From: Azorinus chamasolen
Lineage: Eukaryota > Mollusca > Bivalvia > Cardiida > Solecurtidae
Length of the DNA stretch: 64,000 nt
NCBI GenBank assembly: GCA_963576725.1
Contig: OY755242.1
Coordinates: 62,004,324-62,068,323, forward strand
Direction of reading: 5' to 3'
The notes beneath the pieces were generated by a model, which worked only from the letters and a program-made list of their open reading frames with translations, was not told the origin of the DNA and did not search any database. Of this stretch, positions 1 through 64,000 are shown one piece after another (within the stretch, counting starts at the first letter, position 1; every line of letters begins with the position of its first letter). Both the position numbers and the translations under genes were made by a program.

Positions 1-459
1 TACATCGACAACACATTTGCTATTACATTTGTCGATCCTGGGAAGGTGGAAATGGTCGACATGGAGGGGGTCGTGCTTAGAAGCTTTCCAATTGCCTTTA
101 AATGGCCTTCCCATGCATTTTTGATGGAAGAAAAGTCTATCTTAGTATCCAATTGTGGAGATGATGACGTGCATAGCTTGTCTATTTTGAACACGGAGGG
201 AAACGACCTTGCTACATATACCAGTGATAAATTACGGGGCCCTTGTGCTGTAATCGAGCAAGACTGCTTTATAATAGCGTGTGGATGGCGATCTAATAAT
301 ATATCCGTGATAAATGCAAAGACTAAAACGTTCTCGGAAATATTAGGGCGGGAAAACGGACTTTCTCAACCATATTCTTTATGTCACGACATACAGAAAA
401 TCCTTCTGTACGTAGGGATGCGTAGTGTTGACTGCATCAAAGTGTTTGATGTCTTGTAA
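1..459 (+). CDS. B-box/propeller (TRIM-like) protein, C-terminal part of left tandem copy
   Basis: The frame is open from the first base of the window to a TAA at 457-459, so the gene starts to the left of the window. The first ATG inside (46) is internal. The visible residues align throughout with the last blades of the complete gene at 10082-11785, sharing motifs such as FVDPGKVE, SNCGDDxVHS and GPCxIIEQD. They form the C-terminal half of a beta-propeller of the kind that follows B-boxes and a coiled coil in TRIM-like proteins. No frameshift or stop is seen in the visible part. A polyadenylation-like AATAAA lies at about 503-508. The B-boxes are not visible here; their presence is inferred from the paralogue. 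Confidence 0.85.
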   Translation, partial: YIDNTFAITFVDPGKVEMVDMEGVVLRSFPIAFKWPSHAFLMEEKSILVSNCGDDDVHSLSILNTEGNDLATYTSDKLRGPCAVIEQDCFIIACGWRSNNISVINAKTKTFSEILGRENGLSQPYSLCHDIQKILLYVGMRSVDCIKVFDVL

Positions 460-519
460 GACATAGGCCAATTGTGTTTAGTTTAAAACGATAGTCCTAA
501 CAATAAACACATATTTCCA

Positions 520-680
520 ATATCATCATAAAACATGGTATCTGTTATGTTCAACTATTCTTATGAAGATTGTCAGTTTGAACTTAATATGTCGACTTTT
601 GCAACTGTGGTACAAAATAAACCGTTTCCGTCAGTAATTATGTATTTTTTGTTGTATAACAAAATACTATCGACCTACAT
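520..680 (+). repeat. Dispersed repeat, copy 1 of 3 (downstream of B-box gene)
   Basis: An approximately 160-bp segment with the core TTCAATAATATCATAAAA-like run followed by GTTATGTTCAA and ATTATGAA. Related copies occur at about 12142-12230 and 22463-22630. Copies 1 and 2 sit at the same position downstream of the two B-box genes, so they are part of the duplicated block; the third copy is elsewhere. Confidence 0.6.
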
Positions 681-765
681 ATATGTCGAACAGTTTAGGA
701 AACCATTTAAACGCAACTCTAAAATTACAAATACACTGGCTGATATCACCTGAGTCTTTGATATA

Positions 766-969
766 CAGTAAAACCTCTCTTAACCGGCAGTTAAATTTAG
801 TATGAATATCGGTCTTGGAGACAGGTGGCAGCTTATTGCAGGGTGAAAGTCATGCAGAAAGCTCCTAGAGGAGCTTTCTGCATGACTTTCACCCTGCATT
901 AAGCAGCCACCTGCCTAAAAGTATCTAAATTATTATCTACTAGAATTCCGGTTAAGAGAGGTTATACTG
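766..969. mobile_element. MITE family A, complete copy
   Basis: Terminal inverted repeats CAGTAAAACCTCTCTTAACC and its reverse complement (one small interruption) flank a strong central palindrome around GAAAGCTCCTAGAGGAGCTTTC. TA dinucleotides adjoin both ends. There is no coding capacity, so this is a non-autonomous DNA element. Related partial copies lie at about 1207, 1741, 4050, 12226, 13880, 30528 and 47525. Confidence 0.7.
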
Positions 970-1206
970 TAATACACATTAATTTTTTGTTTTCTTCAGC
1001 GTTTACTTCTTTGCAGCATATATAAAAACGATTTATGTAATTGTTAGTCATTTTTGGAAGTAGAGACTATCACTTTAACTCTAATGAGTATGAGCGATTT
1101 ATCAACAGTGAAGTCTAAATATAAGGACGTGCACACATCTACTGTGCACCGATATGTGCTTTTCTATCATGTGCACATTTAACGTCCATCAATCTGAATA
1201 TGTGTC

Positions 1207-1297
1207 TGTAAGACGGCAGTCAGCTTAATGCAGGTCAAAAGTAATGTAGAAAGGTCCTATAGGAGCATTCTGCATTACGTTGCCCTCCATTAAACAA
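1207..1297. repeat. MITE family A, core fragment
   Basis: The core palindrome (GTAATGTAGAAAGGTCC/GGAGCATTCTGCATTAC) with flanking TTAATGCAGG and CCATTAAACA matches the element at 766-969. The outer inverted repeats are missing. Confidence 0.5.
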
Positions 1298-1740
1298 CCT
1301 CTGTTTTTACACTCATATGTTAAAAATAAATGCATGGTCGCTTAGGTTTTATTGTATCTATAGATGGAGAAAAGAAAGTCAGCAATGTGGGCTTTCTACA
1401 AATGGTATTAATAAATTTTATATGTCTTGTTTTGCCATTTCAAATACATATTTATTTAAGCAAATATATCTTCACGTTGGTTTTCAGCTCAATAAAAATT
1501 TCTGTTTGTTGAAAATAATAAAAAAAAAATGTTCATTGAAATGAATGAATAGGAAATGAAAACGAAAAATGTATTTTTCAGCTATACGGTCTGTAAAACA
1601 ATTCTGAAGAAAGTCGTATTGTTACAGCCCTGGTCGTCTCCGTCGTGGGGTTTATCGTCGTCGTTAGCGTTGTCTTAGTTTGATATTTTGTGACATACAG
1701 CAGATCATCAGATAAGATGCGTAAAATAAAACATTTTCAA

Positions 1741-1935
1741 CAGTAAAACCTATCTAAAGCGACCACTTATGAACGAAATTTAATGCCTTTAAAAGCAGAC
1801 CGTTGCTCGAAATGCAGGATGAAAGTAATGTAGAAAGCTTCTGCATAATTTGTTTCCAGCATTAAGCTACCAGATGTGGTCAAGACCGAGAAATATAATT
1901 GCGTTAGGTTTCGCATTAGAGGGATTTTATTGCAG
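1741..1935. mobile_element. MITE family A, diverged copy
   Basis: Starts with CAGTAAAACCTATC and ends with GATTTTATTGCAG, with a family A core (ATGTAGAAAGCTTCTGCAT) in the middle. One arm of the core is shortened. Confidence 0.5.
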
Positions 1936-2439
1936 TTCCTTTTTGTTTCCCACTAAACCCTATGTCGTGATCATTCTATAGAATCGTATCATGGCGACGA
2001 TTCTAAAAGGTACTCACAACATAGAGTTTGGTGGGAAAATGAGAAATGACGATATTAGCACATTTTGTAATTGCTCTGATAACAGTGTTCCCTAAGTATC
2101 CTATCACACAGTTCCCAACTATCACAACAGCTAGTGAAGTGAAGGGTTATGTATATTTCAAGAGTTTTCTTGGCGAAATTGGACGATTGTTGGCATCCAC
2201 ATGTGCTTTTGTTTCAGTGACTGTTTGAAACAGATCAGATAAACTGCCAAGTCTGAAGTCAGTCTGATCAGGATCTTCATTGTCTTTTAGCGGTTGCTTG
2301 GTACTTTGTTAGTTACTGCTGCTAATGCGTAGATTCTGATTACATGTTGTGTTTTACCATTGGCGGCTAATCTGGGTCTACGATGATTTCAAGGTATCGA
2401 TGTCAAATGTCCCTAAATTGAGTGATGGGAACACACATG

Positions 2440-2520
2440 CATGTCTTATATTAATCTTGGATGCCTCCTACTGGAACCGCCCTATTTGGTCTACTCTGTT
2501 TGCAAAGGCATGCTTATGTG
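2440..2520. repeat. MITE family B, right half
   Basis: Contains CTACTGGAACCGCC and TGGTCTACTCTGTTTGC, the distal half of the family B palindrome. The matching segment in the right tandem copy is at 12603-12673, followed in both places by AGCTAAAGGATTAAA. It is therefore part of the duplicated block. Confidence 0.55.
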
Positions 2521-2656
2521 TCGATATCAGCTAAAGGATTAAAATAAAATTACATTCTAATTATTCAGTTCAATATAAATTATATGTATGACGCTTTTAA
2601 GGCTTACAAGAATAAAACGAACGTTTTAGTGTCAAACCTGATGTAAATAACCATGA

Positions 2657-3943
2657 CCAAGTGCTCAGGGTGAGCCTTTGTGATCGTCTGTTGTCCGTCG
2701 TAAGTCGGCCTCCGTCGTCCGTTGTTCGTCGTCCGTCGCCAACAATTTGAACCTTTAAAAACCTTCTCCTCTGAATCTACAGGGTTATCAGCTTTCATCT
2801 TTGGCACATAGCATCACCTATAGGTCCTCTACAAAAGTTATATAAATTATGCCCATGGGGTCAAAACTGGCCCCGCACAAAGGGTGGCCTGTTTTCAATA
2901 GAAACATATAGTGAAAACTTTGAAAATCATCTCCTCTGAAACTGGAAGGTTCTCAGCTTTCATATTTGGCACATATCATCAGGTCCTCCACAAAAGCTAT
3001 ATAAATTATGCCCATGGGGTCAAAATTGGCCCCGCCCTAGGGGTGGTCAGTTTTCAATAGAAACATATAGTGAAAACTTTGAAAGTCTTCTTCTCTAAAG
3101 CTGAAAGGTTATCGGCTTTCTTATTTGGCACATAGCATCTTGTTCAGGACCTCTACAACAATTATGCCCCTGGGGCCAAAATTGGCCCCGCCCCAGGGGT
3201 GCCTTGTTTTCTTTAGAAACATATAGTAAAAGTTTGAATATCTTATTATCTGAATCTACAGGGTTATCAGCTTTCATCTTTGGCATATAGCATCATGTTC
3301 AGGTCCTCTACAATAATTATATAAATTATGCCCCTAGGGTCAAAATTGGCCCCGCCCAAGGGATGGCTTGTTTTCAATAGTAACATATAGTGAAAACTTT
3401 GAAAACTCCTCTGAAACTGAAAGGTTCTCAGCTTTCATCTTTGGCACATAGCATCACCTATAGGTCCTCTACAAAAGTTATTTAAATTATGCCCTGGGGT
3501 CAAAATTGTCCCCGCCCCAGGTGTGGTCAGTTTTTAATAGAAACATATAGTGAAAACTTTAAAAATCTTCTCCTCTGAAACTGGAAGGTTCTCAGCTTTC
3601 ATATTTAGTACATAGCATCATGTTCAGGTCCTCTACGAAAGTGATATAAAATATACCACTGGGGTCAAAATTGGCCCGCCCCAGGGGTAGCCATTTTTCA
3701 ATAGAAACATATTGTGAAACTTTGAAAAATCTTCTCCTCTGAAACTGGAGGGCTCTCGGTTTTCATATATCGCACATAACATTATGTTCAAGTCCTCTAC
3801 AAAAGTGATATAAATTATACCCCTGGGGTCAAAATTGGCCCCGTCCCAGGGCCGGCTAGTTTTCTATAGAAACATATAGTGAAAACTTTGAAAATCTTCT
3901 CCTCTGATTGTCTGGTGAGCGATATCAGTGTCATTCTGGCCCT
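2657..3943. mobile_element. Tandem-repeat element with about eight ~160-bp units, insertion in left tandem copy
   Basis: About eight head-to-tail units, each with GAAACATATAGTGAAAACTT, CTGAAACTGGAAGGTTCTCA, a TTTGGCACATA run, AGGTCCTCTACAAA and GGTCAAAATTGGCCCCGCCC. It starts next to a GTCCGTCGTCCGTC simple run and ends with GTGAGCGATATCAGTGTCA. The matching place in the right duplicate (about 12825) runs straight from ATAAACATGACC into ATATCACACAGCAA without the array, so the boundaries come from an empty site. There are no coding signs. The simple-run-plus-tandem-core layout resembles the pearl group of bivalve elements, but I cannot assign a named family. Confidence 0.65.
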
Positions 3944-4049
3944 ATTGTTTATATCACCCAACAACCGTGTATGGTAGGTCCATATCTAGGCAGCGGCTCC
4001 TGCTCCTACGTTTAAAGAACACGCACCCGTAAATTCAATATACACTGAA

Positions 4050-4225
4050 CACTTTTAAACCGGTCATTCAAATTATTAATGCCGGTTTGTAAGACGGTGA
4101 CAGCTCAATGCAGGATAAAAGTCATGCAGAAAGCTCTCAGAGAAGCTTTCATCCTGGATCTACATTTTAAACAGCCACATGTCTGAAAGTATTTAAATAC
4201 TGCTATACTTATATTCCGGTTTGAA
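4050..4225. mobile_element. MITE family A, diverged copy
   Basis: Contains GACAGCTCAATGCAGGATAA, ATGCAGAAAGCTCTCAGAGAAGCTTTCAT and a terminal CCGGTTTG, in family A order. Arms are eroded. Confidence 0.5.
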
Positions 4226-4732
4226 TACTGCTATACTTATATTCCGTATATCAAATAAAGTACAAGTGTCCTCTTACACCTACCCGTAAGAACTTTGTCT
4301 TATACGCATAATAACTAATTGTGTGAGTTATATGACGTATGTCATGCATACATGATTCCAAGAGAAAAAGTATCAACACACCCAATATCCCTTTGAGCTT
4401 CTTCTGCACGATATTATAAGATTAAATCTACACTTAAGAAGAGGAAAAGACAAGATCCATTACAGTTCATTTATAGTTTGAAGTAAGTTTGAATTGAACC
4501 AAATTTTCTATTGCTCTCTATAATTTCGATGTACGATTTTGTCACCATAAACGTCAAGATGAACCCAAAGCATGTTTCGTCTGATAAGGGATCACCTCTC
4601 CATCTCTTGTCTTGTCTTCGTATCCGCCTGTCTGTCCATCTGCCCTCTCAGTTTTTATCCTGCTGTGGAAAACAATAATGTCTGCTCAAGTTTGTATCCG
4701 GTGTAATTTCGACATCTTCCGATTCGATTTAA

Positions 4733-4805
4733 CTGCTGATAAACTATTGACTGGCCAGACAGCTCATGTAGGAGCTGTCTGATCTGGGTATATCGTGTTT
4801 GTTTA
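4733..4805. mobile_element. MITE family B palindrome
   Basis: Palindrome centred on CAGACAGCTCATGTAGGAGCTGTCTG with outer AAACTATTGACTGG and CTGGGTATATCGTGTTT. The flanking CCATGGTC/CTGCCATGG-type context (reverse of GGCCATGACAGAAACTGT) is the wider family B element. Confidence 0.55.
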
Positions 4806-5076
4806 TAATATAGATCTGATTCCACGGTTTCTGCCATGGTCAAAACGTCTTGTGTCCATTTGTAATTATAAAATATAGCTAATTATTGTTTATAACGTCA
4901 CTATTTCTAACATGATTATTTATTAATCAAAGTGTTTATCCTAAACGAAAGTTAAATTCTTTAGATTTTGGTAAGACGTCGATTACTCGGTATCTAATCT
5001 ATATCCAGTATTCACGGAATTAATCCATAGCATGTACATTGTTACATGCCAGTTTGTCTTATAGTCGTCTGCTAGT

Positions 5077-5845
5077 TATGTCTCCCCATTTATGATGGGG
5101 AGATATATTGTTTTTGGTCGAGTTGTCCGTCTGTCCGTCTGTCTGTCTATCACACTCGAGTCCGCTCCATATCTCTCACAAATATAGAAGGATTTAAAAA
5201 TACTTTGGCACAAATGTTCGACACAGTAAGACGATGTGCAGAGCGTTCGATTTAGGCATGTGGGTCAAAGGTCAAGGTCAAATTCAAGGTCAAATGTTTT
5301 TAGCCACACCCTTCGTGTCCGCTCCATATCTCTTTAACCCTTGGTCAGATTTCAAAATGCTGTTGCACAAATGTTCTCCATAACAATGCGATGTGCAGAC
5401 AGCAGGATTCAGACACATTCTTCAAAGGTCAAGGTCACAATTCAAGGTCAAATGTTTTAGTCTTATTTTTCATGTCTGCTCCACATCTGTATAATTATGG
5501 AAAACAGGGAGAGCCACACACAAAATGACACCGCACCAAACACCATCAAACAAGAAACGGTAAAGCCACAAGACAAAACATAACAGGACGCATATCAAGA
5601 CGAAACACATTAAACATTAAGCATATTAAACAACAAAATTGACCAAAGGCTGAAAGCAGGAGTACCGCCTTGGAACGGCCTGTAACCAAAATAAGCTACT
5701 GGGGGATGGATTCCAAAATGCTGTTGCACAAATGTTTTCCTTAACAAGCCGATGTGCAGATAGCAGGATTCATGCACGTGGGTCAAAGGTCAAGGACACA
5801 ATTCAAGGCCATGGTCACAATTCAAGGTCAATTATTCACACTTTT
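5077..5845. mobile_element. Pearl-like tandem-repeat element (interrupted)
   Basis: Begins with a small hairpin (CTCCCCATTTATGATGGGGAG), then a GTCCGTCTGTCTGTCT tetranucleotide run, then ~160-bp units carrying GTCCGCTCCATATCTC, CACAAATGTTCTCCATAACA, GATGTGCAGACAGCAGGATT and GGTCAAAGGTCAAGGTCA. This is the pearl-type layout of bivalves (inference from architecture). One unit is interrupted by unrelated DNA at about 5495-5705. Confidence 0.5.
5495..5705. repeat. Short insertion nested in tandem-repeat element
   Basis: About 210 bp of A-rich DNA, starting near GGAAAACAGGGAGAGCC and ending near CCGCCTTGGAACGGCCTGT...CTACTGGGGG, interrupts a repeat unit. The unit resumes with CCAAAATGCTGTTGCACAAA. 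I see no coding and no clear target duplication. It is probably a short retroelement or MITE. Confidence 0.4.
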
Positions 5846-5849
5846 TTCA

Positions 5850-6470
5850 CACTACTGCATGGCTAATGTCATTTAATTGAAACTTCTTACATTGACAGAG
5901 CATGATGAAGTGTCATGTATAAGGGCCATAACTCTGGCTTCAATACTTTGGGAGTTATTGCCCTTTGTTACATTTTTTTTTGTCCGATCAATAACTATTG
6001 TTCTACTGATGCTATTAGAAAGACATTTCATGTATGGAAGAGCATAATGGAAGTAAGTGTTATGCACAAGTATCATAACTCAATAATATAGGAGTTATTG
6101 CCTCCCATTTTCTGCAGAGTTATGGGGCTTTGAAATTTTTACATGGAAATTGTGCCGCAGGGTTTCTCCAAAACCTTTAATTGGATATTGATTAAATTTC
6201 ATAGCATTGATTAGCATCATGCTTAGTTGTGCATATCTTATTCCTGTTCCGGTTTGATGATTTTCTGCAGCGTTACGGGACTTTGAATTTTTCACATGGA
6301 AAGTTTTGTCAACAGGGTTTCCCCAAAAATCTTTTATCGGATTTTAATGAAATTTCATAGGATTGATCAGCACCATGCCTTTTTGTGTATAGTTTATTCC
6401 TTTTCCGGTTCGATGATTTTCTGCAGAGTTATGGGACTTTTGAAAATTTTGTCCACGCTCTGGGAGAGAC
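5850..6470. repeat. ~155-bp tandem repeats, second array
   Basis: Roughly two and a half units share CAGAGTTATGGGACTTTG, ACATGGAAA, CAGGGTTTCCCCAAAA, TTTCATAGGATTGATCAGCA and CCGGTTTGATGATTTTCTGC. The preceding part carries GAGTTATTGCCC and GTGTCATGTATAAGGGCC, related to the array at 46190-47075. Reading frames across it (for example 6296-6700) are chance. Confidence 0.5.
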
Positions 6471-6790
6471 ATCAGTTTTTGTATCAAAACAATTCTAGTT
6501 TATTCTTCATATGCTGTTCTAAGATTAAACTTCCCTTCTCTTTCTTCCAAACGAAAACAAAGTGTCAAACAGATCATTCGTTTCATTCAAATGAAACGCC
6601 TAGTGACATAACCCCTTGCCTGAAGAACACTCATGTAATAAATAATGACTATATGAATATTTATTTGTTGATTTTAACCCTTTCCCTGTTCTGTATTTAG
6701 GCCAATTTTCAGTTCATACAAAGAAGTATGGAACATGGCGCATTGTAGCCATTTTAGAAAGTAAAGAAACAGATCTGTCAAATTATGTTA

Positions 6791-6858
6791 GCAAACAGAC
6801 CAGACCCTGGTCAGACAGCTCCTCTAGGAGCCGTCTGATCTGGGTATGCTCTGTTTGC
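6791..6858. mobile_element. MITE family B palindrome
   Basis: GCAAACAGACCAGACCC at the left and TGGGTATGCTCTGTTTGC at the right, with core CAGCTCCTCTAGGAGCCGTC. Family B in near-complete form. Confidence 0.6.
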
Positions 6859-7037
6859 AAATCCATGAAAACACGGTTATATGAGGGAAAGGGTGAATTG
6901 CTTTCTTTACAAGGGAGAATAGAAACTCTAGAATCTATATTATTTCTTAAGCAGACAGAGCAGACCCTGAACATGACTTGAATAGGTTATTCTTTTGCAC
7001 AATCCAGTTCTTTGTTGAATAAGATATTGTTGAAATC

Positions 7038-7101
7038 AGACAAGACCCTGATCAGACGTCTCCTACGGGAGTCGTCTGATCTGGATCTGCTCTGTTTGTA
7101 A
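7038..7101. mobile_element. MITE family B palindrome
   Basis: Core CAGACGTCTCCTACGGGAGTCGTCTG with outer AAGACCCTGAT and ATCTGGATCTGCTCTGTTTG. A lone left end (AGACAGAGCAGACCCTGAAC) lies 65 bp upstream at about 6952-6972. Confidence 0.55.
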
Positions 7102-7189
7102 AGGCGTGTGAATGCGTTTATAATATCACCTGAAATAGATAGATTTATTTCAATATTGAGCAACAAGACAATAGTTAACAACACATACA

Positions 7190-7610
7190 AATTTAAATAT
7201 TATAACAATATAAAAATTGACAATGTAGTGTAATACGCGCGTTATGAACCATGTCAGTCACATCAATATCAAGGATGACACAAAAAGAGAAAGTACATCT
7301 CTTATTCCATTGTGGTCCTTGTAATTGATGGTCTGAAATAGAGAGGCATGATTTATGAAGAAAATTAAATAAATTACTTTAATGGAAAAATATGAAAATT
7401 ATCAAAGTGTTGAAATAAGTTATTTAGATTGGCACAATTATCACAATTTACTGAAAGTTATAAAAAGCTTAGTAAAAAATAATGTAATATGAAATCTGTT
7501 GTAAACAATGTACAGAAACTTAAAAAAACTCATTTAAATTCCCAACCACAGGCCATTTCAGTCAGAAAATAGAGAGTTAACACTTTCCTTCATGTGAAAG
7601 TGTATTAACC
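7190..7610. other. No feature recognised
   Basis: AT-rich sequence with no convincing reading frame, repeat or palindrome. Confidence 0.5.
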
Positions 7611-7615
7611 TACTT

Positions 7616-7682
7616 GCAAACAGGGTAGACGCAGACCAGACGGTTCCTATAGGAGCCGTCTGATCAGGATCTGCTCTGTTGC
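7616..7682. mobile_element. MITE family B palindrome
   Basis: Core CAGACGGTTCCTATAGGAGCCGTCTG, outer GCAAACAGGGTAGACGCAGAC and ATCTGCTCTGTTGC. Near complete. Confidence 0.6.
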
Positions 7683-7995
7683 TTTTGACATGATATTGGT
7701 CTGATTCTACAGTTCTGTAAAAGCAAAAGTTCCCTTGATAATTCAACATTTTAAACATTGAGCGAATTGATAAATTGAGATAATTCATGTTGTCATTACT
7801 TCTAGCGTGAGTACTGAATAGGGTAAGGGTTAACTGACTGTTTCCTGCCATGATAAGGGTGCACAAGTCCCTCACTGGGAGTCATGTAGGGCTGACTATT
7901 TGCACAATACCGGCAAATTTTGCAACGGAAATATCTATGATAACATTTAATCAGCTGACTTACCCTTTTCCCGCTACCCATGATCTGACTTTGAA

Positions 7996-8058
7996 AAACA
8001 GTTTGGATCCAGATGAGACGCCAAGTAACTCGGCGTCTCACCAGGATCCACGCTGTTT
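7996..8058. mobile_element. MITE family C palindrome
   Basis: AAACAGTTTGGATCCAGATGAGACGCC... mirrored by GGCGTCTCACCAGGATCCACGCTGTTT around a CAAGTAACTC centre. Family C shares its outer AAACAG/CTGTTT with family B but has a different core. Other copies: 9606, 14646, 49881 and a fragment at 30180. Confidence 0.6.
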
Positions 8059-8289
8059 GACACTCGGCCAATAGCTTTCCATATTTTGTAATGTAATCGG
8101 ACATAGTTGTACGTTCAAATTTGAGCAGATAATTAACAGTAGGCTAAAGCTTAAAAATGTCCTGTTATAATTTTAAACCTTACCCGAACAGTCACATAAA
8201 AATTATTGACTGTATGGATATTGATTGATTTTAATTGTTTTTTTTAACCAGAGCAGAAACTGTAGAATCAAATCTACACTATTTGTAAA

Positions 8290-8344
8290 GCAAACAGAGC
8301 AGACCCTGATCAAACGGCTCCTACAGGACACTCTGCTCTGTTTG
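8290..8344. mobile_element. MITE family B, shortened copy
   Basis: GCAAACAGAGCAGACCCTGA, AACGGCTCCTACAGGA and CTCTGCTCTGTTTGC. Part of the right arm is deleted. Confidence 0.55.
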
Positions 8345-8369
8345 CAAAGTCGCACGACGGCGTTTAGTT

Positions 8370-9469
8370 CACAGGGGTAAGACACATTTGAGTCAGTATA
8401 TGTATATATAGAAAGAAGGGACCTGACTTCAAAAGATCCAAATTACCCACTCCTCTACTTTAAACCCTTCGTTCTGCAAGAAATGCATCGATTTCGATCA
8501 GATAAAAAGCTATTCCGTAAGCAAAGACATTATTTTATTCGAATATGCAAAGAGTTTCCCGGTCAAATAAAGGATAAACTTAACACGGCGCCAGAAACAT
8601 GAGAAAAATGGCCAACAATCGTTAGTCGGACACGACCTCGTCCCTGAGTGCGAACCGTCGACAGCCTTGAAACGATTACTTGTATCATGTCAATCACAGT
8701 ATAATTTGGCGTTCATATCAGCAAAATATTCAATAAAAAGAACTTTCCTATATAGCGATCTTACACGAAAACGTGGTTTTACCGTCCTTCTTGCGATTTT
8801 CAACGTTTGCAGCTGACATCGTTTTCAAGAAGTCAAACTTTGGTCACGTGACTACAACAGCTGCGTTGTTTCATTGGACGGGCGGAAAATGGCGATGGTT
8901 TGCCGATGGATCACGAATAAGTTTGAATAGTTCGCTTTCGTCAACGGCCAATCAAAACGTTCATAAACAAGAAGTCACGTGACATGACTTCGGCGACTTG
9001 AAAATGAAAGTAAAAGTTGCTGACATGAGAGGAACGTGTAATCACACAGAAAGGACAGTAAACCCTCGTTTCCGTGTAAGATCGCAGTAAGAAAGTTCTT
9101 TTTATTGAATTTAATGCTGATATGAACGCCAAATCGTATTGTGTTTAACGTTTAAGTAATCGTTTAAAGGCTGTCAGCGGTTCGCTCGGGGACGCGGTCG
9201 TGTCCGACTAACTTATTTTGGCCATTGTTCTCATGTTTCTAATGCCGTGTTAAGTTTATTCCTAATTTGACCGGGGAAATCTTTGCACATTCGAATAAAA
9301 TAATGTCTTTGCTTACGGAATAGCTTTTTATCTGATCAAAATCGGTGCATTTATTGCAGAACCAAGGGTTTAAAGTAGAGGAGTGGGTAATTTGGATCTT
9401 TTGAAGTCAGGTCCCTTCTTTCTATATACATGTATACATATACTGACTCAAACGTGTCTTACCCCTGTG
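8370..9469. mobile_element. hAT-like fold-back element with ~430-bp inverted arms
   Basis: A long inverted repeat: the left arm (8370 to about 8800) is mirrored by the right arm (about 9035 to 9469), beginning CACAGGGGTAAGACAC and ending with its complement. The 8-bp sequence GTTTAGTT directly precedes the left end (8362-8369) and directly follows the right end (9470-9477), a target duplication of the length made by hAT-type transposases. The ~235-bp non-mirrored centre holds two CACGTGAC motifs and oppositely oriented CCAAT boxes (ATTGG near 8875, CCAAT near 8948), so it looks promoter-like. There is no transposase frame; the element must be non-autonomous. A second element of the same build is at 26752-27744. 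Confidence 0.75.
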
Positions 9470-9605
9470 GTTTAGTTCACTACGTATGCACACTTGTCGC
9501 AAACAATACACGTGTAATGAAATCGCTAGTATCCACAAAGCATGCAATCATGGCACTTGACCAGCTAATCCTGATTGAGCCTCCCGCGACCCGTCTCGCA
9601 TCTGT

Positions 9606-9670
9606 AAACACCTTGAATCCAGATGAGACGCGAGTAACTCGGCGTCTCATCAGTGTCCAAGTTGTTTGAC
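9606..9670. mobile_element. MITE family C palindrome
   Basis: AAACACCTTGAATCCAGATG / GACGCGAGTAACTCGGCGTC / CATCAGTGTCCAAGTTGTTT, the family C core with slightly worn ends. Confidence 0.55.
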
Positions 9671-9679
9671 ACTCGGTCA

Positions 9680-10045
9680 GTAGCTTCCCATGACCTTTAT
9701 CGAATTAGATGTAGTCAAATTGCACAATAAACAAATTTGAGCAGACATTTTCACGGCGAGGTAAAGGTTAAAGAGCGTGAGCAGATACACTTTGAATATT
9801 TTTATTAGAGGTACCATGGTAAAATCGTGTAAACCGGTATACATACCTGGCCTTATATGTAGGTCATAGCGCTCTCTGAAATCAGAAGGGCACGTTTCGT
9901 GAAAATTGCAGAATGTTTGGACTTCTACAATGAGTTTCATGAATATCTAAATTAACATGTATTTTAGCAATTACCAAATGGAAGAATTTTACCGTCGAAC
10001 GTAGTTTTGCAAGTACGATCCTGTTATGTGACACAAAGGATTGTT
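9680..10045. other. Upstream region of the complete B-box gene
   Basis: No repeat or reading frame of note. It should contain promoter or 5' intron sequence of the gene at 10082, but I see no clear TATA box or initiator. Confidence 0.35.
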
Positions 10046-10057
10046 TTTTCTGTGTAG
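10046..10057 (+). promoter_or_regulatory. Likely splice acceptor in 5' UTR of B-box gene
   Basis: A pyrimidine-rich TTTTTTCTGTGTAG ends 24 bases before the ATG at 10082. It matches the acceptor consensus, so the coding exon probably has an upstream non-coding exon that I cannot locate. Confidence 0.4.
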
Positions 10058-10081
10058 TGCATTTATAACACATAATTATAA

Positions 10082-11785
10082 ATGGCTGACGGAGGAAATA
10101 CTGTAACGTCTGGCGAGAAAGATATAACCTCGGGATCAGGGCCTGATCCAGAGACTTCCTGTCGGTCATGTTCATATGATGGAACTCATAATGAAGGAGT
10201 ATGGTTCTGCTTTGATTGTGATGAAATGTTATGTGAAGAGTGTTACAAATACCACAGAAAACTGCCTTTCGCTCGTGGACATGTTGTAAAAAGACACGAC
10301 AGTCTTTCAACTGATGAAATGCACAAAACGGTGAAAGACACGTGTTCAGATATATGCAAGACGCACGACGGAAAGGTTATGGAATATTACTGCTTTTCTC
10401 ACGACTGTATCGGTTGTGCTGCTTGTATAACACTTGACCACAAACATTGTGAGGATGCCGGCTTTATTCCTAACATTGCGAAATCTGAGTTTGCAATTGC
10501 AGAAGTGAAATATGTAGCAGAAAAACTTAACAATCTTGATTTGCAATCCGAGAAGATTGTTAAGTTGGCTGATGAAAACAGAAAATACACCCAAAAGTAC
10601 TCACAGAAGGTAACGACAGACGTTGAAGACATACGGACAAAAGTCATTAAATCGCTTGATGAATTTAAAGAGGGAGTCGAAAAGAAACTTTCTCTATTTG
10701 CCGACGAAGATTCTGAAAAAATGACTAACGTCAAGTTATTATGCAGTAAAATCAAGAAAGACGTTGAGAAAATTGAAAGTAAACAAACAACTCTGCAAAA
10801 CTCTGCAATGCATTGCAGGCTATTTTGTGAAACGTGGAAATGCAAAGCGAAGATAAAAAGCCTTGAAGCAAGTCTACACACAGCCAACCAGAAAACTGTC
10901 GTTCAAAGAGTTGAGTTGAATCTGGGCAAACAAGGTGAAAAACTCATCAGAAACATTAAATCCATCGGAACACTTTCGCGAAAAGGTCTGGGCAATTCTA
11001 AATTAAACCACAGCAAAGACATTTCAGTCAAGACTTCATCAGACACAAAAAAATGCAAGATCACTGGTATTGCCAGGCTACCAGACGAAATGCTTGCATT
11101 GGCAGATAATCACAACGGCAAACTCAAACTGCTTGATACCTCTAGTGGTGTGATTACTGCCGAACTCAAACTAACGTCAGAACCTTGGGATATTACAGTA
11201 GTTTCAGAAACCACAATAGCTACCACCCTACCAAAAGAAGGAAAACTTCTCTTTGTAGACGTCAGCAGAACCGCATTTTATGTGTACAAAAATATCACCT
11301 TCAGTGGAAAATGTCGCGGGCTTTCTTACAAGGATCACACATTTATCATTACATTTGTCGATCCTGGGAAGGTGGAAATCGTCGATATGGAGGGGATCGT
11401 GCTCAGAAATGTTCCAACTAGTTTTAAAGTTCCTTCCTATACATCTTTTACGGATGAAAACTGCATTATTTTGTCAAATTGTGGAGATGACGGAGTCCAT
11501 AGCTTAATGATTGTTGATTCGGAGGGAAACGAACGTGTTACCTATAAAGATAAGCAATTAGAGGGACCTTGCGCAATAATAGAACAAGACGGCTTTATAT
11601 ATGTGTGCGGATGGCGATCTCACAACATCCTTGCGATAAATGCAAACACTAAAGCATTCAAGAAAATATTAGGACAGGAAAGTGGACTTTTCCAGCCCTA
11701 TTCTATTTGTCATGACATACAGAACTGCCATCTGTATGTAGGGGTGCGCGATGTTGACTACGTCAAAGTGTTTGATGTTGTGTAA
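10082..11785 (+). CDS. B-box zinc finger / coiled-coil / beta-propeller protein (TRIM-like, no RING)
   Basis: A single-exon 567-residue protein starting at the first ATG of the frame. Residues 27-72 form a first B-box (C27, C30, C43, C46, C51, C54, then histidines). Residues 92-122 form a second B-box with the usual C-x2-H ... C ... C-x2-C ... H-x-H spacing (C92, H95, C104, C112, C115, H120, H122). Residues about 135-285 are charged and helical, a coiled coil. Residues about 320-567 form a propeller with repeated aspartate-glycine-type turns. There is no RING domain at the N-terminus, so ubiquitin-ligase activity is not expected by itself. Family members act as scaffolds, often in innate immunity or RNA regulation; the ligand is unknown. 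The left copy at 1-459 is its tandem paralogue. Confidence 0.9.
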   Translation: MADGGNTVTSGEKDITSGSGPDPETSCRSCSYDGTHNEGVWFCFDCDEMLCEECYKYHRKLPFARGHVVKRHDSLSTDEMHKTVKDTCSDICKTHDGKVMEYYCFSHDCIGCAACITLDHKHCEDAGFIPNIAKSEFAIAEVKYVAEKLNNLDLQSEKIVKLADENRKYTQKYSQKVTTDVEDIRTKVIKSLDEFKEGVEKKLSLFADEDSEKMTNVKLLCSKIKKDVEKIESKQTTLQNSAMHCRLFCETWKCKAKIKSLEASLHTANQKTVVQRVELNLGKQGEKLIRNIKSIGTLSRKGLGNSKLNHSKDISVKTSSDTKKCKITGIARLPDEMLALADNHNGKLKLLDTSSGVITAELKLTSEPWDITVVSETTIATTLPKEGKLLFVDVSRTAFYVYKNITFSGKCRGLSYKDHTFIITFVDPGKVEIVDMEGIVLRNVPTSFKVPSYTSFTDENCIILSNCGDDGVHSLMIVDSEGNERVTYKDKQLEGPCAIIEQDGFIYVCGWRSHNILAINANTKAFKKILGQESGLFQPYSICHDIQNCHLYVGVRDVDYVKVFDVV

Positions 11786-11857
11786 GACATTGGATATTAG
11801 TGCCTTAGTCTTATCTGCACTGTTAATGGGTGATAATCATTTCTTTAAATGTATCTA

Positions 11858-12019
11858 GCATTATATAAGTTGGAAATAGTGACACTTACCCATCTATTGG
11901 CTCAAATTCATGCTCTTCTCATGTACTTTTATTCAAACGTTTGAATAAAAGTACATGAGAAGAGCATGAATTTGAGCCAATAGATGGGTAAGTGTCACTA
12001 TTTCCAACTTATATAATGC
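11858..12019. repeat. Perfect 162-bp palindrome just downstream of the B-box gene
   Basis: Two 81-bp arms that read as exact reverse complements with no spacer, centred on AAACGTTT between 11938 and 11939. Each arm holds TTGGCTCAAATTCATGC and ATTCAAACG. The palindrome starts 72 bp after the stop codon and supplies an AATAAA, so transcripts of the gene may end inside it. The paralogous flank after position 459 lacks it, so it was gained after the duplication. I see no target duplication. A replication fold-back or assembly artefact is possible. Confidence 0.8.
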
Positions 12020-12141
12020 GGTTAACGGTTTGCTGATTACAATTCTTTGCATAAATCGTTTTTGAAATATCAAAGTGTTTTAGCGGACAATGTCAGAAGG
12101 TATCCTTAAAATATAGGCCTAATCAGCCTGATGTACAATGA

Positions 12142-12230
12142 ACGTATATTTTCAATAATATCATAAAACTTGTTTTTTGTTATGTTCAATCATTATTATG
12201 AAAAGTGTCAAACCTGAAAATAGTAGGGTT
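12142..12230 (+). repeat. Dispersed repeat, copy 2 of 3
   Basis: TTTTCAATAATATCATAAAA, TTGTTATGTTCAATCATTATTATGAA match 520-680 and lie at the equivalent place after the right B-box gene. Confidence 0.6.
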
Positions 12231-12405
12231 AAACCTCTCCAAACCGGGCGTTAAAAAAATAGTATCAATACCGGTCTGTCATGTGTCAGCTTAATACAGG
12301 ATGAAAGTCATACTAAAAACTCCCAAAAGGAGCTTTCTATATGACTTTCATCATTAAAGACATCAATTCTTCTGTATTGAAATTCCGGTTTGGAGGGGGT
12401 CTTAG
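12226..12405. mobile_element. MITE family A (orthologous to 766-969 in the duplicated block)
   Basis: AAACCTCTCCAAACCGG mirrored by CCGGTTTGGAGGGG, core GAAAGTCATACTAAAAACTCC/GGAGCTTTCTATATGACTTTC. It sits in the same order after the dispersed repeat as the A element in the left copy, so it predates the duplication. Confidence 0.6.
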
Positions 12406-12602
12406 TCTACATGTATTTGCCGACACCACCGTGCAGTAATGATTCAATTATTAGTAGTTTCTAAACAAAATGAATTGCCTCATAAATATGCATGTAAAAT
12501 AATGACACCATGAATACTAACTGAGTTTTGTATAATGACAAATGAACACAGGAATGTTTGACCATGACAGAAGCTGTAGACTCAGATCAGTATAATGTCA
12601 TA

Positions 12603-12673
12603 TGCAAAACAGAATAGACCCTGACCAGACTGCTCCTACTGGGACCGCCTTATCTGGTCTACTCTGTCTTCAA
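12603..12673. mobile_element. MITE family B palindrome with wider element
   Basis: Core CCAGACTGCTCCTACTGGGACCGCC, outer TGCAAAACAGAATAGACCC and GGTCTACTCTGTC. The preceding GACCATGACAGAAGCTGTAGA shows the wider family B element that leads into the palindrome in many copies. Confidence 0.55.
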
Positions 12674-12977
12674 ATGTATACTTAGGCATCGCTTTCAGCT
12701 AAAGGATTAAAGTAGCATTGCATTTACTCTATATTATTCAGTTAAAATCGATACTAAAATATCTTTATGACGCAGACAGGAAAACAATCATTCTATTGCC
12801 AAACGTGATCTAAATAAACATGACCTTTTCGATATCACACAGCAATCGTGTATGGTAGGTAAAGTCGTGCATATAGCCTTAATCCTTATTTATCCTGTAG
12901 TAAAATGAATGACTCCTATCTATTGAAGTTTTAACCACTTTAACCATCACCCCAAATAAACGCATATGTATGCCTTT

Positions 12978-13045
12978 GCAAACAGAGTAGACCCAGATCA
13001 AATGGCTCCTATAGGAGCCATCTGGCCAGGGCCTGCTCTGTTTGT
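12978..13045. mobile_element. MITE family B palindrome
   Basis: GCAAACAGAGTAGACCCAGAT, CAAATGGCTCCTATAGGAGCCATCTG, GGCCTGCTCTGTTTG. Near complete. Confidence 0.6.
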
Positions 13046-13109
13046 TCTTGGAATAATATTTATCTAATTCTATAGTTTCTGCCAAGGTAATAAATCATGT
13101 ACATATATA

Positions 13110-13650
13110 CATGTGCTAGGGGTGACTATTGAGGCCAAAATCGCTTACACGATAGTATTGCCATAGTATTACGATATATCGATAGTTCGACCTATTGTTA
13201 CACCTCTACAAAATACTATCACGGTACTATTGCAATAGTTTAGAAACTATTGCAATACTGTCACGATATTTTTCTTATCAAATTTATTAGAGAATGATAG
13301 CGAATCAAAAAGACTAGATAAACACTAGATCAGCCTTCTTCTTTCTGTAATTATCAAAACAGCATACAAAGTAACACAAATGCATATGCATGTCATTCGA
13401 CCCTTTAAATGATATTGACAAACAATGTTTCCTTATCTTTGCACACATCATAGACTCAAATTAGAGACGGATGTTTTCCTGCATATCATTGATAAGATTT
13501 GATTTGTGTCCACTGTATTTAAGAAAATTATAGAAACTATCGATTTAAACTATTGTAGATAGTTATCGATTGTCAGAATTACTATTACTATTGGAAGCTC
13601 AACAATGGCGATATCTCGATAGTTCGACCTGTTGTTACACCTCTAAAATG
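13110..13650. mobile_element. Possible hAT-type MITE remnants
   Basis: ATCGATAGTTCGACCTATTGTTACACCTCTA near 13178-13209 recurs as TCGATAGTTCGACCTGTTGTTACACCTCTA near 13617-13646 in the same orientation, and AGGGGTGACTATTG lies at about 13120. GGTGTAACA-type ends next to an AGAGG are seen in hAT MITEs. I could not find matched ends or target duplications, so the assignment is weak. Confidence 0.3.
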
Positions 13651-13879
13651 TACCACAAAATGTTCAACTAATAAAATTTAATTATCCATGATGTCAGTAT
13701 GTCTAACATGAATTATTGTTCAGGTAAAATTTTAACTTACTTTCAATTTATTGAAGGTGTTAAGAAACAATTGCCCGATGGTCAAATAGGGTTAATCCTG
13801 ATATCATTTGAATTCAATCTGTTTGCAAGTCAGGTGGCGCTTGATAGGTCAAGGGCTACCCATCTAAATGCAGGTTATA

Positions 13880-14040
13880 TACAGTAAAGACCCTCAAATG
13901 CGACCACCAAACAGATGTATAGTTATAAGTGCGAAAGGCAGTAGGCAGCCTAATGCAGAAGGAAAGTACACATAAACTCCTGCTTTCTGCATAGCTTTCA
14001 TCCTGCATTAAGAAACCACCTGTACCGAAAGAAATTAACA
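13880..14040. mobile_element. MITE family A, diverged copy
   Basis: ACAGTAAAGACCCTCAAATGCGACC start, core with TAATGCAGAAGGAAAGT and CTTTCATCCTGCATTAAG, then ACCACCTGTACCGAAAG. Followed at 14053 by a partial family B left end. Confidence 0.45.
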
Positions 14041-14114
14041 CGCATTTTACACCTTTGCAAACAGAGTAGACCTAAACGTAGACGACTGAACTGTCAGATG
14101 AGCGTCTGCTGTGT

Positions 14115-14292
14115 TCTTTTACAGTTTATCGTAATGATATTAGATATGCAGATTTTATAAAAACTATATGTCACGTTCAGAAGTGCATAGCCTAAAGGAA
14201 ATATACTTGTTCATAACAGTGCATGATCAGATCAGTTGCAGATTTCACGATAATCTTGTCTATATCCACACAGTTTGCCTTTATAAAGCTGC
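14115..14292 (+). repeat. Dispersed repeat interrupted by a TTAA element
   Basis: TTTATCGTAATGATATTA, AAAGGAAATATACTTGTTCATAACAG and CACGATAATCTTGTCT match 31541-31712 base by base with modest divergence. The match is broken exactly at the TTAA where the D element starts. Confidence 0.65.
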
Positions 14293-14523
14293 TTAACCCA
14301 TTCCCTCATATTGACGACTTTGACGACTCTTCTATAAAAGTTACTTTGTGAAACCATTGTGATAAATAGAGCATTTGCTCCTATAGGAGCAAATGCTCTT
14401 TTTATCACAATGGTTTCAAACTACAAAATTCTAAACTTTTCCTTTTTCCTAGTTAATGCTTATTTTTGGTAAGTTTATTCAAAGAGGCTGTATCTAAAAA
14501 TAGCCTATGAGGTAATGGGTTAA
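14293..14523. mobile_element. MITE family D, TTAA-flanked (piggyBac-like)
   Basis: Starts and ends at TTAA, with inverted ends CCCATTCCCTCATA and GAGGTAATGGG. The core is a strong hairpin, GAAACCATTGTGATAAATAGAGCATTTGCTCC and its mirror. TTAA target duplication is the piggyBac signature. The related copy at 31712 has a single TTAA and no insert, which confirms the element limits. Confidence 0.7.
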
Positions 14524-14645
14524 ATGCTTTCACTAACAATTAATAAAATGAGAGAACGCAATTAGTAAAGACTCACAATATAGAATTATTGCATAGAATC
14601 TTAACGTTTACAAATTTTATCTTGCTGTCCGCAACTTTACGCATT

Positions 14646-14712
14646 TGCAAACAGCTTTGATCCAGATGAGACGCCAAGTAACTCAGCGTTTCTCGAGGAT
14701 CTAAATTCTGTG
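14646..14712. mobile_element. MITE family C palindrome
   Basis: GCAAACAGCTTTGATCCAGATGAGACGCC, centre AAGTAACTCAG, right arm CGTTTCTCGAGGATCTAAATTCTGTG. Right arm worn. Confidence 0.5.
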
Positions 14713-15270
14713 ACATAGCTTAACAAAATGAAGAAAAATAAAAACAATGAAAATTGTAACAGATCAAAACGTTTGCAGAGGACAAGTTTGACAGCGAAAG
14801 AGTTAAACTAAACATCACGGTTTTTCAGCAGAAAAATATAACATTAAAATCACAGTTTTACATATTATCAATCGTAACGATATACTGAATGCAAGGCAGA
14901 TCTGACATAATACTACACTATGATTAACCAAATGAATGCGGATAACAAATATGATAAAAGCAATAAAATTTTATCGACAAGAGCAACATATACAGTACTT
15001 TTGTCCAAGTAGATAATGCATCGTAATGATAGCAAACATAATACAAATATACACACATCAAAGGCAAGAAATAATTGACAAAATAATTGACAAGGACTGG
15101 GCTAATACAAATTCAAACACAAATAGATAGTAAATGTAAATAGTAAAGTGAAAAATACACATAAGAAGTTACATTTTATCCAGTCACCAGGCTTCTCTAG
15201 TGACATAATAAAGGGGGTGCAAATAAACTTAGGTTTATTAGGTTACTTCCGGTAGTGGAAGGTTTATTAG
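14713..15270. other. No feature recognised
   Basis: AT-rich, no stable frame; no clear repeat beyond short AT runs. Confidence 0.45.
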
Positions 15271-15276
15271 GTTAGT

Positions 15277-15515
15277 ACAGTAGTACAGCGATCAGATGGC
15301 GTTGTTTACAAAACAGTGTGTATGTAAACACAGAAAGTTAACGATAAGTACAACTGTGGCATGTATATTAGGATAGGAAGAAGTGGTGGAGCCACACAAG
15401 TCAACTGCCTGGATTAACCTATACAACATGTCGCAGTTTAATTTATCGTTAATTTTCTGTGTTTACATACGTACTGTTTTGTAAACAACGCCATCTGATC
15501 GTTGTACTACTGTAG
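15277..15515. repeat. Inverted repeat with ~88-bp arms
   Basis: Arms ACAGTAGTACAGCGATCAGATGG...CATGT and its mirror (about nine in ten positions match) flank a ~60-bp spacer. Each arm contains GGCGTTGTTTACAAAACAGT and TATGTAAACACAGAAA. Probably a MITE; no target duplication was found. Confidence 0.6.
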
Positions 15516-15647
15516 ATAGGCGTAATGATTCTATAACCATGGAACTATTTTAGTTTTCTGTAAATATTCATAAACATGTTGATGGAATAGATCTAACGGA
15601 TCTATTTGGTCACCAGAAGAATTATGCAAATGAGAAAAAATAAAAAT

Positions 15648-15745
15648 AATTGGCTACAGCTGGATTCGAACCCGCGCCTGATCCTACAAAAACTAATTCT
15701 AATCTCTCTAGAGACGTCGCCCTTACCGATTACGCCACTGAGGCC
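15648..15745 (-). tRNA. tRNA-like sequence (pseudo-tRNA or SINE head)
   Basis: On the minus strand, TGGCGTAATCGGTAAGGGC resembles a tRNA A box and GGTTCGAATCC is a perfect B box about 60 bases later, with AGCCA near the 3' end. The outer acceptor-like strands (GGCCTCA / TGTAGCC) pair only partly and I cannot fold a clean anticodon arm. A functional tRNA is therefore unlikely; a tRNA pseudogene or the head of a tRNA-derived SINE fits better. Confidence 0.35.
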
Positions 15746-16281
15746 ACATACAAAATGACGTTGATTTATCACTTTTATTAATTTAATCCACCGCTGGCAA
15801 AACCCGTTTTTGATAAAATCAAACCTGGAAGCAAAGATTGACAGATAAATAGTAAATGTTTTCTTTTCACTCTCATGATTATTTGATTGATAAACTCTTA
15901 CAGGGGCGGTGATAGTCATAAACCTAAATATAGCCTGTTCAGTTCCATCGATTTCTGAGTGACGTTAGGTAGAATCTAAAAATAGAAACCGAGACTACGT
16001 AACTCGAATTTGACCAAAGAATATAGATCATGTCTGTTTGAAATAACTTATCGACCCTCGATTCAAATCATCTTATTTTTCAAATTCAACCACGTTTCCC
16101 TTCTAGTAATACAAGTATCGAAACTATATTCCTCTGCGGTAGCTCATTAGATCTATTTACGTCTAAATGGAAGTGAAAAGGGAGGGATCCGTTGATCGAA
16201 AAACTGCATTTTCAATGTAAATTATTTCAAGAGTGTTATGAGTCTATAAAAAGACATTTAACTATATTGACTGGATAAATC

Positions 16282-16419
16282 GAATAATAGGTTAGTGCCG
16301 TAGATGGGACGCCTTTATCCGACTCGGAGAGAAAACAGTTGAGGCTCGGCAAGCCTCGCCTCAACGTTTTCTCCCCTCGTCGGATAAAGCGTCCCATCTA
16401 CGGCACTAACCTATTATTC
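16282..16419. repeat. Near-perfect 138-bp palindrome
   Basis: GAATAATAGGTTAGTGCCGTAGATGGGACGC and its mirror enclose GGAGAGAAAACAGTTGAGG / CCTCAACGTTTTCTCC and a CTCGGCAAGCCTCG centre. Only small mismatches separate the arms. GC-rich relative to its surroundings. Confidence 0.75.
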
Positions 16420-16599
16420 TCTATATCTATGCATGGATGGGAAAATGTAACGCTTTACTCCATGAATATTCATGTAAGAAATGATGAACTCGTGAATGCT
16501 CATTAGATTAATTTCATTGTTCAAATGGCACATAGATCCAGGAATCTTTGGTCATGACAGAAACTGTAGAATCATAATTTTATCTATATAATATCATAA

Positions 16600-16667
16600 G
16601 CAAATAGAGCAGATCCTGATCAGACGGCTCCTATAGAGCCGCCTGATCTGGGTTTACTCTGGTTGCA
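16600..16667. mobile_element. MITE family B palindrome with wider element
   Basis: GCAAATAGAGCAGATCCTGAT, CAGACGGCTCCTATAGAGCCGCCTG, TTTACTCTGGTTGC, preceded by TTTGGTCATGACAGAAACTG. Confidence 0.6.
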
Positions 16668-16679
16668 AAGGCATAGAAA

Positions 16680-17170
16680 GGCGTATTCGTGGAGGAAAGC
16701 GTTAAATAGCATAGCCCACGATTTGGCAATATTGTATTTCTTTCGTAAATCTGAATATAAAGGACAGGACAGCAAAGTAGAAAGTGGTATAAATCTTATT
16801 CGAGTAAATCTAAACAGCACAACTTTCATTTGCGATTATTTCTTTTACTTGCATTCACTTGTTCACTTGCACACATTGCAGACGCAACATGAGGGTTCTT
16901 TGAGGAGACACATTATCAGAATGATCTGCACTGTTTGCCATTCAATTTTTTTTATTTCTTATACCGTTAAATACTGAATGGGCTCACTCACTATTTTAAC
17001 GATCATAGACAACTCACATTGAACATTCAGTATTCAAAGGGTTAAGTTGCCGAAACTGCATGTATATTTTTCTCTAGATAGTTGAATGTAAATAAAGGGT
17101 ACAAGACAAAAATCTCATTGTTAGACTTTGTCACAGCCGAATTATCCATTTAACTCATAAATGCCCACTT
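16680..17170. other. No gene recognised
   Basis: AT-rich; a 104-codon frame at 16663-16977 has no recognisable domain and starts inside a MITE arm, so I treat it as chance. Confidence 0.4.
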
Positions 17171-17174
17171 CCCT

Positions 17175-17404
17175 TTAACCCATTACCTCTTAGGCTATTT
17201 TTAGATCAAACCTCTTTGGATAAATCTACCGAAAAGGAGCTTTTACTAGCAAAAGGGTTTTTGTTTTAGATTTGTGTAGTTTCGAAACCATTGTGATAAA
17301 TAGAGCATTTGCTCCATAGGAACAAATGCTCTATTTATCACAATGGTTTCATAGAGTGACTTTTAAAGGGACACCAAAAGGCGTCAAATGAGGGAAAAGG
17401 TTAA
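17175..17404. mobile_element. MITE family D, TTAA-flanked
   Basis: TTAACCCATTACCTC at the left and GAGGGAAAAGGTTAA at the right, core ATTGTGATAAATAGAGCATTTGCTCCATAGGAACAAATGC with mirror. Same structure as 14293-14523. Confidence 0.65.
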
Positions 17405-17418
17405 GAAGTACATAATCG

Positions 17419-17481
17419 AACAGTGCAGACTCAGACCAGTGAGCACCCCAAGGAACCCTCTGATCAGGGTCTGCACTGTTT
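17419..17481. mobile_element. MITE family B palindrome
   Basis: AACAGTGCAGACTCAGACCAG mirrored by CTGATCAGGGTCTGCACTGTT; the core AGCACCCCAAGGAACC has decayed. Confidence 0.55.
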
Positions 17482-17764
17482 GCTGGTCTCACATGTGAAA
17501 AATTTGATTGTCTCTACAGTAAGATCTGGACAGTTTTCCCAAATAATATAGGAATAAATTGGTTAACTTGATGAAAATAACTACATGCTTTTAGAATATG
17601 GCTCATCAAGAACTTACCAATGTAGTTTCGAGTCTTCACAATTTAACCCATTTGCGCCCTGTGGATTCTTCCATGATTACGTATTGCATTAGTCCAATTT
17701 TTATCTAATGTGTGCCTGGCCTAAATTTTCAATTTCGTTTTGTTTTATATTGAAATTCCTGCCA

Positions 17765-17831
17765 GCAAACAGTGTAGACTCCGATCAGACGCCGCATAAT
17801 GCGGCGTCTGATCAGAGTCTACACTGTTTGC
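17765..17831. mobile_element. MITE palindrome with family B arms and C-like core
   Basis: GCAAACAGTGTAGACTC(C)GATCAGACGCCGCAT and its mirror differ at one position. The arms are family B (GCAAACAG, GATCAGACG) but the GACGCCGCATAATGCGGCGTC core is nearer family C, linking the two families. Confidence 0.65.
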
Positions 17832-18404
17832 CTACGTCGCATATATGGGATCGTGAGAACAAATGGGTTTACACTTTCGACATCTATTTTCTCAGTTACT
17901 ACACAACACTATGTTGCCCATTCTATTTTCAGAAAGCGGTTTGCTTTCAGCAGTTTTACACAAATGAAACTCTTCTAAGATGAAACTCGTCTGTACTATG
18001 ATCACTATTCATTTGATCTGTTGTACTAGTCACCTCCATTACTTGCTATCATGTATAACATGCAGATGATTTTGAAGCAGGTGTGAAACGGGCAAAACAT
18101 TTTTTCGAAAACTTGATCATTGAAAAATATATCAACCACAAAACACCACTTATGGAAACCCAAAAGCAAACCTTATTCTGTACAAAAAGTACATTTCGAA
18201 GTATTCATCGTGAAATACACTGGAAATATGCCAATATAACGCTTATAAAAACAACAACATTGAAATGAAATCTTACTCAATAACTTGAATATAGTTCATA
18301 CTATCCAAGGATAACAGAATCCCTGGTACTTATTTTTAAATATGGTATCAAATTAGCTATTACAGGTCAATATTTCATCAGATATTTATTTTGGAATTTC
18401 TACT
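17832..18404. other. No feature recognised
   Basis: AT-rich unique sequence without a convincing frame or repeat. Confidence 0.45.
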
Positions 18405-18717
18405 AGGTCGTGGGTTCGATCCCCGGCCGAGACAGACCAATAATCGTTAAAAGTTGGTACCAGTAGCTCCCTTGTCTACGCTCGACATTAAAGGGGTAGT
18501 TCTAGGACTGGTCGGTCCGATGTCAGGATAATGTGACTGAGTGGGGGTGCCCTTGGCATGTCCCCCGGGGCATTCCAGTGCGGGCATTCCGGTGAGGCAG
18601 CACTATAACTTTTCTCATGCGGGTGCCGTCTACAAATATCTGAACTACTCTTGACGTAAACCCCAACTCACTCACTCACTCACTCACTCACTTCACTTAA
18701 TCACTCACTCACTGTAC
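18405..18717 (+). mobile_element. tRNA-derived SINE, 5'-truncated
   Basis: GGTCGTGGGTTCGATCCCCGGCCG is a pol III B box in a T-arm-like context. It is followed by a ~230-bp body (CAGTAGCTCCCTTGTCTACG, GGGGCATTCC, GGTGAGGCAGCACTATAA) and a tail AAACCCCAACTCACTCACTC that runs into a CACT/CTCA microsatellite. The tRNA-like head lacks the A box. The layout and tail fit the SINEs reported from molluscs. Confidence 0.65.
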
Positions 18718-18719
18718 TG

Positions 18720-19084
18720 GTTTACTGACGAATGTTGACAGTATTGGTGAGAATTCTGTTTCATTCTAACTATACACAGAAGTCATTTTAGATATTCTAA
18801 TATTGGTCATTTTAGCTATATATAAATAGGTCATTTTCAGATATTCTAGTATTAAGAGGATTCTGTTTCATTTTAACTATGGTAGGAAATCGTTCAAAGG
18901 CAAGAGCAGCAATGCAAAAAGAGAAAATTGCAGACTTTGTTTTATTGAATCTGTTCATGAGCAGTTGTTAAAAGTGCAACACCAGCACCGATGTCCGGCT
19001 TAAGCGGCATTCAATTTTCAAATCTAATAGCATCGAAACTAATGATCCTGAAGGACCAGAAATATAACACCACTGAGAATGAAC
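18720..19084. other. Sequence before the duplicated minus-strand locus
   Basis: Contains two related segments with GGATTCTGTTTCATT and TATATATAAATAGGTCATTTTAG. Otherwise nothing recognised. Confidence 0.4.
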
Positions 19085-21527
19085 TACGGGGCGATCGTTT
19101 ACGACCGCCACACAAATACTTAATACTTTCTGTTGTGAATTATGTAAATTCTGATCCAGAATTAGATCTAGTGTTGGATTCTGTTTCATTTTATTATATA
19201 TAAATGTCATTTTAGATCTTACGATATATCGCCAAAAGTGGAAAATGTCCTACAGGGATCACCACACTCTCAATTATATAAGCTGACTTTCTCCTTAGGA
19301 GCATTACTGAAAAGTCTAGCCAGTTGTGTACGAATAATAGAATGACAAAGAATTTCACTAAATCCAAACAACGCAATCAGTCTGAACGCTGCTGACCATT
19401 ATTCTTGACAAAGTGCATGGCTTGAATATTTTTTTTATATTGCTGCATCGAAGACATTTTTGTACTGGGTGTTGGTGGTGCGAAGCCTGCTGTTGACGAG
19501 TTGCTGGTGCTTGGTGTTTGTGTTGGTGTTCGGTTCGTGGTTTAAACACTTGTGGAGTACAGGGTATCCGTGTTGATAGTGCGAAGACTGCTGTGGAGGG
19601 ATTCCTGGTACTGGGTTTTTGTAGAGCGAAGCCTGCTGTAGTGGCGTGAGCCTTGTTGTTCAGTAGTTCTAGTACTGCGTGTTGGTGTTGCGGAACTTGC
19701 TGTGAATCAGTTTTTATACTGGAAGTTGGTGTTGTTGGTGTGACGTCTGTGGTGAAGGAGTTCATGTTACTATGTGGTGATGGGTTCAACCCCTGTCATG
19801 GATGCGTTTCTGGTACATTGTATTGATGACGCGAATCCTTATGTAGAGGAGTTGAACTGGATGTCGGTGATGATGTTGCAAAGCCTGCTGTGGTGGAGCA
19901 CCTGTTAGTGAATATTGGTGTTGGCGGTGCGAAACCTGTTGTTGTTGAGTTCCTAGTACTTAGTGTTGGTGGTACAGATTTTCTGGTATCGGGTATGGAT
20001 AACGCGAATCCTTTTGTAGATGAGTTCCTGGATTTTGCTGCTGCGGAGTTCCTGGCACTGAATGTTGGTGCTGGTGGAGTGAAGCATGTGGTTGAGGATT
20101 TTCTAGTACTGGATCTTGATTTTTCGGAACCCGTTGTGGAGTTTTTGGTGCCAGGTATTGGTGTTGGTGAAGCAAAGCCTGTTGTCGTGGAGTTGATAGT
20201 ACTACGCATTGGTGATGCGTTTTGTGGAGAAGTTCCTTGGTATCGGATTTTGATTTTACGAATCCTGATGTCTCTTTGTTTGATTTCTGTTGTATTCTCC
20301 GTTCGATATCGGCGTATGCACTGGTGGTTTGGTCTGCTTGAAGGAAACATTTATGTTCTATTCTTTCATTTTCTTGAGTTGGTTTTGTGCACGTTCTTCG
20401 AAATTCCTGCCTTAGATGTGCTTCAGACTCGTTTATATATCTTGTCTGTTGACTCACTTTCTCGTTATCATATATCGCATATGCTGGTGTCGACATTTCA
20501 GCAAATGCACCCTCTCCCAGGCATACATTGGTGTTGGATATGTAAAGGTTTGTGTTGGTACAGATACGCAGATGTAGGGGCTAGTTTTACGATTCGTAGT
20601 CTCTACATTTTCAGTCGTTTTGCATGTGCTGTTGCAGTGCCCATCTAGACTGTTCGTTTCGATGTCATTTTGTGCAGTGTAGCACTGTAGCATGTGCTAC
20701 TATTGGGCCTATCTATGCGGCTAGCTCGGTCTACATTTTCACCCATTTTTTATGGGTTACTATAGGCCATATCTAGACGGCTCATAGTGTCCACGCTTTG
20801 TGTCGTTTTATATATACTACAACTGGGTCCCTCTGGACTGCTCTTAACGTCTTCACTTTCTGCTGTATTGTATGTAGTGTTGTTGTAGTGCCTACCTATA
20901 CGACTCATTGTGTCCACAATGTGTGCCGTGTTGTATGTTCTACTACTGGGCCTATTCTGGACGGATCGTAGTGACATCATTTTGTACCACTTTGTATGTG
21001 CTACTGTACGACTTACCTAGATGATTCGTTGTATTCTCTCTTTGTGCAGTGTTGTAAATGCTGCTGTATGAACTATTTAGACAACTCTCAACATCCATAT
21101 TTTGTGACTTGTAATGACAATACTCGTCGTCTTCCTTTTTTTCAGGAAAAATCTTGATATTACTATTGTAATAAAACCCAGGTTCTTCTCTGGTATGCAC
21201 GTTAACAACGGGATTTGGAATGTTTTCTTTAAAAGGATATTTTTCTCGACAAACAGAATTTGCTGTCGCTTTGACTACTGAGAACCAAGTTCCCCCAGGC
21301 CCACCTCCTCTGACTCTGATATCTGTACCACGATTGGTGGATGTTAGCTTGAACGGAGGAATACCTTGTGATGACAGGGAATATCTCGTGATGACAGGAC
21401 AGTGATTTTCTCACATTTCCCGTGTGCTTCAAGTTGGCGAAATATCTACAGTCGTCTGTTATCAGCTGTGGTTCATTTACCATAACGATTAACAACTGCT
21501 ATTGGAGGAATGGCTGTAATGTTGCAT
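19085..21527 (-). pseudogene. Copy A of the DNRRLW / S-T-rich repeat protein gene (degenerate)
   Basis: The minus strand is collinear with the open exon at 34742-36975, but the reading is broken across all three frames. The exon would begin at 21527, after a TTCTTTTCAG acceptor. The conserved GKW motif is interrupted where the tryptophan codon has become TGA (21473-21475). Downstream fragments retain recognisable blocks in different frames: YSSxYNTAQ-type repeats (about 20750-21200), a TFTYPTPMYAWE block (about 20550) and TSTRNSSTTGFAPPTP-like repeats (about 19400-20350). Similarity continues past the stop region to about 19085. It is a duplicated pseudogene; loss of the tryptophan codon and several frameshifts make a functional product unlikely. 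Confidence 0.75.
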
Positions 21528-21819
21528 CTGAAAAGAAGACATATTTTCTCATTAATACACTCTAGTGCATGTTTTGTATTGTGGCTGAAAGTATGCGGTG
21601 ATTTTCTTCAATATTTTGTTTTATATATAATTAACCAAAAACGAAATGTCGGGAGAACTTTCTAGGTGTATAATGTATGTATAGCTTAGAGCTTATAAAC
21701 TGCAGTCTTCGAAAATAAGACGGCCGATAACGCGAGCGAAGCTGATTTAGTGATTGCCCTACTTTTCAACAGGCTGAGTTTATAAGCCCCGACCACTGAG
21801 CAATGACAAACTTGTATAT

Positions 21820-21904
21820 AGTCACGGCCATAAGGGGGAGATTAGTTGCTTGTCTGTACTAATTGTGTTACCCTCTTGAAATAAAGTCTTTATTATTATT
21901 ATTA
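21820..21904 (+). mobile_element. Possible 3' end of a non-LTR retrotransposon
   Basis: TGTGTTACCCTCTTGAAATAAAGTCTTTATTATTATTATTATGG has an AATAAA-type signal and an ATT microsatellite tail, as seen at the 3' ends of several LINE families. No coding part is attached. Confidence 0.35.
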
Positions 21905-22274
21905 TGGTCCACCTGAAAGCCACACTCGTTTATGCAAATTACTCAGAAAATCAAAACAAACGTCATCTTTGTTAAAATTCTCACGTGTTTATGTTTTGAA
22001 AATCCTACACAGTGAAACTGGTTTCGCGCCTTTTTCTTGTAAACATTGCCGTATTTGGCTGTGTCACGTAATCAAATAATTATTCCCCACCTGTGTGTAA
22101 AACCGTTTTTACACAATTTTCTCTAGTCCAAATAATAATGGCCTACAGCAATCTAAACGTATCCCCAAAACTTTGAAAAAAATAATTCTTGTGAAAGAGG
22201 GACGCAAAATGGCAATGGATATTAATAAATCATAACCCTTTACCTTATAGTAAGTGACGCCATTTGACCACTTG

Positions 22275-22338
22275 GCAAACCGAGAAGACCCTGATCAGAC
22301 AGCTCATATGCTGTCTAATCAGGGTCTATTCGGTTTGC
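22275..22338. mobile_element. MITE family B palindrome
   Basis: GCAAACCGAGAAGACCCTGATCAGACAGC mirrored by GCTGTCTAATCAGGGTCTATTCGGTTTGC around TCATAT. Near-perfect arms. Confidence 0.6.
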
Positions 22339-22462
22339 ACACTTAAATCTTCACTGCTACTGGAACCCCATATATAAAACTACAACTTATTAATATTAAA
22401 CATTCGTTATGGGCAGAATATTAAACTAAGAATAAACATGTAAAGGCTTAAAGAGGAGGTCC

Positions 22463-22630
22463 CTACAATGATCGCATATTTTCAATAATATCATAAAAAT
22501 TGGTATTTGTTATGCTCTATCATTATTATGAAGGTTCCCAATATGAACTTATATCGAAAAATGCCCATGTGATACAAATAAACCGATTTCACCAATAACT
22601 GATAATTTTTGTTCTACAACACAATATTAT
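22463..22630 (+). repeat. Dispersed repeat, copy 3 of 3
   Basis: TATTTTCAATAATATCATAAAA, TTGTTATGCTCTATCATTATTATGAA and ATACAAATAAACCGATTTC match 520-680, the best match of the three. Confidence 0.55.
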
Positions 22631-23489
22631 CGGCCTTTTCCGCAAATTCTTCCGCGTTTTGCCGATGATCACCCGATCCCTCCATTGTTTTACGTAATAG
22701 GCTTTCGCGGAAGTGGTCGGAGAATCGCGAATAGGGCGAACAGTTACGCAACTAAAACTCAACCCGAATAAAACTGAAACATCGGTGATTAAATCCGGGA
22801 TCGGCGATATCAAACACATGGATGTTTTGTCATTATAAACGGTAATTGGATGGGGCTTTTTGTGATATACTACTTTTCAGCATATAAACAAATGAGTTTT
22901 GTATATTTTAAGTGTTTATGAAACGCGTCAAATGTAGGGACATCCCCTTTAAAAGATTACAGGTTTGATTGTTTACGTTTTGTTGAACGGATTACGGTTT
23001 CAAATAGTTTTTTCTTATTTCCTGAATTATTTGCTTATTTATATTAGTCCTTTTTCAATAAGGTGGTGTATTTCGTGATTTATTTGTCCATTTTAGTCCA
23101 TGACCGCCCAATTACTAGATGTGTAATTCTGCCTCTCAGTTGTTTACATAGTCTTTCTCCCTACGTTTTACACATGTGAAAACCTGTGTACACTCGTTCG
23201 CGTGTTGATAACGTCATAACATAGCAACTCATTCTTTTTTCTAGTCGTGGGCAGAGCTTTGTTGCACATGCGCACTTGAAGATTCGTCTTCGAAAGTTAG
23301 AGTCGATTTTATAAAATTTATGAGAATTAGAGTCTGAAAAATATCAAGAATTCGGCTCGTTGATTGGGTGGAAAAGTAGGGCAATCACTACGCATATTTG
23401 AATATTCTATAGAATAGTTGGTATCAGTTTAACAATTAATCTTTAATCAACAAATTACCCGCTTTTCATTAGATTTAAGCATTTATCGA

Positions 23490-24330
23490 GGTCCTGATTC
23501 TTCTGTTCATAGAGTTCATAAGTGCATTATCCTTTTCGTGAGAATATTATTCCATTCTTCCAACAAAGCAGTTCTTAGTTCGTCAAGAGTAGATGGGATT
23601 CTGACGCCTCTTTACCGTCCTGTCAAATTAATCCAAAATGTGTTTATGTTGGGACTGCGGCCAGTCGAGTGGGTTAATATTATAATTTACGAGGACGTCT
23701 CACACATATCTGGCTACATGGAGTCGAGCATTGTCATGGTGAAATTATAGGTTGTGTTCGGCACTGCAACAGGGAGAAGAATTTCTATCTATCATAATTA
23801 ACGGTGACAATATCTTGTGCGATATCCCTCTGCAGACCATAACCGAGTTGCCACCAAACCTATCCCTCTCAAAAACAAGCGTCGGCAAAATATTCACCAT
23901 GACATCGATATACACGACGTCGACCATTTGGACGAAACAGAGTGTACCGAGAATCATCTGTGAAAAATACATGTATCCATCGATGCATTGGGAACAACCT
24001 TAGAGCATGAGTGCATGAGTAAGGGACCAAACAACGAAAAGACAGCGAGCTCGCAGAATGTCATTCATTGTGGAGTCGGTTCATTACGCTTTGTGCTTGA
24101 ATATGGCGATTGTGTCTAAAATGTTAGTAGTTATTTCGGTTGCAGTTATGTGGCGATTATGCAGGTGGGCAAGACGTATATGACTATCTTAAAGTCGCGT
24201 CGGCACACGGGGATGTCACGATCTTGGGCGATCAGCAATGATTTAAGTTTCTCTCATCCGCATGACTAACTTTTCTAGCAATCTGTTGTTGCTATTGACC
24301 TTCCAATAGCAATGCAATAGCATGGCCCCT
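23490..24330 (-). pseudogene. Tc1/mariner-like transposase remnant
   Basis: On the minus strand, residues FGGNSVMVCRGIS within a fragment at 23745-23972 match the catalytic-domain block FGGGSVMVWGGIS typical of Tc1-type (IS630-related) transposases. The next block, HDNARLHVAR (about 23700-23740), matches the second-aspartate motif DNARPHVAR, and NPLDWP and FDRTVKRR follow. Upstream sequence to about 24330 has weak resemblance to the DNA-binding half. The blocks fall in different frames with stops between them, so the gene is dead. It lies in a ~2.9-kb stretch that copy B of the locus lacks. Inverted terminal repeats were not identified. Confidence 0.65.
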
Positions 24331-24699
24331 CTGTATTTCGGTCAGCCGTTCCATGATAGCAAATGGTTATTTTTTATCTTATATAGCGGAAAATGAAGTG
24401 TATGTCTCAGGAGTATTGGGTGGTACAATGTATTGGAAAATATGTTGTCAAGCATGTTATTTTACACTTTCCCTGCGTGACACGGTTGTGCAAATTTGGA
24501 GACAACGTTCAGTACACAGTGACCAAGACAGTTGTATCACCGAATTTCATTATTTTAGGCCGAAGCATTTAATAATGGTCGTGTCATAGTCCATTTCCGT
24601 GTCCCTGACATTGGACGACCTTTTCCCGTTCCTTCCATTTCCCGTAACTAACCTTTAACATATCACACGCTATTAATCACATGATCTCAGGTGACTAAT

Positions 24700-24955
24700 G
24701 CAATGTTTCATTGCATTTGCCATTCTGGAGTTGTATTGTGTTCATTGTGATGTATGTGGATTATATGTTAAAGTAGATACTCTGTATGTTGCTGGTTAGT
24801 TTTCACTACTGTTGTATTTCGTTTCTTTCTCTGATTAAGTTATTTTTAATTTGAATTTGGTAATGTTTCATTGCATTTGCCATTCGGGAGTTATAATGTG
24901 TACATCGTGGTGTATGTGGATTATATATTATAGTAGATACTCTGTATATTGCAGT
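24700..24955 (+). repeat. Direct repeat, two ~95-bp copies
   Basis: AATGTTTCATTGCATTTGCCATTC, GGAGTT, GTATGTGGATTATAT and AGTAGATACTCTGTAT occur at about 24702-24795 and again at 24866-24955, separated by 70 bp. No further meaning recognised. Confidence 0.55.
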
Positions 24956-26743
24956 GTTGTTGTTACGCCGCCCCTCTTGACCAAGAGGCCTTGAACCCAC
25001 TACGTATTATAGTCACGTACAGCGAGGACAACAAGTTCCAACTACCGTTTGAGCTAAGGCCGTGGCAACCGGCGCCAACGTGTTATACTCTACACAAGAC
25101 CTACACAGGGTGGCTGTGTAAATGTGCCACTCCATATCGTGTACACTCAATGTTTACAAAAGGGTTATGCTCGTGAATAGGTCATTATAACTCATTTACT
25201 GATGTTTCCACTAGGGATCAAGAGACAGTATATGTTAGATGCATATTTATATACTGATACTTTATTTTTGACGACAGATTTTGTTCTTACAGTCTTTGAT
25301 ATTCACGTTATTTTGTATAATTTGGTATCTTTAAATTCTGATATTGTGTTTTTAACGAAACGCATTTGACGTGTCACGTGCACTACTAACCATAATCCCC
25401 TTTTCGACCCGCCCACCGTACTGGTGGCTGAATATATTTTTCTTTTTCTTTTGTTTTGTACATCGGAAACAGTGCAAATTATGTATTTATTTGATGTAGT
25501 AAAATAGCATTTACAGCATTTATCAAAAGAGATAAAAATAGCTTTTGCTAAATGCATTTGCAATATTAGATCTGTTGCAAATCATTGCGTAGCGAAACTT
25601 GAAAAGTAAACTCGCGTTTGTTTGTGTTGTTTCACTTCAATCGCGATATGGTATTAGTTATTTGATGTTGAAGTAATTCAGTCTGATCTGTAACTGCACT
25701 ATTTGTCGTGGTGCATTTATGCAACATTGGCGGTGAAAGGGTTAGGAATCTGTTTTCGGTTTACGAAAAATAGACTGACACTGATAAACAATACAATCAA
25801 TGAATCAATTGGTGTCATTAAAAGCTGGCGACTGTTCAAGCCTTATCCTCATATTAGCGTTTTTTCAGGCCTATACAAACAGAGTAAACTCAGATCAGAC
25901 GGCTCCTGTATATATGCCATTCTAAACATTCAGCTAATAGATATCCTAGTTCACATTTGTGTTCTCTAAATGGTGATATCGAACTACTTTCGGTTTTAAC
26001 GATATCCCGGCAGGGTACCCAGGCGTTAAAACTGAATTAGGTTATGACGTTGTACCGTAAAAAATGCAAGTCCCGTAAAATATACAAGTCCGCAATAGTA
26101 CGCATGCGCAGAAATATCGGTCAGTTCCGGTGTAAAATCTTCAAGTCAACAATTTCCGGTATTACTAATAAATAAAAAAAATCTACAGTTTATCAATTTA
26201 GCTGTTTTATGTATGCAACGAAGAAGCACATTTATTTATGAATTCTTATGATAACAAATTTGCTAATTATGTGATTGTTGCAGTCTGACAAGGGATATTG
26301 TTAAAACCGAAAGCAGCACGATATCGACAGAGTGCTGTACACATGTGGGCTAAGACATGGAAATGTAAATACTAAATAATAATCGTCATTTCTGTCTAGA
26401 CAGATCTTTTCCTTAATTAAGATAGTTGTATCTCAGTACACACCTTATGATTCATGTCGGATTGGATTTCCTTTCAAAATACAACATAATCCGTAAATAA
26501 AGACATGTAGTAGTATACATATGTATTAAATGTATGTACCTGACAAGAACACTTCCGAAGTCAGTAATTTTTGGTTGCTTTTAATCCACTTAATCCGTTT
26601 CATGGTAGCGCTTACAGTAACCAATATACTGCACTCGCATCGCGATTGCAGTGTGGATTTATGAGCGTATCTGAGGTCAGTTGTTGTTTGAATGATGTAA
26701 AATTTTACCACAAAAGTTCAGATTTATATTGAAAATTTGGTCC
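24956..26743. other. No gene recognised
   Basis: A partial family B left end (AAACAGAGTAAACTCAGATCAGACGGCTCCTGTA) at about 25877-25912 is the only feature. The GGTTTACGAAAAATAGACTGACACTGATAAAC segment near 25757 has a relative near 52117. The remaining frames look random. Confidence 0.4.
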
Positions 26744-26751
26744 GATATGAC

Positions 26752-27744
26752 CACAGGGGTCTGGACCGCTTCATGGGGTCATGTATAATATAATAACAAG
26801 GGTTCCAACTAGCAGAACGGATATCCGTGTACCACAAGTACAAATATGACTGTTACTGTTATAATTTAAATGATAATTTTGTAATTCTTTCGGTTATTGA
26901 AAGCCGATATATTTTTCTATCAAATAAATATAATCTTATAACGGTAACTTATGAACAAGTATCAATCCAACAATGATTTTCTCAAAATTTCACGTGTTTT
27001 TTTTGGGTCATTGACAAACGTTCGTTCACCCCCGTTTCACTATATCACAGCAATAACCTAGCAATGTGCAGTTAAGCAAATGGCGTGGTTTAATAAAACG
27101 AATCGATTATATAACCCACCTCCAAATTTTTTAGTCCCCAGCATCAAGAATTATGTAAATCTAGCGAGTTTTGTCAGTTTGCTTCAAATCGTCGAGGAAG
27201 GAGCCATTGCATGTGATGTCACGGATTTCCCCACTTTTCCTTCGCTCATCCAATGAAATGGCTCCAATCAAATTTGTTGCAAAATGGCACCATCCGAAAT
27301 AGAAACATAACAACAGACGGAAAGTCCGCTGTTGCTAGTTGCTTACTTATTTAGAGGACAAAACAAATGGATTTTGGTGCTATAATTGGGTTGTTTTATT
27401 GAACCACGCCATCTTTTGAACTGAAAATCGCCAGGTTATGGCTGTGATATAGTGAAACCGGGGTGAACGAACGTTTGTCAATGACCCAGAAAACACGTGA
27501 AATGTTGAGAAAAATAGTGCTGGATTGATAATTGTGCACAGGTTACCGTCAGAAGATTATATTTATTTGATAGTTAAATATATTGGCTTTCAATAGCCGA
27601 AAGAATTACGAAATTATCATTTAAATTGTAAGAGTTACAGTCATATTTGTACTCGTGGTACACGGATATTCGTTCTACTAGTTGGAACCCTTGTTATTAT
27701 ATAGTACATATATAGACCCTCATGAAGCGGTCCAGATCCCTGTG
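26752..27744. mobile_element. hAT-like fold-back element, second copy type
   Basis: The left arm (26752 to about 27105) is mirrored by the right arm (about 27390 to 27744). The ends are CACAGGGGTCTGGACCGC and its near complement, sharing CACAGGGGT with the element at 8370. The 8-bp GATATGAC directly precedes the left end (26744-26751) and follows the right end (27745-27752). The ~285-bp centre carries CCAAT boxes (CATCCAATGAAATGG, CTCCAATCAAA) and TGATGTCACGG, a CRE-like site. No transposase frame is present. It belongs with the element at 8370 by ends, target duplication length and plan, although the arm sequences differ. Confidence 0.75.
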
Positions 27745-27752
27745 GATATGAC

Positions 27753-28207
27753 CAGATTGTAAATTAGAAAATTAACGATTTCCACCCCGTATTTGACGTA
27801 TTGCCATGAGACTGTAAGACGGCAACCATCACAAAATTAGCATTCTGTATTACAGCTTATAGATAATGTAAGACGAAAGAAATGTTCTCGTCTCGCATCA
27901 AACTGCCACCTGCCCGGACGACCCGAAAAAAGGCACCTGTTTGTTGTTCGTTTAATTTTGCGATGTACTTAAAGCAGACACTCTAATGTCCGAGACGGCC
28001 AACACTACGTCTAAACTGTTTGACACCTTGGCTTTTTTCTGGTACTACAGTAGAAACTCTCAAATAAATGAATAAATAATGATATATTTAACTCTTTCCC
28101 TGTTCTTTGTTTATTCCGGCATTCAATACCTACTGAATATTCATGGACAAAATGGTTATGATAAAATATGGCAGAGGGGAACATTGTAGCCATTTAAGAA
28201 CGAAAAG
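27753..28207. other. Mostly unrecognised; weak MITE A core
   Basis: Around 27810-27910, TGTAAGACGGCAACC and CATCAAACTGCCACCTGCC are family A-like outer parts with a decayed centre. Nothing else seen. Confidence 0.35.
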
Positions 28208-28500
28208 AAAACGATTTTTATCCCCTCCCAAAATCAGATCGGGGTGGGGTATTGTTTTTGCCCTGTCTGTTTGTCAGTTTTAGGACAACTTTAACGTTGG
28301 TCATAACTTTTCAGCCGTTACCGTTACATCATAGAGACTCGATATCTTGCATGCATATGTATCTCATAAAGCCGCACACTTTTGAGGGGTGACATGTTTG
28401 GCACGCATGTGTATCTCATGTAGCTGCACAATGTGAGGCGTAACATGTCAAGGTCATCCGTCAGGGTAAAAGGTGAAATTAGCCGGGGGCATAGTGTATC
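28208..28500. repeat. Pearl-like element fragment
   Basis: TATCCCCTCCCAAAATCAGATCGGGGTGGGG hairpin, then CCTGTCTGTTTGTCAGTT and two short units with CGCATGTGTATCTCAT. It has the start of the pearl-type layout with a very short core. Confidence 0.4.
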
Positions 28501-28961
28501 ACATACACATCTTGTTCAAATTCCATTAGCAAACAGAGCAGAACGTGACATCTGGATCTACTCTGCAAATGCGTAAAAACACGTTTACATGAGGGAAAGA
28601 GATAACTCAGCATGCTAAGTATGTTTCCTCTACAACAATTATCAGCTGCTCCTATCTGTTGTTCGAACAAAAATACACCATTTCTATATTTTCATTTCAT
28701 TTATTGAGTAAAACAATTTGGAACTAAACTGTTTGCCTAGGATCACAGTTTCGCCGCTAGCATGCAAATAGTTTTAAAAAAAAACAGATGGCTAATTAAA
28801 TGTTTTCTGTTATACGTTCGAAAAATGACTTCAGACTCTGAATATATGTGAGATTATACTCATGTTGTGCTAATTCGCTGTTTCTTTTATTTGACTTATT
28901 CGATTTTTCTGGATCTAAGAGATTAATCCTTTGCAAGTCTGGATGCATGTGTACTGTCATT

Positions 28962-29030
28962 TGCAAACAGTGAAGGACCAGAACAGAGGGCTCCTAGAGG
29001 AGCCCTCTGATCAGGATCTGCGCTGTTTGT
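28962..29030. mobile_element. MITE family B palindrome
   Basis: GCAAACAGTGAAGGACCAGA, CAGAGGGCTCCTAGAGGAGCCCTCTG, AGGATCTGCGCTGTTTG. Confidence 0.6.
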
Positions 29031-29564
29031 AATCCTCTTGTAAAGTATACCCTTTCAAGTTAAATGGACTATATCGTTTTAAACAGTAATAAATCATTCC
29101 ACTTTATGATTCAGTACTTAATGAGTTAAGTTGTAATAAACAATGTATCAATGCCGATTCAATGTTAAACTGACTCTTAGCCCGCCACCTATTTTACATC
29201 ACCCCTGTCCTCTTTTAATATTAATTAAGCAAATCTTAACAACAATATACAAGATATGTTGAAAGGAGTTTCCTAGGCAATAGCATAGAGCATGCAGGCA
29301 TTGATATTCAATGACAACTGTGAAAACTCCTATAGGAGCTCTGTCATATGACTCTACACTGTTTTCAAATGCAACTAAAGTTGTGACTGGCGGGCTGTGG
29401 ATTAATCCTTGGGTCTGGTACAATTTTAACCACTTTCGATTTGATCAAGCTTTCAACCTTTTGCTATATGAATACTCAAATAAGAAATAATGGCGTCGTA
29501 AATAAATTAATAAGTAAAACTTGGATAATGACACATGAACACATACTTTTTTGGCCATGGTAGA
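29031..29564. other. No gene recognised
   Basis: A decayed family B core (AAACTCCTATAGGAGCTCTGTCATATGACTC, about 29325-29356) is present. The leader of the following array (GGCCATGGTAGAAGCTGTA) is wider family B sequence. Confidence 0.4.
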
Positions 29565-30100
29565 AGCTGTACAGTTGTCCCGTAAGCACACAGAGCAGAC
29601 CCTGATCAGACGGCTCCTATAGGTTGTATAGTTGTCCCGTAAGCACACAGAGCAGACCCTGATCAGACGGCTCCTATAGGTTGTATAGTTGTCCCGTAAG
29701 CACACAGAGCAGACCCTGATCAGACGGCTCCTATAGGTTGTATAGTTGTCCCGTAAGCACACAGAGCAGACCCTGATCAGACGGCTCCTATAGGTTGTAT
29801 AGTTGTCCCGTAAGCACACAGAGCAGACCCTGATCAGACGGCTCCTATAGGTTGTACAGTTGTCCCGTAAGCACACAGAGCAGACCCTGATCAGACGGCT
29901 CCTATAGGTTGTACAGTTGTCCCGTAAGCACACAGAGCAGACCCTGACCAGACGGCTCCTATAGGTTGTACAGATGTCCCGTAAGCACACAGAGCAGACC
30001 CTGATCAGACGGCTCCTATAGGTTGTACAGTTGTCCCGTAAGCACACAGAGCAGACCCTGATCAGACGGCTCCTATAGGTTCTATAGCTCCTGGGCCTAC
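29565..30100. repeat. 57-bp minisatellite built from a family B half-palindrome, nine units
   Basis: Nine near-identical units of exactly 57 bp (CAGTTGTCCCGTAAGCACAC, AGAGCAGACCCTGATCAGAC, GGCTCCTATAGGTTGTA) start at 29581 and each 57 bp after. Each unit is the left arm of a family B palindrome plus a linker. Because 57 is a multiple of three, a 231-codon minus-strand frame with a 19-residue repeat appears. I regard that frame as a by-product. Confidence 0.8.
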
Positions 30101-30786
30101 TCTGTTTCTTAAGGCATAAAAATGTGTGTTTATGGAGCAAAGGGTTAAGACATTAATCAAACTATAGATCGATTGTCAAACAGCAGCTTGGAGTTACTAA
30201 GCGTCTCATCTGGCTCCAGTTTGTCTTCAAGTGTGTGTCAGGTCGATGATAGTGAGATCAGGGTTAAAATTTGAATCAACAGAGACAATGTCTGCATAGC
30301 AGTGTAACACGTCAACCTAGATTATCGATCCACTTTATAAACTCTTATCAAATAGTTCTATTTATACAACATTGTTGAGCGTTTTCAAGGAAGTCTACTT
30401 TCATTTACAGTGCATGCACACATAGCGTGCATTCGAACCACCCATATAGTAACCTCACAGTGTTGTTAGTTTCACACTCTACCCCCTGCAATGCCAGTTT
30501 GACGTGCTGGTATACATCAGTACCTGTACAAAGCGGTCATTCATTTATCGATCACAGGAGTCTTAAAAGAGGTGACTGCTGATTGCAAGCAAAATCAATG
30601 CAGAAAGTACCTGTAGGAACTTTCTGAATTACTTTTCAACTGCATTAACCCTTCTCTTGCTGAATTTTGAAACACATTTCTCCTTCTTTACACATGTCCT
30701 GTTGTATAGTTACATATATCTTGACTGTGTACAAGTATTTCGCCGTGCAATCACTGCTGTGGAGTGCACTGGTTGCACAATCAACT
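30101..30786. other. MITE fragments only
   Basis: A family C fragment at about 30180-30222 (GGAGTTACTAAGCGTCTCATCTGG) and a family A-like core at about 30595-30650 (ATGCAGAAAGTACC/GTAGGAACTTTCTG). No gene. Confidence 0.4.
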
Positions 30787-30856
30787 TGTAAATAGTGCAT
30801 ACCCTGATGAGACAGCTCCTGCAGGAGCTGTCTCATCTGGGTCTTCACTATTTACA
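30787..30856. mobile_element. MITE B/C-like palindrome
   Basis: TGTAAATAGTGCATACCCTGATGAGACAGCTCC mirrored by GGAGCTGTCTCATCTGGGTCTTCACTATTTACA around TGCA. Arms near-perfect; core intermediate between B and C. Confidence 0.6.
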
Positions 30857-30859
30857 GAT

Positions 30860-31540
30860 AGGTATATTGACGCGAATAGCCAGCGAAGGGTTAAAACCAA
30901 TAATTAGACGGCTTTTTCATGACCGCTTAAGACCGGTTTACTATAGGCCTACCTCGTTTTTACACGTAGATCATAGATCGTCACTCAACGCACCAGACTC
31001 CGGCGGTGATCCAAGTTAGGTTTGCGGCATTGGCACTTATCATCCCGCATAACTATATATTTCCAACATTTCTAGATGCCATTTGTTTGCTATTTATGAA
31101 CCTGGCTATTTGCACTGGAACTTTCTTTACATTTACCTAATCTCTCAAGATGCCGAAATGTGCGTTATCCATTTCCTGTTCATTACAGATATAGAAGGGA
31201 TATCTGTTACACGTGTGCTGTAAAACATCATCTCTATTATAATACTAACAACACAACAACATTATACTGTACACTGTATATCTCGTTGATTCTGAACACA
31301 ACCAAATTAAGGATACGGTCACTATACTACTACTACTGATACTGCTGCTACCCGATCCAAAATGGCATGTATTCATATATTATTATAAAACTTAATTTAA
31401 TTAATATTCATGGTGTCATTATTTCTTACAATATTGATTAGGCATTACATTATTACATGTCACATGTTTGTACCATAAGAGACCAGATTCAGCATACACT
31501 CACAGAATACAGAATGTTTTATCTGACCTGAACTTTTACA
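30860..31540. other. No feature recognised
   Basis: No convincing frame or repeat. Confidence 0.45.
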
Positions 31541-31715
31541 ATTTATCGTAATAATATTACAGATATACAAATTTACAAAATATATACCTCGTTCAAAAGT
31601 GCATAACCGAAAGGAAATATACTTGTTCATAACAGTTCAGAGTCAAAGCAGTTGCAAATTACACGATAATCTTGTCTGAATCCACACAGCTAACCTTTTT
31701 AAAATTGCTTAAATG
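31541..31715 (+). repeat. Dispersed repeat, uninterrupted copy (empty site for MITE D)
   Basis: Aligns with 14115-14292 and continues through GCTTAAATGCT at 31709-31719, where the other copy has the D element between two TTAA. Confidence 0.6.
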
Positions 31716-32126
31716 CTAGCATATATTCAATCATAGTTCTGCATAATTGCAAAGAAATGTCTCATTTTAAATCAAGATTACAACAAATTGAAACATGCAT
31801 ATATCACAGAAAGAGGAAAGCAGAGTTTTAAGTCATTAGACAACAAATTGAACCACACTTATATCACAAGAGACACAGATTAGCATAACAATAAAACGCA
31901 GCACTTTATAATTGCTAATACAATTCACAGTTTAAGTTACGATTACATAAAATTCAGACATATTTACATCATACATCGTATGAGGCAAACATAGATCAGT
32001 ATAAAACCATTTCACAGTTCATATCACAGGTTTGAATAATGGAGAAGAAATTTCCGATTTTTAAATGTTCAACATGTTTGTATCACAAACTTCACAAAAT
32101 AGCATAAAACGGTATTAACCCTGTTC

Positions 32127-32190
32127 TGCAAGCAGAGGAGACCCATATCAGATGGCTTCTATAAGAGCCGTCTGATCAGGATTTGTTTGC
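32127..32190. mobile_element. MITE family B palindrome
   Basis: GCAAGCAGAGGAGACCCATATCAGATGGCTTC / GAGCCGTCTGATCAGGATTTGTTTGC. Right arm shortened. Confidence 0.5.
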
Positions 32191-32313
32191 TTATGGAATA
32201 ATAAAAATATGAGTATACTGTTTCTTCATCGCCAAAATTTGCGGTGTCCATAAATTATGCCACTATCAAAATTACTCTAAATGAAATTCATTATGTCATT
32301 ATTTCTTACATGA

Positions 32314-32400
32314 ATATATCGAGGGCTTGGTGCAAAACTATTCTAACTCCTTCACTTTGTGAAGGAGTTAGAATAGTTTTGCACCAAGCCCTCGATATAT
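32314..32400. repeat. Perfect 87-bp palindrome (42-bp arms, TTT loop)
   Basis: ATATATCGAGGGCTTGGTGC...CTCCTTCAC and its exact mirror around TTT. It is preceded by TATGTCATTATTTCTTACATGAAT, wider family B leader sequence. Confidence 0.8.
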
Positions 32401-32642
32401 AGTACAGAGTTAAATTATTCTAAACAGAATACTACACACTTACATCATGCTAGCCAGGGAGTAACATTAATAACAGTTTTAGTCCTTAATGTGCGGAATT
32501 ATACTTTCACAAAAAATTAAAAATGAATGACTTCAAATTCATGAATATTCTTTCACTTTTAAAATTTCTATAATGGTATCTACGAAAGGAACATGTTTGG
32601 CCTTTGAAGAAACTGTGGAATCGGATCTATATTATTTCATAA

Positions 32643-32900
32643 GCAAACTGAGCAGACCATGATCAGACGGCTCCTTAACCCATTCCCCATATTGGCGCCT
32701 TTTTGACGCATCAGCAAAAGTCACATATTGAAACCATTGTGATGAATAGAGCATTTGCTCCTATAGGAGCACATGCTCTATTTATCACAATTGTTTCGAG
32801 CTACAAAATCTGAATATTTATTCAAAGAGGTTGGATCTAAAAATAGCCTATCAGGTAATGGGTTAATGAGGATCTGGATCTACTCTGTTTTCAAAGGGCC
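32643..32900. mobile_element. MITE family B palindrome split by a D element
   Basis: The left arm GCAAACTGAGCAGACCATGATCAGACGGCTCC stops at 32674, and right-arm sequence GAGGATCTGGATCTACTCTGTTTTC resumes at 32867. The TTAA-flanked D element lies between. Confidence 0.65.
32675..32866. mobile_element. MITE family D, nested in family B
   Basis: TTAACCCATTCCCC at the left, GGTAATGGGTTAA at the right, core GAAACCATTGTGATGAATAGAGCATTTGCTCC with mirror. It inserted at a TTAA in the centre of the B palindrome, so D moved after B here. Confidence 0.7.
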
Positions 32901-33199
32901 TGAATAGGCACCTCTATCACGTGCAGGGTTAAAGTGGGTGAATGACACATGCGCGGATTAAGAGGGGCGGAGCCGGCTTAGCCACCCTATTAATTCTACG
33001 AACAAGCCTGGATCTAGATCTAATAAAAATTAATAAAACAATGATTTAATCTGAGTTTTTTTTGTTTCCCTCATTAAAATACGCTCTTTCTCAACATGCA
33101 TCACAAGGACACTGGTGATGTCATCCAACTTTTAAAATTCTACGTCCAAAATATCTACGCCCGCTAATCTGAAAACCTGGATCCGCACCTGAACGTGTG

Positions 33200-34741
33200 T
33201 ACAACACCTTTTACGATCGCAGCACAAGAACTTAACACTTGCTGTTGTGTAATATATAAATTCTGGAAATAGACCTAACATTGGTGAGGATTCTGTTTCA
33301 TTTTAACTATATATAGATGTACCACCAAAGTGCAAAAGAGTCCTACAGGGATCGCCACACTTTCAATGATATAGGTCGCTATCTCCTTAGGAGTCTTACT
33401 GAAAAGTCTGTCCAGTTGTATACGCAATTAGTCTGAACGCTGCTGACGACTATCCTTGACAAAGAGCATGGCTTAAATAATATTTTTAATACTCCTGCAT
33501 CGCAGAACTTCTAGTACTGGGTGTTGTTGGCGCGAAGTCTGCTGTTGACGAGTTGCTCGTGCTTGGTGTTGGTGTAGGTGATGCAAACGCTGTTGTGGAG
33601 AATGAAATGTTCTCAAAATGAAATAATTAGTGAAAACTGGATATGTTACATGGTATTGGTTTTGCGAAGCCTGCTGTGAAATATCTCCTGGTACTGGATG
33701 TTGGTGCTGGTAGTGCGAAGCCTGCTGTGGAGGGGTTCCAGTTACTGGGTTTTTGTGGAACGAAGCCTGCGGTAGAGTTGCGAGCTCTGTTGTATAGGAG
33801 ATCTTGGTACTTGGTGTTGGTGTTGCGGAACTTGCTGTGGATCAGTTTCAGATACTGGAAGTTAGTGTTTGTGGTGGGAAGCATGTTGTGAAGGAGTTCA
33901 TGGTACTAGATGGTGATAGTTTTCGAATCCTGTCATGGATAAGTTTCTGGTACTGTGTATTGATGACGCGACTCATTTTGTAGAGGAGTTGCTTTTCTCG
34001 AGGTCTGGTACTGGGTGCTGGTATATGTGGTGTAAAGCCTACCTTGGTGGAGCTCCTGGTAGTGGGTGTTGTCTTTGGTGGTACAAAGCCTGCTGTGGAG
34101 GAGATCCTGGTACTTGGTGTTGGTAGTGCCGTTATGGAATTCTTGGGACTGGGTACATTGCTTTTTGTAGCGGAGTTCTTTGAATTGAGTATCGGTGATG
34201 AGTACTGGATGTTGGTGCGAAGCCTGTTGTTGAGTTCCTTGTATTAGGTGTTGCCGGTACGAATCCTGTTGTGAATGAATTTCTAATACCGTGTATTAAT
34301 GGCGTCAAACATTTTGTCGAGCAGTACTTTTCGCTGGTACTGGATGATTGTGTTGGTGGCACGATGTCTGCTGTGGAGGAGCTCCTGGTAGCGGTGTTAG
34401 TTTTCTGTTCTTTGGTGGGGCGATGCCTGCTGTGGATGAATTCCTAATAATGGGTGTTGATGTTCGTGGCGCGAACACTGTTGACATTTCTGGTTCTTTG
34501 AGTTGATGTTGGTGGTGCGAAACCTGCTATGTAGTTCTTGGAATTGGGTATTGGTGTTGGTGGTATAATACACATTGTAAAGGAGTTTGAAAATGGTGAT
34601 GATAGTACAAAGTCCGCAGTGAGGAGCTTTGTATATGAGTTTTTTTAAACCACAACAATAATTATTTTGTACTCGATAACAGTTTCTTCTACTACTGTGG
34701 ACATCCTCAGAGCTACTGTCCATTTGGCATAGTGTTTTGAT
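33200..34741 (-). pseudogene. 3' continuation of copy B locus: decayed S/T-rich repeat units
   Basis: Minus-strand fragments in several frames (for example 33627-33884, 34132-34362, 34305-34487) carry the same ARNSTAGFxPxKPS and TRNSSTAGIAPP-type units as the open exon next to them. The far end (33200-33480) is collinear with 19085-19440 of copy A, including TCCTACAGGGATC and GTCTGAACGCTGCTGAC. It is either a decayed 3' part of the coding region or repeat-rich 3' UTR. Confidence 0.55.
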
Positions 34742-36975
34742 TTAAAAATTGTCAAATACAATGTAATCATCATCATCATAATAACCTAGGTCAGTGGGAG
34801 AGATCCTGGTAATAGGTGCTGATGCCGGTGGTGCAAAACATGTTGTTGAGGAGTTCCTTGTGTTAGTTATTGGCGATATGAATCCTGCTGTGGATGAGTG
34901 TCTGGTTCCGGATATAGATGAAGCGTTAACTTTTAAAGAGGAGTTCCTTTCACTGGATCTTGATTTTACTCCTGTGCAGTTCCTGGTAATGAGTGTTGGT
35001 GTTGGTGGTGTACAGTTCTGCTGTGAATGAGCTCCTGGTAGTGCGTGTTTGTTTTTTGTCACTGATAGTGCCAAGCCTGCTGTGTACGAGATCCTAGTAG
35101 TGGGTGCTGATGTTTGTGACCCAAACCCTGCTGATGAGGAATTCCTGGTACTTGGTGTTGATGTTGGCGGTGTGAAAGCTACCATAGAGTTCTTCGGACT
35201 GGGTGTTGGTGTTGGTGGTACAATGCTTTTTGTAGCGGCGTGTTTTGAGCTTGGTGTCGATGATAATGGTTCAAACACTGCTATTGAGGAGCTCCGGTTA
35301 GTGGATGTTGGTGTAAGCGGCGGTGTGAAACCTGTTATTGAGGAATTCGCTGTACTAGGAGTTGGTGGTACGAATCCAGCTGTGAATAAGTTTCTAGTAC
35401 CGGGTATTGATAACGCGAATCTTTTTTTAGAGGAGTTTCTTTCATTGGATTTTGAATTTGCTGCTGTGGAGTGCCTGGTGCTGTGTGTTTGTGTGAAGTC
35501 TGCTGTAGCGGATCTCCTGGTAGTGGATGTCGATGTTCTGTGTTTTAATGGAGCGACGTCTGCTGAGGAGGAGCTGCTGGTAGTGGGTATTGGTGCTGGT
35601 GGAGCGAAGTCTGTTGTTGAGGAATTTCTAGTACTGGACCTTGATTTTGCGAATTCTGTTGTGGAGCTAGGTGTTTGTGTTGGTGAAACGAAGCCTGTTG
35701 CCGAGTAGTTTCTAGTACCAAGCATTTGTGGTGCGAATCCTTTTTGGGAAGAGTTCCTGGTATGGGATCTTGATTTTACTAACCCTGTTGTCTCTGTGTT
35801 TGGTTTCTGTCGCATTCTCTGTTCGATATCAACATAGGTACGTGTGGTTCGGTCTGCCTGAAGAAAACATTTATTTTCCACTCTTTCATTTTCTTGTGTT
35901 GGTTTTTTGCACGTTCCTCGAAATTCCAGCCTTCGGTGTGCCTCTTGCTGGTTTATATACCTTGTCAGCTGACTAGCTTCCTCGTTATCATATGTCACAC
36001 ATGCTGGAGTCGTCCTTTCAGGAAAAGCATTCTCTTCCCAGGCATACATTGGTTTTTGATATGTAAAGGTCGGTGTTGGTGAAGATACACGGATGTAGGG
36101 GTTATTTTGACGATTCGTAGTGTCCACATTTTCAGTCGTTTTGCATGTGCTGCTGCCGTGCCTATCTAGACAGTTCTTCTCGATCTCTTTTTGTGCTGTG
36201 TAGTATTTGCTGCTATTGAGATTATCTATACATCTAGCTCTGTGAACCTTTTCAATCAATCTGTATGGGTTGCTATAGGGCCTATCTGGACTGCTCGTAG
36301 TGTCTACACTTTGTGCCGTTTGGTATGTACTACTATAGGGCCCATCTGGACTGCTCGTTGCTTCTTCACTTTGTATCCTTTTGCATGTCCCGCTGTTGTA
36401 GTGCCTGCCTATACGACTCTTAGTGTCCATAATTTGTGCCGTGTTGTATGTACTACTATCGGACCTATATAGACGGTTTGAATTGACATTTTCATGCAGC
36501 GTATTATATAGGCTACTATACGACCTATCTACATGGTCCATTTCATTCTCATTTTGTTCCGTGTTGCTGTAGGACCTATATAGGCTACTCACAGTATCTT
36601 TATTTTGTGCCTTGTAATGGCAGTTTTCGTCGTCTTCTTTTTCTTGCGTAGAAGGATTGGTATAAAACACAGGGTCTTCTATGGTGTGCGCGTTAATAAT
36701 AGGGTTGTAAATGTTTTTATTAAAAGGATATTTCTCTCGACAAGCAGAATTTACCCTCGCATTCACTGCTGAGAACCAAGTTCCTCCAGGCCCACCTCCT
36801 CTGACTCTGATATCTGTACCACGATTATTGGATGTTTGCTTGAACAGAGGAATACCTCGTGATTGCAGGACAGTAATTGTCTCGCATTTCCCGAGAGCTT
36901 CAAGTTGGCGAAATATCCACAGGCGTCTGTTATCAGCTGTGGTCCATTTACCATCACGGTAAGCGACTGATATTG
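34742..36975 (-). CDS. Copy B exon: unrecognised protein with DNRRLW motif and S/T-rich repeat tail
   Basis: One open minus-strand frame of about 740 codons, ending with the acidic tail YYDDDDYIVFDNF and a TAA. The N-terminal side has a compact conserved block: YRDGKWTTADNRRLWIFRQL, then GKCETITV, and an RVRGGGPGGTWF run. A middle part has repeated YxSxYNTAQ units and a Y/P-rich block. The last ~400 residues are about 20-residue units of the form TRNSSTAGFxPPTPxPS. There is no signal peptide or membrane span. I do not recognise the family. At 36975 the reading runs into antisense LINE sequence, which adds about 58 artefactual codons. The true exon continues at 45701-45737 beyond the LINE. Without splicing out the LINE, the gene is broken. 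Confidence 0.65.
36961..36975. other. Left target duplication of the LINE
   Basis: AAGCGACTGATATTG here equals the sequence at 45700-45714 on the other side of the LINE. Confidence 0.85.
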
Positions 36976-37664
36976 ATGATGGGGTTATCTCTAGAGTTTT
37001 AATCTTAAAGGGGATGGAAATTATCTCGCAAGACCGAGTAAAACTTAGAATCGGCGGACGCCTTACAAATTGTGAGACAGGTGATAGACTTTTTGTGGTA
37101 AAAAGTACTACCCTTAAAGAGCCCCTGGCGCGCTTCATGAACTTCGGCAAATATAAAGCTCGTGTACTGCATTACGGACAGAATGAAGGCAAAGCGTCAA
37201 GGGATACAAAATGTAAAAAATGCCTCGAAAAAGGCCATAATTTCTACGACTGTAAAAATGACTGGAAGTGCATTGACTGTAAAAAATTTGGCCACAAAAA
37301 AGGCCAGTGTACACTTCATGTTGAACCAACCCCCGTCTTGGGGCCCCAAGACGACCAGTCGAATACGACCGACACGGAGCTAACGGAAGATAAACATTCC
37401 GAAGCGCACGAGATTAGCGTGCCGACCAAAACCGTAGAAAGGCGACAACGTAAGGCAAAGAAAAAAGCCCCTTCAACCGACGGTCAGCAGCAGATTGACA
37501 AGTTCTGTATTGGTAACCAAGGCCACCAAACGCCTAGCAAATCTGCAACTGCAGGTGGAATACAGCATTCTCCGCCAACACCGGCGGAGATCTTATATGA
37601 TTCGAGCAAGAAAACGCGTTTGAACTCGGACTCAGATGAGTCAGATTCCGATTCAGCAGGCTAA
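36976..37664 (+). CDS. LINE ORF1, C-terminal part (zinc-knuckle protein)
   Basis: The frame is open from the insertion point, so the N-terminus has been lost by 5' truncation; the first ATG is at 37014. From that ATG, residues 10-55 (VKLRIGGRLTNCETGDRLFV ... GKYKARVLHYG) resemble the domain that precedes the knuckles in Tx1-type ORF1 proteins. They are followed by two CCHC knuckles: C67-C70-H75-C80 and C86-C89-H94-C99. A basic, S/T- and E-rich tail ends in SDSDESDSDSAG. The expected role is RNA binding in the LINE ribonucleoprotein. It is nearly 300 bp upstream of the tandem array. Confidence 0.75.
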
Positions 37665-37949
37665 GGTCCTGAATTTTAAGCGTTCTCTTTTTCAATGACA
37701 ATCAATTATGCGTATTACGGACTCGAGACAGGCAAACGATTAACACACATACAAGTGATTCTAAATGGAATAATCTATGTCTATACGGTAGACATAAGTA
37801 TTAACAGTAGATACTCAGACACACACGCTATCTGTTGTATACCCGTAACCAGTGTAGTATTGTGGATCTAGATCAGGATACCCCACGAGGGTCTTCTGGT
37901 AGTGTAATAAAAATACTTATCTTTGTAGTAAATATCAACGAGACTTTAC

Positions 37950-40900
37950 AAAATGATGCTTATTGTAATGAGTGTTTACAACAGTGTAGACCCAGATCAT
38001 TCGACCTTGAGAAAGGTTGTATTACCTGGGACTCCACTGGTTCACGCAGCAATTAGCATGTATAACTATATGAATGGAATAGCAAAACTTTACATGGTGT
38101 TGCTTATTGTATACGACTGTTGGATTGTAAACAGTGTAGACCCAGATCATTGGACCTTGAGAAAGGTTGTATTACATGGAACTCAACTAGTACACAGAAC
38201 AATTAGCATGTATAACTATATGATTGGTATTGAACGACTTTACAAGGTGTTGCTTATTGTAAACGAGTGTTTGATTGTCAGCAGTGTAGACCCAGATCAT
38301 TCGACCTTGAGAAAGGTTGTATTACCTGGAGCTCCACTGTAACACACAACACATAGCATGTATAACTATATGATTGGTATTGAAAGACTTAAAATGGTGT
38401 TGCTTTTTGTGAACGAGTGTTTGATTGTTAACAGTGTGGACCCAGATCATTTGACCTTGGGAAAGGTTGTATTACCTGGAGCTTCACTGTTACACACATC
38501 AGTTAGCATGTATAACTATATGATTGGTATTGTAAGCCTTCAAATGGTGTTGCTTATTGTAAACGAATGTTTGATACTCAACAGTGTAGACCCAGATCTT
38601 TCTGCCTTGAGAAAGGTTGTATTACCTGGAGCTTCACTATTACGCACAACAATTAGCATGTATAACTACATGTGTGTGAGTGGTTTTCAAATACTTTACA
38701 ATGTGTTGCTTATTGTAAACGAGTGTTTGATTGTCAACAGTGTAGACCCAGATCATTCGACCTTGAGAAAGGTTGTATTACCTGGAGCTGCACTGTTAAT
38801 CACAACAATTAGTTCGTATAACTTTATGATTTGCATTACAAGATTTATATGGTGTTGCTTATTGTAAATGAGAGTTTGAGTGTCAACAGTGTGGACCCAG
38901 ATCATTTGACCTTGAGAAAGGTTGTGTTATCTGGAACTCCACTGTTACACACAACAAATAGCATATATACTTACATGATTGTAATTGCATGACTTTACAT
39001 TTTGTTGCTTATTGTAATCGATGGTTTGAGTGTCAGCAGTGTGGACCCAGATCATTCGACCTTGAGAAAGGTTGTGTTACCTGGAACTTCACTGCTACAC
39101 ACAACAATTAGCAGGTATACTTATATGATTGTAATTGCAAGACTTTACATCTTGTTGCTTATTTTTATCCATGGTTTGATTGTCAGCAGTGTAGACCCAG
39201 ATCATTCGACCTTGAGAAAGGTTGTATTATCTGGAGCTCCACTGTCACACACAACAGTTAGCATATATAACTATATAATTGTAAGACTTCAAATGGTGTT
39301 GCTTATTGTGAATGAGTGCGTGATTGTCAACAGTGTAGACCCAGATCATTCGACCTTGAGAAAGGTTGTATTACCTGGAGCTCCACTGTTACACACATCA
39401 GTTAGCATTTATAACTATATGATTGGATTTAAAATGGTGTTGCTTATTGTAAACGAGTGTTTGATTGTTAACGGTGTAGACCCAGATCATTGGACCTTGA
39501 GAAAGGTTGTATTACCTGAAGCTCCACTGTTACACACATCAGTTGTTAGCATGTATAACTATATGATTGGTATTGTAAGCCTTCAAATGGTGTTGCTTAT
39601 TGTAAAAGACTGTTTGATACTCAACAGTGTCGACCCAGATCATTCTTCCTTGAGAAAGTTTGTATTACCTGGAGTTTCACTATTACACACAACAATTAGC
39701 ATGTATAACTACATGCATATGAGTGGTATTCAAAGAATTTACAATGTGTTGCTTATTGTAAACGAGTGTTTGATTGTCAACAGTGTAGACCCAGATCATT
39801 CAACCTTGGGAAAGGTTGTATTACCCGGAGCTCTTCTGTTAAACACAACAATTAGTTCGTATAACTTTATGATTTGCATGACAAGACTTTACATGGTGTT
39901 GCTTATTGTAAACGAGAGTTTGAGTGTCAACAGTGTAGACCCAGATCATTTGACCTTGAGAAAGGTTGTGTTACCTGGAACTCCACTGTTACACACAACA
40001 CATAGCATATACAATTATATGATTGTAATTGCAAGACTTTACATTTTGTTGCTTATTGTAATCGATGGTTGGAGTGTCAGCAGTGTGGACCCAGATCATT
40101 CGACCTTGAGAAAGGTTGTGTTACCTGGAACTTCACTGCTACACACAACAATTAGCAGGTATAACTACATGTATATGATTGGTATTGAAATACTTTACAA
40201 GGAGTTGCCTATTTTAAAGGATGGTTTGATTGTGAACGGTGTAGACCCAGATCATTCGACCTTGAGAAAGGTTGTTTTACCTGGGTCTCCACTGTTACAC
40301 AGAACAACAAACATGTATAGCTATATGATTGGTATTGTAGGACTTAAAATGGTGTTGCTTATTGTAAACGAGTGTTTGGTTGTCAACAGTGTAGACCCAG
40401 ATCATTCGACCTTGAAAAAGATGGTATTACCTGGAGTTCCACTGTTACACACAACAATTAGCAAGTTTAACTATATGATTAGAATTGCAAGACTTTACAT
40501 TTTGTTGCTATTTTTTATCCATGGTTTGAGTGGCAACAGTGTAGACCCAGATCATTCGACCTTGAGAAAGGTTGTATTATCTGGAGCTCCACTGTTACAC
40601 ACAGCAGTTAGCATATATAACTATATAATGGGTGTTGTAAGACTTCAAATGGTGTTGTTTATTGTGAATGAGTGCGTGATTGTCAACAGTGTAGACCCAG
40701 ATCATTCGACCTTGAGAAAGGTTGTATTACCTGGAGCTTCACTGTTGGTCACAACAATTAGCATGTATAACTATTTGATTAGTAAACGAGTGTTTGATTG
40801 TCAACAGTGTAGACCCAGATCATTCGACCTTGAGAAAGGTTGTTTTATCTGGAGCTCTTCTGTTACACACAACAATTAGTACTTATAACTATACGATTGG

Positions 40901-41905
40901 TGTTTGATTGACAACAGTGTAGACCCAGATCATTCGACCTTGAGAAAGGTGGTATTACCTGGAGCTCCTCTGTTAAACACAGAAATTAATATGTATAACT
41001 ATATGATTGCAAGACTTTACATGGTGTTGCTTATTGTAAACGACTGTTTGATTGTCCACAGTGTGGACCCAGACCATTCAACCTTGAGAAAGGTTGTTTT
41101 ACCTGGAGCTCAACTGTTACACACAACAATTAGCATGTACATGTATAACTATATGATCGGTGTTGTAAGACTTTACATTATGCTGATTATTGTAAGCAAG
41201 TTTTTTATTGTCAACAGTGTAGATCCAGACCATTTGACATTGAGAAAGGTTGTATTACCTAGAGATCCACTGTTAAACAAAGCAATTAGTATTTATAAAT
41301 ATACGATTGGTATTGCAAGACTTTACATTGCGTTGCTTATTGTAAACGAGTGTTTGATTGTCAACAGTGTAGACCCAGATCATTCGACCTTGAGAAGGGT
41401 TGTATTACCTGGAGCTACACTGTTAAACAAAGCAATTAGTATTTATAAATGTTGGATTCTTATCAGTGCAGAACCAGATCATTTAACCTTGAGAAAGGTT
41501 GTATTATCTGGAGCTCAACTGTTACACACAACAATGGGTACGTTCATGTATAACTATATGCTAGATACTGTAAAACCCTATAAGGTGTTGCCTATTGTAA
41601 ATGAGTGTTGTATTCTCAGCGGTGTAGACCCTGATCATTCGACCTTGAGGAAGGCCGGGCTATCTGGAGCTCCGCCGTTGTACATAGCAATTAACATGTA
41701 TAATTATGTGATACGCCTTTTAAGCCTTTACAAGGTGTTACTTAATGTAAATTATTGTTGGATTCTTGTGGGTGAAGACCCAGATCACCCGACCTTGAGA
41801 AAGGTTGAGTTACCTGGAGCTCCACTGACAGTAACAGCAATTAGTACGAATAATTCATCGTTCTGTTTTACACTTTTCGGTGCGCAGTTTTGTGCTTTTT
41901 GTTCT
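37950..41905 (+). repeat. Inter-ORF tandem array: about 27 units of ~150 bp that preserve frame
   Basis: The landmark GTGTAGACCCAGATCAT recurs at about 37984, 38134, 38284, 38434, 38584, 38740, 38889, 39039, 39189, 39333, 39474 and so on to 41772. Spacings are mostly 150, with 156, 153, 144, 141 and 99; only three (149, 118, 110) are not multiples of three, and the last two together are. Units carry ATTCGACCTTGAGAAAGGTT, GTATTACCTGGAGCTCCACT, ACACAACAATTAGCATGTAT and GTGTTGCTTATTGTAAACGA. The array lies wholly inside the LINE, between ORF1 and ORF2, and ends a few bases before the ORF2 ATG. Confidence 0.85.
39002..40879 (+). CDS. Possible repetitive protein encoded by the LINE array
   Basis: The longest open stretch of the array, 625 codons with no ATG at its open left end (the first codon is TTG). 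Related stretches lie at 37953-38342 and 38358-38867 (same frame as ORF1) and 40904-41908 (same frame as ORF2, stopping at 41906-41908, six bases before the ORF2 ATG). Each ~50-residue unit reads SVDPDHSTLRKVVLPGAPLL, then HTTISMYNYMIGIARLY, then a hydrophobic MVLLIVNECLIVN. The separating stops are single changes or single indels. Whether it was ever translated is unknown. Against it: no clear start codon. For it: frame-preserving unit lengths. Confidence 0.4.
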   Translation: MLLIVIDGLSVSSVDPDHSTLRKVVLPGTSLLHTTISRYTYMIVIARLYILLLIFIHGLIVSSVDPDHSTLRKVVLSGAPLSHTTVSIYNYIIVRLQMVLLIVNECVIVNSVDPDHSTLRKVVLPGAPLLHTSVSIYNYMIGFKMVLLIVNECLIVNGVDPDHWTLRKVVLPEAPLLHTSVVSMYNYMIGIVSLQMVLLIVKDCLILNSVDPDHSSLRKFVLPGVSLLHTTISMYNYMHMSGIQRIYNVLLIVNECLIVNSVDPDHSTLGKVVLPGALLLNTTISSYNFMICMTRLYMVLLIVNESLSVNSVDPDHLTLRKVVLPGTPLLHTTHSIYNYMIVIARLYILLLIVIDGWSVSSVDPDHSTLRKVVLPGTSLLHTTISRYNYMYMIGIEILYKELPILKDGLIVNGVDPDHSTLRKVVLPGSPLLHRTTNMYSYMIGIVGLKMVLLIVNECLVVNSVDPDHSTLKKMVLPGVPLLHTTISKFNYMIRIARLYILLLFFIHGLSGNSVDPDHSTLRKVVLSGAPLLHTAVSIYNYIMGVVRLQMVLFIVNECVIVNSVDPDHSTLRKVVLPGASLLVTTISMYNYLISKRVFDCQQCRPRSFDLEKGCFIWSSSVTHNN

Positions 41906-41914
41906 TAATAAATC

Positions 41915-44900
41915 ATGACTGAACAACATTTACATATTATATCTCTCAATACCCAAGGGTTAAGAGATAAAAGTAAAAGATTGAGACTAAATCAGTGGTT
42001 AATACAACAGAAAACAGATATTGCTTTTTTGCAAGAAACTCACTTTTCAAATGATATAATTGATAATGTCGCGAATGATTTTATAGATTGGAATCTTTAT
42101 CATTCGTTTGGGTCGTCAAATAGCAGAGGAGTGTCGATGGTTATTCACAAAGAATTAAATGTTACAGTTACTGATTTAAATCATGACAACGACGGAAGGC
42201 ATCTCTTTATGAATGTCGACACGGGTGATAACACTTTTTCAATTTTAAATATATATGCACCAAATGATACTAAATTAAGAAATATATTCTTAGACAATAT
42301 CTGTACCATACTCAAAGAACATTCACTAGGTGTAAAAATTATAGGTGGTGATTTTAATGACGTAAATAGTTTAAAAGACAGAGTATCCTCCTCAAAGAAG
42401 CAACAAAAGATAAGTCAATCCTTAACAAAATTAAAAAATAAAAATGGTCTAACGGATATCTGGAGATATTTACATAACGAATTAAATCAATTTACTTGGC
42501 GACGGAAAAATGGTAGCGAAAAAAGTCGTATAGACTTTTGGTTGATAGACTCTAATATTATTCCACTGATACTATCTACTGACATCAGACCTGCAGTGAT
42601 TCATTCAACTGATCATCTTGCAATTTCCCTCAAGGTAAAAAAGCCATTGAAGCGTGGGCCAGGTTATTGGAAGCTAAACAATCAACATTTAGAAAAAGAT
42701 TATTGTGAATTAATAACAGCAATTATACATGAATGTAATGATTTAAAATTAAATGATTCACTGAAGTGGGAAATTTGTAAACATGAAATAAAAGAAGCAT
42801 CCAACACATACTCAAAACGAAAATCAAGACAAAGGCATAACAGACTCCAACATCTAGAAAAACAGTTAAAATCTTTGCTCAATGATACTAATGTAAATGA
42901 AGCTCTAGTTACTGAATTAGAAAATGAAATTAAACAGATATATGACGAAAGAGCCACTGGAGCACAAATTAGATCTCGTATAAAATTCTTAGAAGAAGGT
43001 GAAAAAAATACAAAATATTTTTTAAGTCTAGAAAGATCTAGACAAAACAGAAAAACAATTACATCACTTTTAGTAAATGGTCAGCATATTACTAGTATTG
43101 ATGAACTTTTAAAGGCTGAAACAAACTTCTATGAAAACCTCTACACATCAAATGGTAATCAAAATGACATTCAACAGTATATTGACGGGACGGAATTAGA
43201 AACAACTTTATCTAACGAAGACGCAAATATTTGTGAAGGCCCAATAACATTAGCTGAATGTGAGGATGCGTTAAACAGAATGAAACTAAACAAAAGTCCA
43301 GGTTTAGATGGGCTGACAGTAGAATTTTACATTAAGTTTTGGCCACATATATCCACAATGGTCTTTAACTCATTTCTACACAGTCATCAAACGGGAGAAC
43401 TGTCGCATTCTCAGAAACAATCTATTCTCTCACTTTTATATAAAAAGGGTGATCCAGAAAAGATTGAGAACTGGAGACCAATATCTCTTTTGAATATTGA
43501 TTATAAAATCCTAGCTAGAGTTCTAGCAGAAAGACTCCAAAAAGTATTGCCAAAAATAATTAGTTTAGACCAACAAGGTTACATAAAAAATAGATACATA
43601 GGTTATAATATAAGACAAATACAAGATATAATTGATTATACAGAAACATTGAATATAGAAGGCGCAATGCTATTTCTTGATTTCAAAAAAGCGTTTGATA
43701 CCATTGAATGGGAATTTATGTATCGAGTATTAAGAAAATTTGGCTTCAAAGATGGTTTTATTAATTGGACTAAGATTCTTTACAAAAACATTTGTGCATC
43801 AGTCACAAACAACGGATGGATATCAAACTTTTTTAATATTTCGCGTGGAATCAGACAAGGATGCCCATTGTCTGCTTTACTTTTTATTATTGTAGCTGAA
43901 ATCATGGCAAATAAAATCAAATCATGTAAAGACCTTAAAGGCATTAAAGTTAAAAACAATGATAAAACATACCACTTGAAAATAACGCAGTTAGCTGATG
44001 ATACAACACTATTTCTAAATAATTCTGAAGAAATTCCTACTGCATTACAAATAATCGAAGAATATGGGACATATTCAGGGTTAAAATTGAACAGAAACAA
44101 AACTGAAGGTCTTTTAATTGGCAAGCTCAGAAGTAATACTGAATTGCTGATAAATGGAATTAAATTCAGCCCGATAATAAAGGCGCTTGGTGTATACTTT
44201 GGAGGTGAGAAAGATGCTAGTAACGATATTAACTGGCGAGAAAAAATTGAAACATGTCAAAAATTAATAAATAGCTGGAATCAAAGAAAACTTACGTTTT
44301 ATGGAAAGATAACTATCATAAATTCTTTGCTTCTGCCGAAATTTGCTTTTCTAATACAAACTCTCCCAATGCCAAATAATGTTTTAAAACAAATAAATTC
44401 TATGTTTTTCTCCTTTTTGTGGGGTAATAAAAGTGAAAAAATCAAACGAAACACCTTAATAGGAAATAAAGAGGACGGTGGACTTGAGATCCCCGACATA
44501 GAGATTTACTCAAAAACATTAAAACTTAAATGGCTCAAAACACTTAGTTCAGTTGTAGAAGCAAACTGGAAGGTCATTCCAAACTTCTTTTTAAATCAAT
44601 ACGGAGATAAACTATTGATACTGAAAATGAATATTGATTCCATTAAATCACTCCCAGCTGTAAGATACAACTTACCAGTTTTCTATAAAGACATTGTTAA
44701 CATCTTTATTAAACTGAATAATTCGGGACCAAAATCAATGCCAAAATCATTATATGATATTAGAACCCAGGTATTATGGGGAAATCAATACATAAAATTT
44801 AAAGGTAAATGTTTAATATTCGATTCATGGATTGACTCGGAAATTATATTCATAAATGACGTCATACATAATAATGGCGAAATTAAAGAAAGTTTAATAA

Positions 44901-45352
44901 ACAGACTCACAAATAAAAGTAACTGGATTTCTGAATTTACCAGATTAAAGGCAGCAATTCCGAATGCCTGGAAAATCATTTTGAAATTAGAAGAATCCAT
45001 CAAAACACAAGTTAATATTAACAGAAACTCGGTTTTCGGTAAAAACTGTAATATCGCTAAATTAAATAACAAAAACATAAAGAGAAAATTTGTTGCAAAC
45101 AAATTTGAATCTCCATACATACACAAGTTCTGGGACGAAAAACTGAATAGAAAAGTCCAGTGGCATGAAGTCTACCACACAATGAATAATGTTTATATCG
45201 ATAACAGAATAAAAGAACTTAAATTCAAGCTTATTCATAAAAGAGTTCCCACTAATGAAAACCTTTACACGTGGAAACTAATACAAACGCCATTCTGCAA
45301 ACATTGTAATGCATTGATTATAAAGGTTATCAAGAAATTAATATTATTATAG
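41915..45352 (+). CDS. LINE ORF2: APE endonuclease - reverse transcriptase (L1/Tx1 clade)
   Basis: 1145 residues from the ATG at 41915. Residues 5-240 form an APE-type endonuclease: LNTQG (N12), QETH (E41), NIYAPN (Y114), GGDFND (D146, N148) and TDHLA (D233, H234). A linker with RSRIKFLEEGEKNTKYF (353-369) is a hallmark of L1/Tx1 proteins. Residues about 450-730 form the reverse transcriptase: PGLDGL, NWRPISLLN, FLDFKKAFD (D589), RGIRQGCPLS and QLADDTTLF (D695, D696). The C-terminal zinc motif begins (FCKHCN) but is cut by a small deletion or frameshift near 45310-45352, and the tail continues in another frame at 45361. Target-primed reverse transcription in the nucleus is the family role. 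This copy is probably inactive. Confidence 0.9.
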   Translation: MTEQHLHIISLNTQGLRDKSKRLRLNQWLIQQKTDIAFLQETHFSNDIIDNVANDFIDWNLYHSFGSSNSRGVSMVIHKELNVTVTDLNHDNDGRHLFMNVDTGDNTFSILNIYAPNDTKLRNIFLDNICTILKEHSLGVKIIGGDFNDVNSLKDRVSSSKKQQKISQSLTKLKNKNGLTDIWRYLHNELNQFTWRRKNGSEKSRIDFWLIDSNIIPLILSTDIRPAVIHSTDHLAISLKVKKPLKRGPGYWKLNNQHLEKDYCELITAIIHECNDLKLNDSLKWEICKHEIKEASNTYSKRKSRQRHNRLQHLEKQLKSLLNDTNVNEALVTELENEIKQIYDERATGAQIRSRIKFLEEGEKNTKYFLSLERSRQNRKTITSLLVNGQHITSIDELLKAETNFYENLYTSNGNQNDIQQYIDGTELETTLSNEDANICEGPITLAECEDALNRMKLNKSPGLDGLTVEFYIKFWPHISTMVFNSFLHSHQTGELSHSQKQSILSLLYKKGDPEKIENWRPISLLNIDYKILARVLAERLQKVLPKIISLDQQGYIKNRYIGYNIRQIQDIIDYTETLNIEGAMLFLDFKKAFDTIEWEFMYRVLRKFGFKDGFINWTKILYKNICASVTNNGWISNFFNISRGIRQGCPLSALLFIIVAEIMANKIKSCKDLKGIKVKNNDKTYHLKITQLADDTTLFLNNSEEIPTALQIIEEYGTYSGLKLNRNKTEGLLIGKLRSNTELLINGIKFSPIIKALGVYFGGEKDASNDINWREKIETCQKLINSWNQRKLTFYGKITIINSLLLPKFAFLIQTLPMPNNVLKQINSMFFSFLWGNKSEKIKRNTLIGNKEDGGLEIPDIEIYSKTLKLKWLKTLSSVVEANWKVIPNFFLNQYGDKLLILKMNIDSIKSLPAVRYNLPVFYKDIVNIFIKLNNSGPKSMPKSLYDIRTQVLWGNQYIKFKGKCLIFDSWIDSEIIFINDVIHNNGEIKESLINRLTNKSNWISEFTRLKAAIPNAWKIILKLEESIKTQVNINRNSVFGKNCNIAKLNNKNIKRKFVANKFESPYIHKFWDEKLNRKVQWHEVYHTMNNVYIDNRIKELKFKLIHKRVPTNENLYTWKLIQTPFCKHCNALIIKVIKKLILL

Positions 45353-45360
45353 GGAACATC

Positions 45361-45531
45361 ATGTATGCTATCTACAAAAGTTACATGAAAAGCGAGAGAA
45401 GGACGAATACAGTGAATATGATGAACATTTTATACTATGATTTATTAACTTTAGGAAAATACTACTCTGAAAAGAAATTGAAACACCCAACAATTCAAAA
45501 GTTTAACAAATCATTGAGAGATCAGATTTAA
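45361..45531 (+). pseudogene. Displaced C-terminal end of LINE ORF2
   Basis: A 56-codon stretch (MYAIYKSYMKSE ... NMMNILYYDLLTLGKYY, TAA at 45529) reads like the C-terminal tail of L1/Tx1 ORF2 proteins. It is out of frame with the main ORF, so a deletion between the zinc motif and this tail has broken the gene. Confidence 0.65.
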
Positions 45532-45700
45532 AACATTTAAACAGATACAAATATTTCAGTATATACGTATATACATGTTTTTTTTTTGTATTATAAACAT
45601 ACATGCTTTGCATATGTTTCCTTTGTGGATGTTTGTTTTTATGATTGTTATTCTATGTAAATAAACGGACTTCCAGTAGGTAGTTCCAAAAAGAAAAAAA

Positions 45701-45737
45701 AGCGACTGATATTGGCGGAATGGCTGTAATGCTACAC
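45701..45737 (-). CDS. Copy B exon, 5' part beyond the LINE
   Basis: Minus-strand CSITAIPPIS is encoded here and continues directly into VAYRDGKW at 36975 if the LINE is removed. A typical acceptor TCTACTTTCAG precedes it, and copy A has the same boundary (exon edge at 21527). Upstream exons were not found. Confidence 0.6.
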
Positions 45738-46189
45738 CTGAAAGTAGACAGGTTCTAAGTAGAAGTTTTCAACTGTGGCTGAAAGTATCTTATGCCCCTG
45801 TGACAGTGACGCAGACAGTTATACGACCGAATTTCATCATTTTAGGTCAAACTATTTAATAATGGTTTTTCACATTTATGTACCCTGTGTTTCATTTTTG
45901 GTTCAGGTAGGGGTTTTATAATTATAACAATGGTTATGATAAATATTATGTTCTATGTGCAGCTGGGGAACGCGATATCTAATGTATTTATGTCATCGAT
46001 GTCATGTTGTTATCATTGTTGCTTTATCAACGACAAAATTAACATGAACAAGGGCATGTTGTATTGCTATGCAAGACATGAGTCCCCCACCGGACTGAAA
46101 AAAACCTCCACACTCCCCACCCCACCCACCCATGGTGTGGTTGACCATGGTATATATACATGACCATCTGAATGGTATTAGTACCTACT
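45738..46189. other. Intron of copy B locus; otherwise unrecognised
   Basis: GTGGCTGAAAGTAT, ACCGAATTTCATCATTTTAGG and ATTTAATAATGG match copy A at about 21585 and 24540-24580, so the duplication extends to about 45880. The rest is unrecognised. Confidence 0.5.
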
Positions 46190-47075
46190 TTCATACATTG
46201 AATCAGTAAATAAAAAGTTATTGTCCCGACAAGAAAATATGAAAAAGGGGAGTAACTCCAAAAATATTGATGCTAGAGTTATTGCCCTTGTGCATGACAC
46301 TACATCTCATCACGCTTGTTCCATATGAGAAGTTTCAAATCAATTGAACCAGTACATAAAGAGTAACTAACTGGACAAGAAAATATGAAAAGGGGAATAA
46401 CTCCAACAATATAGATGCTAGAGTTATGGCCCTTGTGCATGACACTATCCCTCATCATGCGTGTTCCATATGTGAAGTTTCAAATCAATTGAACCAGTAG
46501 AGAAAGAGTTATTGTCCGGACAAAAAAATATGAAAAAGGGGAATAACTCCAAAAATATTGATGCTATAATTATGGCCCTTGTGCATGACACTACTCCTGA
46601 TCATGCTTCTTCAATGTGTGAAGTTATAATGAATTTGGCCTAACTTTGTAGGAGATATTGCCCGGACACGAAGTGTGACAGACGGACTGACAAGAAAATA
46701 TGAAAAAGGGGAATAACTCCAAAAATATTGATGCTAGAGTTATGGCCCTTGTGTATGACACTACCCCTCATCATGATTGTTCCATATGTGAAGTTTCAAA
46801 TCAATTGAACCAATAGATAAAGAGTTATTGTCCGGACAAAAAAATATGTAAAAGGGGAATAACTCCAAAAATATTGATGCTAGAGTTATGACCCTTGTGC
46901 ATGACACTAGCCCTCATCATGCTTCTTCAATGTGTGAAGTTATAATTAATTTGGCTTAACTTTGTAGGAGATATGGCCCGGACAAGAAGCGTGACAGACG
47001 GACGGACAGACGGACGGACAGACGGACAGACGGACAGACGGAATCGAGCAAACCTATAGTCCCCCAACCGGTAAC
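46190..47075. mobile_element. Pearl-like tandem-repeat element
   Basis: Five to six ~155-bp units with AAAAAGGGGAATAACTCC, AATATTGATGCTAGAGTTATGG, CCCTTGTGCATGACACTA, CATCATGCTTGTTCCATATG and AGTTTCAAATCAATTGAACC. They end in a GACGGACAGACGGACGG tetranucleotide run and a TCCCCCAACCGGTAACCGGTGGGGGA hairpin. This is the pearl-type order of core repeats, microsatellite and hairpin end. Confidence 0.6.
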
Positions 47076-47111
47076 CGGTGGGGGACTAATAAACACACAA
47101 ACCCGTTCACC

Positions 47112-47510
47112 CAACGTTAATCATCCATCATTTATCTATCAAAGTATCTATTCACCCATTCATCTATTCCATCCATCTAATCATCTATCCATCCATCCGC
47201 ATCTATCCATCTATCCATTTATCCATCCATCATTCCACCCGTCCATCTATCCGCCCATCCATCAATCCATTCATCATGCATGCATGCATGCATGCACCCA
47301 CCAACCCACCCATCCATCCTTCCATCCATCTATACATCACCCATCCATCCATTCATCCGTTCATCCATCCATCCATCATCTATCCATCCATTCATCTATT
47401 CATCTATTCATTCATCCACCCATCCATACAAGCACCCACACATCCATCCATCTATCCAGCTTCCAGCCTTTTATTCAGCCATCTATCCATACACTCGACC
47501 ATCAATCAAT
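47112..47510. repeat. Imperfect ATCC microsatellite
   Basis: Long run of CATCCATC with interruptions, including a short (CATG)n. The proline/isoleucine/histidine-rich frames over it are artefacts. Confidence 0.9.
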
Positions 47511-47524
47511 CATACAGTTTAATG

Positions 47525-47580
47525 AATGTCAAAAGTAATGCAGAAAGCTCCTATTGCATTAAGCAACAACCTGCTTTTTA
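47525..47580. repeat. MITE family A fragment
   Basis: GTCAAAAGTAATGCAGAAAGCTCCTATTGCATTAAGCA, one core arm with most of the mirror deleted. Confidence 0.45.
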
Positions 47581-47804
47581 CAACTCATATATAATATAGG
47601 AAAAGCTGCTTAGCACATGTTCTACTGTACTGCAGTGGTTTGACTTCAGTCAACTATTACTTCTGAACACGGTGATAGTAACCGCTAAGGAAAGTAATCA
47701 AAATGTCAGCATATTTCATTTAGGTTTAGCCCGTATTAATTTGACAAGTTTAACATTTTAGCGATGCTTAGTAATTTCAATGTGGGAAGTGAGTGACATA
47801 TTGT

Positions 47805-47873
47805 TTGCAAACTGTATGTCTCAGATCAGAGCCCCTCTAGAGGGTCCTCTGATCAGGGTTTGCAATGTTTGTC
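47805..47873. mobile_element. MITE family B palindrome
   Basis: GCAAACTGTATGTCTCAGATCAGAGCCCCTC / GAGGGTCCTCTGATCAGGGTTTGCAATGTTTG. Confidence 0.55.
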
Positions 47874-48010
47874 ATTCAAAATCCTCTTACCAATCAAAGT
47901 ATTTCATACTTAATGGACTCTATAGTTGAATACTAATGACCTACAATAGTCTGCATACAGCCGCCATATTCTGAACAAACATTGGAGTATATAAAAGCAT
48001 GTGGTACTTT

Positions 48011-48240
48011 ACCCCTTTCCCTGACATTGGCACCTTTTGACGCCTCTGTAAAAGTCACCTTTGAAACAATTGTCATAAATAGAGCATTTACTCCATAGGA
48101 GCAAATACTTTATACATCATAATGGTTTCAAAACTACACAATACTACGTTTCTCCTTTTCTCTAGTTAATGCTCCTTTTCGGTAGATGTAGTCAAATATA
48201 TATGGTCTGAATATACCCTATGAGGGAATGATATAATGCA
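48011..48240. mobile_element. MITE family D, decayed copy
   Basis: ACCCCTTTCCCTGACATTGG, GAAACAATTGTCATAAATAGAGCATTTACTCC with mirror, and TATGAGGGAATGATATAA. Same order as the D copies but the TTAA ends are lost. Confidence 0.55.
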
Positions 48241-48464
48241 GGATGACAGTAATGCATCCCCTTAAGTCCAGAATAAGACTTATTTCGGGTGGTTGCTGAA
48301 GACAGGTTTCACCGTATTTTCATTTTGAATATGCAATATTTATAGGCTTAACATTAACGACAGGTCTTGGTCAAATAGCGCCGATATGCTTTCGGTGGTG
48401 AGCAGGAAAGGAACAGTATTGTCGAGGTTGAGTGTGTACGTATTTGTGCTCGTACTTTATTATA

Positions 48465-49715
48465 CCACCCTTTTGAAAAAATGGGGGTATATTGCTTTGC
48501 ACATGTTGGTCGGTCGGTCGGTCGGTCTGTCGGTAGATCGATGGTTTCCGAATGATAACTAACAAACGACTTGGCGCAGAATCTTCAAACTTGCTGTGGT
48601 GGTTGGTCATGACAACTAGATGACCCCTATTGTTTTGAGGTCACTAGGTCAAAGGTCAAGGTCACCATGACCTTAACTGGTTAAATGGTTTCCGATCAAT
48701 AACTGTTCAAGGGTTTAGCTTAGAATCTTCAAACTTACTGTGGTAGTTGGTCATGACCACTGAATGACTCCCATTGTTTTCGAGGTCACTAGGTCAAAGG
48801 TCAAGGTCACCATGATCTTAACTGGTAAAATGGTTTTTGGTCAATAACTGCTCAAAGGTTTGGCTTTGGATCTTCAAACTTGCTTAGGTGGTTGGTCATG
48901 ACAACTAAATGAGCCCTTTTGTTTTTGAGGTCACTAGGTCCAAGGTCAATGTCACATGACCTTAACTGATGAAATGGTTTCCGATAAATAACTGTTCAAG
49001 GGTTTGGCTTAGGATCTTCAAACTTGCTGTGGTGGTTGGTCATGACCACTAGATGACCCCTGTTGTTTTTGAGGTCAGTAGGTCAAAGGTCAAGGTCACC
49101 ATGACCTTAACTGGTGAAATGGTTTCCAATCAATAACTGCTCAAGGGTTTGGCTTAGGATCTTCAAACTTGCTGTGGTGGTTGGTCATGACCACTAGATG
49201 GCCTCTATTGTTTTCGAGGTCAGTGGGTCAAATGTCAAGATCACCATGACCTTAACTGGTGAAATGGTTTCCGATCAATAACTGCTCAAGGGTTTTGGCC
49301 TAGGATCTTCAAACTTGCTGTGGTGGTTGGTCATGACAATTTAATGACCCCTATTGTTTTTGAAGTCACTAGGTCAAAGGTCAAGGTCACCATGACCTTA
49401 ACTGATGAAATGGTTTCCGATAAATAACTGCTCAATGGTTTGGTTCGGGATCTTCAAACTTGCTGTGGTGGTTTGTCATGACCACTAGATGACCCCTATA
49501 GTGGTTCAGGTCAATAGGTCAAAGGTCATGGTTGCCATGACCTTAACTTATGAAATGTTTTTAGATCAATAAATGATCAGTGGTTTGGCTTAGGATCTTC
49601 AAAATTGCCGTGTTGATTAGTCATGACCACTAGATGACCTCGATAGTTGAGTTCACTAGATCAAAGGTCAGGGGGTCTGGGGGTATACATGTTTTACAAA
49701 CATCTCTTGTTTGTG
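48465..49715. mobile_element. Pearl-like tandem-repeat element
   Basis: Starts CCACCCTTTTGAAAAAATGGGGGTAT, then a GGTCGGTCGGTCGG run, then about seven ~150-bp units with TTAGGATCTTCAAACTTGC, GTGGTGGTTGGTCATGACCA, CTAGATGACCCCTATTG, GGTCAAAGGTCAAGGTCACC and AACTGGTGAAATGGTTTCCG. It ends GGGGGTATACATGTTTTACAAACATCTC. Pearl-type order. The AGGTCAAAGGTCA direct repeats look like nuclear-receptor half-sites; this is likely incidental. Confidence 0.65.
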
Positions 49716-49880
49716 CTTCCAATTGATGCGGACTTTCTTGAGGCATCTTCTGTCTGACTTCTGTTCTATTTTTACTCTGTCGTCTGCTAACTTTGTCGTC
49801 TGCTAACTTTGTCGTCTGCTATAAATTTTCATGTTAATTTATTTTCTTCATTTTTGTTTCAAAAACATAGTAACAGTAAT

Positions 49881-49942
49881 AAACAGTTTGGATCCTGATG
49901 AGACGCCGAGTTACTCGGCGTCTCATCTGGATCCAAACTGTT
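49881..49942. mobile_element. MITE family C palindrome, near-perfect
   Basis: AAACAGTTTGGATCCTGATGAGACGCCGAGT mirrored by ACTCGGCGTCTCATCTGGATCCAAACTGTTT with one mismatch. Confidence 0.65.
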
Positions 49943-50317
49943 TGCATAGGTAATCACAGATCCGGCATTGGCAGCGAAAAGGTTAATTATAGTTGTTAAT
50001 ATTATAATTTAGCATTGTGGTGTTGTCGAAGCAAGATAAAGACATTTGTTCATAATCATTTTGACAGAGTAGTGCAACAGACACGTACTGTTTATTCATA
50101 TACTGCACATAACTGTTCAACCCTCAGGTGTCATGTTTAACCTTTTCATCGTCAATGTCGCAAATTGCACCACGACAAATAGTGCAGCCCCAGACCAGAC
50201 GCCGCCTTTTCAACGTTTTCGTCTCAAACTCTATTTCTATATCTGTGTTTAATTCCTTTGAAAAGTGCATTCATTTATCTAATTTCTTAATTAGTGGTGT
50301 GGGAGACATATTGATTT

Positions 50318-51520
50318 ACTCCTTTCTATCTGTCTGTCTGTCACAAAATCTTGTCCGCTCCTTATTTTTAAAAGTTCAATCTTCAATCCAATCTTCATTA
50401 AACCTTATAAAAATGGTTAAAGCTATAGTATCTAGGTCAAGGCCGATATTCAGCAAGATTGTTTCAGGAACTGCACAGTTCTGGCCCTTGATTTATCCAA
50501 ATTTGGCCTTTTGAGCCTTGTCCGCTCTCTAAGTCAAAAATGTCTCGTCCAATCTCCATCAAACCTAATAAAATGTTTCTGGCTATAATATCTAGGCCAA
50601 GTTTAATATTCAGCAATTAGATTTATGGCCCTTGATTTGTCCCATTTTTTGCCTTTTTAGCATTGTCCACTCTCTAAGTCAAAAACAACTCATCCAATCT
50701 TCACCAAACCTTATAAAATTTTCATGGCTATAATATCTAGGCCAAGTTCAATATCCAGCAAGATTGTTTCAGGAACTTTAGAGTTATGGCCCTTGATTTG
50801 TCCCAGATTTTGCCTTTTTAGCCTTTTTAGCCTCGTCCTCTCCCTAAGTCAAAACTTCTCATCCAAATTCACCAAACCATATAAAAATGTGTATGGCTAT
50901 AATATCTAGTCCAAGTTCAATATCCAGCAAGATTGTTTCAGGAACTTTAGAGTTATGGCCCTTGATTTGTCCCAAAGTTTGCCTTTTTAGCCTTGTCACT
51001 CTCTAAGTAAAAAACGTCTCACCCAAACTTCACCAACCTTATAAAAATGTATGGCTATAATATCTAGGCAAAGTTGATATCCAGCAAGATTGTTTCAGGA
51101 ACTATAGAGTTATGATCCTTGATTTATCCAACTTTGGCCTTTTTAGCCTTGTCTGTTCTCTAAGTCATAAACGTCTCATCCAATCTTCACCAAACCTTAT
51201 AAAAATGTTTATGGCTATAATATCTAGGCCAAGTTGAATAACCAGCAAAATTGTTTTAGGAACTTTAGAGTTATGGCCCTTGAATAATGCTTATGGTTAT
51301 AATATCTAGGCCAAGTTCAATAACTAGCAATTTTGGAACAGGTACTTTAGAGTAACGGCCCTTGAATTGTTGAAAACTGAGCTTTTTTAGCTTTGTCTGC
51401 TCTCTTAAATAAAAAAGTCCGTACCCAGTTTCCAACAAACTTCATAAATATGCATTCAATCATTTTTGAGATAGGAGCAGGTGGGATACATATGTTTTTT
51501 TCTTAAAAACAAGCTCTAGT
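50318..51520. mobile_element. Pearl-like tandem-repeat element
   Basis: After a CTGTCTGTCTGTC run come about seven ~145-bp units with CTTGTCCGCTCTCTAAGTCA, AACGTCTCATCCAATCTTCA, CCAAACCTTATAAAAATG, GGCTATAATATCTAGGCCAA, CAGCAAGATTGTTTCAGGAA and GAGTTATGGCCCTTGATTTG. It ends near ACATATGTTTTTTTCTTAAAAACA. Same design as the two elements before it, with a different core sequence. Confidence 0.6.
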
Positions 51521-51764
51521 TTTACCGACTGATTTAACAATATTGGTTTGCAGACGACATTTAGTAATTGGGCACCGAAAGGGTTATAAAGCACAAATTG
51601 TAAACATGATTGCTGGATTTGTCTCTGAGGGTTGAACATCTATATACAGTTTATGAATAAACACTTTTTGGTAATGTTCAACCAATACTAAGGTAAGAGT
51701 CGAATAATTAAATCCACAGAAGTCACAGAAATATTAAATACCGAGATAAGTATCGAATATGATT

Positions 51765-51886
51765 CATATCAAGTATAGTTCATATTAAGAATGGTTCATG
51801 TCAAGTATGGTTCATATCAAGTATAGTTCATATCAAGTATGGTTCATGTTAAGTATGGTTCATATCAAGTATGGTTCATATCGGTC
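51765..51886. repeat. 17-bp tandem repeat, about seven units
   Basis: Units of ATGGTTCATATCAAGT with variants (ATAGTTCATATTAAG, TGGTTCATGTCAAGT). Confidence 0.75.
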
Positions 51887-52942
51887 ATCTGTATAACGAT
51901 TTTAAATGAAACAATGTTTACCTGCCCTCGCATATGTCGTCTAATGTTTCCCCTATTTTCTTCCTCCTATGAAGGCACCTATTGTTAAATGTGTTTCCTA
52001 TACTGTCCTGTGAATACAGTATTTCCGACGGTCGAAGCCTCATGGTTGAAAATGGTTTGTCGGGTTTTGCAGACAACAACTGCCACAAATGAATGTTTTA
52101 AAGATCAGATAGTTTCGGTTTACGAAAATTGGCCTGACACTAATAAACAGTAAACTCGACTCGAACGCTCACTATATTTACCAAACCGCATTTCAGAGGG
52201 ATTTCGTTTGGATGTTGTTACCTAAGGATTCCTAGTAATCATCCACTGCAGAGATGTAGTGCATTGTCAGCGGACCTGAAACCCGGTTCAGATTTTTGCA
52301 AATGAAAAACGGAATACGTTTTTGATAAACGTACTACAATTTCAGCGTTATATAATCATCAATTTGAGGTTCGATTCCGTATAAAACGCATGCAAAAAAC
52401 AAGGTTTGGTCGGCGAAAAAAACCCAGTTCACCGATGATAAACGCATACGCAGTCTTATGACGTCACGTACGGGTCCATTCATAAATCTGGACTATCGGT
52501 CTTTGCGACAGTGATAATTCCGGTATACATGCGGTCATTGTCGACGAACAATAAATCAATTGCAATACGAATCGACAAATTACTGGCTTCATTTTTACCA
52601 GAGACTCTTTTAAAATTTCACTGAATTTACAGTTTCACTAACAATTTTTCCGGTTACGAAATGGCAAGGTGACGAGTTGACCACAGATACGCTCTCTTAT
52701 ATGAAGTACGAAACTAGGCCACCCTACATGTTGAATTTGTTATGATTGGAAACGCTATTTGAGTAAATGGTGGCTATCAAGAGAGCATTGAAAATAAACT
52801 GGATTAAGGTAAGTTGATAAGTTATGATTTCAGAGCGTTTTATAACAGTGTGGTCCTGGAGACCGAAACTCCACCAATCATGGAACTTGGGTGGGGTAAT
52901 TTTTTAAGGTTTTAATATACCTTAAGCTATGCGCAACGATCA
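51887..52942. other. Flank of the Gypsy insertion; no gene recognised
   Basis: No stable reading frame. TTTCGGTTTACGAAAATTGGCCTGACACTAATAAAC near 52107 is a relative of the segment near 25757. Confidence 0.45.
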
Positions 52943-52947
52943 ACGGT

Positions 52948-53163
52948 ATAGTAAAATTACAACTCACCAGAGTCCAAAGTCGCTCCCAGCGGCCTGGCAC
53001 ATGGTCATAATAGTTAACTAACGGAGCTCAATAATTGTGCGTCTTGCGTCTTTCAGTTCTACGAATAATCTGGCGGGCGGAAGTGGAACTGTGGTCACGT
53101 GACCCTCGGTCTCGTCGGTCTCCCTATTCTCCGGGACCTCTAAAAGATCTCGGTTTCACTACA
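52948..53163 (-). repeat. 3' LTR (216 bp)
   Basis: In element sense it runs from TGTAGTGAAACCGAG to GTAATTTTACTAT. It contains the 12-bp palindrome GGTCACGTGACC (an E-box) and a perfect splice-donor word CTG/GTGAGT near its 3' end. I see no difference from the other LTR. Confidence 0.92.
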
Positions 53164-53173
53164 TTCCTCCCCG
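53164..53173 (-). other. Polypurine tract
   Basis: In element sense CGGGGAGGAA directly precedes the 3' LTR, the expected plus-strand primer site. Confidence 0.75.
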
Positions 53174-53223
53174 TTTTATAGGAGTGTTGCTCACATCCAA
53201 AAATGAAAGCTATTCTTCTGCAT

Positions 53224-53383
53224 GGATTTCAGGTCAATCTAGAAATCCAACATAATTCTCAGCTAAAACTAGAGAATATTAAATATCTTAATAAAAGTTC
53301 TCAGATTCCACTAGAGAAACTATAGTCTACCCCTTTCAGCTCTTAGCTATTACAGTATTTGTTCTCAGCTGTCTCTAGAGAAC
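53224..53383 (-). ncRNA. Hairpin cluster in the 3' UTR of the Gypsy element
   Basis: Four short inverted repeats with a common loop on the plus strand, AG...CTA: GGATTTC/GAAATCC (53224-53248), ATTCTC/GAGAAT (53255-53277), GTTCTC/GAGAAAC (53297-53320) and GTTCTC/GAGAAC (53361-53383). Stem sequences differ while pairing is kept. They resemble the hairpins in the pol-TatD spacer and leader. Confidence 0.65.
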
Positions 53384-53396
53384 CTACAGGTCATAT

Positions 53397-56300
53397 TTAT
53401 ACGGTATGACATCCGTATAATTTACGGCCGTTCTGCTCGGTGGCCTTCAGTACGGGCTCTATCGACATCATCCTGATGTATGCCACCTTTGCAGCCACGT
53501 CACCGATGAACGCAGGGGTGTTGATCACCTGGTCGGAATGGACAGGTAAATATGGAGAGTCCGTTTCGATAAGGAGTCTATCTAGTGGGACTCTATTTAG
53601 TGCATTCCTCTGGTCGACGTTGAAATGACATGTCAGACCAGTAAAGCCGAAGTAGCAGTTGCTAAATGCACTACTCCATGCTCTATAGGTGGCTACATTT
53701 CCATTAAAACAATGCAGATGTATCCGCTGGTAAGGTGAGCAGTGCTTCTTTACCAGTTCTAAGCACCTGGCATAAGCTCGGGTTCCAAGCGGATCCTTGT
53801 TTCTATGGCCTCGTACGTGTAAGACTAGTACTCTTCCGAGACCACAGATAGGCAGAACCTTTTCCAAAAGTTTCTCCTGCGCTGGCCAATTTCTTTCAGG
53901 GACGGTTTGATCCAGTCCCACTTCTCCCAGCGCTGCTACTCTTGGGTTCGCCAATAGACCTTGCATCTGTTTCCATTGCGGCTCACTGAATTGCCCTGCT
54001 TTCTTAGGATGTACCCCAACGGCTACTCTCCAGTTAGGGTTTTCAGGCAATTTAACCTCGCTAAACTCTTCAGGGTCGCAATAGTTGACAACTCCACCTG
54101 TAACTCCTACTTTATGAGTTGGCAACCGTCCAGCTGGCAAATTGAGAGCATCTACTGGTGTCTCGACGGGATCCCCGGTCTGTTGCCAGTTCAGCCTGTT
54201 GAGGTGGAAATGACTGTCAAAGGCTGTTGAGTAGGATGAATCCACTTCTATTTGGCGGTTTGGTCTAGGTGGAGGTTGAGCAGTTAATGCTGGTTCTCGG
54301 GCCACGTCGGCATAGGACTTCTTTTTGCTCCTGGTTACTGTAGTCCAGTTATCATCTAGGACTACCCCCGAAGCCAATGGGGTTTCCTCCAAGGAGCTAA
54401 TAACCACTGGGTCAGGTCGAGTTTCACTATCCTGGCCCACAGTTGGTTCCACCGTTGGAATAGGAGGAACCTCATCTATTGCCATCGCCGACTCCTCTAT
54501 GGATGGAGTTGCTACATACACGGGCACTTCTGATGTGGCCGGGCAAGACACTGGGGGGTCTACTGCCCTCACTGTAGAGGTGAAAACCATCTCAGGAATA
54601 CCAGACTCCATCTCATACTCTTCCTCCTCAAATATTGATTCCAAGGGCAACAGTCGTCTCGGTTGTCCAGAGCTAAATTGTCCTTCTGGTTCCAGAGACT
54701 CATACTGTGCTGATTGGTACGGTAGAGCAAACTCGTCTTCCTCAAACACTGGTTCCAAGGGCAGTGATCGTCTTGGTTGTCCAGAACTGAATCTTCCCAA
54801 AGACTCATACTGCGCTGGTTGAACAATAGATCCTTCTTCAGGTTCAATGTGGGCATCACAATGTGCTTGGAAAGCAGTCTGTTGCTCAGGTGAAAGGAGA
54901 TTATAGAGGAAAGAAATACATCTCCAATGAATGAGACACGCAGGCGAGTTAACCGGTTGCAGAGTGAATTCCAGGTTAAAATCGTTTCTGCCTGTCAGAT
55001 ATATATGCATTCTCCTCATCGCCTCCTCTATTTCAGGCGAGATGTTGTGTCCCTCATACAAATCCCATCTTGTGTTTACAAAATTAACCAAATTTTGTAA
55101 AGTGGCTCCTTCTCCCAATAAGGCACTAGCAAGGAAGTTTAACCCGGCTACACGTCCAGGGTCTCGCCTCTCTTCTTCTGGATCATCCGCAACCGACCAG
55201 ATAGTAAATGCTGCCGGAAGATGATGATAGACGTGCCACTTCATCTTAGCCGAAGAATGGTCACATTCATTTATTGGACACACTCGTCTGGACTTCTTGG
55301 GTGGTCGTGGAGTTGAGCTCATACCAGTTTCTGCTGTCCGTTTTCTGGTAATATCAGAACTGGTGCACTCCACCGTACGCTCCTCTTTTCTCAGGACAAC
55401 GGTTAGATCCTCAATCCTAGACAATCTGGGTCTTTGCGAGGACGGCTGAGACCAGTCTCTCATACTCAGACTTCTAGTTGGCCGAGACTCGTTCATGTGT
55501 GGAGACGGATATGTCCAGTCCCCTCTGTGAGAGTCCCTAGATGTCGAGGTGTCTTCCACGGAGGACGGTTGTTTCCAGTCGCTCCTATAAAAGGTCCTCG
55601 AAGTGACAGTTGAGGTATCCTGTCTGTGCCGGTCCGAACTATGCCTGTGACGCTTGGCAGAACTCCTAGCTCGCCTTGGACGTCTGTCAGGACTTGTACG
55701 TCTATCAGGACTAGTACGTCTGGTTCGCCTGTCAGGGCTAACTGTAGTCCTTTGCCTTCGGCGTCTGTTAGGACTACCCGTAGTTCGCCTTGATCTGCTG
55801 GCAGAACTAGAGTCAGTAGCTCGCCTTGAACTTCCGGCAGAACTAGAATCATTGGACCTTCCTGGCACATAACCTAGGCTCAATAGTCCTCTAGCCGCTC
55901 TTCTTGGTGATCTTCCCAAGACTTGACGTCGATCTCCAGAGTCATTGCTGCCAGTTACAGTAACAGTTGGACGAGTCACTGTAACAGATGCTCCAGCACC
56001 TTCTCCCCCCTCCTCAAAATGGTGTACCGGGACATTCTGTCGTATGTCACCGCTTCCTAAGGGGTTGTATTCCGGAGCTTGTCGACTGGTAGGAACTCGA
56101 ATATTCCTGCTTGGGTCCGGATGGGGTAAATTCCTCACAATCCAGGTTTCCGAAAACAGAAGAGTGGCTTCCCGTTGAAGAAGGTGTATCCACCGACGAT
56201 TATCTAACTCCACGGCAACCTGGTACTGTTTCTGTATCAGTTCCATGATACTGTCGTGGCTTAAGTCAGTGGCAAAACCCAATTCTTGCACAAGGAAACG

Positions 56301-56429
56301 GGGTTCCAATAAGGTTCTGGTCATGGTATTCAGGTTGATCTTCTCTTCTATTGTAACCCTGAATACATTACCAGCAACATTCTCTCCCATCCAGCTTCTC
56401 CTAGGGCTGTCATTGTCAGAACTATCCAT
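53397..56429 (-). CDS. Third ORF of Gypsy element: SR-rich, zinc-finger-like protein with C-terminal TatD nuclease domain
   Basis: I take the ATG at 56429; an upstream TTG leaves the frame open two codons further, and the residue numbers below count from it. The product has about 1010 residues. An N-terminal ~110-residue helical part is followed by an Arg/Ser-rich stretch (about 175-280, with repeated SPDRR). Next come a C386-x4-C391-x9-H401-x3-H405 zinc-finger-like site, a helical part (410-530), acidic repeats, and NWTTVTRSKKK (696-706). Residues 740-1008 are a TatD-family metal-dependent hydrolase: HFH (H742, H744), VGVHP, GEVGLD (E838), VLHVRG (H873), LHCFNG (H908) and ETDSPYL (D959), so every metal ligand is present. 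Known relatives are 3'-5' exonucleases/DNases. It lies downstream of pol, where retroviruses keep env, and is probably expressed from a spliced RNA (inference). Its role in the element is unknown. Confidence 0.88.
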   Translation of the reverse strand: MDSSDNDSPRRSWMGENVAGNVFRVTIEEKINLNTMTRTLLEPRFLVQELGFATDLSHDSIMELIQKQYQVAVELDNRRWIHLLQREATLLFSETWIVRNLPHPDPSRNIRVPTSRQAPEYNPLGSGDIRQNVPVHHFEEGGEGAGASVTVTRPTVTVTGSNDSGDRRQVLGRSPRRAARGLLSLGYVPGRSNDSSSAGSSRRATDSSSASRSRRTTGSPNRRRRQRTTVSPDRRTRRTSPDRRTSPDRRPRRARSSAKRHRHSSDRHRQDTSTVTSRTFYRSDWKQPSSVEDTSTSRDSHRGDWTYPSPHMNESRPTRSLSMRDWSQPSSQRPRLSRIEDLTVVLRKEERTVECTSSDITRKRTAETGMSSTPRPPKKSRRVCPINECDHSSAKMKWHVYHHLPAAFTIWSVADDPEEERRDPGRVAGLNFLASALLGEGATLQNLVNFVNTRWDLYEGHNISPEIEEAMRRMHIYLTGRNDFNLEFTLQPVNSPACLIHWRCISFLYNLLSPEQQTAFQAHCDAHIEPEEGSIVQPAQYESLGRFSSGQPRRSLPLEPVFEEDEFALPYQSAQYESLEPEGQFSSGQPRRLLPLESIFEEEEYEMESGIPEMVFTSTVRAVDPPVSCPATSEVPVYVATPSIEESAMAIDEVPPIPTVEPTVGQDSETRPDPVVISSLEETPLASGVVLDDNWTTVTRSKKKSYADVAREPALTAQPPPRPNRQIEVDSSYSTAFDSHFHLNRLNWQQTGDPVETPVDALNLPAGRLPTHKVGVTGGVVNYCDPEEFSEVKLPENPNWRVAVGVHPKKAGQFSEPQWKQMQGLLANPRVAALGEVGLDQTVPERNWPAQEKLLEKVLPICGLGRVLVLHVRGHRNKDPLGTRAYARCLELVKKHCSPYQRIHLHCFNGNVATYRAWSSAFSNCYFGFTGLTCHFNVDQRNALNRVPLDRLLIETDSPYLPVHSDQVINTPAFIGDVAAKVAYIRMMSIEPVLKATEQNGRKLYGCHTV

Positions 56430-56434
56430 TTTCA

Positions 56435-56697
56435 ATTTTCGGCTTTTACCAGAAAATCGCGCTTATTAGTTCGACACTATTCGGAAGAAAGCTCTTCGGC
56501 TATCCCAGAAGAACTTCAATAACATATAACATTACCTATCAGAGTCTCTCGGATTTCACCAGAGAAACACTTGTATATATTCAAATATTATTAATAACCA
56601 ATTTTCCGGTTTGGACCAGGAAAATAACAATATAGTGAATATACTTATCTTAACTATAAAAAGACTCTGTGTATTTTCCGGCTTCACCCAGGAAAAT
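56435..56697 (-). ncRNA. Array of five small hairpins between pol and the TatD ORF
   Basis: On the plus strand, each has a stem, then GG...CCA in the loop, then the mirrored stem: ATTTTC/GAAAAT (56435-56457), GCTCTTC/GAAGAAC (56491-56514), GTCTCTC/GAGAAAC (56544-56568), ATTTTCC/GGAAAAT (56601-56625) and ATTTTCC/GGAAAAT (56673-56697). Loops are 10-11 bases. The stems vary between hairpins but pairing is kept, apart from single mismatches in two. The first overlaps the start of the ORF. In RNA sense the loop reads UGG...CC. Function unknown. Confidence 0.75.
56471..56490 (-). promoter_or_regulatory. Candidate splice acceptor for the TatD ORF
   Basis: In element sense CTTTCTTCCGAATAG/TGTC is a plausible acceptor about 48 bases before the ATG at 56429. 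Joined to the donor in the 5' LTR it would give a subgenomic mRNA. Confidence 0.3.
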
Positions 56698-56750
56698 GTA
56701 TCAACACCTACAAAGGAAAAAATAATGATAATGAATTAGTAATAATGACA

Positions 56751-59700
56751 TTACTTTGAGGCTACCCTGCACAATGGACAATAATACTTAGAAATGGATT
56801 CCGCCTTGTCTTCTGTAACGCGCACACATACACCGTGGTACCATTCCTGACATTTGTCGCATTGTATCATAAACTCGCCAGAGTCGGGTTTACGACATAA
56901 ACAATAGAGTTCATTTTGACAATTAACCATTGTTCCAGACTCTCTTAGTTTAACAATCCAACTGGGTAGATCCCTCGTCTTATCAAGTTTTAATTTATCA
57001 TGATTCAAAGTAACTATTCTGTTCTTTAACTGAACCCTGTACAGATATGGGGACAACTTCTTGACAATTACACCCGGCCCCTTCCAGGCTGGAAGTAGCT
57101 TTTTACATTTTCCCTTCACTGAGGCAGAATTCAAGAAACAAACAACATCACCTTCTTCATAGGTTTTCAGTAGCACCCTGACATCATGATCTTTCTTCAT
57201 CCGTTTGAGATTTGTCTTTAGTTGATTTCTGGCTATATTATGAGCGGTTTTAATAGATTCTTCCAGCTCAGTAACATAGTCTGCCAGCTGTCCAGTTTCC
57301 TTACGCTTTATAGGAAACATCAAGTCAGCGGGTTGATTAACTTCTCTTCCCAGCATCAACCTATTTGGGGTATAACCCGTTTGTCTGTTTACTGCAGATC
57401 TCAAAGCTCCAGCAATCTGCGGCAAATTCTTATCCCACTGATGCTGATTGGACCCTATATAACATCGCACGGCATCCATGAGGGTTCTGTTATATCGTTC
57501 AACTTGCCCATTCGCCGAAGGACGATATGCAGTAGTTCTTGCCTTGTGGATTTTCAAAAGATCACAAATTTTTACAAACAGTTTACTCTCGAAATTGCTT
57601 CCTTGATCGGTGAAGATCTGAAATGGGCACCCAAATCTAGAGAAGAACTCACCGACTGCTGCTTGTGCAGTTCTCTCAGCTGTTTGACTGGGTAAAGGAA
57701 TACATTCAACCCACTTCGTAAATTGATCGACCATCATTAAAATGTAGAGGTTACCAGATTCAGTTTTAGGTAGAGGTCCTAGAAAATCTAAATGTACTCT
57801 CTCCATTGGTACACCTGCGTGATAAACTGTCATGGGACACCTAGAATGTTTTAATGCCTTCTTATTGTGATTGCACTGTTCACATGAATTGACATAATCT
57901 ACCACATCCTTGGACATTTTGTACCAAAAATATTTCTCATTAACCCTAGCCTTGGTTCTAGCAATCCCTTGATGACCAGCGGTGGGGACATCATGAACAG
58001 ATTGCAATAGCTGTATTTTCAAGGCTTGTGGAATCACAAGTAGATCCGGACCATCCTCATTTTTCTTCCAGAGTAAATTATCTTTCGTGTGAAAAACATC
58101 TCGGTTTATCCAGAGATATTTCTGAGCAGGACTTGCTAACATTAATTCTTCTTCTGAAACTTCTTTACCATCCTTTAACCAGGAAATCAAGGCTAACAAC
58201 TCTTGATCTTTCCGGAGTTCGGCTTCTATATCGAATGGAATTAGAAAAGTGTCATTTTTGCTCACATTATACACTGCTGGTGTCACCGTTTTCTCTTCTA
58301 TGAATATGGGTCCACCTGGTGAGCACACAATGTCCAGATGGGCAGCTCCCTGCTCAGGTTCACATCCGCAATAACCATATAAATCCCAGGGCCAAATGTT
58401 GCAGAAGTCGGCTTTCCCAGACTCCTGTGACATTGCACAAAGCCCAACTTGCTTCGATAACGGCACTACGTCATCGACTTGTTCAACAAAACTGGACCAA
58501 TTTTTGTGAGCTTTCTTGCAATAACTGCAACCACCACATGGCAAAGTCTCTAAGTCAAAATCTGTAGTCCCGAGTTTATAATTCTTGCACACAGGAACAG
58601 GATCACTGTCAGTTCGTCTAGAGAGTGCATCCGCATTTCCATGATCTTTACCAGGTCTATGAACTACAGTAAGGTTGTATTGGCTTAGCTCTTCAAGCCA
58701 ACGAGCTATTTGACCTTGAGGTTCCTTAAATCTAAGAAGCCATGTTAAGCTGCTGTGATCTGTTCTCACAACAAAAGGTCTTCCTAAAAGGTAATGCCTA
58801 TACTGCCTGATGAATTTTATTACTGCCAACAGTTCTTTTCTAGTTACGCAGTACTTCAGTTGTTCCCTTGATAAGGCTACACTTCCATAAGAAATAACCT
58901 TTTCTTCACCATGTTGTATTTGGATCAACTCCGCTCCTATGGTTTTCTCAGAAGCGTCGGTATCCAGAATAAATGGATCTGTTGCATTCGGTAGGGCCAA
59001 CACTGGCGGAGATACCAATGCAGCTTTGATTTTATCAAAAGCTTCCTGCTCTTCTTCTCCCCATCTAAATTGGTTTTTTCCAGTCAGTTTGTAAAGTGCT
59101 GTCGCAAGGAATGCATAGTTTTTAATGAAGGCACGATGATAATTGGCCAGACCCAGAAATTGCTCTACCTCTCTTTTCGTAGTTGGCGTTTTCCACTGTT
59201 GCACCGCTTCCATGTGCTCATTGCTAATTTCGACTCCCTCTTCACTAACCCAACGTCCAAGGAATTCCACTCGTAGTTGAAACAGAATGCACTTCTTGGG
59301 CTTAAGCTTGAGTTGGTATTCTCGGAAACGCTCAAACACTCCTCGGAGATTAACCAGATGGTCTTTGAAAGTTGATCCCAAAACCAAAATATCGTCAAGA
59401 AAAGCGAGTACTACACTCCAGTTAAGGCCACGAAGAACCAAATTCATAACTCTCGAAAATGTACTTGGTGCGTTGCATAATCCAAATGGCATGCGTATGA
59501 ATTCAAATAAGCCATATTTTGTCATAAACGCACTCTTCTTTATGTCTTCAGGAGCAATTTTGATTTGCCAATAAGCTGAGTTAGCGTCCAATTTGGAGAA
59601 CCATTGGTTACCAACTAAGGTGTCCATACAATCTTCTACCATTGGCAGCGGAAAAACGTCTTTTGTAGTGACAGTATTAAGTGCCCGGTAGTCTACACAC

Positions 59701-60938
59701 CATCGCACGCTTCCATTTCTCTTTCTGATAAGAACAGGTGCCGAGGCCCAGTCTGAATTAGACGGTTGTATAACTTTTGCCTTCAGCATTTTTTGTAAGA
59801 CGGATTCTTCCTCTTTGGCAAAGCATAGTGGTGTTCTTCTAAATCTTTGTTTAATAGGAGTTGCTGACCCGGTTTCAATTTTATGTTCCATTGCTGTAAA
59901 ATTCCCAAGGTCAAAATCATCTTGTGCAAACACATCTTGGTATTCAATTAGTAGTTCAGTCAACTCTGCAGTTTCATATGTAGATAAATTAATGACGGAA
60001 CGTTCCAATAAATCTTTCAAATGCTTCGGAACTTCTTGATTTGAAGATGCCTCACAGTCTTGGGGAATCGGTTCATTGTCATCAGTCCCAGATTCCAAAC
60101 CTGTAACTGAGATAGCAGCTTCAACTTCTTCAGCATTACCAATGAATTTGCCTTTCTTTAAGTTTACATATTTTTCTGTCGGATTGACCAGACAGACTAC
60201 AGGTTTCAAAGCAGATGAATGTAGTGTCTTTGGAATCAATACTCTAAGGTCATCAACAGGTTCCAATACGAAATCATCCAGATTGTTGTCCAATCGGCAT
60301 GGGACAAGCTTTACAGTATTCGGAGGAACAACAACATGATTCCTTAAAGTCACACGGGCCACTCTCAATGGAAACGGTTCTTTTCCAGTTTCCAGCTGTA
60401 TATTCTCATTACCAAATGACAATTTGCTTTCTTTGATGTTGATAGTGACTTCCCATTTACGCATCAGGTCAATTCCTAACAACATATCGTCTTCAATGGG
60501 AGCAACATAAACCATTTCTTGAAATTGCTTGTTGCCAATGGAAATAGATACAGGCCCTGCTATATAGCTTTCCATCTTCATGTCTCTTCCAGCGGTATTA
60601 AGGATAACTCTTCTAATCTTCGTTGGTTTCTTCTCCATTTGACTAACCACACGATCAGAAACTATGGTAACCTCAGCCGCGGTGTCTATTACTGCATGAA
60701 GATCAACATTCTCTACGCTGACCGGCATTTTAAACATGGAATTGGAACGCATCATACAAACTGTTATGGTCTCGGCTTCTTCCAAAGAACCATTTTCAGT
60801 TGAATGTTGTGATCCATCCTCATTTCTTCCAACCAGTTCTTCATCCTCATCTTCTGGCTCTTCATGAGTATGCATAAGCGTCTCACAACGATTGTCCCCC
60901 TTTTGTGAAGGAACACAAACTGTTGCAAAACCCGGCAT
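56751..60938 (-). CDS. pol: Gypsy Pol: protease - RT - RNase H - integrase - PHD finger
   Basis: 1395 residues from the ATG at 60938, but the frame is open upstream into gag, so it is probably made by -1 frameshifting. Retroviral-type protease, about 75-165 (DTAAE at 85, LLGID at 153). Reverse transcriptase, about 375-560 ([15 protein letters not shown] with D451; FLDDILV with D515-D516). RNase H, about 650-775 (D659, E702, D727, D770). A cysteine-rich linker ([11 protein letters not shown]). Integrase with HHCC zinc site (H982, H989, C1019, C1022) and DDE triad D1051, D1111, E1147 at the usual 35-residue spacing. A GPY/F-like module follows, about 1262-1320. Residues 1345-1391 are a PHD finger with complete C4HC3 (C1346, C1348, C1360, C1363, H1368, C1371, C1387, C1390). 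All catalytic residues are present; no break seen. Confidence 0.93.
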
Positions 60939-60954
60939 CTCATTATCTTGATCT

Positions 60955-61013
60955 GGGTCTAGTGAATGTCGGATCGACGGTTGACCCTGTCCTCCGATCC
61001 ATGGTCGTTTAAA
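60955..61013 (-). promoter_or_regulatory. -1 ribosomal frameshift signal at the gag-pol junction
   Basis: In element sense the heptamer U UUA AAC lies at 61013-61007 in the gag frame with the right phase (codons Leu-Asn), a canonical slippery site. After six bases (GACCAT) comes a 6-bp stem GGATCG (61000-60995) / CGATCC (60976-60971). The loop holds GGGTC (60987-60983), which can pair with GACCC (60959-60955) downstream, giving a possible pseudoknot. After a -1 slip the pol frame is open without a stop through to the ATG at 60938 and beyond; the gag stop is at 60961-60959. Confidence 0.75.
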
Positions 61014-61714
61014 GTACCATCCTCTTCAACCAGACTTACTTTTAACTTGGGACATTCCCTCTTGAAATGACCAACTTCACCGCATTCAAAGCAGGTACTA
61101 TTTTGCGGCGTCCTTCCCCTTGATGGTGAGGGTGAACGAGAACGAGACTTCACAACTCTAGTCAACAGTTCTTCTATCCTGCCGAACTTCTGGTCTAACC
61201 TATTGATTCTGTCATCCATCCTATGATCTAACCTATTTATTCGGTCATCCATATTCTGATCTAAACTTTTCATCTTCAGGTCTAAACCAGCAAATTCATC
61301 TTCCAAAGTCTTGGTCCTTTTCTCCAACTCAGACTTGGTGTCGGTGAATCTAACCTTCGGTGGAGGAGATGAGGCTCGGTTTCTATTTCCAGCTGACATA
61401 GCCAGAACCTCATAATCCTGCTGCCACCTGTCATCATAATCAGAATCTACAAACTGAATATTCCTTCGTGCATTAGGAATATTCCTGCCATAGATTATCT
61501 TATTATTATGCTGGTGCCATTTTATAATATCCAGGGCTTGTTCCACTGTTCTCGGTTTCGAGTTAATGGCGTAAAGTCCGGCTTCTTTATCACTTAGGCC
61601 TTGACAGAACTTAAACACTGCCTGCTTCTGAATGTAGTCTTCTGGCAGGTTTTTGAAAGCAGTAGTCGCCAGGGTTACTACTCGATCAGCCCATTCAACT
61701 ACTTTTTCTTCTAC
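60959..61714 (-). CDS. gag: Gypsy Gag, C-terminal part (capsid end, coiled coil, zinc knuckle)
   Basis: An open frame on the minus strand from about 61714 to the TAG at 60959. It starts with [19 protein letters not shown] sequence, typical of the end of a Gypsy capsid, then [12 protein letters not shown] and [11 protein letters not shown] coiled coil with two DDRINRLD repeats follows, then an [11 protein letters not shown] stretch, and a CCHC knuckle [14 protein letters not shown]. There is no ATG at its start because it is the out-of-frame continuation of the N-terminal Gag ORF after an internal deletion. The knuckle is expected to bind genomic RNA during particle assembly. Confidence 0.8.
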
Positions 61715-62510
61715 CCTCCAAACTCCAGCAAAGGTAATTCTTTCTTAATTTGGCATTCCACCCTTGTTCATCAGCATAAGTGGTGAATTTGGCAAAGAAG
61801 GGTTTCCATTTGGAACTGCCATCGAAAGCAATGGTTCTCGGCATGTTCACAACTTTATCCGGTTTCGTTCTTCCAGGATATTGTGGTGCTGCCATTTGTG
61901 CAGGTTGTCTAGCACAATTCATAGTATAATCATACCCTATGCCTTGATTATACAAAGGCTGGGTTCCATAACCGTAGTGTGGCGATTGAGGCGCATACGG
62001 ATTTGGCGGTGGGTATCTTGGAAATGGTGGAAAAGATACCGGTGGTGGTGTCATTGCTGTCGGACCAGACATACTTGGTAATGCCATTGACGGTAGTGAC
62101 ATATGTGGCGATGCCATCGGTGGTGGACCAGACAAGTGTGTCGACGCCATCGATGGTGGGCATGACATATGCGGCGATGCCATTGACGGTAGGCCGGACA
62201 TATGTGGTGACGCCATTGATGATAGACCGGACATGTATGCTGTTGCCATAGCTCCAGCTGGATCTGCACTGGTTGGTGGAATGGTTGCATAAGACCTATC
62301 ATGCTTTCCCCCCGGTACAAAAACAGAAAAGTCTAGCAAAGGAACAAGCATCTCTGCACCTCTCAAGTATGGTAAATTCAAAATGTGGTTCTCATTGAGA
62401 TTGCCTACAAGATCCCTTAGATCTATGATCTGCTCAGCCAATCTACGTCCAACACCAGGTAATGTCGTTAATTCACGGCACCCACAGTAATTTATTTTTA
62501 CTCGCGACAT
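61695..62510 (-). CDS. gag: Gypsy Gag, N-terminal part with helix-hairpin-helix motif (truncated by deletion)
   Basis: 271 residues from the ATG at 62510. Residues 3-50 (VKINYCGCRELTTLPGVGRR, then LAEQIIDLRD, a short linker and LNLPYLRG) match the pattern of the ComEA-type helix-hairpin-helix: a LPGVG hairpin at 17-21 and a second, weaker helix pair. Residues about 92-150 are imperfect 10-12-residue units of the MASPHMSGLPS type, then a P/Y-rich spacer (155-215). The capsid start follows (RTIAFDGSSKWKPFFAKF, 225-242). After SLEG the frame runs into a stop (61697-61695), while capsid-like sequence restarts in another frame. Several tens of capsid residues appear to be missing. Confidence 0.75.
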   Translation of the reverse strand: MSRVKINYCGCRELTTLPGVGRRLAEQIIDLRDLVGNLNENHILNLPYLRGAEMLVPLLDFSVFVPGGKHDRSYATIPPTSADPAGAMATAYMSGLSSMASPHMSGLPSMASPHMSCPPSMASTHLSGPPPMASPHMSLPSMALPSMSGPTAMTPPPVSFPPFPRYPPPNPYAPQSPHYGYGTQPLYNQGIGYDYTMNCARQPAQMAAPQYPGRTKPDKVVNMPRTIAFDGSSKWKPFFAKFTTYADEQGWNAKLRKNYLCWSLEGRRKSS

Positions 62511-62580
62511 TGTGCAAGGTAACCTTTACTTAAGATCACAAAATAAAACTACTGATTTCATGCAAATTTATACCTATATC

Positions 62581-62679
62581 TGTTCGGTTTACCAGAACAA
62601 TAAGATAACAAAATCAGTTATATTTCTGAAGAAATTCCAAAAAATGAAATTAAATAATAGTTCGGATATGTTCCAGAAC
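62581..62679 (-). ncRNA. Two hairpins in the Gypsy leader
   Basis: TGTTC/GAACA with loop GGTTTACCA (62581-62599) and GTTC/GAAC with loop GGATATGTTCCA (62660-62679), plus strand. Same GG...CCA loop as the pol-TatD spacer array. Confidence 0.6.
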
Positions 62680-62699
62680 AATATTTAGATTTCAAATTT

Positions 62700-63234
62700 A
62701 TTAAAGTTACAAGAAAGAAATGTACACCTTCAATGTGTTCATTAATTAAATGTAATTAATTTACTATAGACAGACCTGTTCACCTTTAATGATAGAACAT
62801 TAGTCCACTATTTCTAATTAGAAAATTAATATATGTGTTCTAAAGAAAATAAAGTTATTGTTATTGCCAAAATTGTAATAAATGAAATAGAATTATACAT
62901 ACAAATTCCTGAAAGAGAGCGGTTATGTTAATAACATGCACTCCAATTTCAAATACACAGACAAATTGCCAAAAAAATTATGTATGTAATTTATTTTTAT
63001 TTTTAGTAAACCTTAGTTCCTAAAAAGTGAAATGAATTCTCTTTGAACAAATTCAAAATTAGTTGTATAAAACAACCAGTGTACTGGTTTGACACTGAAT
63101 TTCAATGTAAATATGATTTTTTTATTTACTGTTTTAATAGAAAAATAGAATTTACTGTATCTTTCAATCTTGGATAACCCAAAGACTGTGCAATATCAGC
63201 TTATTCTAGATATTGTGCAAAATATACAAAAACT
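62700..63234. other. Gypsy leader, AT-rich part
   Basis: AT-rich non-coding leader between the 5' LTR and gag. No other element was recognised here. Confidence 0.5.
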
Positions 63235-63549
63235 CCGATTTAAATACTCCGATTCGGGTCCCACCCAAAACCGAAAGTAGACACGTATAACGGTATCACC
63301 GATACCACGTGGAAAATAACAAATAAAGATTCGGTCCAACTGAAACCGAAAATAAACACACGTGTAACGGTCCCACCGATACGACGTGAAAATATACAAA
63401 TGTACTCCGATTTGAGTCTCACCCAAAACCGAAAGTAAACAAACACGTGTAACGGTCCCACCGATACCACGTGGAATTATACAAATAAAGATTCGGTCCC
63501 ACCAGAACCTTAAAACATGTATAGACCCTAATTATCAGTCCCACTGATA
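63235..63549 (-). repeat. Tandem repeats in the Gypsy leader
   Basis: About 3.3 imperfect units of 75-83 bp (plus strand: CGATTCGGGTCCCACCCAAA, ACCGAAAGTAAACA, ACGTGTAACGGTCCCACCGA, TACCACGTGG). Several sub-segments fold: TTCGG/CCGAA, GGTATC/GATACC, TTC/GAA with GG...CCA loop (63491-63508), TATCAG/CTGATA (63533-63549). CACGTG recurs in two units. Confidence 0.65.
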
Positions 63550-63696
63550 CCTTAGAGGTCGATAATGTGCAGGTTTTTAAGCCAAAAGACCAAATTTACA
63601 TCTTCGAACCACGAGGTTTCATTTTCTCAATGGCAGGCCGAGTGAAATTTTGACTGGCAATTGCTCAAATTCTAGCACAAATACAGTTCAATTGGT

Positions 63697-63709
63697 GCTC
63701 GCAGCGCCA
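63697..63709 (-). other. Primer-binding site
   Basis: In element sense TGGCGCTGCGAGC starts two bases after the 5' LTR. It is complementary to a tRNA 3' end ...GCUCGCAGCGCCA, which fits animal serine tRNAs (inference). Confidence 0.65.
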
Positions 63710-63711
63710 AT

Positions 63712-63927
63712 ATAGTAAAATTACAACTCACCAGAGTCCAAAGTCGCTCCCAGCGGCCTGGCACATGGTCATAATAGTTAACTAACGGAGCTCAATAATT
63801 GTGCGTCTTGCGTCTTTCAGTTCTACGAATAATCTGGCGGGCGGAAGTGGAACTGTGGTCACGTGACCCTCGGTCTCGTCGGTCTCCCTATTCTCCGGGA
63901 CCTCTAAAAGATCTCGGTTTCACTACA
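63712..63927 (-). repeat. 5' LTR (216 bp)
   Basis: I see no difference from 52948-53163. It is the promoter LTR in element sense. It is followed on the plus strand by ACGGT, the target duplication. Confidence 0.92.
63726..63731 (-). promoter_or_regulatory. Candidate splice donor in the 5' LTR
   Basis: In element sense GACTCTG/GTGAGTTG is close to the ideal donor. It lies 14 bases before the LTR end, suitable for making a spliced mRNA for the third ORF. Confidence 0.4.
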
Positions 63928-64000
63928 ACGGTTGTACATAAACTACATTTAATTTCGTACGTGACATTTATGCAATTTATGCATAGTGATACTAAGCAGG

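What the first reader, a model, noticed from the sequence alone, without database searches (positions are those of the whole stretch)
53397..56429. LTR retrotransposon carries a TatD-family nuclease as a third gene
Downstream of an intact Gypsy pol, and inside the LTRs and target duplication, lies a ~1010-codon ORF. Its last ~270 residues contain every TatD metal-ligand motif (HFH, GEVGLD, LHVRG, LHCFNG, ETDSPYL). TatD enzymes are cellular 3'-5' DNases; I know of no described Gypsy family that encodes one. The nuclease is joined to an SR-rich region and a zinc-finger-like C/H site, and it occupies the env position. It could process cDNA ends, remove unintegrated DNA, or counter a host nuclease or sensor (speculation).
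Basis: partly seen in the sequence, partly recalled or inferred. Interest (0 to 1): 0.92.

Follow-up and report, generated by a model that had tools for sequence, protein, structure and literature searches.

The report
Retrotransposon family carrying a TatD nuclease
A long-lived group of virus-like jumping genes, seen here in one animal genome with relatives in clams, oysters, sea urchins and starfish, carries its own DNA/RNA-cutting TatD enzyme as a third gene, which looks like a working part of the element and not stray cargo.

Summary
The window holds a 10,981-bp Gypsy element on the minus strand (identical LTRs, 4-bp duplication ACGG). Its third ORF (53397-56429) ends in a full TatD domain (Pfam 6.9e-40; the model matches solved TatD structures). 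It is not a chance transduction. In the same genome 100 of 126 TatD matches have an integrase/PHD match upstream, and no pair lies in the wrong order or strand. Six of six families read (34-51% TatD identity to the window's) have identical LTRs, 4-bp duplications and gag, pol-PHD, ORF3 order. TatD and pol histories correlate; dN/dS is below 0.4 wherever computable. Homologues occur in bivalves and echinoderms. Enzymatic ORF3s (DEDDy exonuclease) are known in bdelloid LTR elements; a TatD one was not found in the papers searched. What the nuclease does is inferred, not shown.

The parts
63711..63927 (-). 5' LTR (217 bp)
   Evidence: 100% identical to 52947-53163; minus-strand start TGTAGTG
52947..53163 (-). 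3' LTR (217 bp)
63928..63931 (.). target-site duplication ACGG
52943..52946 (.). target-site duplication ACGG
63694..63710 (-). primer-binding-site-like stretch (TTGGCGCTGCGAGCACC) beside the 5' LTR
   Evidence: read; PBS role inferred from position and sequence, no tRNA matched
61695..62525 (-). gag, first part; N-terminal helix-hairpin-helix-like motif (weak HHH_3 match in the related copy L036)
60959..61744 (-). gag, second part with CCHC zinc knuckle (by reading; Pfam match in L036), in another frame; one 568-codon frame in L036
56751..61025 (-). pol: protease, RT, RNase H, integrase, C-terminal PHD finger; overlaps the second gag frame
56708..56741 (-). predicted 3' splice site between pol stop and ORF3 (TACTAAT...TTTTTTCCTTTGTAG)
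   Evidence: present in 5 of 6 other copies compared, the sixth lacks the stretch
56433..56697 (-). five tandem bulged-U hairpins in the predicted ORF3 5' UTR
53397..56429 (-). ORF3, 1010 codons from ATG to stop
55323..55925 (-). ORF3 SR/RR-rich low-complexity region (approximate limits, by reading)
   Evidence: poorly conserved between families
54843..55280 (-). ORF3 zinc-finger pattern (C-x4-C-x9-H-x3-H-LP-x2-F) plus helical domain with NSPAxLIHWR; no Pfam match
   Evidence: pLDDT 93.8
53412..54221 (-). TatD nuclease domain

Best explanation
The ORF is the third gene of an old, recently mobile lineage of Gypsy (Metaviridae) LTR retrotransposons whose members inherit gag, pol-PHD and a zinc-finger-TatD protein together. 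SHOWN: position inside the LTRs, many families, TatD fold, conserved metal ligands, purifying selection, correlated history with pol, predicted acceptor site at the pol/ORF3 junction. INFERRED: ORF3 is made from a spliced subgenomic RNA as retroviral env is; its basic SR-rich and zinc-finger parts bring it to the element's nucleic acid or to chromatin; the group II (HxH) TatD domain, a Mg-dependent 3'-5' exonuclease/AP endonuclease/RNase in known relatives, trims or repairs the newly made cDNA (3' ends, abasic or deaminated sites) or clears leftover RNA before integrase joins it. I put about 0.35 on cDNA processing or repair as the main role; the confidence below is for the identity, inheritance and expression part.
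For: LTRs and 4-bp duplications in 6 of 6 families read, all LTR pairs 100% identical. 100 of 126 TatD matches have an IN-C/PHD match 0-6 kb upstream on the same strand, 0 in other geometry. 14 non-redundant families: tree distances of TatD and IN-C/PHD correlate, Mantel r 0.57, p 1e-4; 11 of 18 splits shared in the 21-row set. TatD dN/dS 0.00-0.37 in the pairs where it could be computed. Ligands: four H and the D invariant in 41 of 41 aligned ORF3s (window plus 40 chosen of 84 hits), E in at least 90%. Fold: of the first 17 PDB matches 12 are named TatD/TATDN, 2 are a YcfH-type deoxyribonuclease and 3 bear general names; target-normalised TM 0.55-0.84. Acceptor site in 6 of 6 families, Fisher p 2e-8 on a home-made score. 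Homologous ORF3s in bivalves and echinoderms; in Acanthaster one predicted protein holds integrase, PHD and TatD.
Against: No RNA or protein evidence; no single donor site stands out across families. 26 of 126 TatD matches have no IN-C/PHD match, and 2 of 5 PHD matches followed downstream had no TatD (L039, L040). 7 of 18 splits disagree between the trees; the window family changes sister. A gag-bearing deletion derivative without the TatD core (L036) has spread, so TatD is not needed in cis.
Confidence: 0.83

Rival explanations
1. ORF3 is mainly an RNase: like human TATDN2 it cuts structured RNA or RNA in RNA:DNA hybrids, removing genomic RNA during reverse transcription or regulating the element's own RNA.
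For: Group II HxH motif as in TATDN2/TATDN3 (grouping from PMC10085689; motif). TATDN2 is a structure-specific 3' RNA exo- and endonuclease (PMC10707325). Basic SR-rich region. The window family carries 18 sense-strand hairpins.
Against: pol already has RNase H. The hairpin array is absent from the five other TatD families (0-2 sites each). Closest solved sequence relative is bacterial YcfH, not a human TATDN; no TATDN2 was among the matches.
Confidence: 0.25
2. Counter-defence: ORF3 disarms a host response to cDNA, for example by processing abasic or deaminated sites left by AID/APOBEC-like enzymes, or by removing sensed DNA.
For: AP endonuclease activity is conserved in TatDs (PMC10085689). 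AID/APOBEC-like deaminases are reported in invertebrates (PMC5956068, listing and abstract start only). TatD is used in immunity elsewhere: ORF3 matches QatD of an anti-phage system, far below its curated cut-off.
Against: No host partner or hypermutation footprint was tested. An AP endonuclease alone would break cDNA, not save it.
Confidence: 0.2
3. Transduced cargo: a host TatD transcript was swept into one element and is carried passively.
For: LTR elements do capture host genes (general knowledge; no call).
Against: 14 non-redundant families, correlated history, low dN/dS, a conserved upstream domain and occurrence in two phyla.
Confidence: 0.03
4. The TatD fold is kept mainly for nucleic-acid binding or a structural role rather than catalysis.
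For: Some related frames have lost ligands (L029; P0050 E to A).
Against: Ligands invariant or nearly so in 41 aligned ORF3s; E, two H and D kept in 65 of 66 rows read among the first 68 hits, a set that overlaps the 41; the HxH columns were outside the trimmed pieces there.
Confidence: 0.07

Closest known systems
Bdelloid rotifer Juno and Vesta LTR retrotransposons with DEDDy-exonuclease ORF3 (PMC5408684; passages seen)
   Same: LTR element with a captured cellular 3'-5' exonuclease as ORF3 after pol; catalytic residues kept; a Cys-His-Cys motif noted in some.
   Different: RNase D-like DEDDy fold versus TatD barrel; the paper describes its extra ORF3s as family-specific, missing from the earliest branches, the DEDDy one gained at least twice; here it spans many families and two phyla.
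Errantivirus/Gypsy and Anakin elements with captured env (PMC12440569; passages seen)
   Same: A captured third gene.
   Different: The third gene here is a nuclease; Pfam finds no envelope domain in ORF3.
Mollusc Gypsy C-clade/Steamer elements (PMC8905726; passages seen)
   Same: Gypsy LTR elements of bivalves.
   Different: The words TatD and nuclease do not occur in that paper's main text; clade membership of the present element was not tested.
Cellular TatD enzymes, group II: TATDN2, TATDN3, YcfH (PMC10085689, PMC10707325; passages seen)
   Same: HxH motif, ligands and fold.
   Different: Encoded in a retrotransposon and joined to an SR-rich, zinc-finger and helical N-terminal part.
QatD of the Qat anti-phage system
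   Same: TatD-family nuclease in a genetic-conflict setting.
   Different: Bacterial; match far below the NCBIfam cut-off (57 versus 230 bits).

Membership tests
Metaviridae (Ty3/Gypsy) LTR retrotransposon | LTRs with short target-site duplication | tested here: met
   6 of 6 families read
Metaviridae (Ty3/Gypsy) LTR retrotransposon | domain order PR-RT-RNaseH-IN | tested here: met
   window; L031, L033, L035
Metaviridae (Ty3/Gypsy) LTR retrotransposon | placement in the RT tree next to reference Gypsy clades | not tested
   no reference set in hand
TatD nuclease family | sequence profile over the whole domain | tested here: met
   Pfam 6.9e-40, above cut-off; TIGR00010 109 bits, below its 206-bit cut-off
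TatD nuclease family | metal ligands HxH, E, H, H, D | tested here: met
TatD nuclease family | TatD fold | tested here: met
   (predicted model)
TatD nuclease family | nuclease activity | not testable with these tools
   needs purified protein
TATDN2 orthologue | groups with true eukaryotic TATDN2 | not tested
   no verified TATDN2 sequence was available; a bivalve entry named TATDN2 (P0116) resembles element ORF3s outside TatD too (35% over 419 aa to L033)
env-carrying retrovirus-like element | third ORF encodes an envelope glycoprotein | tested here: not met
   Pfam finds TatD only in the ORF3s scanned
env-like expression | spliced subgenomic RNA | tested here: inconclusive
   acceptor predicted in 6 of 6 families; donor not resolved; no RNA data

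The most novel reading that the evidence does not exclude
TatD was captured once by an ancient Gypsy ancestor, before PHD-bearing and PHD-less lineages split, and has been kept across bivalves and echinoderms as an essential, spliced third gene: a retroelement clade whose life cycle depends on an encoded cDNA-repair or RNA-processing nuclease guided by a new zinc-finger/helical domain, with at least one derived, catalytically broken copy possibly domesticated by the host.
Probability: 0.4. Interest if true: 0.88.

Novelty: new variant of a known kind. Interest (0 to 1): 0.8.

Why it matters
It adds another enzymatic kind of third gene to LTR retrotransposons, next to env and the DEDDy/GDSL ORF3s of rotifers, in a lineage with recent insertions in one genome and relatives in two phyla. 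It offers a natural system for asking what a DNA-repair-type nuclease does for reverse transcription or against host defence. It also means that many bivalve and echinoderm gene models named TatD, YcfH-like or TATDN2 may be retrotransposon genes, which matters for gene-family expansion studies.

Tried and rejected
Considered and rejected: (1) passive transduction of a host gene. (2) Motif coincidence: rejected by profile and structure. (3) ORF3 as an env gene: no such Pfam domain. (4) PHD matches without a listed TatD as TatD-free families: of 5 followed, 3 have TatD; matched by hand from two listings, 10 of the 49 unpaired PHD rows (those 3 included) have a TatD row, making 111 of 150. (5) The bulged-U hairpin array as a feature of TatD elements in general: found only in the window's family; an unbiased hairpin count in the others gave no motif that I could see.

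Led nowhere: viral contigs and genome contigs gave no relative with the patterns used. The zinc-finger/helical domain has no Pfam match and no significant match to solved sequences; its model could not be fold-searched. The donor of the TatD domain is unresolved: the element TatDs fall in one group of 147 of 197 rows with modest support 0.71 (16 of 213 database rows with short pieces were left out), but verified eukaryotic TATDN1-3 sequences were not in the set. A third protein search with an alignment added only 9 new ids. The species was not identified; two entries named Mercenaria mercenaria are at most 62% identical to the families read here; that the host is a bivalve is inference.
Full report
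THE ELEMENT. On the minus strand of the window lies one LTR retrotransposon, 52947-63927. The LTRs are 217 bp and identical. ACGG flanks both sides. From 5' to 3' it holds gag in two overlapping frames, 61695-62525 and 60959-61744; pol 56751-61025 with protease, RT, RNase H, integrase and a C-terminal PHD finger; and ORF3 53397-56429. The split gag makes this copy partly broken. In L036, a related copy with most of pol and the middle of ORF3 deleted, gag is one 568-codon frame with a zinc knuckle, a PNMA-like capsid match and a helix-hairpin-helix match below the curated cut-off. By my arithmetic on the frame coordinates, pol is in the -1 frame relative to gag in the window and in L031-L035.

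THE TATD DOMAIN. Pfam TatD_DNase matches frame residues 748-1017 over the whole model at 6.9e-40. By sequence the best solved relative is E. coli YcfH, 4.2e-17; human TATDN3 and TATDN1 are weaker. NCBIfam gives the YchF/TatD subfamily and, weakly, QatD, all below their curated cut-offs. An AlphaFold2 model of the last 637 residues has TatD at pLDDT 88-99 by blocks of ten. Of its first 17 PDB matches 12 are named TatD or TATDN, 2 are the S. aureus deoxyribonuclease that names YcfH, and 3 bear general names (3e2v twice, 3gg7). In an alignment of 41 ORF3s (the window and 40 chosen of the 84 database hits), both H of HxH, both later ligand H and the D are invariant, and the E is at 90% or more. 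By the HxH motif it belongs to group II, with TATDN2, TATDN3, YcfH and YjjV (grouping from PMC10085689, passages seen).

THE REST OF ORF3. Aligning ORF3 of six families shows a weakly conserved N-terminus, a variable SR/RR-rich stretch, then a conserved domain. That domain begins with a C-x4-C...H...H-LP-x2-F zinc-finger pattern and ends near NSPAxLIHWR. A pattern search finds the zinc finger in 53 of 84 database hits, 51 of them among the best 68. Folded alone the domain is confident (pLDDT 93.8, pTM 0.87). It has no Pfam match and no significant solved-sequence match (best E 0.29).

MANY COPIES, MANY FAMILIES. The window's assembly G000 (1.72 Gb, unnamed) gave 160 TatD matches, not all listed. 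I kept 126 of the listed rows; by my count 24 listed rows were dropped, 19 of them pieces of the deletion derivative (14 with residues 1-70, 5 with 212-267) and 5 other short pieces. A separate search with the integrase C-terminus plus PHD gave 150 matches. 100 of 126 TatD rows have such a match 0-6 kb upstream on the same strand; no pair within 6 kb lies in any other geometry. The 26 unpaired rows include copies of the window's own family (for example C14, C4, C7:31086752). Of 49 unpaired PHD rows I followed 5: 3 have TatD downstream, 2 (L039, L040) do not. Five further families (L031-L035; TatD 51, 46, 36, 37 and 34% identical to the window's) were read over about 12 kb each, in two unjoined pieces. 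All five have gag, pol and ORF3 in the same order, LTR matches of 198-270 bp that are 100% identical and 4-bp duplications GAAT, GAAT, AGTG, TATA, CAAC. The pol frame is interrupted in two of these copies, by a stop in L032 and by a frame change in L034. Pfam confirms PHD in the three pols scanned (L031, L033, L035) and TatD in the four ORF3s scanned; L032 and L034 have IN-C/PHD matches.

SELECTION AND HISTORY. TatD pairs where a ratio could be computed give dN/dS 0.00-0.37. They include L018 (0.14 at dS 0.60) and L035/L037 (0.135 at a saturated dS of 1.8). L015, L016 and C16a contain stops, which were skipped. Several pairs rest on few changes, and dS is infinite for five more distant pairs. 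IN-C/PHD in three of the pairs gives 0.06, 0.13 and 0.41, against 0.13-0.14, 0.22 and 0.16 for TatD, so the two are constrained to a similar degree. TatD and IN-C/PHD tree distances correlate over 14 non-redundant families (Mantel r 0.57, p 1e-4). In the 21-row set 11 of 18 splits agree; the 7 others, including the sister of the window family, do not, so some exchange or weak resolution remains.

EXPRESSION. In all six families a pyrimidine-rich 3' splice site lies between the pol end and the ORF3 ATG: 0-6 nt before the ATG in five, 278 nt before it in the window (single p 0.0007-0.07, two of six above 0.05; Fisher 2e-8; home-made score). For L032 this uses the second ATG of the frame; the first has no such site. 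L037 and L041 have one as well. In the window's family the site is present in 5 of 6 other copies fetched; the sixth lacks that stretch. Donor sites are not resolved: single good candidates occur in several leaders, and one sits inside gag in L034, but no pattern is shared. I infer an env-like spliced RNA; no RNA data were available.

OTHER SPECIES. A database search returned 84 proteins. Those named include Mya, Dreissena, Saccostrea, Pinctada, Crassostrea/Magallana and Argopecten (bivalves) and Acanthaster, Diadema and Strongylocentrotus (echinoderms). The Acanthaster protein P0012 contains integrase, a partial PHD and TatD in one model, and by reading the zinc-finger-like and HWR stretches (the pattern search missed its zinc finger). 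A second search, best 120 of 5,493 listed, added Mytilus, Pecten, Mizuhopecten, Ruditapes, Lytechinus and the hemichordate Ptychodera. Several hits sit in MAGs named Sedimenticola or Thiodiazotropha, probably animal DNA in symbiont bins (inference).

A SECOND TATD LINEAGE. The Pfam search of the genome listed 150 matches. 37 of them, counted by hand, are in frames of 474-487 aa and are absent from the rows. Three were fetched. They lie downstream of a Gypsy pol piece without a PHD match that is 41% identical to the window's. L081/L084 has a 274-bp identical LTR match; read with TG...CA ends the LTRs are flanked by TAAT on both sides. Its ORF3 has, by eye, a similar C..C..H..HIPWY pattern and a pyrimidine-tract acceptor before the ATG (not scored). 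The TatD parts of L081 and L083 are 24-32% identical to those of the first lineage. In the tree they fall outside the first group, with P0211, P0072 and P0163 (supports 0.87-0.95). One old capture or two captures are both possible.

WHAT IT DOES. Known TatDs are 3'-5' exonucleases and AP endonucleases (PMC10085689), and human TATDN2 is an R-loop RNase (PMC10707325). The simplest reading is a cDNA-processing or repair nuclease. An RNase role and counter-defence are close rivals. The spread of L036-type derivatives, which lack the TatD core and most of pol but keep gag in the copy read, suggests that pol and ORF3 can act in trans.

NOVELTY. No paper tying TatD to an LTR element was seen in the listings (top 20 of 1,309 listed); only open-licence PMC papers are held. 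The nearest precedent is the DEDDy-exonuclease ORF3 of bdelloid Juno/Vesta (PMC5408684, passages). I therefore call this a new variant of a known kind.

Noticed in passing
window 53899-63511, minus strand (18 sites; five in tandem at 56433-56697): A repeated RNA hairpin, stem-(bulged U)-GG-loop-CC-stem: 18 on the sense strand of the element against 1 antisense and 0.37 (max 2) in 30 dinucleotide shuffles; none with another base at the bulge. It spans leader, gag, pol and ORF3. The five in the predicted ORF3 5' UTR are largely kept in 5 sister copies, and L036 shows 9 sites; against this, the stem at 54040 and a few others lose pairs in relatives. Possibly a distributed protein-binding or packaging signal; 0-2 sites in the other five families.
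   Followed up: partly
G000:C16:14427041 (L029:1492-3732, minus): A TatD-like frame of 1417 aa with no IN-C/PHD match within 6 kb and HxH, GE and ETD ligands changed (YxH, GG, ETG): candidate catalytically dead, domesticated ORF3 relative.
   Followed up: partly
L081, L082, L083: Second Gypsy lineage with TatD ORF3 and no PHD match in the pol pieces scanned; 37 rows.
   Followed up: partly
L036 (C18) and 13 other loci: Deletion derivative: TatD residues 1-70 seen at 14 loci, 5 of them shown running straight into 212-267; L036 has an intact gag and has lost most of pol. Probably mobilised in trans.
   Followed up: partly
gag of L036, L033, L035: Helix-hairpin-helix match at the N-terminus of gag (above the cut-off only in L033), PNMA-like capsid match and zinc knuckle.
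   Followed up: no
proteins P0007, P0009-P0011, P0015, P0096, P0104, P0127: ORF3-like proteins filed as 'TatD family hydrolase' in Sedimenticola and Thiodiazotropha MAGs: probably host retrotransposon DNA in symbiont bins.
   Followed up: no
window 41912-45352, plus strand: 1146-codon frame with endonuclease/RT-like sequence of a non-LTR (LINE-type) element; label from reading, not from a search.
   Followed up: no
window 46243-51403: Several families of direct repeats, many spaced by about 145-160 bp.
   Followed up: no
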